In this document: positions 1-64,000 of the stretch, one piece after another
Position numbering within the stretch: position 1 is the stretch's first letter
Layout of the letters: each line of letters starts with the position of its first letter
From: Simkaniaceae bacterium
GTDB lineage: Bacteria > Chlamydiota > Chlamydiia > Chlamydiales > Simkaniaceae
Length of the DNA stretch: 64,000 nucleotides
Direction of reading: 5' to 3'
Assembly: GCA_018399075.1 (NCBI GenBank)
Contig: CP073763.1
Span: forward strand, 186,001 to 250,000
Translations under genes and position numbers: made by a program
The notes under the pieces: generated by a model
Seen by the model: only the letters and a program-made list of their open reading frames with translations
What the model was told of the DNA's origin: nothing
The model's database searches: none

Positions 1-20
1 AGAAAGGATAGGGGGAAGAA

Positions 21-1310
21 ATGAATCGCAAAAAGGGACATAAACTCACTGATCGTGTGGCATGCATTATTTTGGCAGGAGGCCAAGGAACCCGCCTCTT
101 TCCATTAACGCAACACCGAAGCAAACCTGCTGTCAATTTTGGGGGACGGTATCGGCTTGTCGATGTTCCGATTTCTAACTCTCTTAATTCCAATATGAAT
201 CATATTTTTGTTATCTCCCAATATTTTTCCTCAGCCCTAAATCAACATATTAAAGAGACCTTCCCTCTTGATCATTTTCAGGGGGGAAGCCTCACCCTCC
301 TTTGCCCTGAAGAACGTCCTGAAGGAAAAATCTGGTACGAAGGAACAGCTGACGCCGTTCGAAAAAATATCGATGAGTTAACTAAACTTCCGATTGATTA
401 TTTTCTTATCCTTTCTGGAGATCAGCTTTACAATATGGATCTTGAAGCAATGGTTCAGTTTGCTTATGATAAGGATGCTGATCTAACCATTGCTTCTCTC
501 CCCGTTGGGGAAGAGGTTGCCTCTCGCTTTGGACTCCTTAATATTGATAAAGAAGCGAATATCATTGATTTTCAAGAGAAACCGACTGATCCTGAAATCC
601 TTAAAAAGTTTGAGGTCCCTGATGATTTTGTCCATAGCCATGATGTTCACTGCGCTAATCCTCCTTGTTTTCTTGCCTCAATGGGTATCTATGTCTTTAA
701 GAAAGAAGTCCTCATTAATCTACTCAAAGAAGATCAAGGACATGACTTTGGAAAGCATATGATCCCCTACCAACTGAAAAAGGGGAAGGGAGCAGCCTTT
801 CTCTATCAAGGGTATTGGGAAGATATAGGAACGATCTCTTCCTACTATGAGGCAAATCTCTCTCTCACGACTAATGACCTAGGCCTTGATCTTTATAATG
901 AAATCCTTCCCATCTATGCCCATAATCACTACCTTCCAGGCGCACGCATCTCAAATACAACACTTAAAGATTCTATTGTTTGTGATGGCTCAGTGGTTGA
1001 GGGGAAAGAGGTGACACATAGCATCGTTGGGGTCCGTTCAGTCATAAAAAAAGGGACAATCATTAAGGATTCCATTCTCCTAGGGAATAAAACTTATACC
1101 GATGTCAAGGATGCCACCCTCCATTATACCATTGGTGAAAACTGCCATATCGAAAAAACAATCATCGATCTCGATGTTCACATTGGCAATAATGTCCATC
1201 TAACCAATAAGAAAAATCTTGAGACCTACGACGGCGAAGGAATCTATATTCGCGATGGGATCATTATTGTTACAAGTGGAACAACCCTTCCCGATGGCTT
1301 TGCTTTATAA
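21..1310 (+). CDS. glgC: Glucose-1-phosphate adenylyltransferase
   Basis: Makes ADP-glucose from glucose-1-phosphate and ATP, the committed step of bacterial glycogen synthesis in the cytoplasm. The 429-residue length fits the family. Near the N-terminus the nucleotide-binding loop GGQGTRLFPLT is followed by KPAVNFGG and a DVPISN segment. Further on come GTADAVR, the metal/product region LSGDQLYNMD, FQEKP and WEDIGTI. The C-terminal third has the hexapeptide-like beta-helix character of this family. A purine-rich GGGGGAAG stretch lies just before the ATG and supports the start. The next gene follows after 26 bases in the same direction, so the two may be cotranscribed. Glycogen genes are retained in most Chlamydiota. 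Identification is secure. Confidence 0.96.
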   Translation: MNRKKGHKLTDRVACIILAGGQGTRLFPLTQHRSKPAVNFGGRYRLVDVPISNSLNSNMNHIFVISQYFSSALNQHIKETFPLDHFQGGSLTLLCPEERPEGKIWYEGTADAVRKNIDELTKLPIDYFLILSGDQLYNMDLEAMVQFAYDKDADLTIASLPVGEEVASRFGLLNIDKEANIIDFQEKPTDPEILKKFEVPDDFVHSHDVHCANPPCFLASMGIYVFKKEVLINLLKEDQGHDFGKHMIPYQLKKGKGAAFLYQGYWEDIGTISSYYEANLSLTTNDLGLDLYNEILPIYAHNHYLPGARISNTTLKDSIVCDGSVVEGKEVTHSIVGVRSVIKKGTIIKDSILLGNKTYTDVKDATLHYTIGENCHIEKTIIDLDVHIGNNVHLTNKKNLETYDGEGIYIRDGIIIVTSGTTLPDGFAL

Positions 1311-1336
1311 ATGGTGATCCATTAACCTCAATAAAT

Positions 1337-2080
1337 ATGAAAATTTGGGCAATTGCTGATTTGCATCTTTGTTTTGGTGCTCCTGATAAAAGTATGGAGG
1401 TCTTTGGCCCTGCATGGGAAAACTATGTCGCACGCATCGAAGAAAACTGGAAAAAGATTATTCGTCCCGAGGATCTTGTTTTATTGGCAGGGGACATCAC
1501 CTGGGCGATGAAACTAGAAGAGGCGATGAAGGATCTCAATTGGATTGATGCTCTTCCAGGAACTAAGGTCATCCTAAAAGGAAACCATGATTACTGGTGG
1601 CCTTCGAATAAAAAGCTAGTAGAGGCTCTTCCTCCTTCCATCCATTTTGTGAATAATAGTGCCTATACAATTGGAGATATCACAATTGGTGGGAGTCGCC
1701 TTTGGGACACAAGTGAATATTCCTTTAGTGAATATATTACCTTTGTGGAAAGTCCCCTCGTTAAGGAAAAGAAAATCGATGAAAGGGAAGTCGAGCGGAT
1801 TTACAATCGAGAACTCGAGCGCCTCCGAGTAAGTCTTCAGCAACTGGACTCTAAGGCAAGCTATCGGATAGCAATGACTCACTATCCTCCAATTGGAGCG
1901 GATTTAAAGGAAACGCGCGCTTCAAAAATTCTAGAGGAATTTGGGATCAATGTCTGCGTTTTTGGGCATTTACACAATGTAAAAAAAGAGCGCCCACTTT
2001 TTGGGGAAAAAAATCAGATTATTTATCTTTTCACATCAGCAGATTATTTAGGCTTTGAACCTATACTGGTAAGAGGCTGA
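1337..2080 (+). CDS. Calcineurin-like metallophosphoesterase
   Basis: A 247-residue cytoplasmic phosphoesterase of the calcineurin-like superfamily. The metal-binding motifs appear in the normal order: DLHLCFG near residue 8, GDITWAM near 54, GNHDYWW near 81, THYPP near 181 and GHLHN near 210. The substrate cannot be read from the sequence. I recall a homologous phosphoesterase next to glgC in Chlamydia (the CT488 position), which supports the chlamydial assignment. The last 20 bases overlap the 3' end of the convergent gene. There is no signal peptide. Confidence 0.9.
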   Translation: MKIWAIADLHLCFGAPDKSMEVFGPAWENYVARIEENWKKIIRPEDLVLLAGDITWAMKLEEAMKDLNWIDALPGTKVILKGNHDYWWPSNKKLVEALPPSIHFVNNSAYTIGDITIGGSRLWDTSEYSFSEYITFVESPLVKEKKIDEREVERIYNRELERLRVSLQQLDSKASYRIAMTHYPPIGADLKETRASKILEEFGINVCVFGHLHNVKKERPLFGEKNQIIYLFTSADYLGFEPILVRG

Positions 2081-3047
2081 TAATCTCTTTTAACTGCGTT
2101 AAGATTTCATTTGGAGTGGTGATTTTCTCTTGTAGATTTTTCCCTTTTTGCTCCTCAAGAAGTTTTGTAACGATCTCTTCTTCTTTTTCTTTTTCAATCG
2201 CATTTAAATATTCTGCGGTGAGCATCAGGAGTTCACGTAAATCTTCTTCAGTTTCTACTTCTTCTAAGACTTGATAATAAGTTAAGCGAAAAAGTTCTGT
2301 TTCTTCAACATAGATGAGATAGTGAAGGGTTTCAAAGAGAAGATAAAGTTCAGGATTCTCTTTCAACGATCCCAAGAGGTGGTGAATCATGATTTTTCCC
2401 TCTTCGATGTCAGCCGCAGCAACAAGGCGTGCTTTCAGAAGATCGAACCATCTCGTATTATCAACATAAGGATAGAACCCATCCAGAAGCTCATTCGCAT
2501 ACTGGTCATTTTCAGCATCGATTTGGTGCGCAATATACTCGAAAATAAAGATTTCTAAATCATGGCAGGAATAGGTTGAAAAGAAGTGGTACCCTTCATG
2601 AGCCTTTCCACCCTCATCCACATTATCATCGAGAATTGCTTGGAAGCTTTCCAACGCCCCCTGTAGATCCTCTTCACATTCAATATCCCCTTTTTCATAC
2701 CGCTCAATAAGATGATCAAACTCATCAACAAATATCGATAGGGATTGTTTATGGGGAACTAAACGACGCCAAAGCTCAAAAACAGCAATGAAAACTTTCT
2801 CATGTTTTTCATAGTCTTCATCTAAATACAGGCAATCAGCTAAATCTTCTGGAGAATCACATTGTTCAACGTAAAGAAGAAAATTATCCCGATCAATAAA
2901 AATCTCCATTTGCTCAAGCCTCTTAAAAAGCTCTTCTTCAGAAAGAGTGCGGTAGTCTTCTACCTGCCACTCCTCTACTTCTAAAGAGGGGTTATTTTTA
3001 AGATTCATTTGGAGAAGATTGTAAAGGGCGCGTCCTTGATATGTCAT
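2061..3047 (-). CDS. Unknown acidic helical protein
   Basis: A 328-residue protein very rich in Glu and Asp, with no signal peptide or membrane segment. It reads as mostly alpha-helical, possibly a helical-repeat fold: repeated patterns of leucine, acidic residues and aromatics (for example FRLTYYQVLEEVETEEDL). I do not recognise the family and assign no function. It has its own promoter-like sequence upstream on the minus strand. Its 3' end overlaps the phosphoesterase gene by 20 bases in convergent orientation. Confidence 0.75.
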   Translation of the reverse strand: MTYQGRALYNLLQMNLKNNPSLEVEEWQVEDYRTLSEEELFKRLEQMEIFIDRDNFLLYVEQCDSPEDLADCLYLDEDYEKHEKVFIAVFELWRRLVPHKQSLSIFVDEFDHLIERYEKGDIECEEDLQGALESFQAILDDNVDEGGKAHEGYHFFSTYSCHDLEIFIFEYIAHQIDAENDQYANELLDGFYPYVDNTRWFDLLKARLVAAADIEEGKIMIHHLLGSLKENPELYLLFETLHYLIYVEETELFRLTYYQVLEEVETEEDLRELLMLTAEYLNAIEKEKEEEIVTKLLEEQKGKNLQEKITTPNEILTQLKEIISLLPV

Positions 3048-3080
3048 AGCATCTCAGTTCAAATAAACTCTATTGTATTA

Positions 3081-3109
3081 ATTCTACACCCCTTCAAGGA
3101 ATAAGTCAA
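3081..3109 (-). promoter_or_regulatory. Sigma-70-like promoter for the acidic helical protein
   Basis: On the minus strand TTGACT (positions 3109-3104) and TAGAAT (3086-3081) are separated by exactly 17 bases, each matching consensus at 5 of 6 positions. The predicted transcription start is about 30 bases upstream of the ATG at 3047. Read by eye only. Confidence 0.6.
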
Positions 3110-3163
3110 AGAATGGAATGGGTTCTACTGGGTTTTAATTAGAAACCATTTTATCCTATTGCT

Positions 3164-3691
3164 ATGACCTTACGAAAACGCCCTTTTATCTTAATTGAAG
3201 TCTTTATTGCCATTGCTCTATTAACCCTATGCGCCTTTCCCCTAATCAGCTCTTCCCTTAAATCCTATTCTTTTCAAAGAGCGCGCCTTCTTGAGCTTGA
3301 GCTTGAGCGTCAAGCGGAGCTTTACTTTTACAAGGTTCTTCATGACGTAGTCAATGGCCTCGAATTTGACTCGATTCCTTCTAAAACATCGACATGGACA
3401 GCTTTTAAAGCATTGGAACTTTCATTGGGGGAAATAAACACAACCTACTATCCGCACTACCATCTCTTTTACAGCCCTAAGAGTAAAAGTGAAACTCATA
3501 AAAAAGTTTGGTGCCATATTTGTTTTGCTACAAATAAAGATCGTTGCCCAAAAAAACCCTATAAGTTTGCTTTTTTAGTAAAAAAAGTAGCCGAAAATTC
3601 ATTAGATCCGCATGGTAACAATAAAGAAAAAAATTTAAAAAACCATGAAAGATCACCTGGCAACGTTCAAGCCCTTCGTAGCATCGAATGA
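3164..3691 (+). CDS. Pseudopilin-like protein (GspI-like)
   Basis: A 175-residue protein beginning with a short basic leader MTLRKRP, then FILIEVFIAIALL, which matches the type IV pilin/pseudopilin N-terminus with Glu at mature position +5 and a hydrophobic helix. The residue before the predicted cleavage is Pro rather than the usual Gly. The rest is poorly conserved and includes two C-x-x-C-like cysteines (WCHICF). Position before a GspJ-like and a GspK-like gene suggests a minor type II secretion pseudopilin. The C-terminal 47 bases overlap the start of the OPT transporter gene. The exact type (I rather than H) is inference. Confidence 0.7.
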   Translation: MTLRKRPFILIEVFIAIALLTLCAFPLISSSLKSYSFQRARLLELELERQAELYFYKVLHDVVNGLEFDSIPSKTSTWTAFKALELSLGEINTTYYPHYHLFYSPKSKSETHKKVWCHICFATNKDRCPKKPYKFAFLVKKVAENSLDPHGNNKEKNLKNHERSPGNVQALRSIE

Positions 3692-5510
3692 GAAACAAAA
3701 AGAGTTTTCGATCCGTGCTCTGATATTGGGCATTCTTTTGAGCTTAGTCTTTGCGATTGGCAATGCTTATTTAGGGCTTAAAGTAGGGATGACCATCTCG
3801 GCATCGATCCCAGCAGCAGTCCTTTCTATGGCAATTCTAAAGACCTTCTTTCGGAAGGTGGGAATATTAGAAAATAATATTGTTCAAACGGTTGCTTCTG
3901 TAGGAGAAGGACTAGCGGGAGGCGTGATTTTTACGATTCCTGCCCTCTTTTTACTTGGAGCGACTCCCTCCATTCCCCATATTTTTACCCTTGCCCTTTT
4001 AGGAGGAATCCTTGGCGTTCTCTTTATGATTCCCATGCGCCGTTATATTATTGTTCAAGAACATGGAATCCTCCCCTTTCCAGAAGGAACAGCATGCGCT
4101 GAAATTTTAAAGGCTGGGGAAAAAAGTGCCCCAGATGCTTCTTTGGCAATATGGGGCATAGTGATTGGAGGCGTTTATAAACTCCTCAATAGCGCCCTTT
4201 ATCTTTGGAATGAAACCGTCTCTTTTACGATTAAAAAATATCAAAACACTCTAATCAGCATGGATTGCACTCCGGCTCTTTTAGGGGTAGGCTATATTAT
4301 TGGCCCCCGTATTTCAGCCGTTCTTTTTACAGGAAGTGCTTTGGGATGGTGGGTCTTAATTCCCCTCATATCAAAATTTGGAGCAGGAGCCCCTCCGGTC
4401 TTCCCTTCAACAGTCCCGATTGAATCAATGACGGCAACTGATATTTGGTCAAATTACATCCGGTACATCGGTGCAGGCGCTGTCGCTGTTGGAGGACTCA
4501 TTACCCTCTTCAGGATTGCTCCAGTTATTTGGAAAACAATCATTGAAAGTTTTCGAGAGTTTTTTCATCTTTTACAATCAAAAACAAAAGATATTGAGCG
4601 AACGGATAAAGACATTTCCCTCTCATATCTCTTGTTGGGATCGATCGCAATCATTTTAGCCCTTTGGCTCATCCCTGGTTTTCATCTCAATATTGTGACC
4701 ATTGTTCTCCTTGTTATTTTAGGCTTTTTCTTTGTCGCAGTCACATCCATTACTGTGGGCCTGGTGGGAAGTTCTTCGAGCCCTGTCTCTGGAATGACAA
4801 TCACGACACTTTTGATTACCTGTATTGTCTTTTTAGCATTAGGATGGACCGATCGAGTTCACCTAATTGCAGCAATTACTATGGGTGCGGTTGCAAATGT
4901 TGCGATTGCAATGGCAGGAACCACATCGCAAGATTTGAAAACGGGCTTTCTTTTAGGAGCTACCCCACGCTCTCAACAGATTGCTGAAATTATTGGGTTG
5001 ATCCTTCCAGCTGCTGCGATTGGCTTTACACTTTATCTTCTAAATGATGCCTATGGCTTTGGAAGTACAAAACTTCCCGCTCCACAGGCCACACTAATGG
5101 CCCTCATTGCTAAAGGGGTGATCCAACAAGAACTCCCTGTTGTCTTAGTGCTCATCGGCATTGTCTTTGGCTTAATGATCCACTTTATGCGGGTTCCCGT
5201 TCTTCCCTTTGCGATTGGCCTTTACCTCCCTCTCTCTCTTAATTCTGCCATTATGGTTGGAGGTCTTGTGAATCTCGTAACCGAGCACTTTACACAGGAT
5301 AACCGAAGTATTCAAAGGGGCGTTCTCATCTCTTCAGGCCTTGTTGCTGGAGATGCTTGCATGGGTGTCCTTGTTGCCCTTCTTACCGTTATGAAAATTG
5401 TCCCAGCAAGTAAACCGGGATGGCTCAATGATTGGTTTTCAATCGGGTTCTTTCTCCTCCTTAGTCTTTGGATTGGCTTTACCTCTTACAGAAGAAAAAA
5501 AGCAGTCTAA
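3645..5510 (+). CDS. OPT family oligopeptide transporter
   Basis: A 621-residue polytopic inner-membrane protein of the oligopeptide transporter family, which imports short peptides or metal-chelate peptides by ion symport. After a short N-terminal FKPF segment come NAYLGLKVGMTISASIPAAV, EGLAGG, HGILPFPEGTACAE and VGSSSSPVSGMT, all typical of the bacterial OPT branch, spread over many hydrophobic helices. The start at 3645 lies inside the end of the upstream pseudopilin gene in another frame. I keep it because the residues before the first helix match the family pattern. It interrupts a run of pseudopilin genes, which is unusual. Peptide import fits an intracellular, amino-acid-dependent lifestyle. 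Confidence 0.93.
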   Translation: MKDHLATFKPFVASNEKQKEFSIRALILGILLSLVFAIGNAYLGLKVGMTISASIPAAVLSMAILKTFFRKVGILENNIVQTVASVGEGLAGGVIFTIPALFLLGATPSIPHIFTLALLGGILGVLFMIPMRRYIIVQEHGILPFPEGTACAEILKAGEKSAPDASLAIWGIVIGGVYKLLNSALYLWNETVSFTIKKYQNTLISMDCTPALLGVGYIIGPRISAVLFTGSALGWWVLIPLISKFGAGAPPVFPSTVPIESMTATDIWSNYIRYIGAGAVAVGGLITLFRIAPVIWKTIIESFREFFHLLQSKTKDIERTDKDISLSYLLLGSIAIILALWLIPGFHLNIVTIVLLVILGFFFVAVTSITVGLVGSSSSPVSGMTITTLLITCIVFLALGWTDRVHLIAAITMGAVANVAIAMAGTTSQDLKTGFLLGATPRSQQIAEIIGLILPAAAIGFTLYLLNDAYGFGSTKLPAPQATLMALIAKGVIQQELPVVLVLIGIVFGLMIHFMRVPVLPFAIGLYLPLSLNSAIMVGGLVNLVTEHFTQDNRSIQRGVLISSGLVAGDACMGVLVALLTVMKIVPASKPGWLNDWFSIGFFLLLSLWIGFTSYRRKKAV

Positions 5511-5537
5511 AACTTTTAGATCGTTTATATTCATTGT

Positions 5538-6125
5538 ATGAAAATGCGCAAGTATTCCTTTACGCTAATGGAAGTAATGATCGGCTTTGCCATTATTTCC
5601 CTTGTTCTCGGGATGATTTTTTCTTCCCTTTATCAAGAGACTCTTCTAAAGACAAAGATTGATAAAATGGAAAGGGTCGTTATGACCCATGTTGAGCTAC
5701 AGCAGTCTCTCGATAGAATTTTTGCAAATCTTATCCCTATAAGCCCTCAGAATACAAAAAGAACCCTTTATTCTTCTGAAGATACAAGCCCAAAACTTTG
5801 TATTTCTTTTGATAATGGAATTGATCCAGACCCTCTATTTTGTGATGAAGTAGAGGGGACTCTTTTAATAGAAAAGGGAAACTTTATCCTTAGACTGAGC
5901 GATGGAAAGCCTTATGAACGAACAATCATTTTAAAAGAAAAGGTCAATGATCTTTCTTTTGAATTTTTAACGAATTCAATAGTTGGGCTGGAGAGCCTTT
6001 CTTATTGGGATAAATCCATTAACTACCCGCCTTCCTTTGTTAAAATCACTCTTAATAGGAATGAGGATTACGTTTTTTGGATCAACCAGACAACCGAGGG
6101 AATTCCCCTGAGAGGTCGTAAATGA
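5538..6125 (+). CDS. Pseudopilin-like protein (GspJ-like)
   Basis: A 195-residue protein with leader MKMRKYS followed by FTLMEVMIGFAIISLVLGM, a classic class III signal sequence with Glu at +5, and Ser (not Gly) at -1. Predicted to insert in the inner membrane as a minor pseudopilin of type II secretion. The size and the ATGA overlap with the GspK-like gene downstream (6122) suggest the GspJ role. The body carries no motif I can name. Likely translated with its downstream neighbour. Confidence 0.7.
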   Translation: MKMRKYSFTLMEVMIGFAIISLVLGMIFSSLYQETLLKTKIDKMERVVMTHVELQQSLDRIFANLIPISPQNTKRTLYSSEDTSPKLCISFDNGIDPDPLFCDEVEGTLLIEKGNFILRLSDGKPYERTIILKEKVNDLSFEFLTNSIVGLESLSYWDKSINYPPSFVKITLNRNEDYVFWINQTTEGIPLRGRK

Positions 6126-7003
6126 ATCTCCTCCCTTTTGTCATGGTTATTATCATGGTTTTAAGTCTATTTTCCCTTTCTCAATTTGAAGGTGCCATAG
6201 CACAGAAAAAAGAAAACCAAATTTACCTTGCCTATTTTAGAGGGCTAAGGGAAACCCGAAATGAAAAAGAAAAAATTGCTTATGAAAGGACCCTTGTAAA
6301 AAAAGAGGGGGACCAAAAAAAATCCAATGAAAAATTAACCTCTCAACCCTCTCAGAACTACTTTCGCGAAAAACGAGTAGGTTGGGAAAAAGGAAAATTA
6401 AACCTCTCCTCATTGCTAAAGGAGCCTTATAAATACCCTGCTCTAGAGACTATTGTCATAGAGTATGTCAAGGATCTTTACAGCCATGCAGACTTTTTTC
6501 CTAAAAATGACAAGCATACTAAAGCGCTGATCAAAGCCCTCATCAAACAGTATAAAAAAGTAGATCCTTTGACTCCCTTCCATGAACTAACATTTAGTGA
6601 TTCAAACCTTCAAGATATCTTCTATAAAATGGTCAGAGGAACCCATACCTATGATCTTGAGATGAAAATAGGCTACCCCCCCTTTGGGGAGATGTTTACT
6701 TTTGAAAAGAGTGATCGCCCTCCTATGAACTATCACTATGCAAATCTTTCTTTCCTCTCTATTGTTTTTGGAGAAAAAATAACGAAGGATTTTGTCGAGC
6801 TAGAAAAAAAAGAACTCATTAGTGCGAAGAAAAAATGTCTTTCTCCGATTAAAAAACCAGAATTCGAAAGTTTATTGAGAAATCAAATGGTTGGCGAAAA
6901 AAACACTGTCTTAGAGCTCTTTGATTTTACCTATGAAGCCTCTAGCCAAAATCCTGCAAAGTACCTTGATACAAAAACACAGATTACAGTGAAAGTGCAG
7001 TAG
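6122..7003 (+). CDS. GspK-like pseudopilin
   Basis: A 293-residue protein starting with the N-terminal hydrophobic helix LLPFVMVIIMVLSLFSLSQF and then a large hydrophilic, Lys-rich domain. It lacks Glu at +5, as GspK proteins characteristically do, and is larger than the other pseudopilins, also as in GspK. It starts by ATGA overlap with the GspJ-like gene. In type II secretion, GspI, GspJ and GspK form the pseudopilus tip complex. The gene order I-like, J-like, K-like is the basis for the assignment. Sequence similarity alone would not settle it. The 3' end overlaps the convergent histidine kinase gene by 20 bases. Confidence 0.6.
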   Translation: MNLLPFVMVIIMVLSLFSLSQFEGAIAQKKENQIYLAYFRGLRETRNEKEKIAYERTLVKKEGDQKKSNEKLTSQPSQNYFREKRVGWEKGKLNLSSLLKEPYKYPALETIVIEYVKDLYSHADFFPKNDKHTKALIKALIKQYKKVDPLTPFHELTFSDSNLQDIFYKMVRGTHTYDLEMKIGYPPFGEMFTFEKSDRPPMNYHYANLSFLSIVFGEKITKDFVELEKKELISAKKKCLSPIKKPEFESLLRNQMVGEKNTVLELFDFTYEASSQNPAKYLDTKTQITVKVQ

Positions 7004-8150
7004 CTTTTTCAAACGTTAGAGTAAAAGTGGTCCCTTTTCCTACTGCTGAACTGACATCGATTTTAGCGTCGTGCTTAGAAACAATCGTCTTCACAATTGA
7101 AAGTCCGAGCCCTGCCCCACCAAGCTGGCGTGAATGAGACTTATTAATCGTATAAAATCGGTCGAAAATTTTCTCTAAGTCTTCACTCGGAATCCCCACA
7201 CCTCTGTCTGAAATCGTTAAAGCCGCACTTTCAAGGCAATCTTCAACTGTTATAGTTATCAAAGCTTCAGGGCTTGAATACTTCACAGCATTTTCTAAAA
7301 GATTCATGACAGCAAGCTCCAGAAGATCTGGATCACCATCAATAACAATCAGCTCGTGGTTATGAAGCGATTCAATTTGAATCTCTGGGTAAAGAGTTAA
7401 AAGGGTTTGGCTACAATTATCGACAAGACCCACTAAATCACATTCTTGCAGGCGTGCTTTGGGGAGATAGTCGAGGTCAGCTAATGTGAGGAGATTCTTT
7501 ACTAAGTTGTCCATCCGCTCACAATTTCTAACGATCTTTTCTGTAAAATCTTGAAGCATCACCTCAGATATTTCTGGAAGATCGTAAATCGTTTCAGCAA
7601 AACCTTTAATAATGGTAATCGGTGTTCGAAGTTCATGAGAAGCATTAGCGACAAAGTCTTTTCCAAGTTGTTCTTTTTGATAATGCTCATATCGATCAAT
7701 AAGAGTTGCTAAAACTCTTTTTCTAGCATCAAGAACACTCAGCTCTAAATGAGCAACACTTTTTTCGCCACTCACGGTTGTCGTTTGATTTATCCGCGTC
7801 TCTTTAAGAGTCTGAAAAAGAGTTTGATGTCCATTCATCATTGAATGATTAAAAAAGGGGCTACCTACAGAAATCCCAGGAATAATTTTTTTTCCTTTGT
7901 GATTCACTTCAAGAACCTTTCCCTCCCAGTCAAGAATAACAACCCCTTCCTGAAGCCCATCAATCAGCGAATGCCGGCTCCGGTTTTTTTTCCTTGAGGC
8001 AAACCTTTGAAAGAGTGCAGTAATTCCAAATAGGATTAAAAAGAGGAGCCATTCCCTAAATCGATAAAGGGATGGAGTAATAAAGCATAAACAACTTGCT
8101 ACGATCAACATCATTAAGGGGAAGAGGTAACGCTTTTTCATCCTTTGCAT
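6984..8150 (-). CDS. Sensor histidine kinase, PhoR-like
   Basis: A membrane sensor kinase of about 388 residues from the chosen ATG at 8150; the frame is open further upstream, but that part would overlap the thymidine kinase gene. Two hydrophobic N-terminal helices are followed by a PAS-like segment (DGLQEGVVILDWEGKVLEVN), the H-box ASHELRTPITIIKGFAE with the phospho-accepting His, the N-box LLENAVKYSSP, the G1 box DRGVGIP, an F-like segment (FDRFY) and G2 GLGLSIVK. All catalytic motifs are present. No response regulator is adjacent. The OmpR-type regulator at 41191 is the only complete candidate partner in the window. The 3' end overlaps the GspK-like gene. Confidence 0.93.
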   Translation of the reverse strand: MQRMKKRYLFPLMMLIVASCLCFITPSLYRFREWLLFLILFGITALFQRFASRKKNRSRHSLIDGLQEGVVILDWEGKVLEVNHKGKKIIPGISVGSPFFNHSMMNGHQTLFQTLKETRINQTTTVSGEKSVAHLELSVLDARKRVLATLIDRYEHYQKEQLGKDFVANASHELRTPITIIKGFAETIYDLPEISEVMLQDFTEKIVRNCERMDNLVKNLLTLADLDYLPKARLQECDLVGLVDNCSQTLLTLYPEIQIESLHNHELIVIDGDPDLLELAVMNLLENAVKYSSPEALITITVEDCLESAALTISDRGVGIPSEDLEKIFDRFYTINKSHSRQLGGAGLGLSIVKTIVSKHDAKIDVSSAVGKGTTFTLTFEKATALSL

Positions 8151-8187
8151 TGTAACAGGAAAAAAATAAAAAAAGAGGAAAATTGTT

Positions 8188-8218
8188 AGTGGATAAGGGT
8201 GGAATTTTTTTATCCACT
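8188..8218. promoter_or_regulatory. Inverted pair of DnaA-box-like sites
   Basis: AGTGGATAA (8188-8196) and TTATCCACT (8210-8218) are exact inverted copies separated by 13 bases. Each matches the DnaA-box consensus TTATCCACA at 8 of 9 positions. They sit in the short divergent gap between the histidine kinase and thymidine kinase genes, beside an A-rich tract. They could bind DnaA as a regulatory site, or act as a 9-bp hairpin. Confidence 0.4.
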
Positions 8219-8254
8219 TTGAGTACATTTGAAAAAAACTTCGGGATGACACTT

Positions 8255-8878
8255 ATGGCAAAGACATACTTTTATTATTCAGCTATGAATGCTGGGAAAA
8301 GCACCACTCTTCTTCAGTCCAGCTACAATTACAAAGAACGGGGAATGGAAACACTCCTTTTTGCTCCAAATTTTGACGATCGCTTTGGTGATCCTGCCAT
8401 CTATTCACGGATTGGTCTCAAACAAGAAGCCATTTTGTTCGATAAGGAATTTAATCTACTTGAATTTGTTGAAGAGAAAAAGAAAACAATCGATAATCTC
8501 CGTTGTATTTTGATCGATGAAGCCCACTTTTTAACAAAAGCTCAGGTTGCACAAGTCATAGCTATAACAAAACGCTTTGGCGTCGCAGCTCTTTGCTACG
8601 GCCTTCGCTCTGACTTTTTAGGAGAACCCTTTGAAGGAAGCAAGTATCTTCTTTCTTGGGCAGAAGAAATGATTGAGATTAAAACAATCTGTCATTGCGG
8701 TAGTAAAGCTACGATGAATATGAGAATCGATAACGAAGGAAATCCGGTTAGGAGTGGCTCACAAGTGCACATTGGGGGAAATGAAAGTTATTACTCTGTC
8801 TGTATGAAACACTTTATGGAAGAAGTGGGAGCTATTCAAGAATATGCGTTAACAGGAGCAAGCCATGTCAGCCATTAA
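8255..8878 (+). CDS. tdk: Thymidine kinase (type II, TK1-like)
   Basis: Phosphorylates thymidine to dTMP with ATP in the pyrimidine salvage pathway. The start at 8255 gives MAKTYFYYSAMNAGKSTTLL, which aligns closely with the start of Escherichia coli Tdk and gives the family length of 207 residues. An in-frame upstream extension is rejected. The P-loop is AMNAGKST, the Walker B region is ILIDEAHFL, and zinc ligands appear as CHCG and later CMKH. Thymidine kinase is, to my recollection, missing from Chlamydia trachomatis but found in environmental relatives. The downstream MFS gene overlaps by 14 bases and is probably cotranscribed. Confidence 0.96.
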   Translation: MAKTYFYYSAMNAGKSTTLLQSSYNYKERGMETLLFAPNFDDRFGDPAIYSRIGLKQEAILFDKEFNLLEFVEEKKKTIDNLRCILIDEAHFLTKAQVAQVIAITKRFGVAALCYGLRSDFLGEPFEGSKYLLSWAEEMIEIKTICHCGSKATMNMRIDNEGNPVRSGSQVHIGGNESYYSVCMKHFMEEVGAIQEYALTGASHVSH

Positions 8879-10163
8879 CCAACCACAGAGCGAAAAAACG
8901 GGGGTTAAGGCTACCCTTCTTCCTTGGGTTGTTTGTTTTTCCGCCTCTCTTTTCTTTGCCTATGAGCTGTTGCAACTCCATGTGATGAACGCCCTCTCAC
9001 CCATGCTTATCAAAGATTTGTCTCTCAATGCTACAGAGTTTGCAACTCTTTGCTCGACCTATCTCTGGGCAGATGTGATCTTCCTCCTTCCTGCAGGAAT
9101 TATCCTTGATCGTTTTTCCGTTAGACGTGTGATACTAGTTGCCCTCCTTTTTTGCTTAATGGGCACAGCAGGCCTTTCTCAATCCACCTCCTTAGGATTT
9201 GCGTCCCTTTGTCACTTCTTTTCTGGCATTGGAAATGCGTTTTGCTTCCTCAGTTGCATCCTATTGATTTCTCGATGGTTTCCTAAGGAGCGTCAAGCTT
9301 TTCTCATTGGCCTTATGATTACCATTGGAATGCTTGGTGGTGTCATCGCGCAGCGCCCCTTCTCCATGCTCGCTGAACACTTCAGCTGGAGGCAAGCCCT
9401 TCTTATTGATGCAACCATTGGTGTTGGCCTGTTTGCTATCATCTTTGCTTTTGTGAAAGATGCTCCTACAAAAATGAAGGAGATTAAGGCTGAATCCATC
9501 CCCTTTTTTGAGGGAGTCAAGCGCTCTATCTTAAATTTTCATAATATTTGCTGCGGACTTTACACCTGCTTTATGAATCTCCCTCTCATGATCATTAGTG
9601 CTGTTTGGGGAAGTCTCTTCCTTACACAAGTGCATGGCATTGAACTTTCTACAGCCTCATTTATTGCAAGTATGATTTGTGTTGGTACCATTATTGGCTC
9701 TCCTCTGTTTGGTTGGGCATCAGATAAATTGGGAAAACGCCTTCCTCTTATGATGTTTGGAGGCATTTCTTCCATCGCTCTCTTTGGCTTGATTCTTTAT
9801 CTCCCTAATCTTGGAGCTCAAATGTTTGCTGCCCTCTTCTTTGCCCTTGGATTCTTAACAAGTGCACAAACACTTGGCTATCCTGCGATTACTGAAAATA
9901 ATCCTAAAGAACTGACAGGAACATCAATGGGTGTCGCTGCCGTGATCATCATGGGCCTTCCTGCTGTGATTCAACCTCTTTCTGGAAAACTCCTGGATTG
10001 GAGTTGGAATGGAACGATGGTTGATGGGGCGCCCCTTTATTCTGCTTCGGATTTTCACCTTGCCTTTCTGATCTTTCCCATAGGATTTGCCATCTCTCTT
10101 TTAACCCTCTTTAAGATAAAAGATCGCCCAAAAAAAGTTCTTGAAGCCGCATTCCAGCATTAA
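8865..10163 (+). CDS. MFS transporter
   Basis: A 432-residue inner-membrane transporter of the major facilitator superfamily with about 12 hydrophobic helices. The loop between helices 2 and 3 (PAGIILDRFSVRRVIL) carries the family's GxLxDRxxxR-like signature, and a second copy appears mid-protein as FGWASDKLGKRLP. The substrate is unknown. The ATG lies inside the end of tdk, with AGGAG about 7 bases upstream deciding the start. Cotranscription with tdk could hint at nucleoside or related transport, but that is only context. A strong terminator follows immediately. Confidence 0.9.
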   Translation: MSAINQPQSEKTGVKATLLPWVVCFSASLFFAYELLQLHVMNALSPMLIKDLSLNATEFATLCSTYLWADVIFLLPAGIILDRFSVRRVILVALLFCLMGTAGLSQSTSLGFASLCHFFSGIGNAFCFLSCILLISRWFPKERQAFLIGLMITIGMLGGVIAQRPFSMLAEHFSWRQALLIDATIGVGLFAIIFAFVKDAPTKMKEIKAESIPFFEGVKRSILNFHNICCGLYTCFMNLPLMIISAVWGSLFLTQVHGIELSTASFIASMICVGTIIGSPLFGWASDKLGKRLPLMMFGGISSIALFGLILYLPNLGAQMFAALFFALGFLTSAQTLGYPAITENNPKELTGTSMGVAAVIIMGLPAVIQPLSGKLLDWSWNGTMVDGAPLYSASDFHLAFLIFPIGFAISLLTLFKIKDRPKKVLEAAFQH

Positions 10164-10193
10164 AAAAGGCCTCTTAAAAAAAGAGGCCTTTTT
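10163..10193. terminator. Bidirectional rho-independent terminator
   Basis: A perfect 13-bp stem AAAAAGGCCTCTT / AAGAGGCCTTTTT with a 5-base A loop. T-runs flank both sides, so it can end transcription of the MFS gene on the plus strand and of the convergent unknown gene on the minus strand. Confidence 0.93.
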
Positions 10194-10218
10194 AGAACTT
10201 GATCAAAACTCTATTTCA

Positions 10219-11484
10219 TTAAACTTTCCGAGCATGAAGCTCAAGCTGATCTAATGCAAAGGTTTCCTCTCTTTTAGACTTAAGAAATTCAAGATCTTTC
10301 TGCAAGCCTTCAAGAAGTTTCGCATCTTTCACCTGTTTCATTTCTTGCGCTACAGCTAAAATCGAATTGCTGTACCCTTCTCGATCTCTTTTTTCTAAAG
10401 AAACTAGCGCTCTAAAAACACTTACCTTAGCCAAAAGGTGGTGTTTTTTTTCAGATTCTTCTGCATGTGAAAGTTCTTGCTCTAATGTCGATGCCATACG
10501 GACAAAGTTTTTTTCATCATGATTTCTTTGATAATAGATCATCACAGAAAGCCTCCCTGAAGCACGCACTAAAGGCTCATCTATTCGACCTAGAGCATCC
10601 TCCGCTTTTTTCATCACTTCAGGAGCTCGATCAAGCTGATGTCTAGCTAAATGAAGATACTCTTTAAAGCGCTCAAATGGCCTTTCTTCCGCTGCTATTC
10701 TTTTCAATGAACTATCACAGTCAAGTAATGAAAAGACGCCAGAAGAACAGTCCGCTCTGTCACCTGACTTAGGACTATTTATCATTAATCGATTGCCTCG
10801 CACTTCCATGTGGTAGACTTCTTTAAAAATGGGCATACAGTTGATTGCAAAGGTGCAATTAGCAAAGAGAAGATTGATATAGAGCTTTGAAAAATCGTTC
10901 ATAGCCACTCTTCTGTCAGCACATAGCTGTGCTAAACGGGGAAGCTCTTTTTCAAGATCTTTAAACTTTCTTTCATTTTTTAATTTATAAAGATGATCAA
11001 TAAGTGCTTTTGCCTCAGAATCTGTTATGATCGGAATGTTAAAAGATCCACTGAAGCCTGATCCGCTGACTTTATTCGGAATGTTAAAAGATCCACTGAA
11101 GCCTGATCCGCTGACTTTATAGTGATATCCATCTGTTTCTATGGAAAAGTTCTTTGATAAAATAGGGATAAGCTTTTTACCTTCTTCATGATTTGCTTTG
11201 GAAAGATCTGAAAAAAGGTTGAAGAGATCACTTATTGATACTGGACATTTCGATCCTGAAAAATAGCCGCGCAAAGTATCCATCCACCCTTTTGCTACTT
11301 GTGCTTGAGCATGAATTTGACTAAGCTGCATGATAATTTCACTAGCGCGATCAAAGTTCTTTTGTTTGATCGATGTTTTCGCTTCTTCAACAAGTCCTTT
11401 GACTTGCGTTTCTGTTAGTTCCTCTGAAACAAGAGTTTCAGTTTGTACTGAGGTATCGCCTCCGACTGCTGAAATTTCGCTCAT
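10219..11484 (-). CDS. Unknown protein with internal 15-residue duplication
   Basis: A 421-residue protein with no signal peptide or membrane helix. The N-terminal 35 residues are Thr/Ser/Glu-rich and look disordered, and the rest is helical and charged, with TPR-like spacing of aromatic and alanine residues. Around residues 122-151 a 15-residue unit containing SGSGFSGSFNIP is repeated exactly in tandem. The start is supported by AGAGGAAA about 6 bases upstream. I do not recognise the family. A disordered N-terminus on a solitary helical protein could fit a secreted effector, but nothing here proves it. Confidence 0.75.
   Translation of the reverse strand: MSEISAVGGDTSVQTETLVSEELTETQVKGLVEEAKTSIKQKNFDRASEIIMQLSQIHAQAQVAKGWMDTLRGYFSGSKCPVSISDLFNLFSDLSKANHEEGKKLIPILSKNFSIETDGYHYKVSGSGFSGSFNIPNKVSGSGFSGSFNIPIITDSEAKALIDHLYKLKNERKFKDLEKELPRLAQLCADRRVAMNDFSKLYINLLFANCTFAINCMPIFKEVYHMEVRGNRLMINSPKSGDRADCSSGVFSLLDCDSSLKRIAAEERPFERFKEYLHLARHQLDRAPEVMKKAEDALGRIDEPLVRASGRLSVMIYYQRNHDEKNFVRMASTLEQELSHAEESEKKHHLLAKVSVFRALVSLEKRDREGYSNSILAVAQEMKQVKDAKLLEGLQKDLEFLKSKREETFALDQLELHARKV
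11031..11120. repeat. Perfect 45-bp tandem duplication
   Basis: Two identical 45-base units (11031-11075 and 11076-11120) in direct tandem inside the unknown gene. The length is a multiple of three, so the reading frame is kept and 15 residues are duplicated. Perfect identity at third codon positions implies a very recent event. Confidence 0.95.
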
Positions 11485-11577
11485 TGAGAATTTCCTCTTT
11501 AATGATTAAGAAAGGATAAAGAATGCCTTCTATTTCCATTAAAATCAATAAAGAGAACTTTTTATATTTATAGAATT

Positions 11578-11859
11578 TTAAGAAAGGGTTTCCCCATTTA
11601 ATATAACGACATGCCCCACATCAATAATTTCTTTAATTCTTGTGAGGGCAAGTTCTATTTGCTCAGATGAATCAAAAAATTCTAATACGAGAGGAAGATC
11701 TAAAGAAAGGCTAAGGATATGAGCACTCTGATGATCCCCTTCGATGGCTCGTAAAACAATGGCATGTTTGATCTTTATCTCACTTAGAATCTTTAGAACA
11801 TGGTTAACATGATGCTCTGATTCTTTCATGTAAACACGCACTAACTTTATCTTTTTCAT
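11578..11859 (-). CDS. DUF190 family protein
   Basis: A small soluble protein of about 93 residues. I place the start at the ATG at 11859, giving MKKIKLVRVYMKESEHH, which resembles the DUF190 start; a longer upstream frame overlaps crcB. DUF190 has a PII-like ferredoxin fold in known members and is often encoded beside crcB, as here. It overlaps crcB by the four bases ATGA, so the two are very probably translated together. The role is presumed regulatory for the fluoride channel, inferred from co-occurrence only. Confidence 0.85.
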   Translation of the reverse strand: MKKIKLVRVYMKESEHHVNHVLKILSEIKIKHAIVLRAIEGDHQSAHILSLSLDLPLVLEFFDSSEQIELALTRIKEIIDVGHVVILNGETLS

Positions 11860-12233
11860 AATTTTCTCCCTAATATAAGTCCTCCAAAAGCTCCCCCAAT
11901 ACACAAGAGGATTGAAAGGAGAAGGTAAAAAGCCATTTTGACTCCTTCTCCATTTTCCCAAAGATCGACCACTTCATATGAAAAGGTAGAAAAGGTTGTA
12001 AAGCCTCCTAACAACCCGATCAATAGAAGAGCCCTTAGCTCTGTGCTCCATACTGCTATTCGATCGATAATAATGACACTTAATAGAGCCATTAAAAAGG
12101 AACCCAAAACATTAACAACAAGAGTGCCATAAGGAAATGTAAATCCAGTAAAAAGGTGCAGCGTTCTTGAAAGAAGGAAACGGCAAATCGCTCCAACACC
12201 TCCTCCAATTCCTATAAGGATTATCTCTTTCAT
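11856..12233 (-). CDS. crcB: Fluoride channel CrcB/Fluc
   Basis: A 125-residue four-helix inner-membrane protein that exports fluoride as a dual-topology dimer. Family signatures are present: GGGVGAICRFLLS near the N-terminus, PYGTLVVNVLGSF in helix 2 (with the conserved Asn) and GLLGGFTTFSTFS in helix 3 (with the Phe box and the sodium-binding TTFS turn). No fluoride riboswitch can lie immediately upstream because the gene starts by ATGA overlap with the adenylate cyclase gene. It is the fourth gene of an overlapping minus-strand operon. Confidence 0.95.
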   Translation of the reverse strand: MKEIILIGIGGGVGAICRFLLSRTLHLFTGFTFPYGTLVVNVLGSFLMALLSVIIIDRIAVWSTELRALLLIGLLGGFTTFSTFSYEVVDLWENGEGVKMAFYLLLSILLCIGGAFGGLILGRKL

Positions 12234-14731
12234 GAGGAATTTCCTTTATAACCTTTAACCGAGTAAACGTTTACTGGCACTGTAAACCCTTTAAGTTCGA
12301 CTGACTGCAACTTTTCGCACTCAAAACTAGCTTGAACACCTTCTGCATGAAGGGTTTCTTCGCTAATAAGAACCTGCATCCCTTTTGCTTCGGAACAAAT
12401 GCGAGAAGCGAGATTCACATTCGCACCAAGAACGGTATAGTTCAGTCTATTTTCAGCTCCCATATTCCCTGCAACGACATTGCCGGTATGAATACCGATC
12501 CCCATTTCAATTTCAGGTAATCCTTCACTTTTTCTCTCAATATTCCAGGCTTTAAGATCTTCGATCGTTTCTATCGCACTTTTGATCGCATTGAGTGCGC
12601 TCTCTTTTTTCTCAATCGGTGCTCCAAAAAGAGCCATGACCTCATCCCCTACATATTTATCAATAACTCCACCAAAAGTATCGATCTTATCAGAAACTTT
12701 CGTCATACAACCATTGACCAGTTGAATCACTTCTTTAGGATTCATTTTCTCCGTCATATTTGTAAATCCACGAATATCTGCAAAGAAAACCGTCACCTTT
12801 TTTTCTTCTCCACCTAGTTGGATATTTCCTTTTAAGGCTTCTTCTGCAATTTCCTCAGAAACAACTTTATTGAGAACTCCTCGCACCCGTTCCTTTTCTC
12901 GAAGACCTTTAACCATCTCAAAGAAAGAGTGGTAAAGAGTATAGATTTCATCATGCCGCATCTTATCTGTTTCTTCCGGGATTTCAACGTCATCCAATTT
13001 CCCTTCTGCAACTGTTTTTGTCACTCCTGCAAGGTGGGTAATCGGTTTTGTAATCCGCTTTGCAATATTATTTAAGAAAAAGAGGACAAAGAGGAGCCCC
13101 CCTATTGCTGCAAGGCGCATTTGAACGGATAGCTTTCTAATCACCTCTTTTGAGCCTTCATTCACAGAGTTAATAAAAGCAAACTCTTCTTCTTTGGGAT
13201 TAAAGATAAAGAAGTGAAGATCAATTCTTTTGTAGGGAATAATATGAAGAAAAAAATATTCTTTTCCACCGACTTTTATGAGTCCTGATGGCTTAGAAAG
13301 AAGGGATTCGACAGGAATTTCATACCAAATGAGGTCTTCCATATCTGCACCGTCAGAAGTGCTCACTTTCGCAATTCTATTGCCCGATACAAAGAGAGCA
13401 ATTTGATGGGTGGATCGGGCAAGAGACCCAAGAACAGGTCCCCCATGCGTTCCAATGGTTAAGTAGCCTGTCCGTTTTTTTTCTCCACTTCCCTCTTCTA
13501 ACCGCAACGTATTCCCAAAAAAGATATGATCAATTCCTGTAGGGGCAATCACATCTAAATGAGTGGTTAAAAAATCCGATGAAAGTTTCTCCATCTTTCC
13601 AAGGGCTTTTTCAACCTCATACTTTACATCGCCATAAAAGACTGTATCGCTTCTAAGTCCCTTTCCATAATTATTTTTCTTATCGACTGTTCCCATTCCA
13701 ATGGGAGCTCTATTAGAGAGAGGCTCTTTCCCAAAAAGTTCTGATTTAGTCAGTGTTGTTAGTCCCCAAATCAGCCCCACTTTATTGTAGTGTTCGATGT
13801 ATTCTTTAACGTAATACTTTACTTGCTCTTGATAATAAAGATTTTCTGTCGATTTCCCTGAAACCTCCGATTCCTCAAAAACTGAAAACCCTTTGGAATC
13901 TACTGAATCACCATCAGCTACAGACTTTAACTTTTTCTCAATCATTTGATTCCAGTGCTGCTCATTTGGAATAATGGAAGGACTGCTTTTCAAAATTTTT
14001 TGTGCAGCAAGGATTTTATCTAAAAATGCTTTCAAATAGAACGTTTCATTAGGAAGTTCTAACCACTTTAAAAATGGCTCTAAAAGATTAATCGAAAGAT
14101 TAAGCGACTTCGATAAATCAGCATTGATTTGAAAATTTAAAATGGCTTGAGGTTTAAAAAAAACAAAGTAACTTTCCTGCTGCTCCTCTGATTCTAAATC
14201 TCCATGGAAAGTGGTCATATCAAGACTAATTCCAATAAAGGGCTGACTCCATTTATTAGGATCTTTAGGATCTCTGATCGCAACATAATGAAAAGAATCA
14301 TGAAAGGGAAAGTGAATAGTATCGCTTAAGTCATTACTGTCAGTAATGACTTCTGACATTAAGCTACCTTGATTCGTGCTTTGGATAAAATCAATCCACT
14401 TATTGGTTACCATCAGCGAAGCAGAATCAATCCAGTTGTAGTTTTCTAAGTTATTCGTTGTTGGTTCAAACCCTTTTCGTACAAGACGATATTTAGAAAC
14501 GCCTTGGAGAACAGCATCAACTTCTGCCTGGATCTTATAAAGCATGTTACCTAAATACTCTTCAATGGCTTTTGTCTTTTCTTGGTTAAGTTCATCCAAT
14601 TTTTTCAGGAGTTCTTGGTAGGTCTTTTCTAGATTAATGCGCGTTAGACGGTCTTCCATGTAAAAAGAAGCAATAAAAGTAATTGAAAAGACGATGGCAA
14701 CCCAAAGAAATAATCGGTAACGTAGTTTCAT
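12230..14731 (-). CDS. Membrane class III adenylate cyclase with sensor domain
   Basis: An 833-residue receptor-type cyclase making cAMP. One helix near residues 6-24 and a second near 533-555 flank a periplasmic domain of about 500 residues with no motif I recognise. A HAMP linker (RITKPITHLA) and a cyclase domain follow. The catalytic set looks complete: metal Asp in FFADIRGFT (about residue 650) and YVGDEVMALFG, the adenine-specifying Lys in IDKYVGDE paired with Thr in NYTVLG, and transition-state Asn and Arg in VNLASR. It overlaps pepP upstream and crcB downstream by 4 bases each. No cAMP-binding effector is present in the window. Confidence 0.9.
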   Translation of the reverse strand: MKLRYRLFLWVAIVFSITFIASFYMEDRLTRINLEKTYQELLKKLDELNQEKTKAIEEYLGNMLYKIQAEVDAVLQGVSKYRLVRKGFEPTTNNLENYNWIDSASLMVTNKWIDFIQSTNQGSLMSEVITDSNDLSDTIHFPFHDSFHYVAIRDPKDPNKWSQPFIGISLDMTTFHGDLESEEQQESYFVFFKPQAILNFQINADLSKSLNLSINLLEPFLKWLELPNETFYLKAFLDKILAAQKILKSSPSIIPNEQHWNQMIEKKLKSVADGDSVDSKGFSVFEESEVSGKSTENLYYQEQVKYYVKEYIEHYNKVGLIWGLTTLTKSELFGKEPLSNRAPIGMGTVDKKNNYGKGLRSDTVFYGDVKYEVEKALGKMEKLSSDFLTTHLDVIAPTGIDHIFFGNTLRLEEGSGEKKRTGYLTIGTHGGPVLGSLARSTHQIALFVSGNRIAKVSTSDGADMEDLIWYEIPVESLLSKPSGLIKVGGKEYFFLHIIPYKRIDLHFFIFNPKEEEFAFINSVNEGSKEVIRKLSVQMRLAAIGGLLFVLFFLNNIAKRITKPITHLAGVTKTVAEGKLDDVEIPEETDKMRHDEIYTLYHSFFEMVKGLREKERVRGVLNKVVSEEIAEEALKGNIQLGGEEKKVTVFFADIRGFTNMTEKMNPKEVIQLVNGCMTKVSDKIDTFGGVIDKYVGDEVMALFGAPIEKKESALNAIKSAIETIEDLKAWNIERKSEGLPEIEMGIGIHTGNVVAGNMGAENRLNYTVLGANVNLASRICSEAKGMQVLISEETLHAEGVQASFECEKLQSVELKGFTVPVNVYSVKGYKGNSS

Positions 14732-15795
14732 GGCCTTGTTTCTTTAAAGAAATTTCGATATCCCGTTTTTGTAATCACAATCATGTCCTCATACCTAATC
14801 CCCCCAATTCCAGGGAGGTAAAGGCCTGGCTCTATTGTAATTACCATACCTTCTTCAAGTTTAACTTTTCGAAGCTCAGAACTTATCCGAGGATATTCAT
14901 GCACATTAAGTCCTATACCATGCCCAAGGGCATGAACAAAATGCTTTTCTTCTTTTCCCATTGCTTTGCGGGCCGCCTTATCTAGATTTGCAACAACTTC
15001 TCCAGCCATGCACTTTTGAAGCGCGGCCTTATGAGCGCTTTTAACGACCTGATATAATTCCTCTATCTGCTTCGAAACCTTTCCAAAGAAAACAATGCGT
15101 GTCATATCGCTTGCATATCCATTAAGGACAACTCCAATATCTAGGAGAACAACGTCTCCCTTTTTTAGTTTTCGAGCGCCGCTATGATAATGAGGAAGAG
15201 CGCTATTTTCTCCAAAAGCAACAATGGGTTCAAAAGAAAGGGCTTCGGCTCCAAGCTTTTTCACATAAAACTCAAATTCTCGGGAAATTTCAATTTCACT
15301 CACCCCCTCTTTAAGCTTCTTCCGAATATGCTCAAAACCTTTCCACAAAAGACCCGCACTCTTTTTAAGAGCTACTAGTTCTTTAGAGTCTTTTACAGCC
15401 CTTACCTTAAGCGTTGGCTGGTCAAACCCTTTAAGCTTCTTTTTATGTTTCGTAAATATCGATTTAAAAGACTGATGTGCAGCAATAGAAAGTCCTGTGT
15501 CAAAACCAAAATACTTTGTCCCCACCCATGATTTTAAAACAGCTCCTAGCTCGTCATTTCCAAGTTTTTTTACTGGAAACGGGGAGCCCTTTTTAGCTTG
15601 TATGGTGTATCGACCATCGACAAATAAGACGACTGCTCTTTTGCTAATAAGGAGCCTTCCACGTGAAAGTTTTAGACTTGTAAAATAGGCAATATCGATA
15701 GGATTTTCAATGATAAACCCATCGATTCCCATAGAGGGAAATTCCTTTCGAAATTTAAGAACTCTTTTTCTGAAATAGCTTTTTGATGGCGTCAT
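14728..15795 (-). CDS. pepP: Xaa-Pro aminopeptidase (M24 family)
   Basis: A cytoplasmic 355-residue metallopeptidase that removes N-terminal residues preceding proline. The creatinase-like N-domain (GFIIENPIDIAYFTSL) is followed by the M24 pita-bread domain. Metal ligands are visible: Asp in DIGVVLNGYASD (two Asp), His in HALGHGIGLNVHE, and two Glu in TIEPGLYLPGIGGIRYED. The start overlaps the end of mutL by 41 bases. A later in-frame Met exists at about residue 22, but the longer start matches the family N-terminus. The mutL-pepP pairing is as I recall it in Chlamydia. Confidence 0.94.
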   Translation of the reverse strand: MTPSKSYFRKRVLKFRKEFPSMGIDGFIIENPIDIAYFTSLKLSRGRLLISKRAVVLFVDGRYTIQAKKGSPFPVKKLGNDELGAVLKSWVGTKYFGFDTGLSIAAHQSFKSIFTKHKKKLKGFDQPTLKVRAVKDSKELVALKKSAGLLWKGFEHIRKKLKEGVSEIEISREFEFYVKKLGAEALSFEPIVAFGENSALPHYHSGARKLKKGDVVLLDIGVVLNGYASDMTRIVFFGKVSKQIEELYQVVKSAHKAALQKCMAGEVVANLDKAARKAMGKEEKHFVHALGHGIGLNVHEYPRISSELRKVKLEEGMVITIEPGLYLPGIGGIRYEDMIVITKTGYRNFFKETRP

Positions 15796-17425
15796 GATTT
15801 AATGCAATAATCGTTTTCTTGCCTTTAGGGCAATGGTAGGGAGAGGTAGTTTTAAGAAGCTGTTTTACTATCTGTTTTGCTTCTATTAGGGCCCATCCCT
15901 TTTTTTGTGATTTTGCAGAATAGGAGGCAGAAAGTGCAAGTTTTTTTTCGCGCTCTTTTTCAACCAAGTTCTGATCAAAAATTTCTGCGAGACTTTCAAG
16001 GAGTCCTTGAAGTTTTTCCTCTTCAATATCAGAAGTCAACGCATCAATAATGAAGGTTGTCTCGCCAAAAGGGCGAATGTCTATCCCCATCTTTCTAATT
16101 TCTTCAATATGTAGGGAAAGTTGTTTTTTTTCGTGTGGAGAAAATTCAAGAGTTATGGGGAATAAAAGAGTTTGTAAGGGAAGCATTTGTTTTCCTAAGA
16201 ATCGCTCATAAAGAATCCGTGCAGTACTCCCTTCTAAATCGACAAGAAATATTCCATCTTCATTCGGGAGATGAATAAGGGGTGTTTTATGGAGAATTAA
16301 ATAGGAATCAAAAAGGCCAATGATCGGAAGATCTTCTTGTTCTGAATCAAAGCTAAAGTTTTGAGAGGGCTCATCAAACGTTTCTTGGAGTTTGAGGGGC
16401 GCTTCAAAACTCCACTCCATTTTTGGAGTTTGAATGCTTCTTACCTCTCCCTTGAAAGCCCCTAAAATAGCACGCCGCACCCCTTCTTGGATCACCCCTT
16501 CTTCGCGAAGACGAATCTCTTTTTTTTGAGGGTGAACATTGACATCAACCCACTCTGGTGGAAGGGTCATATGGATGACATAAGTAGGATGAAGATTTGC
16601 CCCTAAACGGGTTCCATATCCTTCGTAAATCGCCTGAGAAATTTGCGCAGAAACAACGGCTCTTCCATTTACAAAAAGGTACTGCCCCATTCGATTTGAT
16701 TTTGCATCCATTGGAGAGCCAATAAACCCTTTTAAGACCGCCTCTTTTTCTGAAAAATTCACTTCAGAGCCCCCTTTTATAAATGAGTCTCCCAAAATAT
16801 CGCTGCACCTTTTTCCTAATTTCCCAGGAAGAAGATTCATCATCTCTTTTCCTTCAGCAAAAAACCGAAAGGTCTTCTCGGGGTGGGCTAAAGAAAATCT
16901 TGCTATGAGTTTCCTAATCGCATTTTGATTTGATAGCGCACTTTTTTGAAATTTTAATCGGGCGGGAACATTGTAAAACAAGCCCCGCACCTCGATTGTT
17001 GTTCCACAACTACGTGCTGTGGGGATGGGGGAAGAAAGCTTTCCTCCATGGCAGGAAATTTCATATCCATGATTTTTCTTCTCTTGAGCTGTGAAAATTT
17101 TCATCTTTGAAACAGCGCCTATCGAAGCAAGAGCTTCCCCACGAAACCCCATCGTGAGAACTTTGATGAGGTCTTCTGCGGATTGGATCTTCGATGTCGC
17201 ATGCCTTTCTAAGCATAATAGTAAGTCATCTTGCCCCATTCCTGATCCATTATCTGAAACACGGATAAGGGAAAAGCCCCCCCTTTCAATTTCAATGGTA
17301 ATCACATCTCCTTTTGCATCAAGGGCATTTTCAACAAGTTCTTTCACAACAGAGGAAGGATTTTCAATTACTTCGCCGGCAGCAATTTTGTTGATTGTTT
17401 GATCAGACAGTAGATGTATCGACAT
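15755..17425 (-). CDS. mutL: DNA mismatch repair protein MutL
   Basis: About 556 residues from the ATG at 17425, which has AGGAGA six bases upstream; the frame is open further upstream but this start gives the canonical MSIHLLSDQTINKIAAGEV. The GHKL ATPase motifs are intact: ELVENALDAKGD, RVSDNGSGM and GFRGEALASIGAV. The C-terminal dimerisation domain is unusual: where endonuclease-type MutL has DQHAxxExxxxE, this protein has LVDLEGSTARILYE, and the zinc-site CPHGRP segment reads CPKGKK. It therefore probably lacks nuclease activity and would act as an ATP-driven matchmaker with MutS. First gene of a five-gene overlapping operon. Confidence 0.95.
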   Translation of the reverse strand: MSIHLLSDQTINKIAAGEVIENPSSVVKELVENALDAKGDVITIEIERGGFSLIRVSDNGSGMGQDDLLLCLERHATSKIQSAEDLIKVLTMGFRGEALASIGAVSKMKIFTAQEKKNHGYEISCHGGKLSSPIPTARSCGTTIEVRGLFYNVPARLKFQKSALSNQNAIRKLIARFSLAHPEKTFRFFAEGKEMMNLLPGKLGKRCSDILGDSFIKGGSEVNFSEKEAVLKGFIGSPMDAKSNRMGQYLFVNGRAVVSAQISQAIYEGYGTRLGANLHPTYVIHMTLPPEWVDVNVHPQKKEIRLREEGVIQEGVRRAILGAFKGEVRSIQTPKMEWSFEAPLKLQETFDEPSQNFSFDSEQEDLPIIGLFDSYLILHKTPLIHLPNEDGIFLVDLEGSTARILYERFLGKQMLPLQTLLFPITLEFSPHEKKQLSLHIEEIRKMGIDIRPFGETTFIIDALTSDIEEEKLQGLLESLAEIFDQNLVEKEREKKLALSASYSAKSQKKGWALIEAKQIVKQLLKTTSPYHCPKGKKTIIALNHDAIKKLFQKKSS

Positions 17426-17434
17426 CAATTCTCC

Positions 17435-17463
17435 TTGAGAACTACTTAAGTACGCTCTATTAT
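17435..17463 (+). promoter_or_regulatory. Promoter of pepF
   Basis: TTGAGA (17435-17440), 17-base spacer, TATTAT (17458-17463), each 5 of 6 to the sigma-70 consensus. The predicted start is about 20 bases before the pepF ATG. A 10-base palindrome TACTTAAGTA (17443-17452) lies in the spacer and could be an operator. Confidence 0.6.
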
Positions 17464-17488
17464 AGTGGATTAAATTCGCTAGGAGCAA
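17459..17488 (-). promoter_or_regulatory. Promoter of the mutL operon
   Basis: On the minus strand TTGCTC (17488-17483), 18-base spacer, perfect TATAAT (17464-17459). Its -10 box lies on the same seven bases as the -10 box of the divergent pepF promoter, so the two promoters probably exclude each other. Confidence 0.55.
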
Positions 17489-17490
17489 GA

Positions 17491-19233
17491 ATGAAATTTC
17501 CAGAGACGTGGAATTTAGATCGAATTTATGAAGGAGGGAGCTCTTCTTCTTCTTTTCAGAACTGTTTTCAAACAATCATGGAAACAATCAATACCCTTAA
17601 GACTCTCCTCAAAGATAAAAACCTCAAAGAGGTGATTCCTCTTTCTCAGGAGATCAGCTTTTCTTTAAGGGAGATGAAGGCTTTTGTTGAATGCTTAAAT
17701 GCTCAAGATGTCAATGACAGCGATGCTGCCACTTTGACAGGTCAGATGCGAACACTCTGCACCATTTTTTCTAATTTCGAGTTAGAATTGGACGAGAGTT
17801 TGGGTTCTATTCCGGATCAAGAGTTTTCAAAACTTCTCAAAACATACCCTGAAATTTCTTTTCATTTAGAAGAAAAACGAAAGAAAGCAAAGGACAAACT
17901 CCCCTTCGAAAAAGAGGCCTTTATTAATGATTTAGCTATCGATGGATATCATGGATGGTCAGAGCTTTGGGATGCCCGCATTGGGGAAATGTCTTTTGCC
18001 TTCGAAAATGAGGATCTCTCCTTTGGACAGATTGAAAACAAGCTTGCAGATCCCGATCGTAAACGGCGAAAAGAAGGGTTTGAATCAATTCAAAAAGAAT
18101 TCAGCGCTTCTGCAAACCTCTTTTCTCAAACTCTTAATCACTTAGGAGGTTTTCGTTTAGAGGTTTATAAAAAACGAGGGTGGGATCTTTTAAAGGAGCC
18201 TCTTGATGAGAATCGAATGAAAAAAGAAACTCTCGATGCTATGTGGAAGGCAATCGGGAACCTCCAACCTTCTCTTAAGGAATATCTCACATGTAAATCA
18301 GCTTTACTCGGCATCGAAAAAATGAGCTGGTATGACCTCGAGGCTCCAATAACAACAACCTCCAAAGAAATCTCCTATCAAACCGCCGCAGAAACAATTT
18401 TGAAACAGTTTGAATCCTTTAGTCCAAAAATGGCTGCTTTTGCAAAAAGAGCTCTTGAAAATCACTGGATTGATGCTGAAGATCGCCTAGGAAAAAGGCC
18501 GGGAGGCTTTTGTGTTGCACTTCCCCTTGCAAAGGAAAGTCGAATTTTCATGACCTTTTCGAAAACAATGACGAATCTATTTACCCTTGCCCACGAGCTC
18601 GGGCATGCTTTTCATAATGAGATTGTCTTTCCTCTTACAGAAATGGACCAAGATGCAAAAATGGGAGTGGCTGAAACAGCCTCAACAATGGCAGAAATGA
18701 TTGTGACAATGGCAACTATCAAGGAGGAAAAAGATCCTCGAGAACGCCTTTTTCTTTTAGATGATCACCTGTCCCGCGCCGTCTCTTATCTGATGAATAT
18801 TCAAGCGCGCTTCCTCTTTGAAACAAGATTCTATGAAAAGAGAAAGCGGGAATTTGTCTCTCATGAAGAGCTTTCAGAAATCATGGAAGAGGCTCAAAAA
18901 GAAGCTTATGGGAATTCCCTTGAAACCTATCACCCACACTTTTGGGCTGCAAAAATGCATTTTTTCTTTACCGATGTCCCTTTTTACAACTTCCCTTACA
19001 CTTTTGGTTACCTCTTCAGCTTAGGAATCTATAATCATGCAATGAAAAAAGGTGATTTTGAATCTTCCTATATTGCCTTGCTAGAAGATACAGGAAGGAT
19101 GCGCGTTGAAGACTTAGCAACAAAACACCTCCAAACTAATCTTTCTCAATCTCAATTTTGGGATGAAGGGCTGAGTGTCATAAAAAAAGATATCGATGAA
19201 TATATTAAACTTTCTAAGGAGGTTATCCTATGA
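17491..19233 (+). CDS. pepF: Oligoendopeptidase F (M3 family)
   Basis: A 580-residue cytoplasmic zinc peptidase that cleaves oligopeptides of roughly 7-17 residues. The start at 17491 has AGGAG nine bases upstream and gives MKFPETWNLDRIYEGG, typical for the family; an upstream extension into the mutL region is rejected. The M3 active site is present as LAHELGHAFHNE, with the third ligand region about 28 residues later in GVAETASTMAEM. Peptides imported by a transporter such as the OPT protein would be natural substrates. It overlaps the exported Nudix gene by ATGA. Confidence 0.95.
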   Translation: MKFPETWNLDRIYEGGSSSSSFQNCFQTIMETINTLKTLLKDKNLKEVIPLSQEISFSLREMKAFVECLNAQDVNDSDAATLTGQMRTLCTIFSNFELELDESLGSIPDQEFSKLLKTYPEISFHLEEKRKKAKDKLPFEKEAFINDLAIDGYHGWSELWDARIGEMSFAFENEDLSFGQIENKLADPDRKRRKEGFESIQKEFSASANLFSQTLNHLGGFRLEVYKKRGWDLLKEPLDENRMKKETLDAMWKAIGNLQPSLKEYLTCKSALLGIEKMSWYDLEAPITTTSKEISYQTAAETILKQFESFSPKMAAFAKRALENHWIDAEDRLGKRPGGFCVALPLAKESRIFMTFSKTMTNLFTLAHELGHAFHNEIVFPLTEMDQDAKMGVAETASTMAEMIVTMATIKEEKDPRERLFLLDDHLSRAVSYLMNIQARFLFETRFYEKRKREFVSHEELSEIMEEAQKEAYGNSLETYHPHFWAAKMHFFFTDVPFYNFPYTFGYLFSLGIYNHAMKKGDFESSYIALLEDTGRMRVEDLATKHLQTNLSQSQFWDEGLSVIKKDIDEYIKLSKEVIL

Positions 19234-20036
19234 AGTATTGGATTATTTTTTTATTTTCTTTTCCCATTCTTGCAATGCCGACTCAAGACTATTTTGATCT
19301 TTTAGAAAATTATTCTAAAACGATTGGGGTTCTTGGAAATTATGAAAAAGAGGAAATTGAGATTGTAACATCTGAGCATGAAATTGAAGAAATTGAAGAG
19401 ATCGCCCTATCTCGCCTAACGAAAAAAGGGCATTCCCTTGCGCAATCTAAAGAGTGGAGTCGAGTTGGAATCGTTGCAGAAGATCAGTACCTATACTGGA
19501 TTCGCGATGCGGTGATTTTCCCCTCTGGGGCCAAAGGAACGTACGACAGGATTCTCTGGAAAAGTGGGATAGATGGCGCTCCAGGGATCGCTATTCTCCC
19601 TTATCTCACAGATAGAAAAATTATTGTGAACGTGAACTACCGCCATGCAACGCGGAGTTGGGAAATTGAGCTTCCAAGAGGCCTGCGCCGTAGTGGAGAA
19701 ACCCTCCGCGGTGCAGCTACAAGGGAGCTGAAAGAAGAGACAGGCTATCAATTGGACGAGACCCTTCTCCTTGGAAGCCTTGCTGTTGATAGCGGAATCC
19801 TTACCTCTCTTATTCCCGTATTTGCATGTAAAGCTCATACGCCAAGTGAAAATAATCCTGATTATTCTGAAGCAATTTCTAAAAACCTTGTCCTATCCTC
19901 AAGAGAAATAGAAGAAGCTCTCCTTCAAGGGTTTTGGAATACAACTATAGGGGACAAAGTAGTACGTGCGAATGTCCGAGATCCCTTTTTAGCCTACGGC
20001 CTCCTCCATATGAAACTCCGTCATTGGCAGGAATAG
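19230..20036 (+). CDS. Nudix hydrolase with signal peptide
   Basis: A 268-residue protein with an apparent N-terminal signal peptide (MKYWIIFLFSFPILA) and then a Nudix domain. The Nudix box is complete and canonical: G-x5-E-x7-REUxEExGU, visible as GLRRSGETL followed by RELKEETGY at about residues 150-173. The Nudix fold hydrolyses nucleoside diphosphates linked to other groups, and the specific substrate is not readable. Nudix enzymes are normally cytoplasmic, so export to the periplasm would be unusual. The hydrophobic leader could alternatively be a membrane anchor. It starts by ATGA overlap with pepF. Confidence 0.88.
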   Translation: MKYWIIFLFSFPILAMPTQDYFDLLENYSKTIGVLGNYEKEEIEIVTSEHEIEEIEEIALSRLTKKGHSLAQSKEWSRVGIVAEDQYLYWIRDAVIFPSGAKGTYDRILWKSGIDGAPGIAILPYLTDRKIIVNVNYRHATRSWEIELPRGLRRSGETLRGAATRELKEETGYQLDETLLLGSLAVDSGILTSLIPVFACKAHTPSENNPDYSEAISKNLVLSSREIEEALLQGFWNTTIGDKVVRANVRDPFLAYGLLHMKLRHWQE

Positions 20037-20078
20037 GGTTTTATATTATGTAGAATGGTGAGACCCCGGAGGGCCGCC

Positions 20079-21017
20079 ATGGAGAATAAATCACCTCAAC
20101 CTTCAAGAAATCTTAACTTGGAAAAAAAGGCTTCTAACAGCTATACCAATAGTCAGAACAAGCCTTCAAAAAGAAAATTTATGCGTTTTTTAACAACTCT
20201 TATTGTTCTTGGTGGACTCGGATATGGCGCCTATTGGCTTAATAACACTCAGCCTGAGCTTAAACACCAAGCCATTGAAATGATCAATACTGGAACATTC
20301 CATACTCTGGAAGCCCGCTTTACAGCAGCTCAGATCATGGAAAAAGAACGCTTAACCCTTCTTAAAGACTCCGATCATCGATATAATTCCCCTTCTCTCC
20401 GTTTCCATCCCTATCTTCTGATGGAGGTAAAATTTACAACTTCTGATTTCCAAACAGAAGAAGGGATTATCCTTTGGGATCTCATTGATGGTGAAATGGT
20501 TCTCGATACAAACTCCTGGGATAAAACCCATGGATTTGCTGATTGTATCAATTCTGGGGCTGATAAATACGAGTATAAAATTCTTGCCACCATCGCTCAA
20601 AATGGAGGAAAAGCTGATCGTCAAAGTCTCATGAACTCCCTCAATATTGAAACCCATCTTTTTGAAGCTTGGGTCGACCGGGCCAGAAAGAAAAAATTGA
20701 TTGTCCAACATGGGAATGACTACCGGATCCACCTTCATAACCCTGTTGTGAATGTCCGCCCCTCAACAATGATTGGAGATCCTCTTGTAACAAAAAGTTG
20801 TAAACATAGTGAACGAATCAACCGTCGATATTCTCCAACTCAAATCAAAAAAGCAGCGGAAGCTGCCTTTGGCACCGATTTTGCTATTCGAAGTACTCAA
20901 GATGTTTTCCTCCCTATCTATAGCATCACTGTTCAAAATCCAGATGGCTCTCTCCATACAACCCATTGGAACGCTCTCAATGGAAATCGGATCAACCACT
21001 CTAACCTCATTGAATAA
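20079..21017 (+). CDS. Unknown membrane-anchored protein
   Basis: About 312 residues from the ATG at 20079, chosen because GGAGGG lies five bases upstream; an upstream in-frame GTG/ATG is less likely. A basic, Asn/Ser-rich N-terminal tail is followed by one membrane helix (residues near 37-53, TLIVLGGLGYGAYWL) and a soluble domain of about 250 residues. The middle part resembles a winged-helix-like segment (KILATIAQNGGKADRQSLMN). That resemblance is weak. Function unknown. Confidence 0.75.
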   Translation: MENKSPQPSRNLNLEKKASNSYTNSQNKPSKRKFMRFLTTLIVLGGLGYGAYWLNNTQPELKHQAIEMINTGTFHTLEARFTAAQIMEKERLTLLKDSDHRYNSPSLRFHPYLLMEVKFTTSDFQTEEGIILWDLIDGEMVLDTNSWDKTHGFADCINSGADKYEYKILATIAQNGGKADRQSLMNSLNIETHLFEAWVDRARKKKLIVQHGNDYRIHLHNPVVNVRPSTMIGDPLVTKSCKHSERINRRYSPTQIKKAAEAAFGTDFAIRSTQDVFLPIYSITVQNPDGSLHTTHWNALNGNRINHSNLIE

Positions 21018-21038
21018 TAATTCATAAACCGCTAAGAT

Positions 21039-21078
21039 CTTTCCAAATGTCGTGGCATCCGCCTCGATGTTTGGAAAG
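21039..21078 (+). other. Hairpin overlapping the 5' end of tRNA-Ser
   Basis: Bases 21039-21052 pair with 21065-21078 in a 14-bp stem (12 Watson-Crick pairs, two G-U) with a 12-base loop. The right arm contains the first six bases of the tRNA acceptor stem. The left arm copies the CTTTCC of the tRNA 3' acceptor strand. No T-run follows, so it is not a terminator. Confidence 0.6.
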
Positions 21079-21159
21079 GTGGCTGAGTGGCCGAAGGCAC
21101 GTCCCTGCTAAGGACGCGTATCCGTAAGGGTACCGAGGGTTCGAATCCCTCCCTTTCCG
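21073..21159 (+). tRNA. tRNA-Ser (anticodon GCT)
   Basis: An 87-base class II tRNA. Acceptor GGAAAGG pairs with CCTTTCC, discriminator G. The anticodon stem CGTCC/GGACG closes the loop CTGCTAA with anticodon GCT at 21107-21109, reading AGC and AGU codons. A long variable arm (about 19 bases with a stem) and the T arm GAGGG-TTCGAAT-CCCTC are present, as expected for serine. CCA is not encoded directly after the discriminator. A terminator follows. Confidence 0.97.
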
Positions 21160-21167
21160 CACCAACT

Positions 21168-21195
21168 AGGGTCTTCTTTTTAGGAGACCCTTTTT
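21168..21195 (+). terminator. Rho-independent terminator after tRNA-Ser
   Basis: Stem AGGGTCT / AGACCCT (7 bp) with a 10-base loop, followed by four further T residues. Placed 8 bases after the tRNA. Confidence 0.85.
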
Positions 21196-21197
21196 CT

Positions 21198-21225
21198 TTG
21201 ACCAATTATCCCAGTATGTTAAACT
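21198..21225 (+). promoter_or_regulatory. Possible promoter of the AAA+ ATPase gene
   Basis: TTGACC (21198-21203), 16-base spacer, TAAACT (21220-21225). The -35 is 5 of 6 and the -10 is 4 of 6 to consensus. It sits just after the tRNA terminator and about 30 bases before the gene, where a promoter is needed. Confidence 0.4.
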
Positions 21226-21256
21226 TTCTCCCGAAAAGAATGGTTTGAGGTTTTCT

Positions 21257-22918
21257 ATGACAGTTTTAACTTTATCGACCGCCCTGAGAAGCCCTAATAT
21301 AGAAGAAGGAATAAAGTCTTGGGCAGAAAGGCCCATAGAGGACCCTCTATTAGAGCTAGATTATGCTTCCAAATCTTTTTCAGGAGAGCTCCCAAAAAAT
21401 CTAAAGGAACAAGCTGAGCAACTTCAAAGGGAAGCTCAATATTTTTTATTAAAAACAAATCCTTGTTCACATGAAGGATACCCAATCCTTCAAAAGCTTT
21501 TTAATCTTATCATTTCTTGCCTTGAAACAGCTTTTGATATTTTAGGTGTAGAGGCTCTTCTTTTTAAAAGAGACTATGAATGGCAAGATGAAAACAAATC
21601 CTATAAAATGATGAATTTGATTTCTTTTATAGGAATGCTGAGCACAAGCATCCTCCCTTTAATTGGCGGTGACGCAGCACGCAAAAAATTTGCAGTTGGC
21701 CTGACTGCTATTATGGGAATGAGTTTAATTTATCCCTATTTCAAACCCACACCAAGAGCTCTTCCAAGGGGGCTCAATTTGTCCGAAGGAATTAAAAATC
21801 GTGAAGTTGAGGTTGTTGAAGGGGAAAAAAGAATTCTTGATCAAATGGCTACAGCAATAAGGATGCAAAAAAAGGTCTTACTTGTGGGACCTTCAGGAGC
21901 AGGAAAAACAGAAACAGCAAAAGCTTTTGTTGAAGCTATCGAAGAGGGACACTACCCTGAGCTAAGAAAGTTGACATCTTTTTATTACAATACTGCCGAT
22001 ATCATCGATGGTTCAGGTTGGAATCTTTTAAGTCGTATTAAAGCCCTAGTAGGAAGAAATCGCGAGCGTATCCTTTTTATCTGGGATGAGTTCCATGTCG
22101 TTTGCAAAGATCACCTCGCTGATCAAATGAAAACACATTTCGATCCTGGTCCACAAGGACAGCCTTATGCTATCGCGATTACAACAGATGAAGAAATCGA
22201 TGCTTTCCGACGAGGAAGTCATGGAGCTTTACTCCGTCGATTCGAACGGATTGAAATTTCACGCTGTGATGACTCGCGAGCATTAAGACTCCTACCCTCG
22301 CTTTTAATCAGAAAAATGCCTGAAGCGATAGTCCTGAATCCCGAAGAAGTTTTCAAATATCTCATTGCTCAATGCCAAGAAAAACTCCCTCCAGATAAGT
22401 TTACCCCTTACCAAGTTCATAATGCTCTTGAAGTGCTAAATAGGTGCCTAGAGCTCATTGGTGGATCTCAACTTATAGCAACCTCACCTGAAGCTTTAGC
22501 CAATCAAAGTGAAGTTCAAGCCCACACTTCTCTAAGAGTCGCTGGTGCTGCAAGTTCTATTTTTGCTAATAGAACTGACCATGACCGAGAAATTAATGAA
22601 AAAGCTTGTGGCCTCAGTAGACAAAGAACTTCCCTTATTGAAAAAGAGGGCGAAATCAAAGCTCTGTTTTTAAAAAGACAGCAACTCTCTGCAGTTAAAA
22701 AACTCTTTTATCAAACAGTCTTAAAAATTGCTCAATCTCAAAAACCTTTAAGAAGGGACTTAGTCAAATTCCATCTCATTGGCGCCTATGTTGAACGAAT
22801 CATTCAAGAAGCAGTCATTCAAGAAGGAGAGCGTTTAAGTGTTAAAACGATAATTGACCAGAGATTGATTGATCAAGCCATTGAGGAAATTGTTAGAGAT
22901 CGAACACCAAAAGGCTGA
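21257..22918 (+). CDS. Membrane-associated ClpB-like AAA+ ATPase
   Basis: About 553 residues from the ATG at 21257 (GAGG seven bases upstream; an in-frame TTG four codons earlier is less likely). A helical N-terminal region leads to two hydrophobic segments near residues 115-160 (LISFIGMLSTSILPLIGG and a second), then one AAA+ module: Walker A VGPSGAGKTETA near 212, Walker B ILFIWDEFH near 271 and a Clp-like arginine region GALLRRFERIEI near 324. The module resembles the first ATPase domain of ClpB/ClpA, but there is no Clp N-domain and no second ATPase. The C-terminal third is helical. I do not know its substrate. Possibly a membrane-tethered unfoldase or chaperone. Confidence 0.75.
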   Translation: MTVLTLSTALRSPNIEEGIKSWAERPIEDPLLELDYASKSFSGELPKNLKEQAEQLQREAQYFLLKTNPCSHEGYPILQKLFNLIISCLETAFDILGVEALLFKRDYEWQDENKSYKMMNLISFIGMLSTSILPLIGGDAARKKFAVGLTAIMGMSLIYPYFKPTPRALPRGLNLSEGIKNREVEVVEGEKRILDQMATAIRMQKKVLLVGPSGAGKTETAKAFVEAIEEGHYPELRKLTSFYYNTADIIDGSGWNLLSRIKALVGRNRERILFIWDEFHVVCKDHLADQMKTHFDPGPQGQPYAIAITTDEEIDAFRRGSHGALLRRFERIEISRCDDSRALRLLPSLLIRKMPEAIVLNPEEVFKYLIAQCQEKLPPDKFTPYQVHNALEVLNRCLELIGGSQLIATSPEALANQSEVQAHTSLRVAGAASSIFANRTDHDREINEKACGLSRQRTSLIEKEGEIKALFLKRQQLSAVKKLFYQTVLKIAQSQKPLRRDLVKFHLIGAYVERIIQEAVIQEGERLSVKTIIDQRLIDQAIEEIVRDRTPKG

Positions 22919-22951
22919 ATTCTGTTCTAGAGAGCATTATGACAACATCCT

Positions 22952-23656
22952 CTAATGATTGATAAGACGAACTTGAACGATTCTGGGAAGTGCAAAGAAA
23001 GCTTCTAGAGCAAGCTTTGCTTCAGTAAGAGCATCTTTAACATGGCAATCAGCCCCTGAAATCTTCTTTTGAAAGATTTCATCGAGCCCATGAATAGAAA
23101 GAGGCCTGTCTGGATAAAAGACCTGATAGACAAATTCTACTTTTGTAATGCTATTTACTTCCTCCATCTTCCTTTTATAATCTTGAAATCGAGAAGTATG
23201 AGTGACCAGTTCATTCAAATAATGGCGATCACGATCAGAGAGGGTAATACCTTCGAAATATTGAGGGTGGTCATAACTAGCAATCATATGGGAAAAGATC
23301 TGTGGAGGCCCTTGATAGGTTTCATTAGAAAGGTTCATCACGGCCCATTGTCCCATGCAATATCCATCAAAATAACTTTGACTCTTTATGGCTCCAATCG
23401 ATGAGAAAAGAAGGTAAATGAGTTGCTGAAAGGGATAAACAAAAAAGTGTTCATGAGAAATATCCCAAAAAATTTGCTGCGTTAGCTCTTGTCTTACTCC
23501 TAAAAAAATTAAGTGGGCAATACCAACAATCAAGTCTGCAACAATTGTCACAGGAACAGAAAAATGACGTATCAGTGCAACTGAGATTCGCCTATCATCG
23601 ACTACTGGAAGAGATTGGTCTACCATTTTAAATGTAGAAGGAAGAATTTTAACCAT
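22952..23656 (-). CDS. Unknown protein with one or two hydrophobic segments
   Basis: A 234-residue protein with a hydrophobic stretch near residues 35-55 (VTIVADLIVGIAHLIFLGV) and a weaker one near 70-90. The remainder is soluble and rich in His, Tyr and Asp. No recognised family. No Shine-Dalgarno is visible before the ATG. A TTTTCA-N17-TATCAT promoter-like pair on the minus strand would place the transcript start almost at the ATG, so leaderless translation is possible. It converges with the AAA+ gene and diverges from dnaB. Confidence 0.65.
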   Translation of the reverse strand: MVKILPSTFKMVDQSLPVVDDRRISVALIRHFSVPVTIVADLIVGIAHLIFLGVRQELTQQIFWDISHEHFFVYPFQQLIYLLFSSIGAIKSQSYFDGYCMGQWAVMNLSNETYQGPPQIFSHMIASYDHPQYFEGITLSDRDRHYLNELVTHTSRFQDYKRKMEEVNSITKVEFVYQVFYPDRPLSIHGLDEIFQKKISGADCHVKDALTEAKLALEAFFALPRIVQVRLINH

Positions 23657-23733
23657 AGCAAAAATGATAGGGCCTTTTAGATAAAATGAAAAGATCCCTT
23701 TCGTTTTTTTTCACCTCTCCATAAACTAAAGGA

Positions 23734-25179
23734 ATGGCAGAGAAAGAAAAGACCAGAGTTAAAGTCGCTCCTAATTCAAAAGAATCTGAAATGATGGTTT
23801 TGGGCTGCATGTTGACAAAGGTGAACAGCCTAAACGTCGCTGCAGATGCTTTACAAGGTGCAGACTTTTACTATACCGAGCACCAAATCATTTTCAATTG
23901 TTTAAAAGGACTTTTCAAAAGTGATAAACCCGCCGATATTCATCTTGTTGCTGAAGAGCTAAAACGAATTGAAAAGCTCGATAATATTGGAGGCGTTGGT
24001 TACTTAACAACACTCGCACAATATGCAGGAACATCTGCTTATATCGAAGAGTATGTTGAGCTGATAAAAAACAAGTCTATCCTCCGACGTATGATTTATG
24101 CATCCCAAGAGATTGAAAAAGGGGCGCTAGAAGAACCAAGTGATGTTCATGGGGCCCTTGATGATGCTCAAGCTACATTTTTTGCTATTTCCCAAGCGAC
24201 AAACTCTAAAGCTGGAAAGCACATTAAGGATGTCCTATCTGGAGTTGTTGCTGAATCGGGGCTCCCCTATTTAAAGGAACTTGAAGAACGGCAAGAAACC
24301 TATCTCGAAAAAGGGGCTGATGCCCTTACATTTACAGGAATCCCTACTGGCTTTGCCGATCTAGATAATATGATCAATGGGTTAGCCCACTCTAATCTCA
24401 TCATTTTAGCCGGTCGACCAGGAATGGGTAAAACAGCTTTTGCTCTCAATGTTGCTGAGAATATCGCTTTTAAACATCAAATGCCTGTTGGAATTTTTTC
24501 CTTAGAGATGAGCGCTGAACAACTTCTTCATAGAATGATTTGTTCACAAGCAGAAGTAGAGTCGAGCAAAATTCAAACAGGAGCACTGAATGGCTCCGAG
24601 TTTCAACGCGTAGTGGGAACAGTAAACAAAATGCAAAAAGCGCCGATGATTATCGATGATCAACCCGGCCTTAAAATCACCGATCTCCGTGCCCGCGCTC
24701 GAAGGATGAAAGAGGCACATGACATACAGTTCCTCGTCATAGATTATCTCCAACTTTTATCTGGATCAAGCAATCATTATGGAGGGGATAACAGGCAAGC
24801 TGAAATCTCTGAAATTTCCCGGATGCTTAAAAACTTAGCAAGAGAGCTGAATATCCCAATTCTTTGTGGTTCGCAGCTTTCTCGTAAGGTTGAGGAAAGA
24901 ACGGGACATCGCCCCATGATGTCTGATCTCCGAGAATCAGGGGCGATCGAGCAAGATGCCGATATCGTCATGTTCCTCCTTCGCCGCGAATACTATGATC
25001 CTTACGATAAACCAGGTCTTGCTGAAGTAATCGTCGGAAAAAACCGCCATGGTAAGGTAGGGAATATAGAAGTCGCTTATCGAAAAGAGTTTGCCCAATT
25101 TGCTAACTACACTCCATCCGATGAAAGCTCAGCAGAAGACAATTCTGAAGCTTTTGAGTCTTTCTCCCCAACCACTTAA
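23734..25179 (+). CDS. dnaB: Replicative DNA helicase DnaB
   Basis: The 481-residue hexameric helicase that unwinds DNA at the replication fork. The N-terminal domain (SEMMVLGCMLTK) is followed by the RecA-like domain with Walker A AGRPGMGKTAFALN, Walker B LVIDYLQLL, the SLEMSAEQL segment and a DLRESGAIEQDAD motif. An AAGGA lies directly against the ATG, an unusually short spacing. The Ser/Glu-rich C-terminal tail is short. In Chlamydia I recall dnaB beside mnmG and lplA; here extra genes lie between them. Confidence 0.97.
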   Translation: MAEKEKTRVKVAPNSKESEMMVLGCMLTKVNSLNVAADALQGADFYYTEHQIIFNCLKGLFKSDKPADIHLVAEELKRIEKLDNIGGVGYLTTLAQYAGTSAYIEEYVELIKNKSILRRMIYASQEIEKGALEEPSDVHGALDDAQATFFAISQATNSKAGKHIKDVLSGVVAESGLPYLKELEERQETYLEKGADALTFTGIPTGFADLDNMINGLAHSNLIILAGRPGMGKTAFALNVAENIAFKHQMPVGIFSLEMSAEQLLHRMICSQAEVESSKIQTGALNGSEFQRVVGTVNKMQKAPMIIDDQPGLKITDLRARARRMKEAHDIQFLVIDYLQLLSGSSNHYGGDNRQAEISEISRMLKNLARELNIPILCGSQLSRKVEERTGHRPMMSDLRESGAIEQDADIVMFLLRREYYDPYDKPGLAEVIVGKNRHGKVGNIEVAYRKEFAQFANYTPSDESSAEDNSEAFESFSPTT

Positions 25180-25493
25180 CAGGCTTCAAATTTTTTGAGT
25201 CGCTTGTCTATATTCTGGAGTTGTTTTCTTAAAGGCTCTAATTTCTTTTCAACCAATTTTTCTATGAAACTTTGATGCTCATGCAAAAATCCAGGATTCT
25301 CCAGCTCCGCCTGTACATCGAGTAAGCTAGAGATAGAAACCTCACCATTGGTATATTTCTCAATTTTAATAGCCAAAACCAAAGAAGGTTTTCTTTCTTT
25401 TTTCAATATTTGATAAAGATAAGAAGTTGAAATCCCTAGATCAGCAGCACATTTCTTTACTGGGAGATTATGTTTGAATAAAAAAGTCTTCAT
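25176..25493 (-). CDS. Small HTH protein (YdaS/Cro-like) with coiled coil
   Basis: A 105-residue protein. Residues 1-50 form a Cro/CI-type helix-turn-helix (CAADLGISTSYLYQILKK) followed by AIKIEKYTNGEVSISSLL, a pattern typical of YdaS-like regulators found in prophages and toxin-antitoxin contexts. The C-terminal half (residues 65-104) is a charged heptad-like coiled coil. It converges with dnaB, overlapping its stop by 4 bases. No toxin is adjacent. A DNA-binding regulator of unknown target, possibly autoregulated. Confidence 0.75.
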   Translation of the reverse strand: MKTFLFKHNLPVKKCAADLGISTSYLYQILKKERKPSLVLAIKIEKYTNGEVSISSLLDVQAELENPGFLHEHQSFIEKLVEKKLEPLRKQLQNIDKRLKKFEAC

Positions 25494-25591
25494 CTTTCTA
25501 TTTGAGTAATTTCTTATACTTGAAAGCCTATCTGGAATAATTATTTTTTAAATGTGTAATAATCACGCTTTTGCATAGCTCTCAAAAGAGA

Positions 25592-26371
25592 CTATAGATA
25601 AGCCCCGATAATAGCGATCGCAATTCCGATCGCTAAGCTAACCAATGAAATGATCAATGCTTTATAAACTTGGGACTGCGTAGCTGTTGCTTCTCCATGA
25701 TGCATATGTATCTCTTCATCTTTTCGAACCGTCATCATCCCATGTTTTAACCCCTTAGCAACCAACCACTGATTGATTGGGTAGGCAACAAAACCTCCTA
25801 CAATCGTTGCAAGAGACATCATCCCCCAAAAATGGAGGCTACCTGGATTGCGCGAAAGGGGATCGTGAACACCCCAAATCACCATCACAGGGATCATCCC
25901 TGCCATAATCATATTCATCGAAAGCCACTCGGGATAAAAGCTGTTTTTTAAGGCTTTGATGTAGGTTCCTCCCATCATTTTTTTCATAAAAAGAGCTTGA
26001 AAAATCAAGAATCCTGAGACAAACCCTGCTACATATTCTAGAAAAATCTCGATTCCTCGAGGGAACCCATAAAAGGAGAGAATGATCGCCATAATGATAA
26101 TCCCTGTCGCATCACCAGCAAGGCAATGGACTTCAGAGCCAGTCGCCTGTTTCCATAGGGAATCAATAAATTTTTCATGGGTTCTTGGCATCGGTTCACG
26201 GCAGGTCATAAAATAGAAAAAAAGACCCACAGGACCCGTATAAAGAACGACCAAGGCCCAACCCACTTTCATGACTCCTGCCTCAGGAGTGTTTTTAATT
26301 AAATCATATACTACAAAAACAAAAGACAGAGCCGTTAGAACTAACCACAATAATAAAGCACCATTTAACAT
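25592..26371 (-). CDS. DUF4396-type polytopic membrane protein
   Basis: About 259 residues from the ATG at 26371, with AGG about 8 bases upstream; a GTG 13 codons earlier is possible. About six or seven hydrophobic helices. The segment HCLAGDATGIIIMAI and the downstream GGFVAYPINQWLV resemble the DUF4396 family of unknown function. A cytoplasmic His-rich loop (EIHMHHGEA) could bind metal. The role is unknown. It lies between the HTH gene and the promoter of the mnmG unit. Confidence 0.7.
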   Translation of the reverse strand: MLNGALLLWLVLTALSFVFVVYDLIKNTPEAGVMKVGWALVVLYTGPVGLFFYFMTCREPMPRTHEKFIDSLWKQATGSEVHCLAGDATGIIIMAIILSFYGFPRGIEIFLEYVAGFVSGFLIFQALFMKKMMGGTYIKALKNSFYPEWLSMNMIMAGMIPVMVIWGVHDPLSRNPGSLHFWGMMSLATIVGGFVAYPINQWLVAKGLKHGMMTVRKDEEIHMHHGEATATQSQVYKALIISLVSLAIGIAIAIIGAYL

Positions 26372-26418
26372 AATTAAACCTAAATAAAGTTTTAATTTTC
26401 CATATACCACTCAGGGGT

Positions 26419-26447
26419 TTACTTTTTCTAGGAGAAAATCTATACTT
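26419..26447 (+). promoter_or_regulatory. Promoter of the small basic protein-mnmG unit
   Basis: TTTACT (26419-26424), 17-base spacer, TATACT (26442-26447). A perfect 7-bp dyad ATACTTA...TAAGTAT (26443-26449 and 26457-26463) begins in the -10 box and spans the expected start of transcription, so it could be an operator or a short 5' hairpin. Confidence 0.55.
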
Positions 26448-26477
26448 ATGTTTCCTAAGTATTAATTAGAGTAAGAA

Positions 26478-26570
26478 ATGTCATCAGTAAAGAAAAAGCG
26501 TCGTCTTAAGATCTCGAAGCACAAGCGTAAAAAACGCCGTCGCCGCGATCGTCATAAGAAAAACAAATAA
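26478..26570 (+). CDS. Small basic ribosomal-type protein (AURKAIP1/COX24, bS22/mS38-like)
   Basis: A 30-residue protein, MSSVKKKRRLKISKHKRKK at its start, with more than half of its residues Lys or Arg. The motif (K/R)-x-KISKHK-x-(K/R)-K-(K/R) matches the AURKAIP1/COX24 domain found in mitochondrial ribosomal protein mS38 and short bacterial bS22-type proteins that bind small-subunit rRNA. It has no neighbour overlap and ends 6 bases before the mnmG start, under one promoter. This is too short for most gene finders. Confidence 0.85.
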   Translation: MSSVKKKRRLKISKHKRKKRRRRDRHKKNK

Positions 26571-26576
26571 CAACTA

Positions 26577-28394
26577 ATGTGGACTTATCCTGATCAGTTT
26601 GATCTGATTATTATCGGTGCAGGTCACGCAGGATGCGAGGCTGCGCATTCTGCTGCCCGGATGGGTGGTCACACTCTCCTCCTTACCATGAACCTCGATA
26701 CCATTGCCAAAATGAGCTGCAACCCTGCAATCGGGGGGACGGCTAAAGGTCATATGGTACGGGAAATTGATGCCTTGGGTGGTATCATGGGAAAAGTTGC
26801 CGATCGGACTGGTATTCAATTCCGGATGCTCAATGCTTCAAAAGGACCGGCTGTTTGGTCTCCCCGTTGTCAATCCGATAAACTCGCCTACCAAACTGAG
26901 ATGAAACATACCCTTGAGAACCTCCCGAACCTAGAAATTAAACAGGGAACCATTACCTCCATTGAGGTTGAGGAAGGAAAAATCCGAGGGGTTAAAACTC
27001 AAGAAGGCATTCATTATCGAGGAAAATCGGTTATTCTTTCGGCAGGAACATTTATGCGAGGCCTTCTCCATATTGGAGAGTCAAATTATTCTGGTGGGAG
27101 AGCAGGAGATAAACCTTCCGTTGGACTTTCTAAATGTTTAGAAGATCTTGGCTTTATGTTAGAAAGGCTTAAGACTGGAACCCCCTGTCGAGTCAATAGT
27201 AAGTCAATCGACTTTACAAAGACTGAAGAACAACCTCCTGAACAAGGCGTCTCTTTTTCGTTTGATCCCCAAGAAAAGTCTCTGCCCCAAGTTTCTTGCT
27301 ATATTACTTATACCAATGATGCAACGAAGAAAATCATTGAAGACAATATCCACCGCTCTCCTCTCTTCTCTGGAAAGATTCAAGGAGTCGGCCCCCGATA
27401 TTGCCCTTCGATCGAAGATAAAATTGTCCGGTTCAAGGATAAGGAAAGGCACCAACTTTTTTTAGAGCCCGAAGGTCTTTCAACCAATGAAGTCTACGTC
27501 AATGGCATCTCTTCCTCCCTCCCCTTCGATGTTCAATATGCAATGATGCGCACTGTTCCTGGGCTTGAAAATGTCGAAATCATGCGTCCCGCTTATGCCA
27601 TTGAATATGACTACGCTATTAGCGGGCAGATAAAAAGCACCCTTGAAACAAAAGCGGTTGAAGGTCTTTATTTTGCAGGACAAGTCAATGGGACGACTGG
27701 TTATGAAGAAGCGGCTGCCCAAGGATTGATGGCTGCTATCAACGCACTCCTTAAAATCAGAGGAAAAGCTCCTTTTATTCTTAAACGTTCAGAGGCTTAT
27801 ATCGGAGTGATGATTGATGATCTTATTGCAAAAAAGCTCGATGAGCCATACCGGATGTTCACGTCGCGAGCGGAATATCGTCTCCTTTTAAGGCAAGACA
27901 ATGCCGACCTTCGCCTTAGAGATTATGGGTATCAGCTAGGACTCATCAATGAAGAAACAAATGCAAGGTTCCAAAGAAAAAAAGAGATTATTCAAATGGA
28001 AAAAGCTCGGTTAGGAAAAAGCCACCTCGAATATGAAGGCAAATCAACAACTCTTGGAAAGCTTCTCTGCCGTCCCGATTTCTCCTATTCTAAACTCATC
28101 AATACTTTTCCTGAAAAGGCGGAAGATTATGGATTTGAAATCAATCATGCAATTGAAATTGATCTAAAATTTGCAGGCTATATTAATCGAGAAAAAAAAG
28201 AGGCTGCAAAATTAGAAGCGATCGATACCCATTTAATTCCCCACGACTTTAATTATGAAAAAATTGTTGGGCTTAGAAATGAAGCACGAGAAAAACTTTC
28301 CCATCATCGCCCTGACAATTTAGGCCAAGCCTCAAGAATTTCAGGAGTTTCTCCAGCTGATATTTCGATTCTCCTCGTGTCACTAAAAAGATAA
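26577..28394 (+). CDS. mnmG: tRNA uridine-5-carboxymethylaminomethyl modification enzyme MnmG (GidA)
   Basis: The FAD-binding subunit that, with MnmE, installs cmnm5 or nm5 groups on U34 of several tRNAs. The 605 residues include the dinucleotide fold IIIGAGHAGCEAA, the signature SCNPAIGGTAKGHMVREIDALGG, the GPAVWSPRCQ segment, a second conserved region (RYCPSIEDKIVRF) and TSRAEYRLLLRQDNADLRL. Six bases separate it from the small basic protein gene, so translation-related genes are grouped here. Length and motifs are normal. Confidence 0.97.
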   Translation: MWTYPDQFDLIIIGAGHAGCEAAHSAARMGGHTLLLTMNLDTIAKMSCNPAIGGTAKGHMVREIDALGGIMGKVADRTGIQFRMLNASKGPAVWSPRCQSDKLAYQTEMKHTLENLPNLEIKQGTITSIEVEEGKIRGVKTQEGIHYRGKSVILSAGTFMRGLLHIGESNYSGGRAGDKPSVGLSKCLEDLGFMLERLKTGTPCRVNSKSIDFTKTEEQPPEQGVSFSFDPQEKSLPQVSCYITYTNDATKKIIEDNIHRSPLFSGKIQGVGPRYCPSIEDKIVRFKDKERHQLFLEPEGLSTNEVYVNGISSSLPFDVQYAMMRTVPGLENVEIMRPAYAIEYDYAISGQIKSTLETKAVEGLYFAGQVNGTTGYEEAAAQGLMAAINALLKIRGKAPFILKRSEAYIGVMIDDLIAKKLDEPYRMFTSRAEYRLLLRQDNADLRLRDYGYQLGLINEETNARFQRKKEIIQMEKARLGKSHLEYEGKSTTLGKLLCRPDFSYSKLINTFPEKAEDYGFEINHAIEIDLKFAGYINREKKEAAKLEAIDTHLIPHDFNYEKIVGLRNEAREKLSHHRPDNLGQASRISGVSPADISILLVSLKR

Positions 28395-28413
28395 TAAGAT
28401 ATATTGGAAAGTG

Positions 28414-29376
28414 ATGAATTTAAAACCAAAAAAGCTTCCCACACTCCTCCTTGTCACTTCGCTGCCCCTTGTTCGGGCCTTTTTTGAAAGGGCTATTGAT
28501 AAAATCGAAGAATATGCTCTGATCATTACCTCTTCACGCTTAGAAACTCTTGAATATTTAGAAAAAACATATATCAGCTTTATCGTGATTGATGAAAAAA
28601 CCGCTAATATTCAGCTCCGCTCTTTATGTGAAGAAATTAGACGGTTTAGAGGCTATGATCATACACCGATTTTAATCATTACAGGACACCTCAAGAAGAC
28701 ATTCGCTAGAGATCTTATTAAGGCGGGAGCCACCGACTTTCTCCGTGAGCCTCTTGATGAAGAGGAGTTCTTGCTTCGGATGGAAATGGCAAGTGATGTC
28801 ATGGAAACGCAGTCTAAAATTTCCACCTTAACAACCCATTTTTCCACACAAAAAATGGCATCCTCCAGTTTAGAAAAACGCTCCATTCTTGATGATCGAG
28901 CCACCCGACTTATTCACGAAGCTTTAGCGGAAAAAACAGCCTTAGCCCTTATCCTCTTAGAACTAGATCAATACAACCAAATATTATCGGCGCAGGGAGA
29001 AAATGTCGCCCATGCCCTTACCTTAGACTGCGAAGACAGCCTTCAAAAGCTAATGCGAGCTCAAGATCTTCTCTACAACCAAAATCATGGAAAATTTGCT
29101 ATCTTCCTTCCTAAAACTTCGTGCAAAGCCTCAGAATTTATTGCTGAAAACATCATGGAATATCTCGATGCAGAAATTTTTTCTGCTGGAAGTCTCCGCT
29201 TTACGCTAACAGCCTCTATTGGAATTGCAACTCTAGAGCAAACGGGAGACGTGACAAAAAATGACACCATTAATCTAGAGCGTCTCATGAAAGGAGCAAC
29301 AAGCTCTCTTAATAAAGCAAAAGAAAAGAAAAATACAATTATCTCTTACAAAAAAAACCCAGGTGAATCCTCATGA
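28414..29376 (+). CDS. Degenerate receiver-GGDEF protein
   Basis: About 320 residues from the ATG at 28414 (a GTG just before it is possible). Residues 1-125 have a receiver-like fold with the candidate phosphoacceptor Asp in FIVIDEKT, but the acidic pair expected after the first strand is replaced by TS, and the conserved Lys appears as Arg in FLREPLDE. Residues 160-310 resemble a GGDEF domain (DQYNQILSAQGENVAH, then TASIGIATLEQ), but the GGDEF signature itself reads NHGKF. Catalysis of c-di-GMP and normal phosphorylation both look unlikely. It may act as a binding or scaffold protein. ATGA overlap with the next gene. Confidence 0.75.
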   Translation: MNLKPKKLPTLLLVTSLPLVRAFFERAIDKIEEYALIITSSRLETLEYLEKTYISFIVIDEKTANIQLRSLCEEIRRFRGYDHTPILIITGHLKKTFARDLIKAGATDFLREPLDEEEFLLRMEMASDVMETQSKISTLTTHFSTQKMASSSLEKRSILDDRATRLIHEALAEKTALALILLELDQYNQILSAQGENVAHALTLDCEDSLQKLMRAQDLLYNQNHGKFAIFLPKTSCKASEFIAENIMEYLDAEIFSAGSLRFTLTASIGIATLEQTGDVTKNDTINLERLMKGATSSLNKAKEKKNTIISYKKNPGESS

Positions 29377-29828
29377 AAAAAACTCTCTTTTTTCTCACCG
29401 CTTCACTTTCTCTTTATGCCTCAGTTCCCACAATCTATATGGCTCCACCCTCATCCTATGCAAAAGCCGCCGTGGAAGGAGGGGAGGAGGAGCAAAAAAA
29501 ACATTCAACTAAAAGTCCCTTAGCCGAAATGGAAAAAGCTGCAGCAGCAAAAGACGCTTCTATAAAAGGATCAACAGAGATGATGATCATCTCTCCAGAA
29601 GGAAGAGCAAAAGATATTCAAGCCGCCATCAAGTTTTTAAAGCTACACGCACCGACTGCTAAGCCAAGTATCAAGCTAACCGATGGAGCAATTATTAAAG
29701 GGATAGTCGATATCGATGTGATGCCTGGAGGAACGCTTGTGATCTTCAAAGTTGCCTCACTAAAAGGGTTGAAATACCAGATAGTAAAAATAGAAAATAT
29801 TGATACCATCGAGACAAATGGCACATAA
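29373..29828 (+). CDS. Unknown secreted protein
   Basis: A 151-residue protein with a signal peptide (MKKTLFFLTASLSLYASV), an Ala/Lys/Glu-rich low-complexity segment (residues 30-65) and a C-terminal domain of about 75 residues containing IKLTDGAIIKGIVDIDVMPGG. Likely periplasmic or envelope. I do not recognise the family. It overlaps the upstream receiver-GGDEF gene by ATGA and the lipoate ligase gene by 11 bases, so the three are probably one transcript. Confidence 0.7.
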   Translation: MKKTLFFLTASLSLYASVPTIYMAPPSSYAKAAVEGGEEEQKKHSTKSPLAEMEKAAAAKDASIKGSTEMMIISPEGRAKDIQAAIKFLKLHAPTAKPSIKLTDGAIIKGIVDIDVMPGGTLVIFKVASLKGLKYQIVKIENIDTIETNGT

Positions 29829-30537
29829 ACTCAACCTCCTTATCTTAAAAAACACTCCCATATTGGAACAACTTCAGATTGAAGAGGCTCTACTCCGTTT
29901 GAATAATGAAAACTGGTGCATCATCAATGAAGGATCACCTCCTACCATTGTGATGGGGATCTCAGGAAAAACTGAAGAGCTTGTTAATCACGAGAAACTG
30001 GAAGCAGCCCCTATTCCCCTTATTAAAAGATATAGTGGAGGAGGGACAGTTATTGTCGATTCAAATACCCTTTTCGTCTCTTTTATCTTTCAAAAAGAGA
30101 TCCATGATTTCCCTTGCTTTCCCGAACCTATCCTCCGTTGGTCAGAAGGTTTTTACAAACAAGCTCTTTCTATTCCCGATTTTAGGCTCCGAGAAAATGA
30201 TTATGTTATAGGGGATCTAAAATGTGGAGGAAATGCCCAATATATTAAGAAAGATCGATTTGTTCACCACACAACCTTTCTATGGGATTTTGAAGATAGC
30301 GCAATGGACTATCTCCTCCACCCAAAGAAAACACCAACCTATCGAAAAGAACGCAGCCACACTGATTTCCTCTGCAAACTCAAAGGGTTTTTACCGTCTA
30401 AAAATTATTTTGTTTCTCAAGTGATTGATACATTTTCAAATGATTTTATCATCAATGAAACTTCTTTAAATCCCCTTATTCCCCTTCTAAACCAACCCCA
30501 CAGAAAGACTACAACCAGTTTTTTTGTTTCACCTTAA
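29818..30537 (+). CDS. lplA: Lipoate-protein ligase A
   Basis: Attaches lipoate to E2 subunits of 2-oxoacid dehydrogenases and to GcvH using ATP. About 239 residues from the ATG at 29818; the frame is open six codons earlier. The lipoate-binding loop KRYSGGGTVIVD and the catalytic-Lys segment GDLKCGGNAQYIKKDRFVHH are intact. Scavenging of host lipoate fits an intracellular bacterium. In Chlamydia I recall lplA close to mnmG. Confidence 0.93.
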   Translation: MAHKLNLLILKNTPILEQLQIEEALLRLNNENWCIINEGSPPTIVMGISGKTEELVNHEKLEAAPIPLIKRYSGGGTVIVDSNTLFVSFIFQKEIHDFPCFPEPILRWSEGFYKQALSIPDFRLRENDYVIGDLKCGGNAQYIKKDRFVHHTTFLWDFEDSAMDYLLHPKKTPTYRKERSHTDFLCKLKGFLPSKNYFVSQVIDTFSNDFIINETSLNPLIPLLNQPHRKTTTSFFVSP

Positions 30538-30799
30538 CCGTCTTCGTGATAGACTGCATGACGCAGTCTTACTGGACTTCTAACTAAGAAGCTTGTGAGA
30601 AGCACGTTTTAGCTCAATTTGACTTAGTAGGAAAATCGAGCTTTTAAACTATTTAATTTTCGAGGGGGTCCTTTCGCGCTAGTGCCCTTCCCCCAAATCT
30701 TACTACCGAGAGGACCTTCTCATTTTGTGAATAGAATATTCACTCTTTATCCATTTTCTTAAGTTTCTTATTCTGTGATCAAAAAAGTTTAATGTGTTA
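30538..30799. other. Structured non-coding gap with three dyads
   Basis: No convincing gene. Three features are visible: a perfect 7-bp inverted repeat AGACTGC/GCAGTCT (30551-30569), a 10-bp stem with two G-U pairs between 30662-30671 and 30712-30721 enclosing a C-rich loop, and a 7-bp dyad GTGAATA/TATTCAC (30727-30743). A broken reading frame on the minus strand near the start of the gap (VRLRHAVYHEDG) might be the remnant of a mobile gene. Confidence 0.45.
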
Positions 30800-31654
30800 A
30801 TGTCTAGCGACATGAAAAAGATTGCTATTGTCATTATCTTAGTCATGATCGGTCTCGGTATTTTTTTATGGAAGAAGAAACCTGAGCATCGGTTGGCAAT
30901 CTGCGCTATTTTTTATGATGAAGGACCACGCTTGAAGGAATGGGTTGACTACCACCATCAAGCTCTAGGGGTCAATCTTTTTTACCTCTACAACAATAAC
31001 AGTAGTGATAACTTTCAAGAGGTACTGGCACCTTACATTGAGAAGGGCCTTGTTGAACTGATCGAATGGGAGTCAAGTGAAGAACATGGCGTTTTTGGGC
31101 TAGATGAGTTTCAGCATGTCCCCTATCAAATTGGAGCCTACCGTGATTGTTTAAAAAATCGGGCCCCTAAGAAAGCAGAATGGGTAGCCATGATTGATAT
31201 TGATGAATTTATTGTTCCTGCAAATGGTGTGAATGCATTCTATACCCTGCTCAATGAAGAGAAAAAAATAAAAGCGGGAAGCTTGAGAATCTACTGGAAG
31301 GTTTTTGGGACATCTGGAGTGAAATCTCTTAAAGAAGGAGAGCTTTTAACTGAAAAACTCATCCGTCGCGCCCCTGATGATTATGAGTGGCACTCGCAAA
31401 TCAAAAGCATCCATCAGCCAAAAGCTGCAGCTCGTAAATGTTTAGTCCACGAGGTCCTTAAGGTCGAAAAGGGATATAAAATTAAAACACTTCCTCCAGA
31501 AGTGTGTCGTATCCACCATTATTGGACAGGAACAGAAGAGAGATGCAATGAAAAGCGTATTCTTGATACGAATCATGGAGAAAAATTTTTAAAAACATTA
31601 AATGCTGTTGAAGATCGGTCGATCTACCCCTATCTAAAAAAGAGTCCTACTTAA
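30800..31654 (+). CDS. Membrane-anchored glycosyltransferase (GT92-like)
   Basis: A 284-residue protein with one N-terminal anchor helix (IAIVIILVMIGLGIFLW) and a GT92/DUF23-like glycosyltransferase domain. Seen: AICAIFYDEGPRLKEWVDYHH, a YLYNNNSSD segment and the metal-binding AMIDIDEFIVP near residue 135, followed by HHYWT near the C-terminus. The family transfers galactose or similar sugars in animals, and the bacterial substrate is unknown. Two in-frame ATGs (30800 and 30812) are possible and neither has a clear ribosome site. Confidence 0.75.
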   Translation: MSSDMKKIAIVIILVMIGLGIFLWKKKPEHRLAICAIFYDEGPRLKEWVDYHHQALGVNLFYLYNNNSSDNFQEVLAPYIEKGLVELIEWESSEEHGVFGLDEFQHVPYQIGAYRDCLKNRAPKKAEWVAMIDIDEFIVPANGVNAFYTLLNEEKKIKAGSLRIYWKVFGTSGVKSLKEGELLTEKLIRRAPDDYEWHSQIKSIHQPKAAARKCLVHEVLKVEKGYKIKTLPPEVCRIHHYWTGTEERCNEKRILDTNHGEKFLKTLNAVEDRSIYPYLKKSPT

Positions 31655-31831
31655 GATAAGGGCGGCTTATTCAACCTTTAATACAAAGTGGGTCCGTCAC
31701 CTGAAGGAGAGGAATTCCAATAACTATATTCCTCTGATCTCCAGCGGTCTGATCCCCTAAAAAAGCTTGTAGTTGATGAGCATATAACCCTTATCAGTAG
31801 GACTCTCCCTTATTTTAACATATTAGAGAAT
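31655..31831. other. Non-coding gap with a hairpin
   Basis: No gene is visible between the glycosyltransferase and sdhB. An 8-bp stem AGAGGAAT/ATTCCTCT with a 12-base loop lies at 31708-31735, and ATAAG/CTTAT brackets a G-rich loop just after the glycosyltransferase stop codon. None carries a good T-run, so no clear terminator. Confidence 0.4.
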
Positions 31832-32599
31832 TTAGTCACGATCTGAGATATTAAAAATATCCTTAAGAGCCTGCTTACTCACCTCTCTACCAGTGACTGC
31901 AATCGACTCGGTCAGAGGGATTTCCTTAGGACAAACTTGAACACAGTTTTGTGAATTCCCACACTCGCTGATTCCCCCTTCCTCCATAAGAGTATGCAGG
32001 CGTTTGCTTTGCTCCATCTTCCCAGAAGGGTTAAGATTAAAAAGGCGCACCTGAGAAATAGGGGAAGGACCAATAAACTTGGAGTTTTGGTTGACTTGAG
32101 GACAAGCTTCAGAACAGCAACCACAAGTCATGCAGGTAGATAGGGTATACATTGTCTCTTGCTTTGCCTGGCTAATTTTTGGGCCAAACCCATGAGTAAA
32201 CGAGCCATCAGCTGAAATCCACGACTTCGTTCTTTTAAGATCTTCAAACATCTTTGTGCGGTTGACAACAAGGTCTCTTACAAGAGGAAATTTCGTAAAT
32301 GGAGCGAGTGTTATTACACTGCTTCCCGTCTTTTTTAAAATCGGCTCAATGATAGCTGTACATGCTTGGCTTGGGCGGCCATTGATGAGCATCGAGCAGG
32401 AACCACAAACTTCTTCAAGACACCCTTGCTCCCAGTTTACAGGGGTCACCTTCTCCCCTTTCCGATTGATGGGATTCATTTGAATTTCCATGAGAGCGGA
32501 AATCACATTGATTGAAGGCTTGAGTTCTAGTTCAAACTCTTCCCAATATTGGCGCTTGGGCTCTCCCCGATAGATCTTTAGAATAAATGTCTTTGCCAA
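31832..32599 (-). CDS. sdhB: Succinate dehydrogenase iron-sulfur subunit
   Basis: A 255-residue electron-transfer subunit of complex II. The [2Fe-2S] domain has CLEEVCGSC with a fourth Cys in SQACT. The second domain has CMTCGCCSEACPQ and CGNSQNCVQVCP for the [4Fe-4S] and [3Fe-4S] clusters. It is the last gene of the sdhCAB operon, 11 bases after sdhA. Chlamydial energy metabolism uses a partial TCA cycle with this enzyme. Confidence 0.96.
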   Translation of the reverse strand: MAKTFILKIYRGEPKRQYWEEFELELKPSINVISALMEIQMNPINRKGEKVTPVNWEQGCLEEVCGSCSMLINGRPSQACTAIIEPILKKTGSSVITLAPFTKFPLVRDLVVNRTKMFEDLKRTKSWISADGSFTHGFGPKISQAKQETMYTLSTCMTCGCCSEACPQVNQNSKFIGPSPISQVRLFNLNPSGKMEQSKRLHTLMEEGGISECGNSQNCVQVCPKEIPLTESIAVTGREVSKQALKDIFNISDRD

Positions 32600-32610
32600 G
32601 AAGCTTTCTC

Positions 32611-34497
32611 CTAAATGGGCAGCTGGATATTTGTCGGAATATTCTCTAACTTTGGCTTAATCCGTTTTGCCTTGGTATAATCTCTTTGTATCGGTTTAAG
32701 GTAGGGTGTGTCAATCGATTCGTAAGTGATGTTGGGCTCATCATTCTTTGGATCATAGGCTGCAATGGTCGTTTTCATCCAATTTTTATCATCTCTTTCG
32801 GAAAATTCTGGCTTAAAGTGGGATCCACGGAATTCATCACGAAGAAGCGCTCCTTTCGTGATGATCATGGCAAGCTCTAACATCGAATTAAATTGATTCG
32901 CAAAGATATAGGTTTGATTATGGTTACTTTCCTTGTCATCAAGAGAGATGTTTTTATATCTTTCTCGAATCTCTTTAATGCGATTGAGTGTCGCTGCTAA
33001 GTCTTTGTTATTCCGCTTTACAGTGACATTCTGAATCATATCTCTCGCAAGCTCTTCATGAAGTTTGTGGACATTTTCCTTTCCACTTCGATTGATTAGT
33101 TCCTGTTTAAACGCTTCTTCTTTTTGAATCGCTTCTTTAAAAGGTGCCTCATCAATCTGATCATAGGACCTTGATAAGGTTTCAAGATAATGAGGAACTT
33201 CAACTCCACAAATAAGCCCTCCAAAGATACTAGACAAAAGAGAATTAGCGCCTAAACGATTGGCTCCATGGTATTGATAATCAGCCTCTCCTGCGACAAA
33301 ACACCCTTTAAGATTAGACATCTGACGAAAGCGGTCTAACCGATCAGGCGCATCGGCAGCCGGCCAATCCACCCAAGCACCACCCATGGAATAATGAACA
33401 GCTGGTGCAATTCTCATCGGGACTTTTCTAGGATTTTCTCCTGTAAATTTTTGATAGATGTGAAGGACTGATTCGAGTTTATGAATCTTTTCTTCAGGCA
33501 TATGAGTCACATCAAGAAAAACTTCGTCCCGCCCATTAATACCAAGACCTAACTCAATCATACGGAGAATCTCTCTCGCACCAATATCACGAGGGACAAG
33601 ATTCCCAAAAGCTGGGTAAAGCTCTTCTAAGAAATACCAAGGTTTCCCGGTTTCACCACAGGGGATTGTTTTTCCATCAGGGGCATTAATCGATTTAGAG
33701 GAATCGCCGTAAACCCAAACGCGCCCTCCCTCTCCACGAATTGACTCTGACATTAGCCGAAGTTTATCACTTCCAGGAATCGCCGTAGGATGAATTTGGA
33801 TAAACTCTCCGTTTGCGTAATGCATTCCCTGCATGTAAAGCCGGCCATTTGCTGCTCCTGTACAAAAAGTTGAGTTTGTTGATTTTTTGAAGACCATTCC
33901 AGGTCCACCTGAGGCAATAATCACAGCATCTGCTTTTAGAATATCAAGCTTGAGATTGAAAAGATCCATCATCACAATTCCACGTGCAACCCCTTCTTCA
34001 TCTTGAATGAGCCTTAGGAATTCGTGATGTTCAAATTTTTCTACTAATCCATTCACTTCATGGCGGCGGACTTGTTCATCTAATGAATAAAGAAGTTGCT
34101 GTCCAGTTGATGCTCCACAAAAGGCTGTCCGATTATAGAGTGTTCCACCAAAACGGCGAAAATCAATATTTCCTTCAGGAGTTCTATTGAAGGTACACCC
34201 AAAACGGTCCATCATTTCAATAATAAGAGGTGCTGTTAAACACATCTCTAAGATTGGAGCTTGTTGTCCTAAGAAATCGCCCCCCTTGATCGTGTCATAG
34301 GTATGGACTAGGGGGGAATCCTCCTCCCCTTTAGTATTAACAGCAGCATTGATTCCCCCTTGAGCACAAACTGAATGGGAGCGTTTCACTTGAGTCACCG
34401 AAATAAGTTTGACATAGCACCCATTTTCAGCTAGTCGCATCGCTGCAGCAAGTCCTGCTAACCCCCCACCCACAACGATGACTTCTTTTTTTTTCAT
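32611..34497 (-). CDS. sdhA: Succinate dehydrogenase flavoprotein subunit
   Basis: Oxidises succinate to fumarate at the inner membrane. The 628 residues include the FAD fold VVGGGLAGLAAAMRLAE, the flavin-attachment region HSVCAQGGINAA, the substrate region HPTAIPGSDKL, SIRGEGGR, and the capping-domain HYSMGGAWVDW and GANRLGANSLLSS. Long, Bacillus-type SdhA. One base separates it from sdhC. Confidence 0.97.
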   Translation of the reverse strand: MKKKEVIVVGGGLAGLAAAMRLAENGCYVKLISVTQVKRSHSVCAQGGINAAVNTKGEEDSPLVHTYDTIKGGDFLGQQAPILEMCLTAPLIIEMMDRFGCTFNRTPEGNIDFRRFGGTLYNRTAFCGASTGQQLLYSLDEQVRRHEVNGLVEKFEHHEFLRLIQDEEGVARGIVMMDLFNLKLDILKADAVIIASGGPGMVFKKSTNSTFCTGAANGRLYMQGMHYANGEFIQIHPTAIPGSDKLRLMSESIRGEGGRVWVYGDSSKSINAPDGKTIPCGETGKPWYFLEELYPAFGNLVPRDIGAREILRMIELGLGINGRDEVFLDVTHMPEEKIHKLESVLHIYQKFTGENPRKVPMRIAPAVHYSMGGAWVDWPAADAPDRLDRFRQMSNLKGCFVAGEADYQYHGANRLGANSLLSSIFGGLICGVEVPHYLETLSRSYDQIDEAPFKEAIQKEEAFKQELINRSGKENVHKLHEELARDMIQNVTVKRNNKDLAATLNRIKEIRERYKNISLDDKESNHNQTYIFANQFNSMLELAMIITKGALLRDEFRGSHFKPEFSERDDKNWMKTTIAAYDPKNDEPNITYESIDTPYLKPIQRDYTKAKRIKPKLENIPTNIQLPI

Positions 34498-34498
34498 T

Positions 34499-35515
34499 TT
34501 AATTCCTTAGATTTAAATAGTAGGTTCCCCAAACAGAGGCAAGACCCAAAAATCCAACAAGCACCATAATCGTTATACACCAATTCACAGCACGGGATTG
34601 CGAACGCATCTTCAGAACAATTCCCCATGTAATCATAAATGTCCAAAGACCATTAAACCCATGAAAGACCGCTGCCAAAACAAAAATCGTATAGAGAATC
34701 GATTTGAAAAGACTTTTAAAAGAATCACGCACAATGAGAAGGGTAGCCGTTCCAAAATCTCCGGCTTCAGCAATCACTTCATCCCCTGAAATAGATCGTT
34801 TTTCTAATCCCTTTAAATACGCTTCTTGATCTTCAAGGTTTTGATAACGATTCATTAGTTGATCAATGTTTTTTTGGTAAACATAGGGAGGAGGATTTCC
34901 CTGAATTTTTTCAAAATCGCTTGAAAGTGTTTTTAGCTCATCGGCATGACTTTCCACGTGCTGCTTAATTTCTTCAATGGCATCTTTGTTATATAGCTTC
35001 ACACCCAACCGATCACTTACTGTATAAAGGCCTGGATCCATTGAAATCCTGACAAAATAGGCAGAATCTTTTCCTGTATCAACAGAGACGGGATACATAT
35101 AAAAACGCATGTATCCCACATGAGCAAGGATCCCAATAAGCAAAATCCAAGAAGTAATCCTCTGCCAGGAATACGCATGATTTCTCCCAGACTTTGTAAG
35201 AGAGGGCTTATTACCACTTGATGGAAAAGAGTTCATTTTTGAGGTGAATAGATAATAAAGTCCCCAAATCATGTGATATAAAATCGGAACACCTATCAAA
35301 ACAACTTCAATCACATGAAGGTAAGGAAGGTTTTTGATAAAGTTGACAGCGCGAATAAACCCCTCTCCATTTTCTCCGATGAGAAGAGCGGCTTGAGAAT
35401 TCGTCAACATATGTTCAGTTAAAAAAATAACAATCCAAAGACCAAAAAGAGAATGGATTCTCCTCATGGCAAAGGGACGGGATAGGGGGGTTGCATTAAC
35501 ACTCATAAAATGCAT
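34499..35515 (-). CDS. sdhC: Succinate dehydrogenase cytochrome b558-type subunit
   Basis: A 338-residue five-helix membrane anchor that binds heme and quinone, like Bacillus SdhC. It opens with PLSRPFAMRRIHSLFGLWIVIFLTEHML, which holds conserved His residues. Between helices 3 and 4 lies an insertion of roughly 80 hydrophilic, charged residues (about 165-250) that makes the protein much longer than the roughly 200-residue Bacillus protein. The start is uncertain by three codons (35515 or 35506). No convincing ribosome site. Confidence 0.9.
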   Translation of the reverse strand: MHFMSVNATPLSRPFAMRRIHSLFGLWIVIFLTEHMLTNSQAALLIGENGEGFIRAVNFIKNLPYLHVIEVVLIGVPILYHMIWGLYYLFTSKMNSFPSSGNKPSLTKSGRNHAYSWQRITSWILLIGILAHVGYMRFYMYPVSVDTGKDSAYFVRISMDPGLYTVSDRLGVKLYNKDAIEEIKQHVESHADELKTLSSDFEKIQGNPPPYVYQKNIDQLMNRYQNLEDQEAYLKGLEKRSISGDEVIAEAGDFGTATLLIVRDSFKSLFKSILYTIFVLAAVFHGFNGLWTFMITWGIVLKMRSQSRAVNWCITIMVLVGFLGLASVWGTYYLNLRN

Positions 35516-35576
35516 TAAACCGATATTTTGAAAAATTACAAAGAAAAAAATTCACTTTTATGATATTCTCCTTGTC

Positions 35577-35915
35577 ATGATTAACCCATTAATGATGGCT
35601 CAGAGCTATATCCAGAGCGTTGAACACGGAAGTCAAGCTGAGAAGATTTTTTCTTTGGTCCCTGTTGTTAACAATATTTTCTTGGAAGTGAAGCGCTTTC
35701 AATTTCAAGAGACCGATAAAGATAAACAACTCAAACGTATCGCTGCAACGGTTTCAGGATATCTCTGGTGGCAAGTCCTTTGGGCTCCAGCTTTAGCAAA
35801 ACTGCAAGGCTATCTTTCTTTTAAATGGAGGACTACGGTCTTTATTGGTCTTGCGATCTATTACCCCCTTTCTGAAAGACATATCCAATGGGTGAAAGAT
35901 GAAGTTGCACGATAA
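35577..35915 (+). CDS. Unknown small protein
   Basis: A 112-residue protein with one or two weak hydrophobic segments (SGYLWWQVLWAPALAKL and TTVFIGLAIYYPL). No recognised motif. No Shine-Dalgarno is seen before either in-frame ATG (35577 and 35592). A TTACAA-N17-TATGAT pair (about 35536-35564) would give a leader of only a few bases. It diverges from sdhC and converges with tatD, 7 bases away. Confidence 0.55.
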   Translation: MINPLMMAQSYIQSVEHGSQAEKIFSLVPVVNNIFLEVKRFQFQETDKDKQLKRIAATVSGYLWWQVLWAPALAKLQGYLSFKWRTTVFIGLAIYYPLSERHIQWVKDEVAR

Positions 35916-35922
35916 GGGCCTA

Positions 35923-36690
35923 TTAAAGATCTAGATTAAAAAACCGTTCTGCATTTTTCGAGGTTATTTCAGCGACCTCTTCTAGGGGAAGCCCTTTGAC
36001 ATTTGCAATTATCTGTGCTGTTTCATGAATGAAACTTGGTTCATTCATTTTTCCCCGCATCGATTGCGGAGCAAGATAAGGCGTATCGGTTTCTATAAGA
36101 ATATGATTGATAGGAACCTCTTTTGCTACAGCTCTAAGAGATTCGGAGCGTTTAAAAGTCACAATGCCACTAAAAGAGATCATCCAATCTTTTTCAAGGG
36201 CTATCTCTGCTTCTTTCATCGTCCCCGTAAAGCAATGTAAAACCGCATGACCTTTTGGAAAGCTTTCTTGAGCTATCGCATAGAGATCTTCAAATGCATC
36301 GCGGCAATGAATCACAACGGGCAGAAGACATTCTGCTGCTAAATTAAAATAGCGAACAAGAAAGGTTTTTTGTAGCTCCTTAGGGGAAATTTCATAATGA
36401 TAATCAAGTCCCGTTTCCCCAATAGCAACCAGCTTCCCCTGTTTAGCCGCTGCTTCAAATAGAGGAAAATAAAGGCCTCCCTCTTTTTCTACATCATGAG
36501 GAGTTGTCGCACCAACGTTGTGAATCCACTTCTCTTTTTTGGCGAGCTCAAGTCCTCGCTCTAATGACATTTTATCGGTACAAATATTAAAAATCTTATC
36601 GATTTTATTTTCATTTGCCCGTTTTAGAATTCCATCAAGCTCTTCAAAAACAGGATCACATGTTAAGTGTGCGTGTGAATCGGTAAACAT
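35923..36690 (-). CDS. tatD: TatD family metal-dependent DNase/hydrolase
   Basis: About 255 residues from the ATG at 36690, chosen because it gives the canonical FTDSHAHL start; the frame is open 17 codons further. Metal ligands: HAH near residue 6, Glu in GETGLDYHYE, His in VIHCRD and LHCFTGT, and Asp in IETDTPYLAP. Family members act as 3'-5' exonucleases or DNases involved in DNA turnover. In Chlamydia a TatD homolog lies beside the sdh genes, as here. Confidence 0.93.
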   Translation of the reverse strand: MFTDSHAHLTCDPVFEELDGILKRANENKIDKIFNICTDKMSLERGLELAKKEKWIHNVGATTPHDVEKEGGLYFPLFEAAAKQGKLVAIGETGLDYHYEISPKELQKTFLVRYFNLAAECLLPVVIHCRDAFEDLYAIAQESFPKGHAVLHCFTGTMKEAEIALEKDWMISFSGIVTFKRSESLRAVAKEVPINHILIETDTPYLAPQSMRGKMNEPSFIHETAQIIANVKGLPLEEVAEITSKNAERFFNLDL

Positions 36691-36719
36691 ACTTCTTATT
36701 TTAAACAATATTCCATTCC

Positions 36720-36748
36720 TTGACAAATAGCTTTTTCTCACGTATCAC
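36720..36748 (+). promoter_or_regulatory. Promoter of the exbB-tolB-pal operon
   Basis: Perfect -35 TTGACA (36720-36725), 17-base spacer, -10 TATCAC (36743-36748, 4 of 6). Start of transcription is expected about 20 bases before the exbB ATG, which has AAGGA six bases upstream. Confidence 0.6.
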
Positions 36749-36775
36749 ATTGCTAGATGTAAGTAAGGACTTTCT

Positions 36776-37468
36776 ATGGGAACATTTTTTCAAGCTTATG
36801 CACAAGCTGACTTCTTCGGTAAATTGATTTTTTTTGCTCTTTTTCTCCTCTCATGTGGATCATGGGTTTTTCTTATCCAAAAATTTTTACTATTCAAACA
36901 GATCTCTGCATCAGCTAAACGGTTTAAAAAATTAGCGCTATTACATAAAGAAGAACTCTTAAAGCTCACATCAAAGTCTCACAACCCCTTTAGCGTTTTA
37001 TATAATGCATTGAAAGAACAATCCCTTGTTGTTCTTGATAAGAATCATTATTTTGCCGAACAAAAACAAAACTATTTATCAAAAGCAGATATTGATTTTC
37101 TCGATTCACATCTTCATACAACTATTGCAAAACTTAAAGGGAAAATCGAAAAAAATCTTTTTATTCTCTCAACTACTGTTGCCCTTGCTCCCTTTCTAGG
37201 TCTTTTAGGAACAGTCTGGGGGATTTTAATTTCATTTGGAGAGTTGCAAGCCGGACATTCTGTAACTTCTAATACTGTTATTCTTGGGGGGCTGTCAACA
37301 GCACTTACAACAACAGTATTAGGATTACTGATTGCAATCCCTGCCCTAATTGCAAACAACTACTTAAAAAGTTTGAGCAAAAACTTCACTATCGAAATGA
37401 TTGACTTTAGTCATTTCCTCTTATCGACGATTGAACTTCAATATAGAAAAGTGGATATCACTTCATGA
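36776..37468 (+). CDS. ExbB/TolQ-type proton channel subunit
   Basis: A 230-residue inner-membrane protein with three hydrophobic helices. The last two contain LFILSTTVALAPFLGLLGTVWGILISF and TALTTTVLGLLIAIPALIANNYL, the MotA/TolQ/ExbB signature. With the ExbD-like partner it uses the proton motive force to energise envelope work. Whether it acts as ExbB or TolQ is not decided by sequence. The context, tolB and pal downstream, favours a Tol role. ATGA overlap with the next gene. Confidence 0.93.
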   Translation: MGTFFQAYAQADFFGKLIFFALFLLSCGSWVFLIQKFLLFKQISASAKRFKKLALLHKEELLKLTSKSHNPFSVLYNALKEQSLVVLDKNHYFAEQKQNYLSKADIDFLDSHLHTTIAKLKGKIEKNLFILSTTVALAPFLGLLGTVWGILISFGELQAGHSVTSNTVILGGLSTALTTTVLGLLIAIPALIANNYLKSLSKNFTIEMIDFSHFLLSTIELQYRKVDITS

Positions 37469-37890
37469 AACGGTCCCTTTCTCTTTTAAATTCTGACTTC
37501 GAAGAAGATGCAAACGTCAATCTTACACCGTTGATTGATGTTGTCTTTGTTGTTCTCATCATGTTTATCTTAGTTGCTCCATTAGTAGAGATCGACCGCA
37601 TTCATTTAGCAACATCAACAGCAGAAAAAAAAGCAGATATGACCACTTTTCAGGAAAACAGTGAACTTAAAATTCATGTCTACAAAGATAATACTATTTG
37701 GCTCAATGGTGTCCCCCTTTCGATTGATGAACTTAAAGTTCACCTCATCCAATTTCGCCAAGTAAACAAAGACGTTTGCCCTCAGATTTTTCATGATCGA
37801 GAAGCCTTTTTTGGGACCTACCAGTCGGTGAAAAATGCAGCAGAAGCTGCTGGCTTCGAATCGCTTGATGTTATACTTCACCCGGGGTAA
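37465..37890 (+). CDS. ExbD/TolR-type proton channel subunit
   Basis: A 141-residue protein with a cytoplasmic N-terminus, a single helix VNLTPLIDVVFVVLIMFILVAP containing the proton-carrying Asp (LIDVVF), and a periplasmic domain ending DVILHPG. Starts by ATGA overlap with the ExbB-like gene, so the two are translated together. Completes the proton motor for the Tol-Pal-like system. Confidence 0.93.
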   Translation: MKRSLSLLNSDFEEDANVNLTPLIDVVFVVLIMFILVAPLVEIDRIHLATSTAEKKADMTTFQENSELKIHVYKDNTIWLNGVPLSIDELKVHLIQFRQVNKDVCPQIFHDREAFFGTYQSVKNAAEAAGFESLDVILHPG

Positions 37891-37893
37891 TCG

Positions 37894-38514
37894 ATGAATC
37901 GAAGACTCCTTATTTTAACAGGATCAGTCGTAGCTGTTCACCTCATCTTTTTCTTTTTTGACTTCAAAAATAAAAGTCGCCCTCCAACACCAAAAAAATC
38001 GATTGTTGTTCACACCTTTACCCCTCGTCCTCCCCCAAAACCAAAAGTTGTCCAATACTCACCGGCCCCATCAAAACCAACTAAAAAAATTGAGAAAGCT
38101 AAACCAAACTCCCTTTCGAAAAAAAATGAAATTCTTAAGGAACTTAAAGAGTCTCTAACAAAAATTGAAAAAACTGCGCCTCCTGAACAGAAGAGTGTGT
38201 TAACACTTCCTAAGAACATCCAATCTCTGCAAATTGATCAAACAGAACAAGACGAAAAAACCAATTATTTTGTCCTTTTAGCGCAAACTCTGAAAGAAGA
38301 GCTTGAACTTCCAGAGTATGGCGATGTAAAATTAGAACTAACGGTCCTAAATAGTGGAAGAATCTTAAAACTTAGAGTTCTTGCAGCGGCCTCTGAAAAA
38401 AATCAGAAGTACCTAGAAATCAACCTCCCAAGGGTGATTCTTCCCCCTTTTAATGAGGACCTAAAAAATGAACGAGAACATACATTTACACTAACATTTT
38501 GCAATGAAAAATAA
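37894..38514 (+). CDS. TonB/TolA-like periplasm-spanning protein
   Basis: A 206-residue protein: one N-terminal helix (LLILTGSVVAVHLIFFFF), then a Pro/Lys-rich stretch (residues 30-75, with PPPKPK) and a short C-terminal domain of about 80 residues with KLELTVLNSGRILKLRVL, like a reduced TonB C-terminal fold. It lies exactly where tolA or tonB would be, between the proton motor genes and tolB. I assign it the coupling role by position and architecture. Overlaps tolB by 11 bases. Equivalent to the unknown gene between exbD and tolB in Chlamydia. Confidence 0.75.
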   Translation: MNRRLLILTGSVVAVHLIFFFFDFKNKSRPPTPKKSIVVHTFTPRPPPKPKVVQYSPAPSKPTKKIEKAKPNSLSKKNEILKELKESLTKIEKTAPPEQKSVLTLPKNIQSLQIDQTEQDEKTNYFVLLAQTLKEELELPEYGDVKLELTVLNSGRILKLRVLAAASEKNQKYLEINLPRVILPPFNEDLKNEREHTFTLTFCNEK

Positions 38515-39796
38515 GCTTCTTTTCCTATTTCTTTTTTTCTTTACTCTTCACGCCGAAGAAAAAGAAATTATCATTCCCCTTTCAACGCGAAATTTTTTAA
38601 CTTCAGTTTATGTTTCTCCCTTAACATCATCAAACTTTTCCGAAGATTATTTAGAATCACTCCGAACGATTTTAGTTTTTGATCTTAATACTAATGGAAG
38701 TTCCCATGTCGAAAAAAAAGGAAACAACGACTTTAATATAGACATTGATATTACTGGAAAAGACCTTTCGGCCCTTATCCTTTATGCAAGAGGAGGCATT
38801 ACAAAAACGCTTGGTCCTTATCCTCTTTCTGGAAACCTTTCATCAGACCGCCGGTTAATTCACCAATTTGCTGATGACTTAACCTTAATCATGACAGGAA
38901 CACGGGGCGTGTCAAATTCAAAAATAATTTTTGCCATTCAATTTCCAGAAAAAACGCCTCACGGTTACGATTATAAATCTGAAATTTGGGAAATCGATTA
39001 TGATGGAGAAAATAAGAGGCAAGTGACAAGGGAAAATAGTTATTGCATTACCCCCGTATTCTTCCCCACATTAGGCCCTTTTACTGAAAATAAATTTCTC
39101 TACGTCAATTATAAAAAAGGGCAGCCAAAAATTTATCTCGGTTCTTTTGAAGATAAGAAAGGCGTTCCCCTTGTTTCACTCAGAGGAAACCAACTTCTTC
39201 CTGCAATCTCAAAGAGGGGAGATATGATTGCTTTTATCTGCGATGCGAGTGGAAGAGCCGACCTTTTTGTTCAACTTTTTAGCAAGTCACATGGGCTTAT
39301 GGGGAAACCCATTCAAGCCTACTCTTACCCAAACTCAGTTCAAGCCTCTCCTACATTCCGCCCCGATGGGAAAAAGATCGCCTTTGTTTCTGATAAAAAC
39401 GGAACCCCTCGAATTTTTATCATCGACACCCCTTACCCTGGAAGAGATGTAAAACCAAATCCACTATGTATTACAAAGAAATTTCGCCATAACACCTGCC
39501 CAAGTTGGTCTCCCGATGGAACAAAATTAGCGTATAGTGCTATGATTGACGGGACCAGGCAGATCATGGTATATGACTTTCTGACGAAAGAAGAGATCCA
39601 GTTGACCACGGGGAGTAGTCATAAAGAAAATCCAACGTGGGCACCAAATAGTCTTCACCTGATCTATAATACTGTAGACCCTTCTTCTTCGGAGTTGTTT
39701 ATAGTTAATTTGAAACAAAAAGACGTGATGCAAATTACAACTGGACCTGGAAAAAAACATTACCCCGCATGGGAACCAACAAGAGGGCCTCTATGA
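38504..39796 (+). CDS. tolB: TolB beta-propeller protein
   Basis: A 430-residue periplasmic protein with a signal peptide (MKNKLLFLFLFFFTLHAEEK), an N-terminal alpha/beta domain and a C-terminal six-bladed beta-propeller. The repeats are visible as YKKGQPKIYL, SPTFRPDGKKIAFVSDKNGTPRIF, CPSWSPDGTKLAYS and NPTWAPNSLHLIYN. TolB interacts with Pal and TolA in outer-membrane maintenance. ATGA overlap with pal. Identity is secure. Confidence 0.95.
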   Translation: MKNKLLFLFLFFFTLHAEEKEIIIPLSTRNFLTSVYVSPLTSSNFSEDYLESLRTILVFDLNTNGSSHVEKKGNNDFNIDIDITGKDLSALILYARGGITKTLGPYPLSGNLSSDRRLIHQFADDLTLIMTGTRGVSNSKIIFAIQFPEKTPHGYDYKSEIWEIDYDGENKRQVTRENSYCITPVFFPTLGPFTENKFLYVNYKKGQPKIYLGSFEDKKGVPLVSLRGNQLLPAISKRGDMIAFICDASGRADLFVQLFSKSHGLMGKPIQAYSYPNSVQASPTFRPDGKKIAFVSDKNGTPRIFIIDTPYPGRDVKPNPLCITKKFRHNTCPSWSPDGTKLAYSAMIDGTRQIMVYDFLTKEEIQLTTGSSHKENPTWAPNSLHLIYNTVDPSSSELFIVNLKQKDVMQITTGPGKKHYPAWEPTRGPL

Positions 39797-40479
39797 AGAA
39801 ATTATCTTGGGCATTTGTGCTATCATCAGCCATTCTATTTACCGGATGTCAAAGCAACTCCAACACTGTTTGGGAGGATACCAAAACAATGGGGCGCTAT
39901 CTCCATAGACAAGGACAACTTCTTTGGAAGCAAGATGCCGACTCACGAATGATCGATTCTGAAGATGAATTTGTTGGACCTCAAGAGGAAGAGTATGTTC
40001 CTCTAAAGGATGAAGATCTCAAAACACAATTTGCCGACCATAGTATTCCTCAACCTAAAGAGGTTCCTGGAGCAATTGGAAGTAGTATTCCAAGCATAGA
40101 ACATTTTTCAAAACCAACATCTCAATTGGCAAATCTTTTCCAAAACGTTTACTTTAAAACAGACCAACATTCTCCAAAATCGGATCAAGACAGCAAAGTC
40201 CTTTCCTATATTGCCGAGCATATGAAGAAGAATCCAAATATTTATGTGACTGTTGAGGGCTATTGCGATGAAAGAGCTTCAGAAGCCTACAACCTTGCCC
40301 TTGGAACGCGTCGTGCAAACGCCATTCGTAATCATTTAATACAAAAAGGGGTCAACCCTAATCATATTTTCCCAATCTCTTATGGTAAGGAAAAGCCTGC
40401 GGAGCTTGGTCATACAGAAGAGGTATGGGCAAAAAATCGACGGGTAGAATTTAAGATTTATGAAAAGAAGGGTTCCTAA
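39793..40479 (+). CDS. pal: Peptidoglycan-associated lipoprotein Pal
   Basis: About 228 residues from the ATG at 39793 (ATGA overlap with tolB). Signal peptide with lipobox LFTGC. After a Glu-rich spacer of about 90 residues comes an OmpA-like domain containing TVEGYCDERASEAYNLALG-type residues, RRANAIRNHLIQKG and KNRRVEF. It binds peptidoglycan and tethers the outer membrane. The spacer is longer than in enterobacterial Pal (about 150 residues in mature form there). Confidence 0.94.
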   Translation: MKKLSWAFVLSSAILFTGCQSNSNTVWEDTKTMGRYLHRQGQLLWKQDADSRMIDSEDEFVGPQEEEYVPLKDEDLKTQFADHSIPQPKEVPGAIGSSIPSIEHFSKPTSQLANLFQNVYFKTDQHSPKSDQDSKVLSYIAEHMKKNPNIYVTVEGYCDERASEAYNLALGTRRANAIRNHLIQKGVNPNHIFPISYGKEKPAELGHTEEVWAKNRRVEFKIYEKKGS

Positions 40480-41112
40480 ATGAAAAAGTATTGTCTCCTC
40501 CTCCCTGCAGTTCTCTTAACCGGCTGTGGTTCCATGAGCTCATCAAAAGGAGAAAAACATCAAATGGAGCTTAGTCTTCATAAGGTGCGGACAGAAGTGG
40601 AAGATATTAAGCATGAACTCAATACCTATGAAATTGAACATCATGTCATCGAAGGAAAGCTGATTGATCAGGAGCAGACAATCGCCTCACTCAGACAGCA
40701 AGTCGCTGAGCTGAAGTCAGGTAAGCTCGACTCTTTTGTACAAGAACTTCAGAATTTAGAAAAGAAGCTCCAACAAGTTTCAAAGAAACAAGACAAAATT
40801 GTCACTGATATACGCCAACTCAGCTCACATGCTAATGACACCACAACAGCCCTTTCTCAATATAAGGACAAGATCGCCCAGTTTGAAAAAGCAATCCAAG
40901 GACAAAATCTCCAACTTCAAGAAATTTCAAAAATCAAGGAAGGGATTACTAAGCTTTCGCAGGCAGAAAGCTCTAGAACCTACTCTGTGAAAGCTGGGGA
41001 TTCTTTAGAAAAAATCGCTCGCGATCAAAAAACAACCGTTGAAGAACTCAAACGGCTCAACCAAATGACCACCGATCTCATCGTCATTGATCAACTCATA
41101 AACCTCCCATAA
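40480..41112 (+). CDS. LysM lipoprotein with coiled coil
   Basis: A 210-residue protein starting directly after the pal stop. Signal peptide with lipobox LLTGC; residues 30-165 form a long coiled coil; the C-terminus has a LysM module (YSVKAGDSLEKIARDQKTTVEELKRLNQM). LysM binds peptidoglycan, so this probably bridges the outer membrane and the cell wall or septum. A similar LysM gene follows pal in Chlamydia. Confidence 0.88.
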   Translation: MKKYCLLLPAVLLTGCGSMSSSKGEKHQMELSLHKVRTEVEDIKHELNTYEIEHHVIEGKLIDQEQTIASLRQQVAELKSGKLDSFVQELQNLEKKLQQVSKKQDKIVTDIRQLSSHANDTTTALSQYKDKIAQFEKAIQGQNLQLQEISKIKEGITKLSQAESSRTYSVKAGDSLEKIARDQKTTVEELKRLNQMTTDLIVIDQLINLP

Positions 41113-41190
41113 AGGGCTAAGAGGCACTATAGCAATAAAATCTTCAATTCTGTAAGATCGGATAAGAACAATTGCGAGATAGGTATAAAT

Positions 41191-41892
41191 ATGGCGCAGA
41201 AAAAAAGAATCTTGCTCATTGAAGATGAAGAAGATATCGCAGCACTGATTAAGCTGCAGGGAGAACTTTCCGGCTACAAACTTCATGTCGAAGTAGATGG
41301 AGTCAATGGCTATCGAGCCATTGAGCGGGAAAAACCTGACCTTGTCATTGTAGATGTAATGCTTCCAGGGCAAAATGGCTTTGATATTTGTCGGAAGATG
41401 AAGAGCAATCCCGAACTGAAAAACATCCCTATTATTATTTTAAGCGCCAAAAGAGAAGAGATCGATGTTGTTTTAGGACTTGAGCTTGGGGCCGATGATT
41501 ATGTATCCAAACCCTTTTCGCCAAAAGTTCTTTTCTCACGCATCAAAGCCATTCTTCGGAGGGGAAAAGAGCCTGAAAAAGCAATAAAACTCCTTTCCTT
41601 TGGAGATTTCACCCTCGATATTAGCCGCTATCTTCTGAAGAAGAATGGAAACTCTGTGATGATCACTCTTTCAGAGTTTGGGATTTTGAAAAGACTCCTA
41701 ACAAATAAAGGGAAAGTTCTGACAAGAAACCAACTCCTTGATGATATTCATAATGATGACGCTTTTATCGTTGATCGAAATATCGATGTTCATATTGCAG
41801 CCCTACGAAAAAAACTGGGGCCAAACTTTAATTGGATTGAAACGGTGCGTGGCGTTGGATACCGCTTGCGCGAGGAACCATTGAAAAAGTGA
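41191..41892 (+). CDS. OmpR/PhoB-type response regulator
   Basis: A 233-residue two-domain regulator. Receiver: acidic pair in LLIEDEED, phosphoacceptor Asp in LVIVDVMLPG, switch Ser in IILSAKRE and Lys in YVSKPF, all conserved. The C-terminal winged-helix DNA-binding domain has LTRNQLLDDI and DRNIDVHIAALRKKLG. No kinase is adjacent. The PhoR-like kinase at 6984 is the only complete candidate in this window. It overlaps the MFS gene at the GTGA junction. Confidence 0.95.
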   Translation: MAQKKRILLIEDEEDIAALIKLQGELSGYKLHVEVDGVNGYRAIEREKPDLVIVDVMLPGQNGFDICRKMKSNPELKNIPIIILSAKREEIDVVLGLELGADDYVSKPFSPKVLFSRIKAILRRGKEPEKAIKLLSFGDFTLDISRYLLKKNGNSVMITLSEFGILKRLLTNKGKVLTRNQLLDDIHNDDAFIVDRNIDVHIAALRKKLGPNFNWIETVRGVGYRLREEPLKK

Positions 41893-43121
41893 ACATCGCC
41901 CAGCGGCGGTCGTTTCATGCGATCCTCTCCGTCCTATTTCTAGATAATCTGGGGCTGACGGTTGTCTATCCCATTTTTACCCCCCTTGTTTTAAAGCCAA
42001 TTTACACCCTCCTCCCGCCTCAATACCCCCTTTCGATAAGGCTAATCTTGCTCGGAGTTCTTATTGCTTCCTTTCCCTTTGCCCAATTTATTGCAGGCCC
42101 AATTATCGGCCATATCGCAGATAAAAAAGGGAGAAAGTTTGCCTTTATTCTAGCTTTAGTTGGAGAAGGGATTGGGTTTTTTCTCACCGGACTCTCTATT
42201 GAAATGATGAACTACACTTTTCTAATCTTCAGTCGGTTATTTACGGGGTTTTTTGCAGGAAATATGACAATTTGCCTTTCAGCCATTTCTGATATGACTG
42301 TAGATGTTAAAGGAAGATCGCGAAATTTTGGGATTGTTTCAAGCGTCGTTGGAATCAGTTTTGTTGTCGCCATTGTCATTGGAGGAACCCTTTCAAATGA
42401 TGCTCTTAACACCTTTTTTAATTCCTCACTTCCCTTTTGGGCAATGGCTCTTTTTTCCATTGTTAATATCGGGATTATTTCCCTTAAATTCCAAGAAACC
42501 CATACTGAGCCCCCCCAAACAAAGAATTACTTCATAGAAGGATGTCGAGAACTATTAAAGATCTCCAATGAGAGAAAAATCAAATACCTTTATGGGACCT
42601 TCTTTTTCTTCATGTTAGGTTGGGTCGTTTCTCTTCAATTCCTTTCCAGCTTCCTCATCGAACATTTTACTAAGGAAAAATTGGCCATCACATTGACTTT
42701 CGTCGGAGTTGGCCTTGCTTGGTGTGTAGGAAACATTGGAATCAATCGGATTTTGATCCGATTTTTCAAACCTGGAAAAATCCTTTTCTACACCCTTCTT
42801 CTCTCGACATTCTGTCTTTTTCTCACTTCTGAAGTTAGAACCTTTCTTCTTTTTATCCATTTAATTATAATCGGAGGACTTTCAGCCTCAATTGCTTGGA
42901 CAAACTGCTTAGCCTTGATCTCGATCAAGGCCCCCTCCCATCTTCAAGGCAAACTTCTTGGAGTCAACCAGTCGGTTGCTACAATATCAATGGCTTTTGC
43001 CCCTCTTTTTGGAGGAATGGTAGGAGAGTTCGATATTAGAACCATTTATCTTTTTGCAAGTGGCTCCTTATTAATATCAATGATCATTTTAATAATATAT
43101 AAATTAAAAAATCGTTTTTAA
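41889..43121 (+). CDS. MFS transporter (TetA-like branch)
   Basis: A 410-residue inner-membrane transporter with about 12 helices and the motif A loop GHIADKKGRK. Starts at GTG, sharing GTGA with the response regulator gene, so translation is coupled. The drug/proton antiporter-like branch is suggested by the N-terminal layout, but the substrate is unknown. Coupling to a regulator may mean that the regulator controls it. Confidence 0.87.
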   Translation: MNIAQRRSFHAILSVLFLDNLGLTVVYPIFTPLVLKPIYTLLPPQYPLSIRLILLGVLIASFPFAQFIAGPIIGHIADKKGRKFAFILALVGEGIGFFLTGLSIEMMNYTFLIFSRLFTGFFAGNMTICLSAISDMTVDVKGRSRNFGIVSSVVGISFVVAIVIGGTLSNDALNTFFNSSLPFWAMALFSIVNIGIISLKFQETHTEPPQTKNYFIEGCRELLKISNERKIKYLYGTFFFFMLGWVVSLQFLSSFLIEHFTKEKLAITLTFVGVGLAWCVGNIGINRILIRFFKPGKILFYTLLLSTFCLFLTSEVRTFLLFIHLIIIGGLSASIAWTNCLALISIKAPSHLQGKLLGVNQSVATISMAFAPLFGGMVGEFDIRTIYLFASGSLLISMIILIIYKLKNRF

Positions 43122-43224
43122 TTCATTATTAGTTGTGTTAATTCTAAAAATAGAAGGAAAAATAGCTTTTCTATTTCTATTAGATTGGCTTGGAATTATG
43201 CAACTATTTTAAAAAGAGGTCATT

Positions 43225-43668
43225 ATGTTGAAAAAATCCTCGGTTCTTGTTTTAGCCCTTGGAGCAACTCTCATCGCAGGGTGTGAATCAAATACTGGAA
43301 CTGGCGTCCTCGTTGGTGGGGCAAGTGGTGCTGCTATAGGCGGAATTGTTGGTGGAGGCGGCGGAGCTCTCATTGGAGGGGCTGCTGGTGTAATTGCTGG
43401 GGGACTGATTGGGGCTTACCTAGATAACCAAGAGTCTAAAAACCTTAAAGAACAGAGCCCACAGACGTACAGACGGGTGGACAATGGCGAAAAACTAAGT
43501 GTTAATGACATTATCAATCTTTCGAAAGCAGATGTTGCTGACGATAAGATCATTGAACTAATGCAGAAAACAAATAGCCACTATCAACTTAATAGCTATC
43601 AAGTTGATAAACTGCGTGATGCAGGTGTTTCTGAGCGCGTCATTAACTACATGATGTACAATACCTAA
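43225..43668 (+). CDS. Glycine-zipper lipoprotein
   Basis: A 147-residue protein with a lipobox (LIAGC near residue 20), a Gly-rich glycine-zipper region (residues 25-68, GGIVGGGGGALIGGAAGVIAG-like) and a C-terminal helical segment of about 60 residues ending VINYMMYN. Glycine-zipper domains insert in or line membranes. Likely an outer-membrane lipoprotein of unknown role. AGAGG eight bases upstream supports the start. Confidence 0.8.
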   Translation: MLKKSSVLVLALGATLIAGCESNTGTGVLVGGASGAAIGGIVGGGGGALIGGAAGVIAGGLIGAYLDNQESKNLKEQSPQTYRRVDNGEKLSVNDIINLSKADVADDKIIELMQKTNSHYQLNSYQVDKLRDAGVSERVINYMMYNT

Positions 43669-43677
43669 GGATTTTAT

Positions 43678-43711
43678 CATTGAAGGGCATGTCAATCCAT
43701 GCCCTTCAATG
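43678..43711. other. Perfect 14-bp stem-loop after the lipoprotein gene
   Basis: CATTGAAGGGCATG / CATGCCCTTCAATG with a 6-base loop TCAATC, 9 bases after the stop codon. No T-run follows on the plus strand, so it is not a typical rho-independent terminator; it may protect the transcript 3' end or bind a protein. Confidence 0.75.
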
Positions 43712-43808
43712 AAGAAAAATTCTAAAGTCATTGAGATAGTACTTGAATAAAATACAGAAAATTGGGATAAACCCAATATAAGCACTGTATTTTTAGAGAC
43801 ACACATAG

Positions 43809-44819
43809 ATGAACGTAAATGAGATAAAGAGTGAGACCTTTTTGAGGTTTAATCACGAAGGATTCCACAAGAATGTGGACTCTCATTGCTCTACTGGCTT
43901 AAAGCAGTTTAAGAAAATCATCCGCTCCTATGTTTTTTTCCACCTCTTCTTTCTCGGCCTTCTAGCTGGAGAAGTCACGGCTTTTTTCCTTTCGCTTACC
44001 CTCCTCTTTCAAACCTCTTTGATTGCTTTTTCTCTTGCCGCAATCCTCTTAACAGGCTTTGCTTACCTCATCCTCCTTTTCTATTTCCAAACGAAAAAGC
44101 CTGAGCAATTTCTGGAGCTCCGTAACTTCTTTATGCTCCTCTGCAAAAGAGGTCTACCGAAAAACCTCATCCATGAAGAATATCACCTTTCACTTGCAAA
44201 TGCAGCTTACCGCTTCGCCGCTCACCTTAGTAAGGAAGAAGGTCAGCTTTATACCCTTCCACATAATATTGGCTCACTCAATCAAGTGATGCGCAAGGTG
44301 ACAAATCTCTGCCATCGTAAAGATATTCAACGGATGAAAGAAGTCCTCTTTCTTGTCTCGATTAATGAACATATCCAGTTGATTAAAAGCACCCCTACAA
44401 ACTTAGAAGCTCATGCCTCTCTGGCTAATGCCTACGTTGCCCTTTCTCGCCTCTATGAAAAGCAAGAATCTCAGCAAGAGAAGTTTAAAACGGCTGCGAA
44501 GAAAGCGATCCAAGAATACAAAATCATTGACCACCTTTCACCTAATGATCCCTGGGTTCATGCCCAGCTTGCTTCATGCCATCACGACCTGAAGCAGTAT
44601 GAGGAAGAAATTGCTGAATATGAAAAAGTTCTTGAGCTTTGCCCAGAAGATAAGCAGATCCTCTTTCGACTTGGCATCCTTTGTTTCCAGCAAGGAGAAA
44701 ATGCCCGCGCTCTCCAGATCTATGAAAAACTAAAAGAGATGCAGTTCTCCCGTGCGGATGAGCTCATCGACTTTTACGATGCCAATCTTAAGCAAGAGTA
44801 CCTCATCTCTTCGTTGTAA
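43809..44819 (+). CDS. Membrane TPR protein
   Basis: A 336-residue protein with two hydrophobic helices near residues 40-95 and a C-terminal region of TPR-like repeats (residues 200-325; HASLANAYVALSRLYEKQ, AIQEYKIIDHLSPNDPWVHAQLASCHHDL and similar). TPR domains mediate protein binding, and the orientation suggests they face the cytoplasm. No specific function. Convergent with the next gene, 3 bases apart. Confidence 0.75.
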   Translation: MNVNEIKSETFLRFNHEGFHKNVDSHCSTGLKQFKKIIRSYVFFHLFFLGLLAGEVTAFFLSLTLLFQTSLIAFSLAAILLTGFAYLILLFYFQTKKPEQFLELRNFFMLLCKRGLPKNLIHEEYHLSLANAAYRFAAHLSKEEGQLYTLPHNIGSLNQVMRKVTNLCHRKDIQRMKEVLFLVSINEHIQLIKSTPTNLEAHASLANAYVALSRLYEKQESQQEKFKTAAKKAIQEYKIIDHLSPNDPWVHAQLASCHHDLKQYEEEIAEYEKVLELCPEDKQILFRLGILCFQQGENARALQIYEKLKEMQFSRADELIDFYDANLKQEYLISSL

Positions 44820-44822
44820 TAA

Positions 44823-45446
44823 CTATCCTTTAATCAGCATTGCAATTTTATAAACTGTCTCTGCTCGCTTAAAGTTACTTCCTTTAACAAGAATAGCTCC
44901 CAGCGCTAAAACATAAATAGCATTTAGCAATGTCTTAACTCTTTGATCTTGATGAGCAATAACCGTCGCAGCGCATGCCACCACCGTTACCGTTGCTTTC
45001 ATTGTTTGACCTCGTCGGTAGTCGAGATAAACAAGTCCTATCTGCGTAATGATCAAGATAACTGGAGCCATCCGAGAAATCAAGACAGGCAAGCGTGAAT
45101 CATGATCCTTCGAATTGTTCCTTCCACCACACCCATATCCAGATGTATCTTTTGAGCCACTTGGGCCAGAAGCAAGGGCAGAAACTCCATGAATAAACAA
45201 GTGTCCGATGCAAAGCATCTTGACTTTTCCAGGCTGAAGCCAATAGCTTCCATATTCTGAATGAGCCATTTCAGGAATGGCATTCAAGGCTCGAAAAGCT
45301 TTGTAATAGGCCTTTGTCGTCGGAATAACTAAGCGTGCAAAACTATTGAATTCCTCGTGGTTTTTATTCCTTTTCGTAGCACTATAATAGGTGTCTATGA
45401 TGGAGCGACCACTAGCGATCCCCAATGCGATAGGTAATAAACTCAT
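44823..45446 (-). CDS. Unknown polytopic membrane protein
   Basis: About 207 residues from the ATG at 45446 with GGGAAG upstream; an upstream Met 12 codons earlier lacks such a site. Four or five hydrophobic segments, mostly in the C-terminal half (APVILIITQIGLVYL and TVVACAATVIAHQ), after an N-terminal soluble part with GYGCGG near the middle. I do not recognise the family. It has a good promoter on the minus strand and diverges from an M48 protease gene. Confidence 0.65.
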   Translation of the reverse strand: MSLLPIALGIASGRSIIDTYYSATKRNKNHEEFNSFARLVIPTTKAYYKAFRALNAIPEMAHSEYGSYWLQPGKVKMLCIGHLFIHGVSALASGPSGSKDTSGYGCGGRNNSKDHDSRLPVLISRMAPVILIITQIGLVYLDYRRGQTMKATVTVVACAATVIAHQDQRVKTLLNAIYVLALGAILVKGSNFKRAETVYKIAMLIKG

Positions 45447-45487
45447 TTTTCTTCCCTTTTGTAAGAATAATTTTTTAAACATGAACT

Positions 45488-45516
45488 ATTATACATATGA
45501 ACAAAGAAAAAGCCAA
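45488..45516 (-). promoter_or_regulatory. Promoter of the polytopic membrane protein gene
   Basis: On the minus strand TTGGCT (45516-45511), 17-base spacer, perfect TATAAT (45493-45488), about 40 bases before the ATG. Confidence 0.55.
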
Positions 45517-45610
45517 CGTCAAAACGCTTAATTAAAAGTTTTTTTATGTTTTTATTTACTCTCTATACAATTATACTCTTTGTAACATTCATAACTTGAG
45601 AGAAGGGAAA

Positions 45611-46447
45611 ATGAGTCTACAGATCCAGCCGGTTTCGACTTTCCAACTCTACCGTCTATTATTAAAAGAGTATTATACGCAAGAAGTTCCTCTTCGCCTC
45701 GTTGATGTCACGTCTCACTTTTTTCCTTTTACAGCCCCTTTCTGGGAGAGAGTCATCGGTTGTTTTAAAGGAAAGCAGTTTGAGTTACTAACGCTAGAAA
45801 CCCTTAAAGAAGAAAAATGGGCACAGCTCAACCAAACCATTCAACAAGTCAAGGAGATGTTTGGCTTGGAGGATGAAATCCTTATCGCCAAAGACCTTTC
45901 AGCCAAGATCCATAGCTATGCTATTACGGGCAATATAATCATAGTTAATGAAAAAACAGCTTTTTCTTTTACACAAGAGAGCCAAGCATTTGCTATTGCC
46001 CATGAACTCTCTCATTATTCCCATGGTCACCTAAATAAACGGACCTACTTAAACTTAGTCTGGATTGTGATTGATCTATCTTTTCTCTCTTTAGCTCATT
46101 ATCGATCACGTCTTTATCTTGTTGCATTCGTTCTTGCAGAGATTGGAATCTTTCATCTTGATCAAGCGGTCAGTCGGATGCATGAAAAAGAAGCTGATCT
46201 AACAGCTATTGAAAACCTGGGGGCAAATCATGGCGCTAAAGAATTCTTTTTTCTCAATCTAGCCTTTGACGCGCTCCATTTTCTAGAAGCAAATAAGATT
46301 CAATTTCCTAGACAACCTAATATAGAAAAGTCAATTAGCACTCTTTTCAAGATTGGTATCGCTCTTGAATCAGTGACGCCAGTTAAGCTTGCTTTGTCCC
46401 ATCCAACCCATGTAGAGCGACTTCAATACTGCTGTATAGAAGAGTAA
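45611..46447 (+). CDS. M48-type zinc metalloprotease
   Basis: A 278-residue protein from the ATG at 45611, with AGAAGGGA just upstream; an in-frame TTG is possible earlier. Zinc site AIAHELSHYSHGH near residue 130 and the third ligand Glu in HEKEADLTAIENL near 195 are the M48 pattern. The C-terminal HPTHVERLQ also fits M48. Two hydrophobic stretches separate the motifs, so it is probably membrane associated. It lacks a signal peptide. The substrate is unknown; M48 enzymes often handle membrane or damaged proteins. Confidence 0.85.
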   Translation: MSLQIQPVSTFQLYRLLLKEYYTQEVPLRLVDVTSHFFPFTAPFWERVIGCFKGKQFELLTLETLKEEKWAQLNQTIQQVKEMFGLEDEILIAKDLSAKIHSYAITGNIIIVNEKTAFSFTQESQAFAIAHELSHYSHGHLNKRTYLNLVWIVIDLSFLSLAHYRSRLYLVAFVLAEIGIFHLDQAVSRMHEKEADLTAIENLGANHGAKEFFFLNLAFDALHFLEANKIQFPRQPNIEKSISTLFKIGIALESVTPVKLALSHPTHVERLQYCCIEE

Positions 46448-46527
46448 TCTTTCTATCTTTAAGTCACTTTTTATCGAACACTTTCTCACCTAAAAGAATC
46501 GAATACCTTCTGTTCTAGTGTTTATAT

Positions 46528-46555
46528 TTGATAAATATCTGATCGTGAGTATAAT
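46528..46555 (+). promoter_or_regulatory. Promoter of the TPR-VWA-rsmD operon
   Basis: TTGATA (46528-46533), 16-base spacer, perfect TATAAT (46550-46555). Transcription would start about 75 bases before the ATG, leaving a leader with a hairpin. Confidence 0.7.
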
Positions 46556-46565
46556 CAAAAAATAC

Positions 46566-46603
46566 TTCGCATGATAGAGCTATGATTGCTCTTCCTTTGC
46601 GAA
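46566..46603 (+). promoter_or_regulatory. 5' leader hairpin of the TPR-VWA operon
   Basis: Outer stem TTCGCA/TGCGAA (46566-46571 with 46598-46603) and inner stem AGAGC/GCTCT (46576-46580 with 46588-46592), separated by 4- and 5-base internal loops. It lies right after the predicted transcription start. Confidence 0.5.
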
Positions 46604-46637
46604 TCAATTCTAACATAACTGATAGGGACAAACGGAT

Positions 46638-49487
46638 ATGTTTCATTCAACTTTTCGCATTTGCTTAATACTTAGTGCATCATTCATGACTTTTGGTCTT
46701 TCTCAAGGAGAGGCAAAACAAGTAGTAAAAACAACGCAAACACAATCTGATGAAGAAGCTTTCCTCATTCGACGTATTGCAGAATTTTGGAAGGATGGCG
46801 ATTTTGCAATCGTTAAAACCCAAATCGTTGATTTTTTAGACAAATATCCAGAAAGCACTTTGAAAGATTATTTTATTGGGATTTTAGGTGATATCTATCT
46901 CCAAGAAAATAACTACACTCATGCTTTATCCACCTATCAAATGGTGAGCGATCCGGCTGTCAGTGAGAAAACCCTCCTTAATAAGCTTCAATGTTACTAC
47001 GAGCTTGATATGTTTAGCGAACTTGCAAAAGATGGACGTCCCTACCTATCTAGCAATGCTGCTGAAATTCAAGATCGAAAGGAAGAGCTCTATTTCTTAA
47101 TGGGAGAGGCTCTATTTAGACAAGCGCTGCTATCAGAACAAGCCGAAGAAAAAATGACACTGGCGCGAGAAGCACGAGGCTATTATGAAAGTCTTCCAAG
47201 CGGACAATATAGTGAAATTTCTGAGTTTGCCATTGCAGAAATCTATGCCATGCTTGGCGAATATGAAAAAGGGGCAGCAGCTTACAAACAGCTTGCTGAA
47301 AAGCATTCTCATATGAAAGAGGACCTCCTCTTTCAAGTGGCTTCTCTTGAAGCAAAATATAACAAACTAGGTGCTGTTGAAACATTCAGAAAAGTAAAAG
47401 AAATGGAAGGGAAAAGGGCAAATGAAGCCGCCTTTAACTTAATGGCCCTTCTTTTCCAAAATGAAGAATATGAAGAGGTTATTAATAGTTATGGAGTCAT
47501 CACAGCAAGTGTCCCTGACGATTACATGCCTACCTTTAATTTCATTGTAGGAAAGAGTTACTTCTCTATGGGACAATATCAAAATGCTATTGCTCCCCTC
47601 CAAAAGTATATCGATTCAACCTACATCCCATCAGATCAACTAAAAAATGCCCTTCTCATTCAAATGACCTGTGCTCATCAGGTTAGCGACGAAGCCCTCT
47701 TTAGTGGTTCTTTTGATAAACTCGATTCACTCTTTCCAGATGATCAAGAGATTCCTAAAGCCCTCTTTATGCATGCTATGATCCTCAAAGAACAAGGGGC
47801 GATTAGTAAAGCAGATGAAAAACTCAAGCTGATCAAAGACAATTACGTAGCCTTTGATAACCAAGAAAGTTTTATTTTCGAGTATGGTCTTTTAGCTCAT
47901 CAAAATGAGCGTTGGAAAGAAAGTTATGACTCTTTTAAGTCCTATGTCACGGACTTCAAGGATAGCTCACGCATTGACGCAGCCTGGAAACTCTTTCTCT
48001 CCTCTTCACTCAATCTATACAAACATAGCAGCGAAGAAAGTGGCTACTCTAAATCAGACTTCTTTAACGATCTACAAGCTGTTTTAGCGCACTCTGATTG
48101 CTTAAATGACAATGAAATGAAAGACTACTCTCTCCTTTATGCAAAAACAGCCTATGAGCTCGACTACTATTCTGAAGCACTCCACTGTTTACAAGATCAT
48201 ATTTTTACAAATATTGTAGATGAAGAAAATCCTATGGTCCTTGCTGAGGCTCATTTTATTGCTGGTCTTTGTCATGCAGAAACTAGAGCTGATAACTCTG
48301 CATTCTGTATGCATTTAGAGCAAGCGATGGCACTTAACCCTGATCTATATGATTCTCCATCAACACATCTGCAGCTTTACAATGCTTATATCTCCCTTGC
48401 TGGGTATGGAGAAAGTGGAGAAATCCCAGCAGATGGCGTGCAACAAAAAGAGTTTGTCAGCTTTGCTGCCGAGCACCTAGAAGAGGCCTCTTCAAGAGGG
48501 ACCATGGCAATTAAGGAAGAAAATCGCCTTTGGCTTGCAAACCATTATTATCAAAAAGTAAAGGACTATTACAACGGACATTGGACAACGCAAAATGGCC
48601 CTCACCCAGAGGTTACCAATGCCACTGATCGTGCAAGTTCTCATTATCAAACACTTCTTCTTTCAAATAACAAACTCATCGAAATCTCTCCTGAAAACCT
48701 CCACCTTGAAAATGAAGTGATTAAACTTTCAAAACTCCTTGCCTACCAAAATGCTCATAAAGAGAAGCTAGACCTTCTTAAACAACTTTTAGAACAACAA
48801 AGTGGAAAAATGGAACTTAATTGGTCTTCTCAAAAAGAAGCGCTTTTTGAACTAGCCACTGTTTATGATTCCTTAGGTGAAAAGGAAAAAGCGTTTGAAA
48901 CCTATAGTTTCATTCATGCCTCTGCCAATCATTTTCCTACTACCCTGGCAAACCATGCAACGCTTGAGGCTGCACGGATCCACTTTGAACTCCTTGAAGA
49001 GGGGCTAAAAAGTGAGACCAACGAGGAAGTCCTCTCTATTTTAAATGATTTAAAAGAATTGCAAATTCGTAAAAATGCAAGTTCTGAGCCGACTCATTTA
49101 GAGGCTGCTCTTGAATATGCAAAGATTCGCTCACTTATCTCTGAAAAAGCTGAGCAAGATACCCGTTACCTCTTCTTTTTAGATCGTATCAAAGATGACT
49201 TTACCTCTCAGGAAGACTTAGTTACACAAGATTATCTTGTGAATCTCAACCGGGATACATCAAAGAAACAGATTTTCGATGCTTATATGAAGTTTATCGA
49301 TGCTGAAAAGATGCGCCTTGAGGCAAAAAGCCTTTACCAACAAGAGCGCCTAGGAGAAATGGAAGAGCTTCATGAAAACGCTCTTGCACTCTATAGCGAA
49401 ATTAAAAATAATCCCAATACTCCTCGCGATCTTTATGATCGCATTGGTGGGAGTGTAGAAGAAATTAATGCTCTTAATGCTTACTAA
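46638..49487 (+). CDS. Large secreted TPR protein
   Basis: A 949-residue protein with a signal peptide (MFHSTFRICLILSASFMTFG) followed by almost continuous helical repeats. TPR-like units are visible, for example LGDIYLQENNYTHALSTYQ, YAMLGEYEKGAAAYKQLAEKH and ATVYDSLGEKEKAFETYSFIH. Such proteins bind other proteins in the periplasm or at the outer membrane. It is the first gene of an operon with a giant VWA protein, so the two may form a complex. No enzymatic motif. Confidence 0.85.
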   Translation: MFHSTFRICLILSASFMTFGLSQGEAKQVVKTTQTQSDEEAFLIRRIAEFWKDGDFAIVKTQIVDFLDKYPESTLKDYFIGILGDIYLQENNYTHALSTYQMVSDPAVSEKTLLNKLQCYYELDMFSELAKDGRPYLSSNAAEIQDRKEELYFLMGEALFRQALLSEQAEEKMTLAREARGYYESLPSGQYSEISEFAIAEIYAMLGEYEKGAAAYKQLAEKHSHMKEDLLFQVASLEAKYNKLGAVETFRKVKEMEGKRANEAAFNLMALLFQNEEYEEVINSYGVITASVPDDYMPTFNFIVGKSYFSMGQYQNAIAPLQKYIDSTYIPSDQLKNALLIQMTCAHQVSDEALFSGSFDKLDSLFPDDQEIPKALFMHAMILKEQGAISKADEKLKLIKDNYVAFDNQESFIFEYGLLAHQNERWKESYDSFKSYVTDFKDSSRIDAAWKLFLSSSLNLYKHSSEESGYSKSDFFNDLQAVLAHSDCLNDNEMKDYSLLYAKTAYELDYYSEALHCLQDHIFTNIVDEENPMVLAEAHFIAGLCHAETRADNSAFCMHLEQAMALNPDLYDSPSTHLQLYNAYISLAGYGESGEIPADGVQQKEFVSFAAEHLEEASSRGTMAIKEENRLWLANHYYQKVKDYYNGHWTTQNGPHPEVTNATDRASSHYQTLLLSNNKLIEISPENLHLENEVIKLSKLLAYQNAHKEKLDLLKQLLEQQSGKMELNWSSQKEALFELATVYDSLGEKEKAFETYSFIHASANHFPTTLANHATLEAARIHFELLEEGLKSETNEEVLSILNDLKELQIRKNASSEPTHLEAALEYAKIRSLISEKAEQDTRYLFFLDRIKDDFTSQEDLVTQDYLVNLNRDTSKKQIFDAYMKFIDAEKMRLEAKSLYQQERLGEMEELHENALALYSEIKNNPNTPRDLYDRIGGSVEEINALNAY

Positions 49488-49511
49488 GAAGAGCTAAGAA
49501 GAGAGATCTCA

Positions 49512-52500
49512 ATGAAGACGGTTTCCTCCTCTTCCCATACGAGCAAGCGACTAAGAAATTTATTAGTCGCTTTGCTCCCACTTATTTGTGGCAAACTATC
49601 AGCAGAGGAAACTTTCCACACCTTAATTGCGCAGCAAGTGGCTTACCAAAACCAGGAGATCCTCCCCCAAATTGAAGAAACACAATTCTCCTTAGAACTC
49701 ACCATTCCTTCCCTAGCAACAAGTCTTGATTATGACTTAATTCCCCCTCCATCCTTTACCCTTGATCCGATTACTCCTCACCTTCTAGAAGAAGAGTACA
49801 TGACTCAAAAGAGATCACCGTTTAGAGCTAAAAAAACAATTAACTTTAGTAAAGAAATTGCCCGAGACGAAAAAGAGGAGCTAGCCCCTTTACCTTTTAT
49901 TACTGAGAAAAATGGAGATCCTTTAATCGTCGATCCAAATCTCGAGGAAAAAAAAGAAAAAAAACATGACTTTTTATCAGATGAACTCCCTTTAAATATT
50001 GAAGGTCGCTCTTATGATAGATCAGCTCCTTATGCATTTAAGCAATCCAGAAAAGATTCTTCGTCTCTTATCAATCGCGATTTTTCTCATAAAAAATCGG
50101 AAGCACACATTGGCTCATCATTAAAAGAACTTAAAACATCTCACCCCACTCAATCGTTTGTTTCCCTGGAAAAGAGAAATGACTATACCCCTATTCCAAT
50201 GAGTGTTGAGGTTCACAAACAACATTTTGATACTGATAACTTTTTTTTCTCCTTCGAAGATTCCTTCCCTTACACACCTCCCTATTCTCTAGACAATACG
50301 TTTGTTTTTACCGAAAAACTTTCCAGGGACTACTCACCTCCTGAAAAGGAGAATCTATCTGGAAACTGTTATTTTGCAGAAAGCTATTTTAAATCCTTTC
50401 AATGGACGGATGTTTCAAAAGTTAGTGAACAAAAAGCCCAAGCTCCACTCCATCCTTCTCTTGAAGAAATGAATGGTTATTTAGCAATCAATGAAATGAA
50501 CGTTAGTTTAGAGATTTTTTCAGATAACTCGCAATCTTTGGGATTTGATGACATTCCCCACTCGATTGATTTTCCTTATCAGTCGCATAAAATCGGGAAA
50601 AAGGTGATTGAAAATTCTCCTTTAGATTTGAAAAATTTTGAAGGGACTTCTTATCTCTATGTTAAATCCTATGTACCCCTTGAACCCCACTTCCACTACT
50701 ATCCTACTAGAGAAAAAGCCACCCCTCTTCCTTCTAGATATTCCTTATCGGAAGGACCAACTTTGGCTATGGAACTCGAACAGGAAGTGATCTCTTTCAC
50801 TCTGACCCCTCAATTTGATCTATACTGCTTTGAGGACTCACTACCCCTCCCTAAAAAAGCCCAAGAGTTTCAAGAAAGCGTCTTAGCTGTTATGCACCCC
50901 TATCTCTATATGGAAGCTTATGAAAGTTCAGAAAAAAATGAACCTACCCCAAAACCTGAGAAGCAGGAAGCTCTTGCATTCAATGAAACAATCGAAGACT
51001 TAAACCTCAACCCTAACATTGCTTCTTCCGCACCCCTTACAATTGAGAAGAAAAAAGATGGTCCTGTAGACATCATTTCTCATTCTATTGAGTTCCCTCA
51101 TGGAAGCGCCTCTTCTTCTATGAAATTCTCTTTAAAGGAGGATCTCTACCTAAATTCAGCAACTGAAGAAATTGAGATAGCTTCTAAGCTTTCCCCCTCA
51201 CATGAAGAGGCCCTTTCTCCAATTTTTGATTCTAAACTTGATTTAGAAATTTCCACACAAAAAGAGCTTCAAGCCCTTGCATTTGCAAATGAAGCTGAAT
51301 CATTTGATCCTACCATCAAGCACCCCTCTTTTCCTAAACATCACAAAAAGGATCTTTCATCACAGCTAAAAATCAAAAATTCTTTCAAGGGTGACGGAAA
51401 AGAAGTGACTGAAGACTTTGCTACGCAAAATCATTACTCTCCTTCTATACAAAAAATACAAAAGTCATTCTCAAAAACTCTTCCAAATTTTTCTCTTCCA
51501 AAATCAGAAATTCCCTCTCCATCTTTCAAGGGTGATGAAAACATTGCAGTCGCAATGAGGGGTTCTGAAATCGATTATGAAAAATTTGCAAATATGGAGG
51601 CGGGAAAATCAAATCTGAATGAACTTTCTCTTCCTTATGTTAGAAAAAAAGAGATCACTCCGATGAAGGGGGGGACGAAACCAAATAAGGTCGCTGAAGA
51701 TATTCCTGGTATTGAGTCTATAGCGCCATTGGTTGAAAGGATGGATTCCTATTCTAATGAAATGGCCGCTCTTGCTGCCCCTTCAAGTGAAAACAACTTA
51801 ACTGTAGAAAGTACCCATCCTCTTCATAGCCCTTTGCGTCCAGCTTATTATCCTCCAGAAGTTCCTGGACTAGAGATTGCTGCCAACACTCCTTCAATGA
51901 GAGAAAAACATCTCGAGTATGTGAAAAAAAAGACAGCCCCCTCTGCTGTCACTCCCGATGAATTAAAACTCCCCTTCGTTGCAGGAAAAAGGATCATTCC
52001 GAATAAGCCTTTAATGACACCTAAAAGGGCCTTTGAAGACCTTCCAGAAGCAGATAAAGTGATTGGACTCGCAACGCGAGAAGAAAACTTTCCTAATACT
52101 CGTGAAATCCTTGAAAGACACCCATTCCCTCTCAGAATCAAATCTGAGCTAACCATTTCGGAAGGGGAAGCTCCCCCCTTAGAAACGGAAATGATCCGCT
52201 CACAATCAAAAGAAATCCTCGACGATTATATTGAGGAAAACCGCCTTTCAGCTGGGTTAATAGCTCTTGCAAAACCTGAATTAGAAGGGCCTCCCTCAGA
52301 GTCTGAGACTAGAAGTCTTAATCAGTCAAACCGCTTTACACGAGCCTTTCTTACAGAAATCCCTCCTCCATCAAACTTAGAAACTGTCTCCTATAATAAT
52401 GAGTTCAATACCGATGTTCATTATTCGAAGAGAGAAGATGGTAAAGGCTATCTATTTTCTATAAAGATGAAGCCCGGCGAGAAGCTCCACTTTGCCTCTC

Positions 52501-53417
52501 CAAACCAACATTTTATTTTTGTGATAGATGGATCTAGTAGTATTAAGAAACACCGCTTTGGGGTCTTTAAAGAAGGTGTTGGACGTGCACTTTCTTACCT
52601 GGGAGAAGGAGATTCCTTTAATATCGTCGTTGCTGACGCAGAATTGACTCCTTTCAGCAAAACACCGACTTCTTGGAGTGAAGAGTCTTCAGCTAGAGCA
52701 AAACGGTTTTTAATCGAGCGGAATTACCGTGGATTCTTTATTAATTATAATGCTTTTGATCTCTTATCCAATGTTTCAAATTACTTTTCTCCTGATAAGG
52801 AGAATATCGTTGTCTTGATTACAGATGGTCACTCTTTTAAATCTATTAATGACCATAAAGAAGACTTCAAAGAGCTTGTTACTGAGAGCAAAGGAAAATT
52901 CTCTGTCTTCACTGCAACTGCAAGTCAAGGAAATAACCTTTCAATGCTTGATCTTTTGAGCACCTTTAATAACGGGGAGCTCATGTACTCAAAGACAAAT
53001 GCTTCTTTTTCACGAAGGCTTTCTGTCCTTGTTAAACATATTGAGTCGCTTGTTGCCAAAGATATCCATGTGAATGTGACGAGTATTAAACAAGAAACGG
53101 GAATTGAATTTTATCCTAATGAGTCGACCCTTCCTTCTCTTTATGCTGATCGCCCCTATACTGTTTATGGTTCTATCAATGAGCTTAAAGACTTTGATCT
53201 TATCCTCCAAGGGCGGTGTGGGGAGCAGTGGATCAATATTAAACAATCGATCTCCTTTAAGCATGCCCAGAAAGCAACCCATTCTATTAAGAAAGGAATA
53301 GCTCTTCAAAAGGCCTATGTCTGCTATGACTACTTCTTGAAAAATGATGATCCCTTCTTCTTAAGGGAAGCTCAAATCATCTTAGAGCCACATAATGTTC
53401 CTTCTGCAGTACGATGA
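49512..53417 (+). CDS. Giant secreted protein with C-terminal VWA domain
   Basis: A 1301-residue protein. The N-terminus has a hydrophobic segment (LLVALLPLICGKLSA near residues 18-32), suggesting export. About 950 residues follow that are Ser/Pro/Glu/Lys-rich and look disordered, with weak internal repeats. A von Willebrand factor A domain spans about 1000-1170: the MIDAS sequence is FVIDGSSSIKK, with NYNAFDLL and VVLITDGHSF further on. VWA domains bind proteins through a metal ion. Partner of the upstream TPR protein by operon. ATGA overlap with rsmD. Confidence 0.8.
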   Translation: MKTVSSSSHTSKRLRNLLVALLPLICGKLSAEETFHTLIAQQVAYQNQEILPQIEETQFSLELTIPSLATSLDYDLIPPPSFTLDPITPHLLEEEYMTQKRSPFRAKKTINFSKEIARDEKEELAPLPFITEKNGDPLIVDPNLEEKKEKKHDFLSDELPLNIEGRSYDRSAPYAFKQSRKDSSSLINRDFSHKKSEAHIGSSLKELKTSHPTQSFVSLEKRNDYTPIPMSVEVHKQHFDTDNFFFSFEDSFPYTPPYSLDNTFVFTEKLSRDYSPPEKENLSGNCYFAESYFKSFQWTDVSKVSEQKAQAPLHPSLEEMNGYLAINEMNVSLEIFSDNSQSLGFDDIPHSIDFPYQSHKIGKKVIENSPLDLKNFEGTSYLYVKSYVPLEPHFHYYPTREKATPLPSRYSLSEGPTLAMELEQEVISFTLTPQFDLYCFEDSLPLPKKAQEFQESVLAVMHPYLYMEAYESSEKNEPTPKPEKQEALAFNETIEDLNLNPNIASSAPLTIEKKKDGPVDIISHSIEFPHGSASSSMKFSLKEDLYLNSATEEIEIASKLSPSHEEALSPIFDSKLDLEISTQKELQALAFANEAESFDPTIKHPSFPKHHKKDLSSQLKIKNSFKGDGKEVTEDFATQNHYSPSIQKIQKSFSKTLPNFSLPKSEIPSPSFKGDENIAVAMRGSEIDYEKFANMEAGKSNLNELSLPYVRKKEITPMKGGTKPNKVAEDIPGIESIAPLVERMDSYSNEMAALAAPSSENNLTVESTHPLHSPLRPAYYPPEVPGLEIAANTPSMREKHLEYVKKKTAPSAVTPDELKLPFVAGKRIIPNKPLMTPKRAFEDLPEADKVIGLATREENFPNTREILERHPFPLRIKSELTISEGEAPPLETEMIRSQSKEILDDYIEENRLSAGLIALAKPELEGPPSESETRSLNQSNRFTRAFLTEIPPPSNLETVSYNNEFNTDVHYSKREDGKGYLFSIKMKPGEKLHFASPNQHFIFVIDGSSSIKKHRFGVFKEGVGRALSYLGEGDSFNIVVADAELTPFSKTPTSWSEESSARAKRFLIERNYRGFFINYNAFDLLSNVSNYFSPDKENIVVLITDGHSFKSINDHKEDFKELVTESKGKFSVFTATASQGNNLSMLDLLSTFNNGELMYSKTNASFSRRLSVLVKHIESLVAKDIHVNVTSIKQETGIEFYPNESTLPSLYADRPYTVYGSINELKDFDLILQGRCGEQWINIKQSISFKHAQKATHSIKKGIALQKAYVCYDYFLKNDDPFFLREAQIILEPHNVPSAVR
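51618..52088 (+). repeat. Degenerate repeat pair in the VWA protein
   Basis: Two segments about 113 residues apart (51618-51749 and 51957-52088) share the pattern (N/D)EL-x-LP(Y/F)V-x-x-K-x-I-x-P, then P-x4-EDIP or EDLP, then I-x2-L-x2-R. Both are about 44 residues long. Identity is partial, so the duplication is old. Confidence 0.5.
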
Positions 53418-53965
53418 GAATTACTGGCGGTTTTCTAAAAAATCAATCTCTTAAAACTCCAAAAGGGGATAAAACCCGACCTACCTCTGAAAAGCTACGA
53501 CAATCGGTTTTTAACATTGCCCAAGCATATGTCGACAATTGCGCCTTTCTTGATCTCTTTGCTGGATCAGGGGCCATGGGAATCGAAGCTTTGAGTCGTG
53601 GAGCTAAAGAAGCAACATTTATTGAAAAAAACCGAGCAGCTCTTAAAGTCCTTAGAGAAAACTTGCAGGATCATGATCTCTTACCACTCTCAACTCTTCT
53701 TGCTGGGGATGTTTTAACGCTCTTAAAGAAGTTGAAGGGGAATGCCTTTGATCTTATCTATGTTGATCCTCCTTATGAAAAAGGGCTCCAAGAGAAAACT
53801 TTGGTTTTAATCGATCATCTTCATCTTCTCCATATCGGAGGCCTTCTATTTATTGAAGAGAGCTCTCAAAACGAATTGAAGATCCCTCCTCTTACAAACA
53901 TTGAATTAAAAAAGAAAAGGAAGGTGGGTAGCACCTCCCTTTATGAATTTATCGGGAAACTTTAA
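53414..53965 (+). CDS. rsmD: 16S rRNA (guanine966-N2)-methyltransferase RsmD
   Basis: Methylates G966 of 16S rRNA. The 183 residues show the N-terminal MRITGGFLKNQSLKTPKGDKTRPTS-like RNA-binding region, the SAM motif LDLFAGSGAMGIEALSRGA and the catalytic (D/N)PPY as VDPPYEKG. Starts by ATGA overlap with the VWA gene, so it lies in the TPR-VWA operon. Converges with the MORN-repeat gene, overlapping 17 bases. Confidence 0.95.
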   Translation: MRITGGFLKNQSLKTPKGDKTRPTSEKLRQSVFNIAQAYVDNCAFLDLFAGSGAMGIEALSRGAKEATFIEKNRAALKVLRENLQDHDLLPLSTLLAGDVLTLLKKLKGNAFDLIYVDPPYEKGLQEKTLVLIDHLHLLHIGGLLFIEESSQNELKIPPLTNIELKKKRKVGSTSLYEFIGKL

Positions 53966-56561
53966 CCCCATTTTCATAACGCGTTTCTATGACTTTGCCA
54001 TCTTGATCGTAGCTTTTTTTCACTCCATTAAGTTTACCATTAACATAGTGCTGTTCTAGACGAGGCTTACCGGTATCATAGTATTTCATGAACTTTCCAT
54101 GCTGGTTTCCATCTTTGTATTCGGCTTGGAAAATTAAGTTTCCTGATTCGTTCCAATGTTCAGCTTTTCCTTCAAGCTTTCCATTTTTATAAGGATAAAC
54201 ACTATTTAAGCGACCATCTTCAAAGAAGGTTTTCTCTTTTCCTTCTTTCTGGTCTTTAACAAATCCAACTTCTTTGTAAATCTGACCTGACGGATAGTAT
54301 TGATAGGAATCTCCTTCCCTTAAATCATTTTTAAATATCAACCGAATGGCTGTCCGACCATTTCTATGGAAAAGCTCAGCTTCTCCATCTTTCTTTCCAT
54401 CATTATATGTGGTGATACTAATCTTATTACCACTTGGATCATATTCGGTCACAATGCCATGAATCTTATTGCTTTTATAAGATCCCTCGATGGCCTTAAC
54501 TTTTTCCCCATCAGTTACATCAAGGGGATAGTAGATATAGTGAGGGCCTTCTCTTTTATTATTCTTATAGTGATAAACGATTTCTCGCCCTTCTTGATCT
54601 TTTTCAAAATGGCGCCCTTCAAGTTTTCCATTCACATATTTTGATTCTTCAAGGAGGTTCCCTTCTTGATCCCAAAGTCCTTTTAAGCCATTAAGTTGAC
54701 CATTGTCATAACCAATGAGCGTCTTTACAACTCCATTTGGATAATAGGATTTTTGTTCACCATGAAGCTCTCCTTTTTCATTATGGAAGTAGTGGTTAGA
54801 GACTATCCCTTTCTTCCCATCTGATGGTGGATAAAACTCTTTCTGCGCACCTACAGGCTTTCCTTCTTTCGCATTTCTGATAAAAGCTTCACTTCCATCT
54901 TCAAAATAACCTAAGGCCTCTCCTTCGACAAGATCGTTTTTAAAAGTTTCACTTAGCTTCACTTGTCCATTTTGATAATACTGTTCATGCTTTCCTTCTC
55001 TTTTCCCATCAAGAAAGTGGAAGACCTCAAATTTATTCCCTGAATCGTAATAAGCTGTGTGGGTTCCAATAGGGTTATCTTGATCAAAGGCCCCTTCAAA
55101 GAGGAGGGTTCCTTCTTGATTCCAGGATCTAAACGTTCCATCTTTTTTGCCCATTTCGTAGCGAGCTTCAACAGTGTGCATCCCATCTTCATACCAATCG
55201 TTCTGGTCACCATTAAACAGAGAATCTTTGAAATTTCTCTTTGTTTTTATCTGACCATTTGGATACCAATCGGTAAATTCTCCATTGCGATTTCCTTCTT
55301 TGAAACTCCCTTCGAAAGCAAGTTTTCCATCTTCATACCACTCTTGGAAAACCCCATTTTTTAACTGGTTTTTATAGCTTCCCTTAAGCTTAACCTGGCC
55401 TGATGGAAAATATTGGGTATAGTCTCCCTCAAGTTCACCGTTCACATAATAACCATCAGTTTGAAGTTTCCCATCAGAAAACCATGATTGAAATTTTCCA
55501 TGGAACTGGTCTTCTTCATTTCTAGAATATTCAGCAATCTTTTGACCATTTTCATCAAACTCTCGAATCGGTTCTTTTAAAGCCCCTTTTTTATCATAAG
55601 TTGCAAGGAAAGCCATGGTTCCATTTTCATGCTTTCTCCAATGCTTTCCAATCATCTTGCCCTGAATGTATTCTCCCTCGCCAACAACCCGTCCATTAGA
55701 GTCATACCAGCGTTCTGTTCCATCTTTCTTTCCGTTCACATAGCGGACATGATAGCTTTGGCGTTCATTAGGGTGATACTGGATATGATCTCCATGAAGA
55801 ATTCCTTGATTATAGTCTTGTACTTCAGTGATCGTATGATTTTCATCATAGTGAATGATACCCGGTAAATTTTTCGCTGAATGGAGTTTTCCTTTTAGAT
55901 AATAACATTCTGTTTTCTCATTCCCATTCTCATACCACTCAATCATTTTACCATGGATCTCTCCCTCAACATAAGGAACGAGAACTTCTCTTTCGCCACT
56001 AGAGTAATAACGGATATAGTCTCCCTCTTGCTTTCCCTCTTCGTATTGGCCTTCAGCTAGAGTTTGACCATTCTCATGGTAAGAATAAATCTTCCCTTCA
56101 GGCTTTCCTTGATTAAATGTGGTTACATGATGGAGCTGTCCTTTAGGATAAAAGATTTTCATCGGACCATGAAGAAGCCCATGATCAAAATAACCTACTC
56201 TTTCAACTTCTCCTGACTCCCGAAAATGTACACTGACTCCATGAGGGACAATGGTTGACTTCCAAGCTTCATAACCTGCAGATTTTTCATCAACAGTAAT
56301 GAGATCCGTCTCTTCTTTTGGACGCCCATTTTCAAAAAACTGAATCCGCTTTACAGGTTCTTCAACTCCTGCATCATTTTCATTATAAAAGACAACAAGC
56401 TGAGGGGTTCCACTTTGAAACTGCTCTACAATAGAGGGTCGCCACTCTGGCATTCTCACTTGAAGTTCTGTTGCTACTGGAACAACTTTATTTTCATTAT
56501 TTTCTTGAGAAAAGAGAAGAGTTGGCAAAAGTGCCAAAGCAAAAAGTAGTCTTTTAGTCAT
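53949..56561 (-). CDS. Secreted protein of about 30 MORN-like repeats
   Basis: About 870 residues from the ATG at 56561 (GGTGAT upstream; another ATG lies 4 codons earlier). Signal peptide MTKRLLFALALLPTLLFSQ. From residue 100 to the end, about 30 tandem units of roughly 23-26 residues follow the pattern (Y/F)-x-x-G-x-x-x-G-x5-(Y/W)-(Y/F)-x-x-G-x, of the MORN_2/YwqK type, such as YVNGKLEGR and FKEGNRNGEFTDWYPNGQIK. These form a long open beta array. Export and size suggest a surface or secreted adhesin-like or structural protein. Two palindromes lie upstream. Confidence 0.85.
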   Translation of the reverse strand: MTKRLLFALALLPTLLFSQENNENKVVPVATELQVRMPEWRPSIVEQFQSGTPQLVVFYNENDAGVEEPVKRIQFFENGRPKEETDLITVDEKSAGYEAWKSTIVPHGVSVHFRESGEVERVGYFDHGLLHGPMKIFYPKGQLHHVTTFNQGKPEGKIYSYHENGQTLAEGQYEEGKQEGDYIRYYSSGEREVLVPYVEGEIHGKMIEWYENGNEKTECYYLKGKLHSAKNLPGIIHYDENHTITEVQDYNQGILHGDHIQYHPNERQSYHVRYVNGKKDGTERWYDSNGRVVGEGEYIQGKMIGKHWRKHENGTMAFLATYDKKGALKEPIREFDENGQKIAEYSRNEEDQFHGKFQSWFSDGKLQTDGYYVNGELEGDYTQYFPSGQVKLKGSYKNQLKNGVFQEWYEDGKLAFEGSFKEGNRNGEFTDWYPNGQIKTKRNFKDSLFNGDQNDWYEDGMHTVEARYEMGKKDGTFRSWNQEGTLLFEGAFDQDNPIGTHTAYYDSGNKFEVFHFLDGKREGKHEQYYQNGQVKLSETFKNDLVEGEALGYFEDGSEAFIRNAKEGKPVGAQKEFYPPSDGKKGIVSNHYFHNEKGELHGEQKSYYPNGVVKTLIGYDNGQLNGLKGLWDQEGNLLEESKYVNGKLEGRHFEKDQEGREIVYHYKNNKREGPHYIYYPLDVTDGEKVKAIEGSYKSNKIHGIVTEYDPSGNKISITTYNDGKKDGEAELFHRNGRTAIRLIFKNDLREGDSYQYYPSGQIYKEVGFVKDQKEGKEKTFFEDGRLNSVYPYKNGKLEGKAEHWNESGNLIFQAEYKDGNQHGKFMKYYDTGKPRLEQHYVNGKLNGVKKSYDQDGKVIETRYENGVKVSR

Positions 56562-56610
56562 GATGATCACCATAAAAATTTTTTTCCAGTATAACCGAAA
56601 TCACCATTTA

Positions 56611-56666
56611 TTCTCTAGAGAACGTCGCTAATTAAAACAAGTAGAGGAAATTTCTCCTTGGAGAAA
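56611..56666. promoter_or_regulatory. Two palindromes upstream of the MORN-repeat gene
   Basis: TTCTCTAGAGAA (56611-56622), a perfect 12-base palindrome, and TTTCTCC-TT-GGAGAAA (56651-56666), a 7-bp dyad. Both share the TTCTC/GAGAA half-site, 40 bases apart, so one dimeric regulator could bind both. Confidence 0.4.
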
Positions 56667-56696
56667 CTTTGGAAAAACTGTTTGGGGGTGAATAAA

Positions 56697-56721
56697 GACG
56701 CCAGGGAGAAACCCCGGCGCC
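56697..56721 (-). terminator. Rho-independent terminator of the small membrane protein gene
   Basis: Minus-strand stem GGCGCCGGGG / CCCTGGCGTC (10 pairs, two G-U) with loop TTTCT, followed by TTTATT. Placed 9 bases after the stop codon at 56730. Confidence 0.8.
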
Positions 56722-56729
56722 AAAGAATT

Positions 56730-57104
56730 TTAATTAAAGGCGAACCAAGTAAGAGCTATGCCCCATGCGATACCCACGAGAGAAAAGAAGATATAAGAGC
56801 TCGTATAGGTCTTAATCATCTTATCAAGCATTTTAGGGAAAAACATTATGAGAAGTCCACGAATGAGGAAAAGCCATCCTAGAAGGGTTACAAGAACTTC
56901 AATACTCATATACCAGTAGTTAAAGCTATTGATAAAAATCACTCCTAAAAGGACGTTAAAAACGCCAATAAAATAGATTAGTGCCGGTGTTTTTTTAAGT
57001 GAATCAATCACTTTTTTCATATTTTCTTTATAGAGCAGTGTCCACAGACTTGTAATGATTAAAAGGGGGCCAAAAATACTTGCTAGCGCCGTTGAAGATG
57101 CCAT
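56730..57104 (-). CDS. Small four-helix membrane protein
   Basis: A 124-residue protein with four hydrophobic helices (for example ALIYFIGVFNVLLGVIFI and EVLVTLLGWLFLIRGLLIMFF). AAGGAG-like bases precede the ATG (AGGAGATTTT). No motif I can name. It sits alone, ended by a terminator, downstream of the gsp operon on the same strand. Confidence 0.75.
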   Translation of the reverse strand: MASSTALASIFGPLLIITSLWTLLYKENMKKVIDSLKKTPALIYFIGVFNVLLGVIFINSFNYWYMSIEVLVTLLGWLFLIRGLLIMFFPKMLDKMIKTYTSSYIFFSLVGIAWGIALTWFAFN

Positions 57105-57133
57105 AAAATCTCCTTGTTGGATTTTTTCTCAAA

Positions 57134-57565
57134 TTAATATAATGACAATCTAGCGTCAATAGTTTTCCTTTGATTTCCTAAATAAATGTTTATTACTGCA
57201 TCTTTTTCAATCCACCCGCTTGATGTAATTAAAATTGTTACCTTTTTTTCTCCTTCTAATTGCAAGTAGGGGATTTTTATTGTGGCTTTGGGTGTCACCC
57301 TAGGGGATAGCGGCTCATCGGTTTTTCTAGTGCAGATGAGGTTATTTCCTTTTTGCTCAATATGAAACTCAATATCGGCTGTGGCTGTTTTTGCTAGCCT
57401 TTTAGAAAGTGTGATCTCACGCTTAAGTTTTGCATAGCTATGATTAAACCGATAATGATCAAGCATTGGTTTTGCTCGAATCAATACAACACTTCCTATA
57501 AGAGCAATTAAGCCTATAGATATAAAGAGTTCTATGAGTGTGAACGGTCGTCGTCTTCTTCCCAA
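57134..57565 (-). CDS. Pseudopilin GspH-like
   Basis: A pseudopilin of about 143 residues. The best start is a TTG at 57565 with AGGA seven bases upstream, inside the end of gspG; it gives leader MGRRRRP and FTLIELFISIGLIALIGSV with Glu at +5. A longer frame begins 11 codons earlier. The body contains ITLSKRLAKTATADIEF, like the region after the helix in GspH. Last gene of the gsp operon. Pro rather than Gly before the cleavage point. Confidence 0.75.
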   Translation of the reverse strand: MGRRRRPFTLIELFISIGLIALIGSVVLIRAKPMLDHYRFNHSYAKLKREITLSKRLAKTATADIEFHIEQKGNNLICTRKTDEPLSPRVTPKATIKIPYLQLEGEKKVTILITSSGWIEKDAVINIYLGNQRKTIDARLSLY

Positions 57566-57948
57566 GGATATTCCTGTTTCATCCCTTTCTTTTCGCAATA
57601 AGCATCATACTTTTCAGAGTGAAAACGAAGATCCCCTTTTTCTAAACTAAATTGATACTCATTTCCCCACCCATCTCTCATAAGATCTTTGGTGTTTTTT
57701 ACAAGACCTGATTCTCTTAGCAGTTTTGAAACAGTCACTGGTAAATTACCATCATCAGTTAAAGTTTTGTTTTGAGCTATTTCAAGTTGGACAATTTCAT
57801 AGAGTTTTCTTGTCCCTTCTTTTGTTTTAAATGCTTTTCCATTGTCGAGGCTACCACGCATATTATAACCAATTACACTTCCAATAATTCCGATGATAAA
57901 AATTACGATCATAATTTCTAAGAGAGTCATTGCATATTTTTTTTTCAT
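57532..57948 (-). CDS. gspG: Major pseudopilin GspG
   Basis: A 138-residue major pseudopilin of type II secretion. Leader MKKKYA, then MTLLEIMIVIFIIGIIGSVIGY with Glu at +5, and the C-terminal calcium-site region LMRDGWGNEYQF characteristic of GspG. The -1 residue is Ala instead of the usual Gly. The acidic C-terminal tail (PWEEDDD) is longer than usual. Ten bases downstream of gspF. Confidence 0.9.
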   Translation of the reverse strand: MKKKYAMTLLEIMIVIFIIGIIGSVIGYNMRGSLDNGKAFKTKEGTRKLYEIVQLEIAQNKTLTDDGNLPVTVSKLLRESGLVKNTKDLMRDGWGNEYQFSLEKGDLRFHSEKYDAYCEKKGMKQEYPWEEDDDRSHS

Positions 57949-57958
57949 TATACGTTCC

Positions 57959-59143
57959 TTAGTTGAGGATTGAACTTACGTCAGTTAATGGAAGAAGAAC
58001 AGCGAGCAGAATAATTGCGACAACGACTCCAAGAAAAAGGAGCATTACCGGCTGGAGGAGAGAGGTAAGGCGAGTTAAACTTCTCTCAATATCTTCTTCA
58101 TAGATGTTTGATAGGTGCGCCATCATTTCAGAAACCCTTCCAGACTCTTCGGCAATAGAAAGCATCCGAATAACAAGCGTTGGGATGAGGGGAGATTTCT
58201 GGAGCTCTTCAGAAAGGCGTTTTCCTTCAAGGACCTTAACTTCTGCATCAGAAATAATCGCTTCAAAGCTGGCATGCTTCATCACCTTTTTCGAAAGGCT
58301 TAGACAGTCCATCATTGAAACCCCCCCGTTAAAAAGGATAGAAAAAACGCGGCAAAAACGGGCCATGATGGTCTCGATGAAAAGTCGCTTTACAATTGGA
58401 ATATGGAGGAAAGCCTCCTTCATTTTTTCTTTCCCTTGAGGGTGGCGGAGGAAAAACATGAAACTTAAAACAACCCCTGTAAGAGTGGAAAAGATGAAAA
58501 GGGCGTGGTTATTTAAAAAGTGGCTGAGTGAAAGAACCGCTTGTGTCATTGGATGGAGTGTTCGTTCTTCAAAAAGCTCGCTCATCGAAGGAATAAGAAA
58601 AAACAAAAGAACAGAAATGACTGTGAGACAAAAAACGGCTAAAAATGCAGGGTATATCATTGCTGAGCTAAGTTTTTTTCGAAGGGCTTGTTGTTGTCCT
58701 ATGAGTTTTTCGAGCTCAGCAAAGCTTTGCTGAAGAGATCCAGACTCCTCACCAGCCTTTAACATCGATAAATAGACAGGATCAAAAACTTTTGGATAAT
58801 CACGAAGCGCATCTGAAAAGTATCGCCCCTCTTTTACTTGATCACAAAGGTCCAAAAAAATGGGATGTAGCTTGGTTTTTCGATACTTTTCTTCTAAAGT
58901 TATAAGGCTATCGTAAAGGGGAAGTCCTGCCTTTAGGAGGACATGGAGATCTCTTGTAAAACCAATGAGAAGAGACGGCGAAATCCTAAACTCTTCCCCT
59001 TTTTTAGTATAGGAAACAAGCTTTGTAACAAGAATTTCATCTTTCCTAAGGCGTTCTTTAGCAAGCTCGATTGAATCGGCGTTAATCATCCCCATTTTTC
59101 GCCGCCCTTCTTTTGAAAGTGCTGTATACTGATATAAAGCCAT
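57959..59143 (-). CDS. gspF: Type II secretion inner-membrane platform protein GspF
   Basis: A 394-residue three-helix protein of the type II secretion platform. It has two homologous cytoplasmic domains: RDLHVLLKAGLPLYDSL with AGEESGSLQQSF, and FNGGVSMMDCLSLSKK with AEESGRVSEMM. Helices near residues 170, 220 and 375. Family signatures are full. It couples the ATPase GspE to the pseudopilus. Starts 14 bases after gspE. Confidence 0.94.
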   Translation of the reverse strand: MALYQYTALSKEGRRKMGMINADSIELAKERLRKDEILVTKLVSYTKKGEEFRISPSLLIGFTRDLHVLLKAGLPLYDSLITLEEKYRKTKLHPIFLDLCDQVKEGRYFSDALRDYPKVFDPVYLSMLKAGEESGSLQQSFAELEKLIGQQQALRKKLSSAMIYPAFLAVFCLTVISVLLFFLIPSMSELFEERTLHPMTQAVLSLSHFLNNHALFIFSTLTGVVLSFMFFLRHPQGKEKMKEAFLHIPIVKRLFIETIMARFCRVFSILFNGGVSMMDCLSLSKKVMKHASFEAIISDAEVKVLEGKRLSEELQKSPLIPTLVIRMLSIAEESGRVSEMMAHLSNIYEEDIERSLTRLTSLLQPVMLLFLGVVVAIILLAVLLPLTDVSSILN

Positions 59144-59157
59144 GAACCTATCCCTAA

Positions 59158-60720
59158 TTATTGATAAAGTTCGAGTTGTCTTGTTACACGAAGAACCTCA
59201 GCCGTGGTCGTGACTCCATTCTTTACTAAGAGACCCCCTTCGCTTCTTAATGTTGCCATCCCATGATCTGCAGCTGTCTTCTGTAGAGCGCTAGCATCTG
59301 CACTTAAAAGAAGTTGTTTTTTTATGGCTCCTGATACGGGCATCAGCTCATAAATCCCTACTCTTCCTCGGTACCCTGATCCAAAGCATTCTTTGCATCC
59401 TTTACCACGAAAAAGCTTCTCCTCATCAATTTGAAGATCTTTTAGTTCTTGAGATGAGGGTTTATAACTTTCTTTGCAGCTATCGCAAATTCTTCTCACA
59501 AGCCTTTGTGCAAGGACAGCTAAAACTGAAGAGGAAAGAAGATAAGGTTCTATCCCCATATCAACCAGTCTTGTTAAGGCAGAAGGAGCATCATTGGTAT
59601 GAAGGGTTGATAGGACAAGGTGACCTGTTAAAGAGGATTGAATGGCAATTTCTGCCGTTTCTTTATCACGAATTTCCCCAATCATAATAACATCAGGGTC
59701 TTGGCGAAGGATATGACGCAATCCTTTTGCAAAGGTCAGTTCAATCTTTGGGTTTACCCCAATCTGAGCGATTCCTGGAAGTTTATACTCAACAGGATCT
59801 TCAATTGTCATCACATTGACTTCTTGTGAATGGATTTCACTGACAGCACTATAAAGAGTTGTTGTCTTTCCACTTCCAGTCGGACCGGTGACTAAAACAA
59901 TTCCTTGGTTTTGATGGATATATTTTTGAAAGTTTTGAAGAGTTCTTTTCCCCATTCCAATTTTATCAAGCCCTAAAACAACATTACTTTTATCAAGGAT
60001 CCTTAAAACAATCCTCTCTCCATAAACAACAGGGACAGTACTTGCCCTAAAATCAATTTGCCTCCCTCCCATCGAGAGTTTAATCCTTCCATCTTGAGGT
60101 AAGCGATGTTCAGCAATATCCATCTTTGCCATGACCTTTACTCGCGTCAAAAGTTGCTTAGAAAGCTCGGGAGGGGGAGAGTGACGGAATTGAAGAACTC
60201 CATCTATTCTATAGCGGATGGCCATCTCACTTTCTAAGGGTTCGAAATGGATATCAGAAGCTCCTTGTTGAATGGCTTCAATAAGGACCATATTCAAAAG
60301 ACGAACAACGGGAGAATCATATTGTTTGTCGAGAAGATCATACTCATCTTCATTTTTCTTTAAAAAGTTTTTGCCTCCCCCCTTTTTTAACCCTTCAATA
60401 AATTGGGAGGCTTCCTTTTCTCCTTGGTGATAACACTTTTCAATGGCTTCCTCAAGTTGCGGTTTTGGGCAAAAAACTTCTTCAATATCAGATCCTGTAA
60501 TACACCGAATTTCTTCGAGCGTTTCTAGATCATAAGGATGGGCTATTGCTACAAGGAGTTTTCCCTCTTTTTCATCAATAGGGAGAGCGAGCTTTTCTTT
60601 TACGAACGGATAAGGAAGTTTATGGGTTTTTTTTACAACAAAGGGAAAGGCACTTAGATCATAAATCGATTCAAGTCCAAAACGCTCTGCAAAAAGATAA
60701 TCATCACCTTGGTCAGCCAT
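59158..60720 (-). CDS. gspE: Type II secretion ATPase GspE
   Basis: About 520 residues from the ATG at 60720, chosen for the GGAAA upstream; TTG and ATG starts lie 2-4 codons earlier. The hexameric cytoplasmic motor. Walker A TGPTGSGKTTTLYS, Walker B VIMIGEIRDKETAE, His box LSTLHTNDAPSA, and the zinc motif CDSC plus CKEC. The N-terminal domain is the MshEN/N1E type (DLSAFPFVVKK). Overlaps the end of gspD by 8 bases. Confidence 0.95.
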   Translation of the reverse strand: MADQGDDYLFAERFGLESIYDLSAFPFVVKKTHKLPYPFVKEKLALPIDEKEGKLLVAIAHPYDLETLEEIRCITGSDIEEVFCPKPQLEEAIEKCYHQGEKEASQFIEGLKKGGGKNFLKKNEDEYDLLDKQYDSPVVRLLNMVLIEAIQQGASDIHFEPLESEMAIRYRIDGVLQFRHSPPPELSKQLLTRVKVMAKMDIAEHRLPQDGRIKLSMGGRQIDFRASTVPVVYGERIVLRILDKSNVVLGLDKIGMGKRTLQNFQKYIHQNQGIVLVTGPTGSGKTTTLYSAVSEIHSQEVNVMTIEDPVEYKLPGIAQIGVNPKIELTFAKGLRHILRQDPDVIMIGEIRDKETAEIAIQSSLTGHLVLSTLHTNDAPSALTRLVDMGIEPYLLSSSVLAVLAQRLVRRICDSCKESYKPSSQELKDLQIDEEKLFRGKGCKECFGSGYRGRVGIYELMPVSGAIKKQLLLSADASALQKTAADHGMATLRSEGGLLVKNGVTTTAEVLRVTRQLELYQ

Positions 60721-63058
60721 CAACATTTCCAAAAAGGAGTTTTAAACTATTATCAAAAAGGCGTTTTTTATGACGCTTTTTCGCTTCTTGAACCCTTTCA
60801 AGAAACTCTGGGAGATCTCCCGGTCTTTTCATAAGTTGTTCATGTCTGAGTTTCTCAAACTCACTTTTTACATCGAAAATAATATGGGGCGTAATAAAGA
60901 AAAACATCTCTGTCTTTTCGTCGGTCATTTTTGAATCGCCAAAAAACTTTCCAATGCCAGGAAGTTCCCCTAAAAAGGGAAGCTTGCTATTCGTGTCTTC
61001 TGCCGTTTTTTCCCTTAAGCCCCCTAAAATAACGGTCTCGCCATCCACAACACGGACATGATTTTCAACATGGCGACGACTGACAGAAGGACGATCATTT
61101 TGAACATTTTTCTTAATTGTATCAAAGGTAACATTCGTTTCTAATGTCACAAAATGCTTGTCATCATCGGGATGTTCAGGATCATGAATTGTGGGGGTGA
61201 TGACAATCGTTGTTCCATATTGTGCCCTGGAAAAGGACTGTTGAAAAGCAATCCCTTTATTGGTGTCAATAGGTGCAGCTCCATTATCAATGGAGATCTC
61301 TTCAACAAGAGAGATTTGCGCTGGTGTTTGATTCAAAGTTGTCACTGATGGAGCTGCATTAATGCGGATATCTTCTTGAGACATTAAAAAGTTATAAGCG
61401 ATATCAAATGCAGGCCAAAAATCATTCGGTTTTTTTCTGAAAATGAAAAAATCTACAATTCCTTTGCGAGGAACCCCTGGGCCTGTTTCGTACTTTAATC
61501 CTGTTTCATGAGAGTTTGTCGCAGCCGATCCCAACCTAAGAAGATTCAGGCCAAAGTTATTATGATTTTTTATTCTCTTTTCAAAAAGAAGGACTTCGAT
61601 TTGAACCATTTTCTTAGGAACATCCAGTTTACGGATAAGCTCTTTGATTTTATCAAGGGTGTCCCGCCGGACAACCATCATGATCGCTCCCGTTTTTGGA
61701 TAGGGAATAAAATTCGTAGTATAGGATTTTTCTTTTTGAGCTTCGATCGTTGCAGCTACCGCTGTTGGAGGATGAACAACGGTTGAATAAGGCGGAGGGC
61801 CATAAGATGGTGGTGCAAGCTGCTGCCCAGGTGGGGGATCTAAAGGACGGGGTGGAGGCAAGGGGTCTAGCTCGGGAGTTGGCTCTTGTCCTTCAACGCC
61901 AGAATAAATCAATGAGGCATAAACTTTTTCTAAAACCTCTGCAATATCGATAGGATCACTATGGCGGCAATTGTACCAATAAACAGTCATTGCCATGGGG
62001 TCTTCGATCTGCCCTTCGGTCTCCTTAATTAAGGATTCCGCCTTTTCGACCAAATCTTTAGGGCCAATGAGGACGAGAGATCCTTCGTTTGCCAGTGGAA
62101 GAATAATAAGGTCATCACCCTCACCTTTGGTCAAACCAATCCTAGGCCTTTTAGTTAAGTCCCCAAAATAAGCGGTCAAAATCTTTTCCATTTCAGATGG
62201 TTTGAGACGGCTCAAAGGGAGAACGCGGGTGAGCTTTTCATTTTCTTTTTCCCAAACTGCTTCATAAAGGGCCAGGAGCTTCTCAATCTCTTCCTTCGAA
62301 GAGATAATCGCAATTTTATATCCCACTTGATAGACAAAAGTCATTTTAGGATCACGGAAACGTTCAAAAAATTGAGAAACCCCTTTGATCCTTTCTGGAG
62401 GGGGAGAAAAAACATAGGCTATTCTCGATCTCGGAGGGATGCGCATCAAGTCAATAGGGTTATTAAGTACCTGATCGACAGCAACTAGATCTTGCTTCAA
62501 GATGTAAAGCTGCCTTGTATATGAATTCAGTTGCTTCACTCCAATCCCATTATGGGAAAGGATAATTTCAAGGAGATCACTCCAACACTCCCTTGGGATG
62601 GGAATACCTGAGTGCATATGAAGTTTCATGGAGAGAATTTCAGGTGGGATAATATAGAGATAGTCATGAGATCCATACTCCATGATGAGTTGGGTCATGC
62701 TGGTTTCTTCTTGATCCCATAAAGCATACCCTTCATCATCCTTCTTAGACTCATTAACCGCTAGGTCATGCCACTCTTTTTCAAGGTCGGTAATCTCTAC
62801 TCGGATTTGATTCACATCGATTAAAAGCTGGTGATAATCTTCTTCATTTGCCCCATCTTTATGATACTCGTTTACGAGATCATATTTTTCTTCCATTGAC
62901 AGCCGAAGACTCCTTAACTGAGCATTAACTTCATTCAAATAGCTACGGAGCTCTTTCTCCTCTTTCTGAAGGAGAAGGGCATCGCGCTTTTCTTCAATGG
63001 TTTGCCCATGTAAAGCTGTTATACAAAAGAAGAATATGAGCCCTAATTTAATCTTCAC
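60713..63058 (-). CDS. gspD: Type II secretion secretin GspD
   Basis: The 781-residue outer-membrane pore. Signal peptide MKIKLGLIFFFCITALHGQ. Residues 20-115 are charged and coiled-coil-like, which is not usual for GspD. N-domains follow (LPLSRLKPSEMEKILTAYFG), then a Pro-rich linker near residues 385-435, then the secretin domain ending in GETVILGGLREKTAED and FFFITPHII. The pore-forming segments are intact. Overlaps the upstream gene by 11 bases. Confidence 0.94.
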   Translation of the reverse strand: MKIKLGLIFFFCITALHGQTIEEKRDALLLQKEEKELRSYLNEVNAQLRSLRLSMEEKYDLVNEYHKDGANEEDYHQLLIDVNQIRVEITDLEKEWHDLAVNESKKDDEGYALWDQEETSMTQLIMEYGSHDYLYIIPPEILSMKLHMHSGIPIPRECWSDLLEIILSHNGIGVKQLNSYTRQLYILKQDLVAVDQVLNNPIDLMRIPPRSRIAYVFSPPPERIKGVSQFFERFRDPKMTFVYQVGYKIAIISSKEEIEKLLALYEAVWEKENEKLTRVLPLSRLKPSEMEKILTAYFGDLTKRPRIGLTKGEGDDLIILPLANEGSLVLIGPKDLVEKAESLIKETEGQIEDPMAMTVYWYNCRHSDPIDIAEVLEKVYASLIYSGVEGQEPTPELDPLPPPRPLDPPPGQQLAPPSYGPPPYSTVVHPPTAVAATIEAQKEKSYTTNFIPYPKTGAIMMVVRRDTLDKIKELIRKLDVPKKMVQIEVLLFEKRIKNHNNFGLNLLRLGSAATNSHETGLKYETGPGVPRKGIVDFFIFRKKPNDFWPAFDIAYNFLMSQEDIRINAAPSVTTLNQTPAQISLVEEISIDNGAAPIDTNKGIAFQQSFSRAQYGTTIVITPTIHDPEHPDDDKHFVTLETNVTFDTIKKNVQNDRPSVSRRHVENHVRVVDGETVILGGLREKTAEDTNSKLPFLGELPGIGKFFGDSKMTDEKTEMFFFITPHIIFDVKSEFEKLRHEQLMKRPGDLPEFLERVQEAKKRHKKRLFDNSLKLLFGNVDG

Positions 63059-64000
63059 TAAAAATCTCGTAATCCTCTATCGGTTCAAGTTTTTGACTGG
63101 GATTGTTTCGCATCGGTCCCGTTGAATTGTCTTCTGAAGGTAGTGGGCCAATTTTAGTTGAAAAGGTATTTTTTGTGGGAGGAGAATGTTCTCCACCCTT
63201 AATTTGAGTCATCGGAAGCCTTACAAAGTGTTGTTCTGTTCGCATCGGATTAAAGAGCGTACCACAAAAAACTTCTTTCCCGTCAGATTTTTCAAGGCCA
63301 TCAAAAACAAAAAGATCTCCCATAATATCTAACTTTAAAAGAGCTTCAACTTCATAGTAATTCTTAATTGTATGCCAGCCTGTTGTTGTGTGAACAAGCC
63401 AATCTCCCTCTTTTAGAATCGTTGCACGATTATCAATCCTACATGAAACGCGAGATGATGTTCGTCTTCGTAGTCTCGTGAAAATATCTTCAGCGCGAAG
63501 AGAAATTAATGAAATGCGTTCCTTACTGAAGGTTAAGAGGACTGATTCCATTCCCTCTTTATCCCAAAGCATCAACTCTACCTTATAAGGAGAAATGGCA
63601 ACCACTTTTCCCATAGGATAACCTTTTGTTTTCAGCGAAGGAGTCCATTCTCCATCCTTCCAAATAAAGGTGTCTCCTTCGTTGATAAAGAGGATCTTAC
63701 TTTCTTTCCCTGTTTGTATTTCAAGGCGTTCCCTCCCTTTATAGGCCTGATATTCATCTCCTCCATACCTTTCATAAAGCTTATCGGGCCCCCACCATTT
63801 CCCATTTTTTAAGGCCTCACTCCCTAACTTAAGGAGAGGATCGGTAACCTCCTCAACCCTCTTGGTCTCCCACTTTTGCTTTACTTTAAACTCTCTCATT
63901 TCATTGAGAAGCTTTTCTCCCTCTTCGTTAATGAGTTCAATTCCCATCTCAAGCCAGTCGTCTCCATTTTCATCAATCTTTGGCTTAATCCATAAAGGGG
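63048..64000 (-). CDS. Unknown gene upstream of gspD, partial
   Basis: At least 316 codons open to the window edge; the reading frame continues through 64000 without a stop, so the true start is outside and the Met at 63947 is internal. A soluble beta-rich protein (KILFINEGDTFIWKDGEWTP and VRLPMTQIKGGE) with a disordered C-terminus. No membrane helix is visible in the part seen. By position it matches the unknown protein before gspD in Chlamydia. A GspC-like or secretin-assembly role is possible but unproven. Confidence 0.7.
   Translation of the reverse strand, partial: PLWIKPKIDENGDDWLEMGIELINEEGEKLLNEMREFKVKQKWETKRVEEVTDPLLKLGSEALKNGKWWGPDKLYERYGGDEYQAYKGRERLEIQTGKESKILFINEGDTFIWKDGEWTPSLKTKGYPMGKVVAISPYKVELMLWDKEGMESVLLTFSKERISLISLRAEDIFTRLRRRTSSRVSCRIDNRATILKEGDWLVHTTTGWHTIKNYYEVEALLKLDIMGDLFVFDGLEKSDGKEVFCGTLFNPMRTEQHFVRLPMTQIKGGEHSPPTKNTFSTKIGPLPSEDNSTGPMRNNPSQKLEPIEDYEIFSED

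Follow-up and report, generated by a model that had tools for sequence, protein, structure and literature searches.

Two large adjacent genes in the genome of a Simkaniaceae bacterium, one for a TPR protein and the other for a protein with a C-terminal VWA domain, raise the question of what their products do together in the cell envelope, and whether that work is powered by a motor. The genes lie in the window analyzed here, a stretch of 64,000 nucleotides (positions 186,001 to 250,000 of contig CP073763.1), and named relatives put the genome among the Simkaniaceae, close to 'Candidatus Neptunochlamydia'. An earlier note on this DNA knew of no described system of such form. That view does not hold, since vWA force transducers, whose PVC genes typically have a TPR gene as neighbor, were proposed in 2025 by Williams-Jones et al. 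for PVC and other phyla (PMC12204202). The proposal rested on architecture, synteny, and structure models, with no deletion phenotype reported, and the Chlamydiota are not included in its list for the family (PMC12204202). Our own literature searches on VWA in Simkania, on VWA and TolQ/TolR/force, and on VWA and TonB/ExbB/TPR gave no result. We consider it probable that the TPR-VWA pair represents a chlamydial branch of these proposed periplasmic transducers, motor-driven in the majority of lineages, and uncoupled but kept in the lineage of the window.

The three ORFs of the earlier note are present on the plus strand (Table 1), and the near-consensus promoter that it placed before them has likewise stood up. 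The promoter is the sole match within 9 kb that exceeds the 9-of-12 background, and it is probably real because its TTGATAAATATCTGA-N3-GAGTATAATCAAAAA footprint is kept 5' of the TPR gene in most congeners and in one neighboring genus. The two-part hairpin described in the leader did not survive comparison: its stability in the window is mild (z −2.4 to −2.9), but the leaders of nine relatives fold no better than shuffled sequences (z about 0 to −0.7), the stretch between the promoter and the ribosome-binding region is not conserved among the relatives compared, and the leader matches no Rfam family. Because the promoter is conserved and neither the sequence nor the fold of the leader is, we accept the operon and reject a structured leader RNA. 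We also reject RsmD as a functional member of the system. It is found in 222 of 234 Chlamydiota genomes, with or without the pair, and is a linked housekeeping neighbor outside the mechanism.

Table 1. Features of the TPR-VWA locus and its conserved neighbors, in window coordinates.
Feature	Position	Strand	Remark
Tol-Pal cluster: TolQ, TolR, TolA-like protein with transmembrane His, TolB, Pal, LysM protein	36776..41112	+	conserved upstream neighborhood
Sigma-70-type promoter TTGATA-16-TATAAT of the TPR-VWA operon	46528..46555	+	11/12 consensus positions
Leader hairpin of the earlier note, probably not functional	46568..46606	+	folding z, nine relatives
TPR gene, 949 aa, signal peptide, predicted periplasmic TPR solenoid	46638..49487	+	
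VWA gene, 1301 aa	49512..53417	+	ORF
VWA N-terminus, signal-peptide-like, in place of the S-x3-H motor-binding helix of relatives	49512..49608	+	
VWA linker, proline-rich (9%), fast-evolving, predicted disordered from composition	49609..52334	+	
VWA C-terminal module: VWA domain and flanking β-domain, inter-alpha-inhibitor heavy-chain-like fold	52335..53417	+	
rsmD, 16S rRNA G966 methyltransferase	53414..53965	+	NCBIfam TIGR00095 above cut-off
MORN-repeat secreted protein, 874 aa, conserved convergent neighbor of TPR-VWA-RsmD	53949..56573	−	

The TPR and VWA genes, which the earlier note took for one conserved envelope system and proposed to check by co-occurrence, do travel together in other Chlamydiota. 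Among the 234 genomes, 128 have both, 5 only VWA, 13 only TPR, and 88 neither. Sixty annotated regions from across the phylum were compared, and in all 56 that hold both genes VWA lies directly 3' of TPR on the same strand, usually overlapping it or within 30 bp (median gap 2.5 bp; an exact 4-bp overlap in 15 of the 56). This order is far beyond chance. RsmD follows next in 49 of the 56 loci. Over a longer stretch, the genes run Tol-Pal cluster, response regulator, MFS transporter, glycine-zipper protein, small TPR protein, TPR, VWA, RsmD, MORN protein, and T2SS genes, which leaves the pair flanked by the operons for Tol-Pal and for type II secretion. The pair is absent from the Chlamydiaceae-like group f4 (genomes shown in the survey) and from most of the large-genome chlamydiae of group f22.

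The TPR protein has TPR repeats throughout, and its model (pLDDT 82) is a single long solenoid of helices, for which a fold search returned only generic TPR solenoids and suggested no partner. Like CpoB/YbgF, it appears to be periplasmic, is encoded near the Tol-Pal cluster, and partially matches tol_pal_ybgF (TIGR02795; E 4e-12 to 2e-16). It differs in being an all-TPR solenoid of 949 residues with an obligate VWA neighbor, and its score of 46.6 bits stays below the cut-off of 90.1.

In the VWA protein, VWA_3 is matched above the Pfam cut-off over residues 1002–1155. For the AlphaFold2 model of the C-terminal module (pLDDT 87, pTM 0.85), the solved structure with the best coverage is inter-alpha-inhibitor heavy chain 1 (6fpy; Z 22.2, 4.3 Å over 315 residues), and a sequence profile matches the same type of chain (E 4e-25). 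The predicted likeness to inter-alpha-trypsin inhibitor heavy chains and to 'marine sortase target' proteins lies in a VWA domain followed by a β-domain (TIGR03788 positions 242–516). However, the protein of the window scores 65.8 bits against a TIGR03788 cut-off of 551.65, the VIT part is unmatched, and no sortase signal was noted. A plasmid search gave only distant VWA proteins from rhizobia and other alphaproteobacteria (20–24% identity), some of them annotated as 'marine sortase target'. The description of the domain as metal-binding finds partial support: the DxSxS loop and the loop-3 Asp of the MIDAS are present, but the loop-2 Thr is missing from the window copy and is not conserved in the family, where the Asp is found in 127 of 127 sequences, the two Ser in 110 and 94, and the loop-3 Asp in 89. 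The linker before the module is poorly conserved throughout the family, with about 9% proline and a length of 63–880 residues.

The N-terminus is where the family divides. Most VWA homologues start with a single hydrophobic helix bearing S-x3-H, for example LLAACLIASVGIHCLALLAIY, and [STAG]-x3-H occurs in 94 of the 122 complete N-termini (92 by script once G209, whose apparent transmembrane His was taken as part of a signal peptide, had been set aside, plus G033 and G181, which the script missed on account of one charged residue and which were added by eye). By the script, Ser occupies position −4 in 78 of the VWA N-termini, versus 4 of the 344 other hydrophobic N-termini encoded in these loci. 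In TonB and TolA, the SHLS motif binds ExbB or TolQ and is needed for stator binding (PMC8928145); S-x3-H corresponds to the N-terminal half of this motif, which is the half that our evidence covers. Behind the helix, where the proposed vWA transducers have a motor-box β-strand, 50 of 121 sequences match a loose E-x-[FLM]-x2-hydrophobic pattern. The motor-bearing relatives resemble TolA and TonB in topology and in the S-x3-H helix; they differ in ending with an inter-alpha-inhibitor-like VWA module instead of a TonB/TolA domain, and a search of the whole window genome at E 0.01 gave no hit to PF03544, the C-terminal domain of those proteins. The window copy differs further: its N-terminus, MKTVSSSSHTSKRLRNLLVALLPLICGKLSAEETFH, resembles a signal peptide, and its hydrophobic stretch carries no His.

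The earlier note was probably right to expect an exported VWA protein, and the signal-peptide-like N-terminus invites the idea that the window species secretes the pair as a surface or adhesin complex, possibly through the neighboring type II secretion system, whose genes lie downstream. The resemblance of the VWA module to inter-alpha-inhibitor heavy chains and other binding VWAs would suit such a role. Against it, a TonB/TolA-type helix appears to anchor most homologues to the inner membrane, with the VWA module on the periplasmic side, so the system is not primarily the surface complex that the earlier note had in mind; the T2SS neighborhood is kept where VWA is anchored as well, and no surface anchor, sortase signal, or β-barrel was noticed. 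We regard secretion to the surface as unlikely.

A helix with a stator-binding signature calls for a motor, and the candidate is exbB2-exbD2, a two-gene operon beside trmB, and in several lineages also beside upp, unlinked to TPR-VWA. ExbD2 has the conserved Asp of ExbD/TolR, and ExbB2 profile matches occur in 100 of the 234 Chlamydiota genomes. ExbB2 is present in 81 of 94 genomes whose VWA helix has the His and in 0 of 28 whose helix lacks it, counting G033 and G181 as moved by eye (79 of 92 and 2 of 30 by the script before that). Within the Simkaniaceae, two PF01618 genes were found in all six His-bearing genomes with complete N-termini and in none of 14 without His, the others having at most one; ExbD2 occurs, among 27 Simkaniaceae, in exactly those six. 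Many of the genomes are MAGs, so that absence calls may be gaps. Thirteen His-bearing genomes have no detected ExbB2, and many of these are incomplete, but G161 and G201 are 94% and 97% complete. Conversely, 14 genomes with ExbB2 have no detected VWA; a profile search of these gave no clear VWA homologue, and several are fragmented or keep TPR. Weak TonB_C matches in 23 genomes lie only beside tolQ (TolA), and the TonB_C model, which a divergent client could escape, revealed no further client of the TonB type for ExbB2. ExbB2-ExbD2 is likely the dedicated motor of the VWA protein.

The Tol-Pal motor TolQR could instead drive the protein, now or formerly, as a second TolA in outer-membrane constriction, with the TPR protein as a CpoB-like helper. 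In many lineages the pair does lie downstream of the Tol-Pal cluster, the TPR protein matches tol_pal_ybgF (below the curated cut-off, as given above), and SHLS helices can cross-couple to another motor (PMC8928145). The VWA His, however, tracks ExbB2 instead, and sharing of TolQR is the less likely because TolQ persists in genomes whose VWA protein has lost the His, while in the window TolA keeps a His helix of its own. We hold this arrangement to be quite unlikely.

Phylogenetically independent pairs were counted on trees that leave out the N-terminal helix. The TPR tree gave 4 or 5 pairs in the same direction and the VWA C-terminal tree 4 to 7, with none opposed in either; with so few pairs, the sign test gives p between 0.016 and 0.125 (median 0.03). 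On a loss-only reading, which assumes that the His and the motor were both present at the root, the nine clades with loss of the His are the same nine with loss of the motor; besides these, three single genomes have lost the motor but not the His. Presence of the motor at the root is supported by the shared trmB synteny.

Two genomes still carry the place of the loss. The window genome, one contig of 1.91 Mb, has a single PF01618 gene, the TolQ of its Tol-Pal cluster, and its trmB adjoins upp, exactly where exbB2-exbD2 sits between trmB and upp in G220 and the Simkania-like G230. In G207, where the VWA helix has Tyr in place of His, the gap between trmB and upp encodes MDSIQIDLYQLFFSAEEGVKVTPIFERRK, in which one part matches MESINIDLTQVFSA at the start of ExbB2 and another EEGFHVYPVYEKK at the end of ExbD2. 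At the junction, MDSIQIDLYQLFFSA runs directly into EEGVKVTPIFERRK, fusing the start of one protein to the end of the other, and MDSIQIDLYQLFFSAEEGVKVTPIFERRK is, from its sequence, a deletion scar of exbB2-exbD2.

The association of His and motor might still be indirect, with ExbB2-ExbD2 serving an unrelated client and both traits decaying in reduced genomes. Many of the genomes are indeed reduced MAGs, and a loss-only reading makes genome-wide decay plausible. Yet the complete absence of the motor from the 28 genomes without His, the agreement of the loss partitions in nine of nine clades, and the failure to find another TonB-type client argue against it, as does the comparison of G220 (2.1 Mb) with the window genome (1.9 Mb), which differ in both traits with no marked difference in size. 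An indirect link is, in our judgment, improbable.

Loss of the motor has left the pair under strong purifying selection, with dN/dS of about 0.05–0.08. Between motorless relatives, the values are 0.066–0.078 for TPR and 0.052 for the VWA module, compared to 0.074 and 0.061 in a motor-bearing pair; all are rough, the synonymous distances being near saturation. We lean towards the view that, in several chlamydial clades, TPR-VWA has repeatedly lost its dedicated motor and the docking His together and has been kept under unchanged purifying selection in a non-energized role.

Computation gave the pairing of the genes, the signature in the helix, the co-occurrence with the motor and the loss of both, the empty site and the scar, the selection, and the folds; we infer that the VWA protein is exported and acts in force transduction, that TPR binds it, and that ExbB2-ExbD2 drives it. 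In the model that we propose, the ancestral and majority form of the VWA protein would be anchored in the inner membrane by its TonB/TolA-type helix, and the His of this helix would dock on the proton-driven ExbB2-ExbD2 motor encoded between trmB and upp. The proline-rich linker would cross the periplasm. With the TPR solenoid holding or positioning it, the VWA module would grip a partner at the peptidoglycan or the outer membrane, so that movement of the motor could be turned into pulling. In the window lineage, the motor operon is gone and a signal-peptide-like N-terminus has taken the place of the anchor, and because of these two changes the pair probably works uncoupled, as a strongly selected periplasmic scaffold or binding complex that presumably binds the same target passively.

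How, then, does the chlamydial family relate to the proposed vWA force transducers? Most of its members share the N-terminal S-x3-H helix, and the family has in common with the transducers the proline-rich linker, the C-terminal vWA, tolQ/tolR-like motor genes in the genome and, in each of the 56 loci, a neighboring TPR gene. The published loci, in contrast, have a linked tolQ and a pair of tolR-like genes, whereas the candidate motor of the Chlamydiota is encoded elsewhere in the genome with a single ExbD-like gene, and several clades, including that of the window, lack motor and His yet keep TPR-VWA. The window copy itself has the linker, the vWA fold, and the TPR neighbor but not the SHLS/His helix, of which 94 of 122 relatives have the S-x3-H part, and the candidate motor is absent from its genome. 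On account of the unlinked motor, its one ExbD-like gene, and the lack of an SHLS/His helix in the window copy, we liken the chlamydial family to the transducers, by its architecture and TPR partner, as a related variant and not as a plain member. A Bat-type aerotolerance complex (BatA/BatB VWA proteins with a TPR protein), which the combination of VWA and TPR and the presence of BatB structures among the fold matches might recall, is rejected as exceedingly improbable, given that BatD (PF13584) was found in none of six genomes tested, including that of the window, that the topology differs, and that the closest fold matches are inter-alpha-inhibitor chains.

If the model is right, a periplasmic transducer exists naturally in matched powered and unpowered forms, and closely related pairs of the two, for example G220 and either the window genome or G207, are available for comparison. 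It would also provide comparative genetic evidence for motor-driven vWA transducers and would mean that target function is separable from energy input. Co-loss of a motor operon and one motor-binding residue is evidence of a kind independent of that behind the 2025 proposal. The Chlamydiota also gain a conserved envelope system, although the survey detected it in none of the Chlamydiaceae-like genomes that it showed.

Several further observations concern the neighborhood and the distribution of these genes. Most f22 genomes have two MotA/ExbB/TolQ genes, yet neither the described type of ExbB2 nor TPR-VWA; since both are missing, their second motor must serve another client. The MORN-repeat protein, which partially matches the Leptospira adhesin model LIC20035 below its cut-off, is in view downstream of TPR-VWA-RsmD in 42 of the 60 loci. 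In the window, a 219-aa ORF on the minus strand and a 283-aa M48-like peptidase on the plus strand (44823–46447) separate the small TPR gene from the TPR-VWA operon, and the other Simkaniaceae loci examined have different inserts or none at this place. In 21 loci from many lineages outside the Simkaniaceae (for example L109, L119, L129, and L132), a protein of 300–340 residues (cluster x310) is encoded on the opposite strand directly 5' of TPR, where it shares the TPR promoter region. Single in-frame TGA codons occur within the TPR or VWA homologues of G130, G137, and G168, and may reflect sequencing error, a frameshift, or decay. Finally, about 7 kb before the window lies a further VWA gene (G000:C1:178638-179105, L384; GTG start, product of 374 aa), which is of another VWA family, marked by a canonical DTSGSM motif, is convergent with a secA-like gene, and adjoins a 318-aa ORF.

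What the first reader, a model, noticed from the sequence alone, without database searches (positions are those of the whole stretch)
53949..56561. Secreted array of about 30 MORN-like repeats
Nearly the whole protein is a tandem array with a signal peptide, longer than the handful of copies usual for this repeat. Such an array would form a long open beta structure, fitting a surface fibre, adhesin or secreted scaffold. It is a possible client of the type II secretion system encoded next to it.
Basis: partly seen in the sequence, partly recalled or inferred. Interest (0 to 1): 0.55.

Follow-up and report, generated by a model that had tools for sequence, protein, structure and literature searches.

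The report
Fixed-length secreted MORN-repeat rod, Chlamydiota
This gene encodes a probably exported protein built almost wholly from 31 MORN-type beta-hairpin repeats; relatives of it occur across much of the chlamydial phylum with nearly the same number of repeats and usually sit next to the type II secretion genes, which suggests a rod of set length rather than a variable adhesin.

Summary
Window 53949-56561 (-) encodes 870 aa with a Sec-type signal peptide and 31 repeats of period 24 (MORN_2, PF07661, E 6e-59), plus two N-terminal hairpin pairs. AlphaFold2 predicts an unbroken hairpin array (mean pLDDT 91.8) that matches solved MORN structures (Z up to 14.7). New here: the array is a widespread chlamydial protein. 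A strong match occurs in 158 of 232 Chlamydiota genomes, but in 0 of 22 of the family I take to be Chlamydiaceae. Of 40 aligned orthologs, 37 keep the same repeats although repeats within the protein are only 22% identical on average. gspE lies upstream on the same strand within 10 kb in 51 of 59 genomes with both on one contig, yet a terminator separates the two units in the window. No lipobox, barrel or other anchor was seen. A fixed-length envelope rod is likelier than a copy-variable adhesin; whether it stays in the periplasm or leaves through the type II system cannot be decided here. Fold and family are known; fixed size, spread and linkage are the interesting part.

The parts
53949..56561 (-). 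870-aa MORN_2 repeat protein (ORF opens at 56573; either ATG possible)
56496..56561 (-). signal peptide, about residues 1-22 (cleavage site inferred)
   Evidence: hydrophobic core maximum 2.31, no Cys at 11-32; end placed by eye
56295..56441 (-). N-terminal residues 41-89: two hairpin pairs, preceded by the conserved LxxRxPxWRP stretch (residues 33-42)
   Evidence: strands; P38 and W40 invariant in 40 of 40
53967..56252 (-). 31 repeats of 24 aa (residues 104-865), 5-6 extra residues after repeats 6, 20 and 24
56697..56721 (-). intrinsic terminator between the 124-aa membrane protein gene and this gene
   Evidence: 10-bp stem, -20.3 kcal/mol, z -4.06
53916..53942 (-). terminator-like hairpin just past the stop codon
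   Evidence: pattern match; 6 found against a mean of 4.3 in shuffles of the region, so weak alone
56730..57104 (-). 124-aa membrane protein, sub-threshold DUF2065 match; found in 27 of 45 related loci
57134..63058 (-). type II secretion genes: pilin-like 57134-57598, gspG-like 57532-57948, gspF 57959-59143, gspE 59158-60732, secretin gspD 60713-63058

Best explanation
A Sec-exported, soluble rod of set length that serves as an architectural part of the chlamydial cell envelope. Shown or predicted from sequence: signal peptide, 31 repeats plus N-terminal hairpins in one continuous beta-sheet, no membrane anchor at either end after signal cleavage, the same repeats kept one by one across chlamydial families, and a deep gene-order tie to the T2SS genes. 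Inferred: after folding in the periplasm the rod (about 27 nm if the spacing of solved MORN1, 80 A for 9 repeats, holds) spans or lines the envelope and holds partners at its most conserved stretches (repeats 6-10, 22-24, 28-30); the T2SS is either its exporter or the machine it works beside.
For: MORN_2 in 40 of 40 orthologs. AF2 mean pLDDT 91.8 over 870 aa, hairpins throughout; VIA Z 14.7 (rmsd 6.3, 199 aligned) to TgMORN1; N-terminal piece alone pLDDT 96.3, Z 12.7 (rmsd 6.2, 185 aligned). Copy number: 37 of 40 with no array indel of 13 residues or more; two lost 24 residues, one lost 48. The cognate repeat is the best match in 934 of 1209 comparisons, chance 1 in 31. Divergence 41% identity, near gspF 47, gspG 46, rsmD 43. 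Linkage: 51 of 59 same-contig pairs, 24 of 28 loci with at least 6 kb upstream. Spacing from PMC7725318 (passage).
Against: No localisation data. Coordinates of the model were not available, so rod length is borrowed. The linkage could be plain slow gene shuffling: rsmD on the other side is also retained in 19 of 22 loci. Linkage is lost in some relatives, one of the same genus (G218, 94 kb away). About a third of the genomes lack a strong match (74 of 232), so it is not needed by all chlamydiae.
Confidence: 0.45

Rival explanations
1. It is a T2SS substrate: Sec-exported, folded in the periplasm and released through the secretin to the bacterial surface or inclusion lumen, where the array binds host or bacterial partners.
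For: Conserved same-strand position after gspDEFG; signal peptide without anchor. A Sec plus GspE route is published for CPAF in C. trachomatis (PMC4067387, passages).
Against: T2SS substrates carry no readable signal, so this is guilt by position; in the window a terminator separates it from the T2SS side; fixed size and housekeeping-like divergence are unusual for a host-facing protein.
Confidence: 0.32
2. It is a surface adhesin or fibre, like the MORN2 proteins proposed for Fusobacterium and the Leptospira LIC20035 adhesin.
For: Same repeat family; NCBIfam NF033566 hits at E 7e-46; Fusobacterium MORN2 proteins occur in outer membrane vesicles and near adhesin genes (PMC10434195, PMC7067209, passages).
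Against: 156.9 bits is far below the NF033566 cut-off of 250; PMC10434195 itself says that no experiment proves an adhesion role; no anchor seen; no copy-number variation.
Confidence: 0.12
3. It is a component of the T2SS machine itself.
For: Gene position.
Against: gspE is present in all 22 genomes of family f4 while a strong match to this protein is absent from all 22, so the system is kept without it.
Confidence: 0.06
4. Cytoplasmic YwqK-like antitoxin, as automated annotation often names MORN_2 proteins (recalled).
For: Family name only.
Against: Signal peptide in 39 of 40 orthologs by a hydropathy rule; no partner toxin was sought or seen among the neighbours.
Confidence: 0.03

Closest known systems
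Pfam PF07661 MORN_2 (MORN repeat variant)
   Same: repeat length, consensus, score well above the cut-off
   Different: about 31 repeats in one array, with the number fixed in nearly all relatives examined
MORN1 of Toxoplasma, Plasmodium and Trypanosoma (PDB 6t69, 6t4d, 6t4r)
   Same: fold: curved antiparallel hairpin array, protein made almost only of repeats
   Different: eukaryotic; 15 repeats of about 23 aa in TbMORN1; not an exported bacterial protein
Chlamydial MORN_2 protein of about 425-444 aa (own-genome copy L050, 426 aa; open frames of 428-444 codons in 18 of 18 genomes of genus g20)
   Same: MORN_2 repeats, N-terminal export signal
   Different: half the length; lipobox-like LVGC in the window genome; a separate ortholog group (39% identity of L050 to the two genus g20 members compared, against 21-26% local identity to this protein)
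NF033566 LIC20035 family adhesin (Leptospira)
   Same: MORN_2 repeat array
   Different: score below the family cut-off
pCOMP cluster 049 'MORN motif proteins' of Heinz et al. 2009 (PMC2811131)
   Same: chlamydial MORN proteins predicted as outer-membrane candidates, present in all chlamydiae they studied
   Different: members are not listed in the passages I saw; since it includes Chlamydiaceae it is probably the 428-aa group, not this protein (inference)

Membership tests
MORN_2 repeat proteins (PF07661) | score over the curated cut-off | tested here: met
   189.5 against 29.6 bits; 40 of 40 orthologs match at E 0.001 or better
MORN_2 repeat proteins (PF07661) | MORN hairpin fold | tested here: met
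   predicted model only: pLDDT 91.8, VIA Z 14.7 to 6t69, rmsd 6.3, 199 aligned; N-terminal part Z 12.7
LIC20035 family adhesin (NF033566) | score over the curated cut-off | tested here: not met
   156.9 against 250 bits
T2SS substrate | Sec or Tat signal peptide | tested here: met
   hydropathy rule only, 39 of 40
T2SS substrate | GspD/GspE-dependent crossing of the outer membrane | not testable with these tools
   needs a knock-down and localisation
Core T2SS component | present wherever the T2SS is | tested here: not met
   strong match absent from 22 of 22 f4 genomes that have gspE
Outer membrane lipoprotein | lipobox with Cys at the signal cleavage site | tested here: not met
   window protein has no Cys at residues 11-32; a Cys there is not conserved in the orthologs
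Autotransporter | C-terminal beta-barrel translocator | tested here: not met
   repeats run to residue 863-865 of 870 in model and sequence
Copy-variable repeat adhesin | repeat number differs between relatives | tested here: not met
   37 of 40 without an array indel of 13 or more residues
Rhs/YD-repeat proteins | closed beta-cocoon shell | tested here: inconclusive
   Foldseek E 2e-21 but TM 0.09 and rmsd 47; only the run of hairpins is shared

The most novel reading that the evidence does not exclude
The protein is a molecular ruler or strut of about 27 nm that sets a distance in the chlamydial envelope (for instance inner to outer membrane beside the T2SS), in bacteria that lack a conventional peptidoglycan wall (recalled); its repeats are addressed one by one, which is why their number hardly changes.
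Probability: 0.15. Interest if true: 0.75.

Novelty: new variant of a known kind. Interest (0 to 1): 0.42.

Why it matters
Repeat arrays usually change copy number fast (general knowledge). One that keeps 31 diverged repeats in the same order across families of obligate intracellular bacteria implies that total length, or each repeat surface, is under selection. Together with its position beside the type II secretion genes it is a concrete handle on what that system does in environmental chlamydiae and on how an envelope without a normal wall is braced.

Tried and rejected
Recent DNA duplication as the origin of the array: rejected, no tandem DNA repeat in the gene. Higher-order block duplication: mean repeat-to-repeat score shows no clear peak at lags 1-19. 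Operon with the T2SS: not supported in the window (terminator), though read-through is possible. The 425-444-aa protein of genus g20 as a shortened ortholog: rejected, the window genome has its own 426-aa copy, 39% identical to the two g20 members compared. Rhs/YD relationship from Foldseek: set aside (TM 0.09). A control for copy-number change in MORN_2 arrays of other phyla was not run, so 'unusual' rests on general knowledge. Absence of other families from the VIA lists was not used as evidence. Print searches for this protein: 'MORN'+'Chlamydia'+'repeat'+'secreted' (4 papers), 'MORN repeat'+'chlamydiae', 'MORN'+'Simkania', 'MORN repeat'+'type II secretion', 'MORN'+'Parachlamydia', 'MORN'+'chlamydial'+'outer membrane'. 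Of these I opened passages of PMC2811131, PMC13229535 and PMC1664576; the first two speak of chlamydial MORN proteins, not of this one by name; the others I saw only as listings and abstract starts. The library holds open-licence papers only.

Full report
What is there. The protein repeats with a period of exactly 24 residues and scores 189.5 bits to Pfam MORN_2 (cut-off 29.6). With the register set by hand on the conserved glycines I count 31 repeats, residues 104-865, with 5-6 extra residues after repeats 6, 20 and 24. The mean identity between repeats is 22% (highest 50%), and no tandem repeat is seen at DNA level: the array is old.

Structure. AlphaFold2 with 40 sequences gives mean pLDDT 91.8 (pTM 0.62) and hairpins from residue 41 to 863. 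The second look at PDB chains ranks Toxoplasma, Plasmodium and Trypanosoma MORN1 first (Z 14.7, rmsd 6.3, 199 aligned for 6t69). Residues 23-256 folded alone give pLDDT 96.3 and again MORN1 (Z 12.7, rmsd 6.2, 185 aligned), so the hairpins begin before the first regular repeat. For the whole model Foldseek lists Rhs/YD shells first by E-value, but with TM about 0.09 and rmsd 47, which I take as shared hairpins only. Coordinates of the model were not available to me, so length is borrowed: a solved MORN1(7-15) subunit of 9 repeats is about 80 A long (PMC7725318, passage), which would give about 27 nm for 31 repeats.

Export and anchoring. A hydrophobic core near the start is present in 39 of 40 orthologs, and no stretch after residue 40 reaches that hydropathy. 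The exception, L073, was read from a late start codon. There is one cysteine in the mature window protein, no conserved lipobox, and no domain after the last repeat. After signal cleavage the protein should be soluble (inference).

Spread. The window is in Chlamydiota: the phylum search and the record titles (Simkaniaceae, Rhabdochlamydiaceae, Neptunochlamydia and unplaced chlamydial MAGs; a few records carry other labels such as Verrucomicrobia). Of 232 genomes, 158 have a match at E 8.1e-34 or better, 68 only weaker ones (7.2e-21 or worse) and 6 none; no best match falls between (tallied). By family label: f1 (own) 25 of 27, f25 51 of 61, f28 27 of 32, f22 21 of 38, f4 0 of 22. Some absences must be gaps in draft genomes. 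gspE is found in 138 of 140 genomes at least 90% complete, including all 22 of f4.

Fixed size. In the alignment of 40 orthologs (39 loci plus the window; 6 of 45 loci dropped for lack of a long frame), 37 have no array insertion or deletion of 13 residues or more; two lost 24 residues (one repeat) and one lost 48 (two repeats), all within residues 414-467. The other notable length change is a loop at 581 (up to 12 residues). The cognate repeat is the best match in 934 of 1209 comparisons of window repeats with those of other species, against 1 in 31 by chance. Cognates were taken from the same alignment, which favours them somewhat, but cognate identity is 37-80% while non-cognate identity stays at 20-22%. 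Apart from the structural positions the most conserved are repeats 6-10, 22-24 and 28-30; the least are 11, 14, 17, 26 and 15, and the deletions fall in repeats 13-15. A stretch LxxRxPxWRP before the first hairpin has P38 and W40 invariant in 40 of 40.

Neighbourhood. In the window the order on the minus strand is secretin gspD, gspE, gspF, gspG, a pilin-like gene, a 124-aa membrane protein, then this gene; on its other side, on the plus strand, lie a TPR protein, a VWA protein and rsmD. Of 45 related loci, 28 hold at least 6 kb upstream and 24 of these have gspE there on the same strand; L054, L056, L068 and L092 do not; rsmD is downstream in 19 of 22 with at least 7 kb. Conditioning on one contig favours near pairs in fragmented assemblies, and genomes whose MORN match was not printed could not be counted. 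In ten distant loci with these genes the mean identity is gspE 65, gspD 50 (9 loci), gspF 47, gspG 46, rsmD 43, this protein 41 over its whole length, TPR 31, VWA 33 over a quarter of its length. Between the 124-aa gene and this gene is a 10-bp intrinsic terminator, -20.3 kcal/mol, z -4.06, so in the window it is probably its own transcription unit.

Paralogs. The window genome has further MORN_2 proteins of 426, 333 and 254 aa (L050, L052, L049). The first two begin with lipobox-like signals, the third has no visible signal (by eye). The 426-aa protein is 39% identical end to end to the two genus g20 proteins compared (L037, L040); open frames of 428-444 codons with such a match occur in 18 of 18 genomes of that genus.

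How it works. Shown: sequence, family, conservation, linkage. Predicted: fold. Inferred: export, extended shape in the cell, envelope role. I favour a set-length envelope scaffold (0.45) over a T2SS-exported product (0.32), because size and rate of change look like an architectural part; both are compatible with the data. In C. trachomatis a GspE mutant fails to secrete CPAF across the outer membrane (PMC4067387, passages), so the route exists in the phylum. A machine part is unlikely because f4 keeps gspE without it.

Known work. Heinz et al. 2009 (PMC2811131; passages) list a MORN cluster among predicted chlamydial outer membrane proteins; a 2026 paper on a Hydra symbiont counts 4 MORN proteins (PMC13229535, passage). 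Fusobacterium MORN2 proteins are proposed, not proven, adhesion factors (PMC7067209, PMC10434195; passages). Six searches of open papers turned up nothing on this protein in what I saw of their hits.

Noticed in passing
56730-57104 (-): 124-aa hydrophobic membrane protein with a sub-threshold DUF2065 match, found in 27 of 45 related loci near this gene.
   Followed up: partly
63048-63947 (-): 299-aa protein just upstream of gspD with no Pfam match, seen in the same place in many related loci; a candidate inner-membrane or GspC-like partner (guess).
   Followed up: no
3164-3691, 5538-6125, 6122-7003 (+): Pilin-like or companion genes far from the T2SS cluster; only the second has an N-methylation motif match and a weak DUF1494 match. 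Possible missing minor pseudopilins.
   Followed up: partly
49512-53417 (+): 1301-aa protein with a VWA domain only at 1002-1155; matches in distant loci cover a quarter of it while its place next to rsmD is kept.
   Followed up: no
11031-11120: Perfect 45-bp duplication inside ORF 10219-11484, giving a repeated 15-residue segment.
   Followed up: no
L065, L075, L085, L093 (kinase-like); L094, L096 (glycosyltransferase-like): Extra genes inserted between this gene and its usual neighbours in several relatives; the kinase and glycosyltransferase names are by eye.
   Followed up: no
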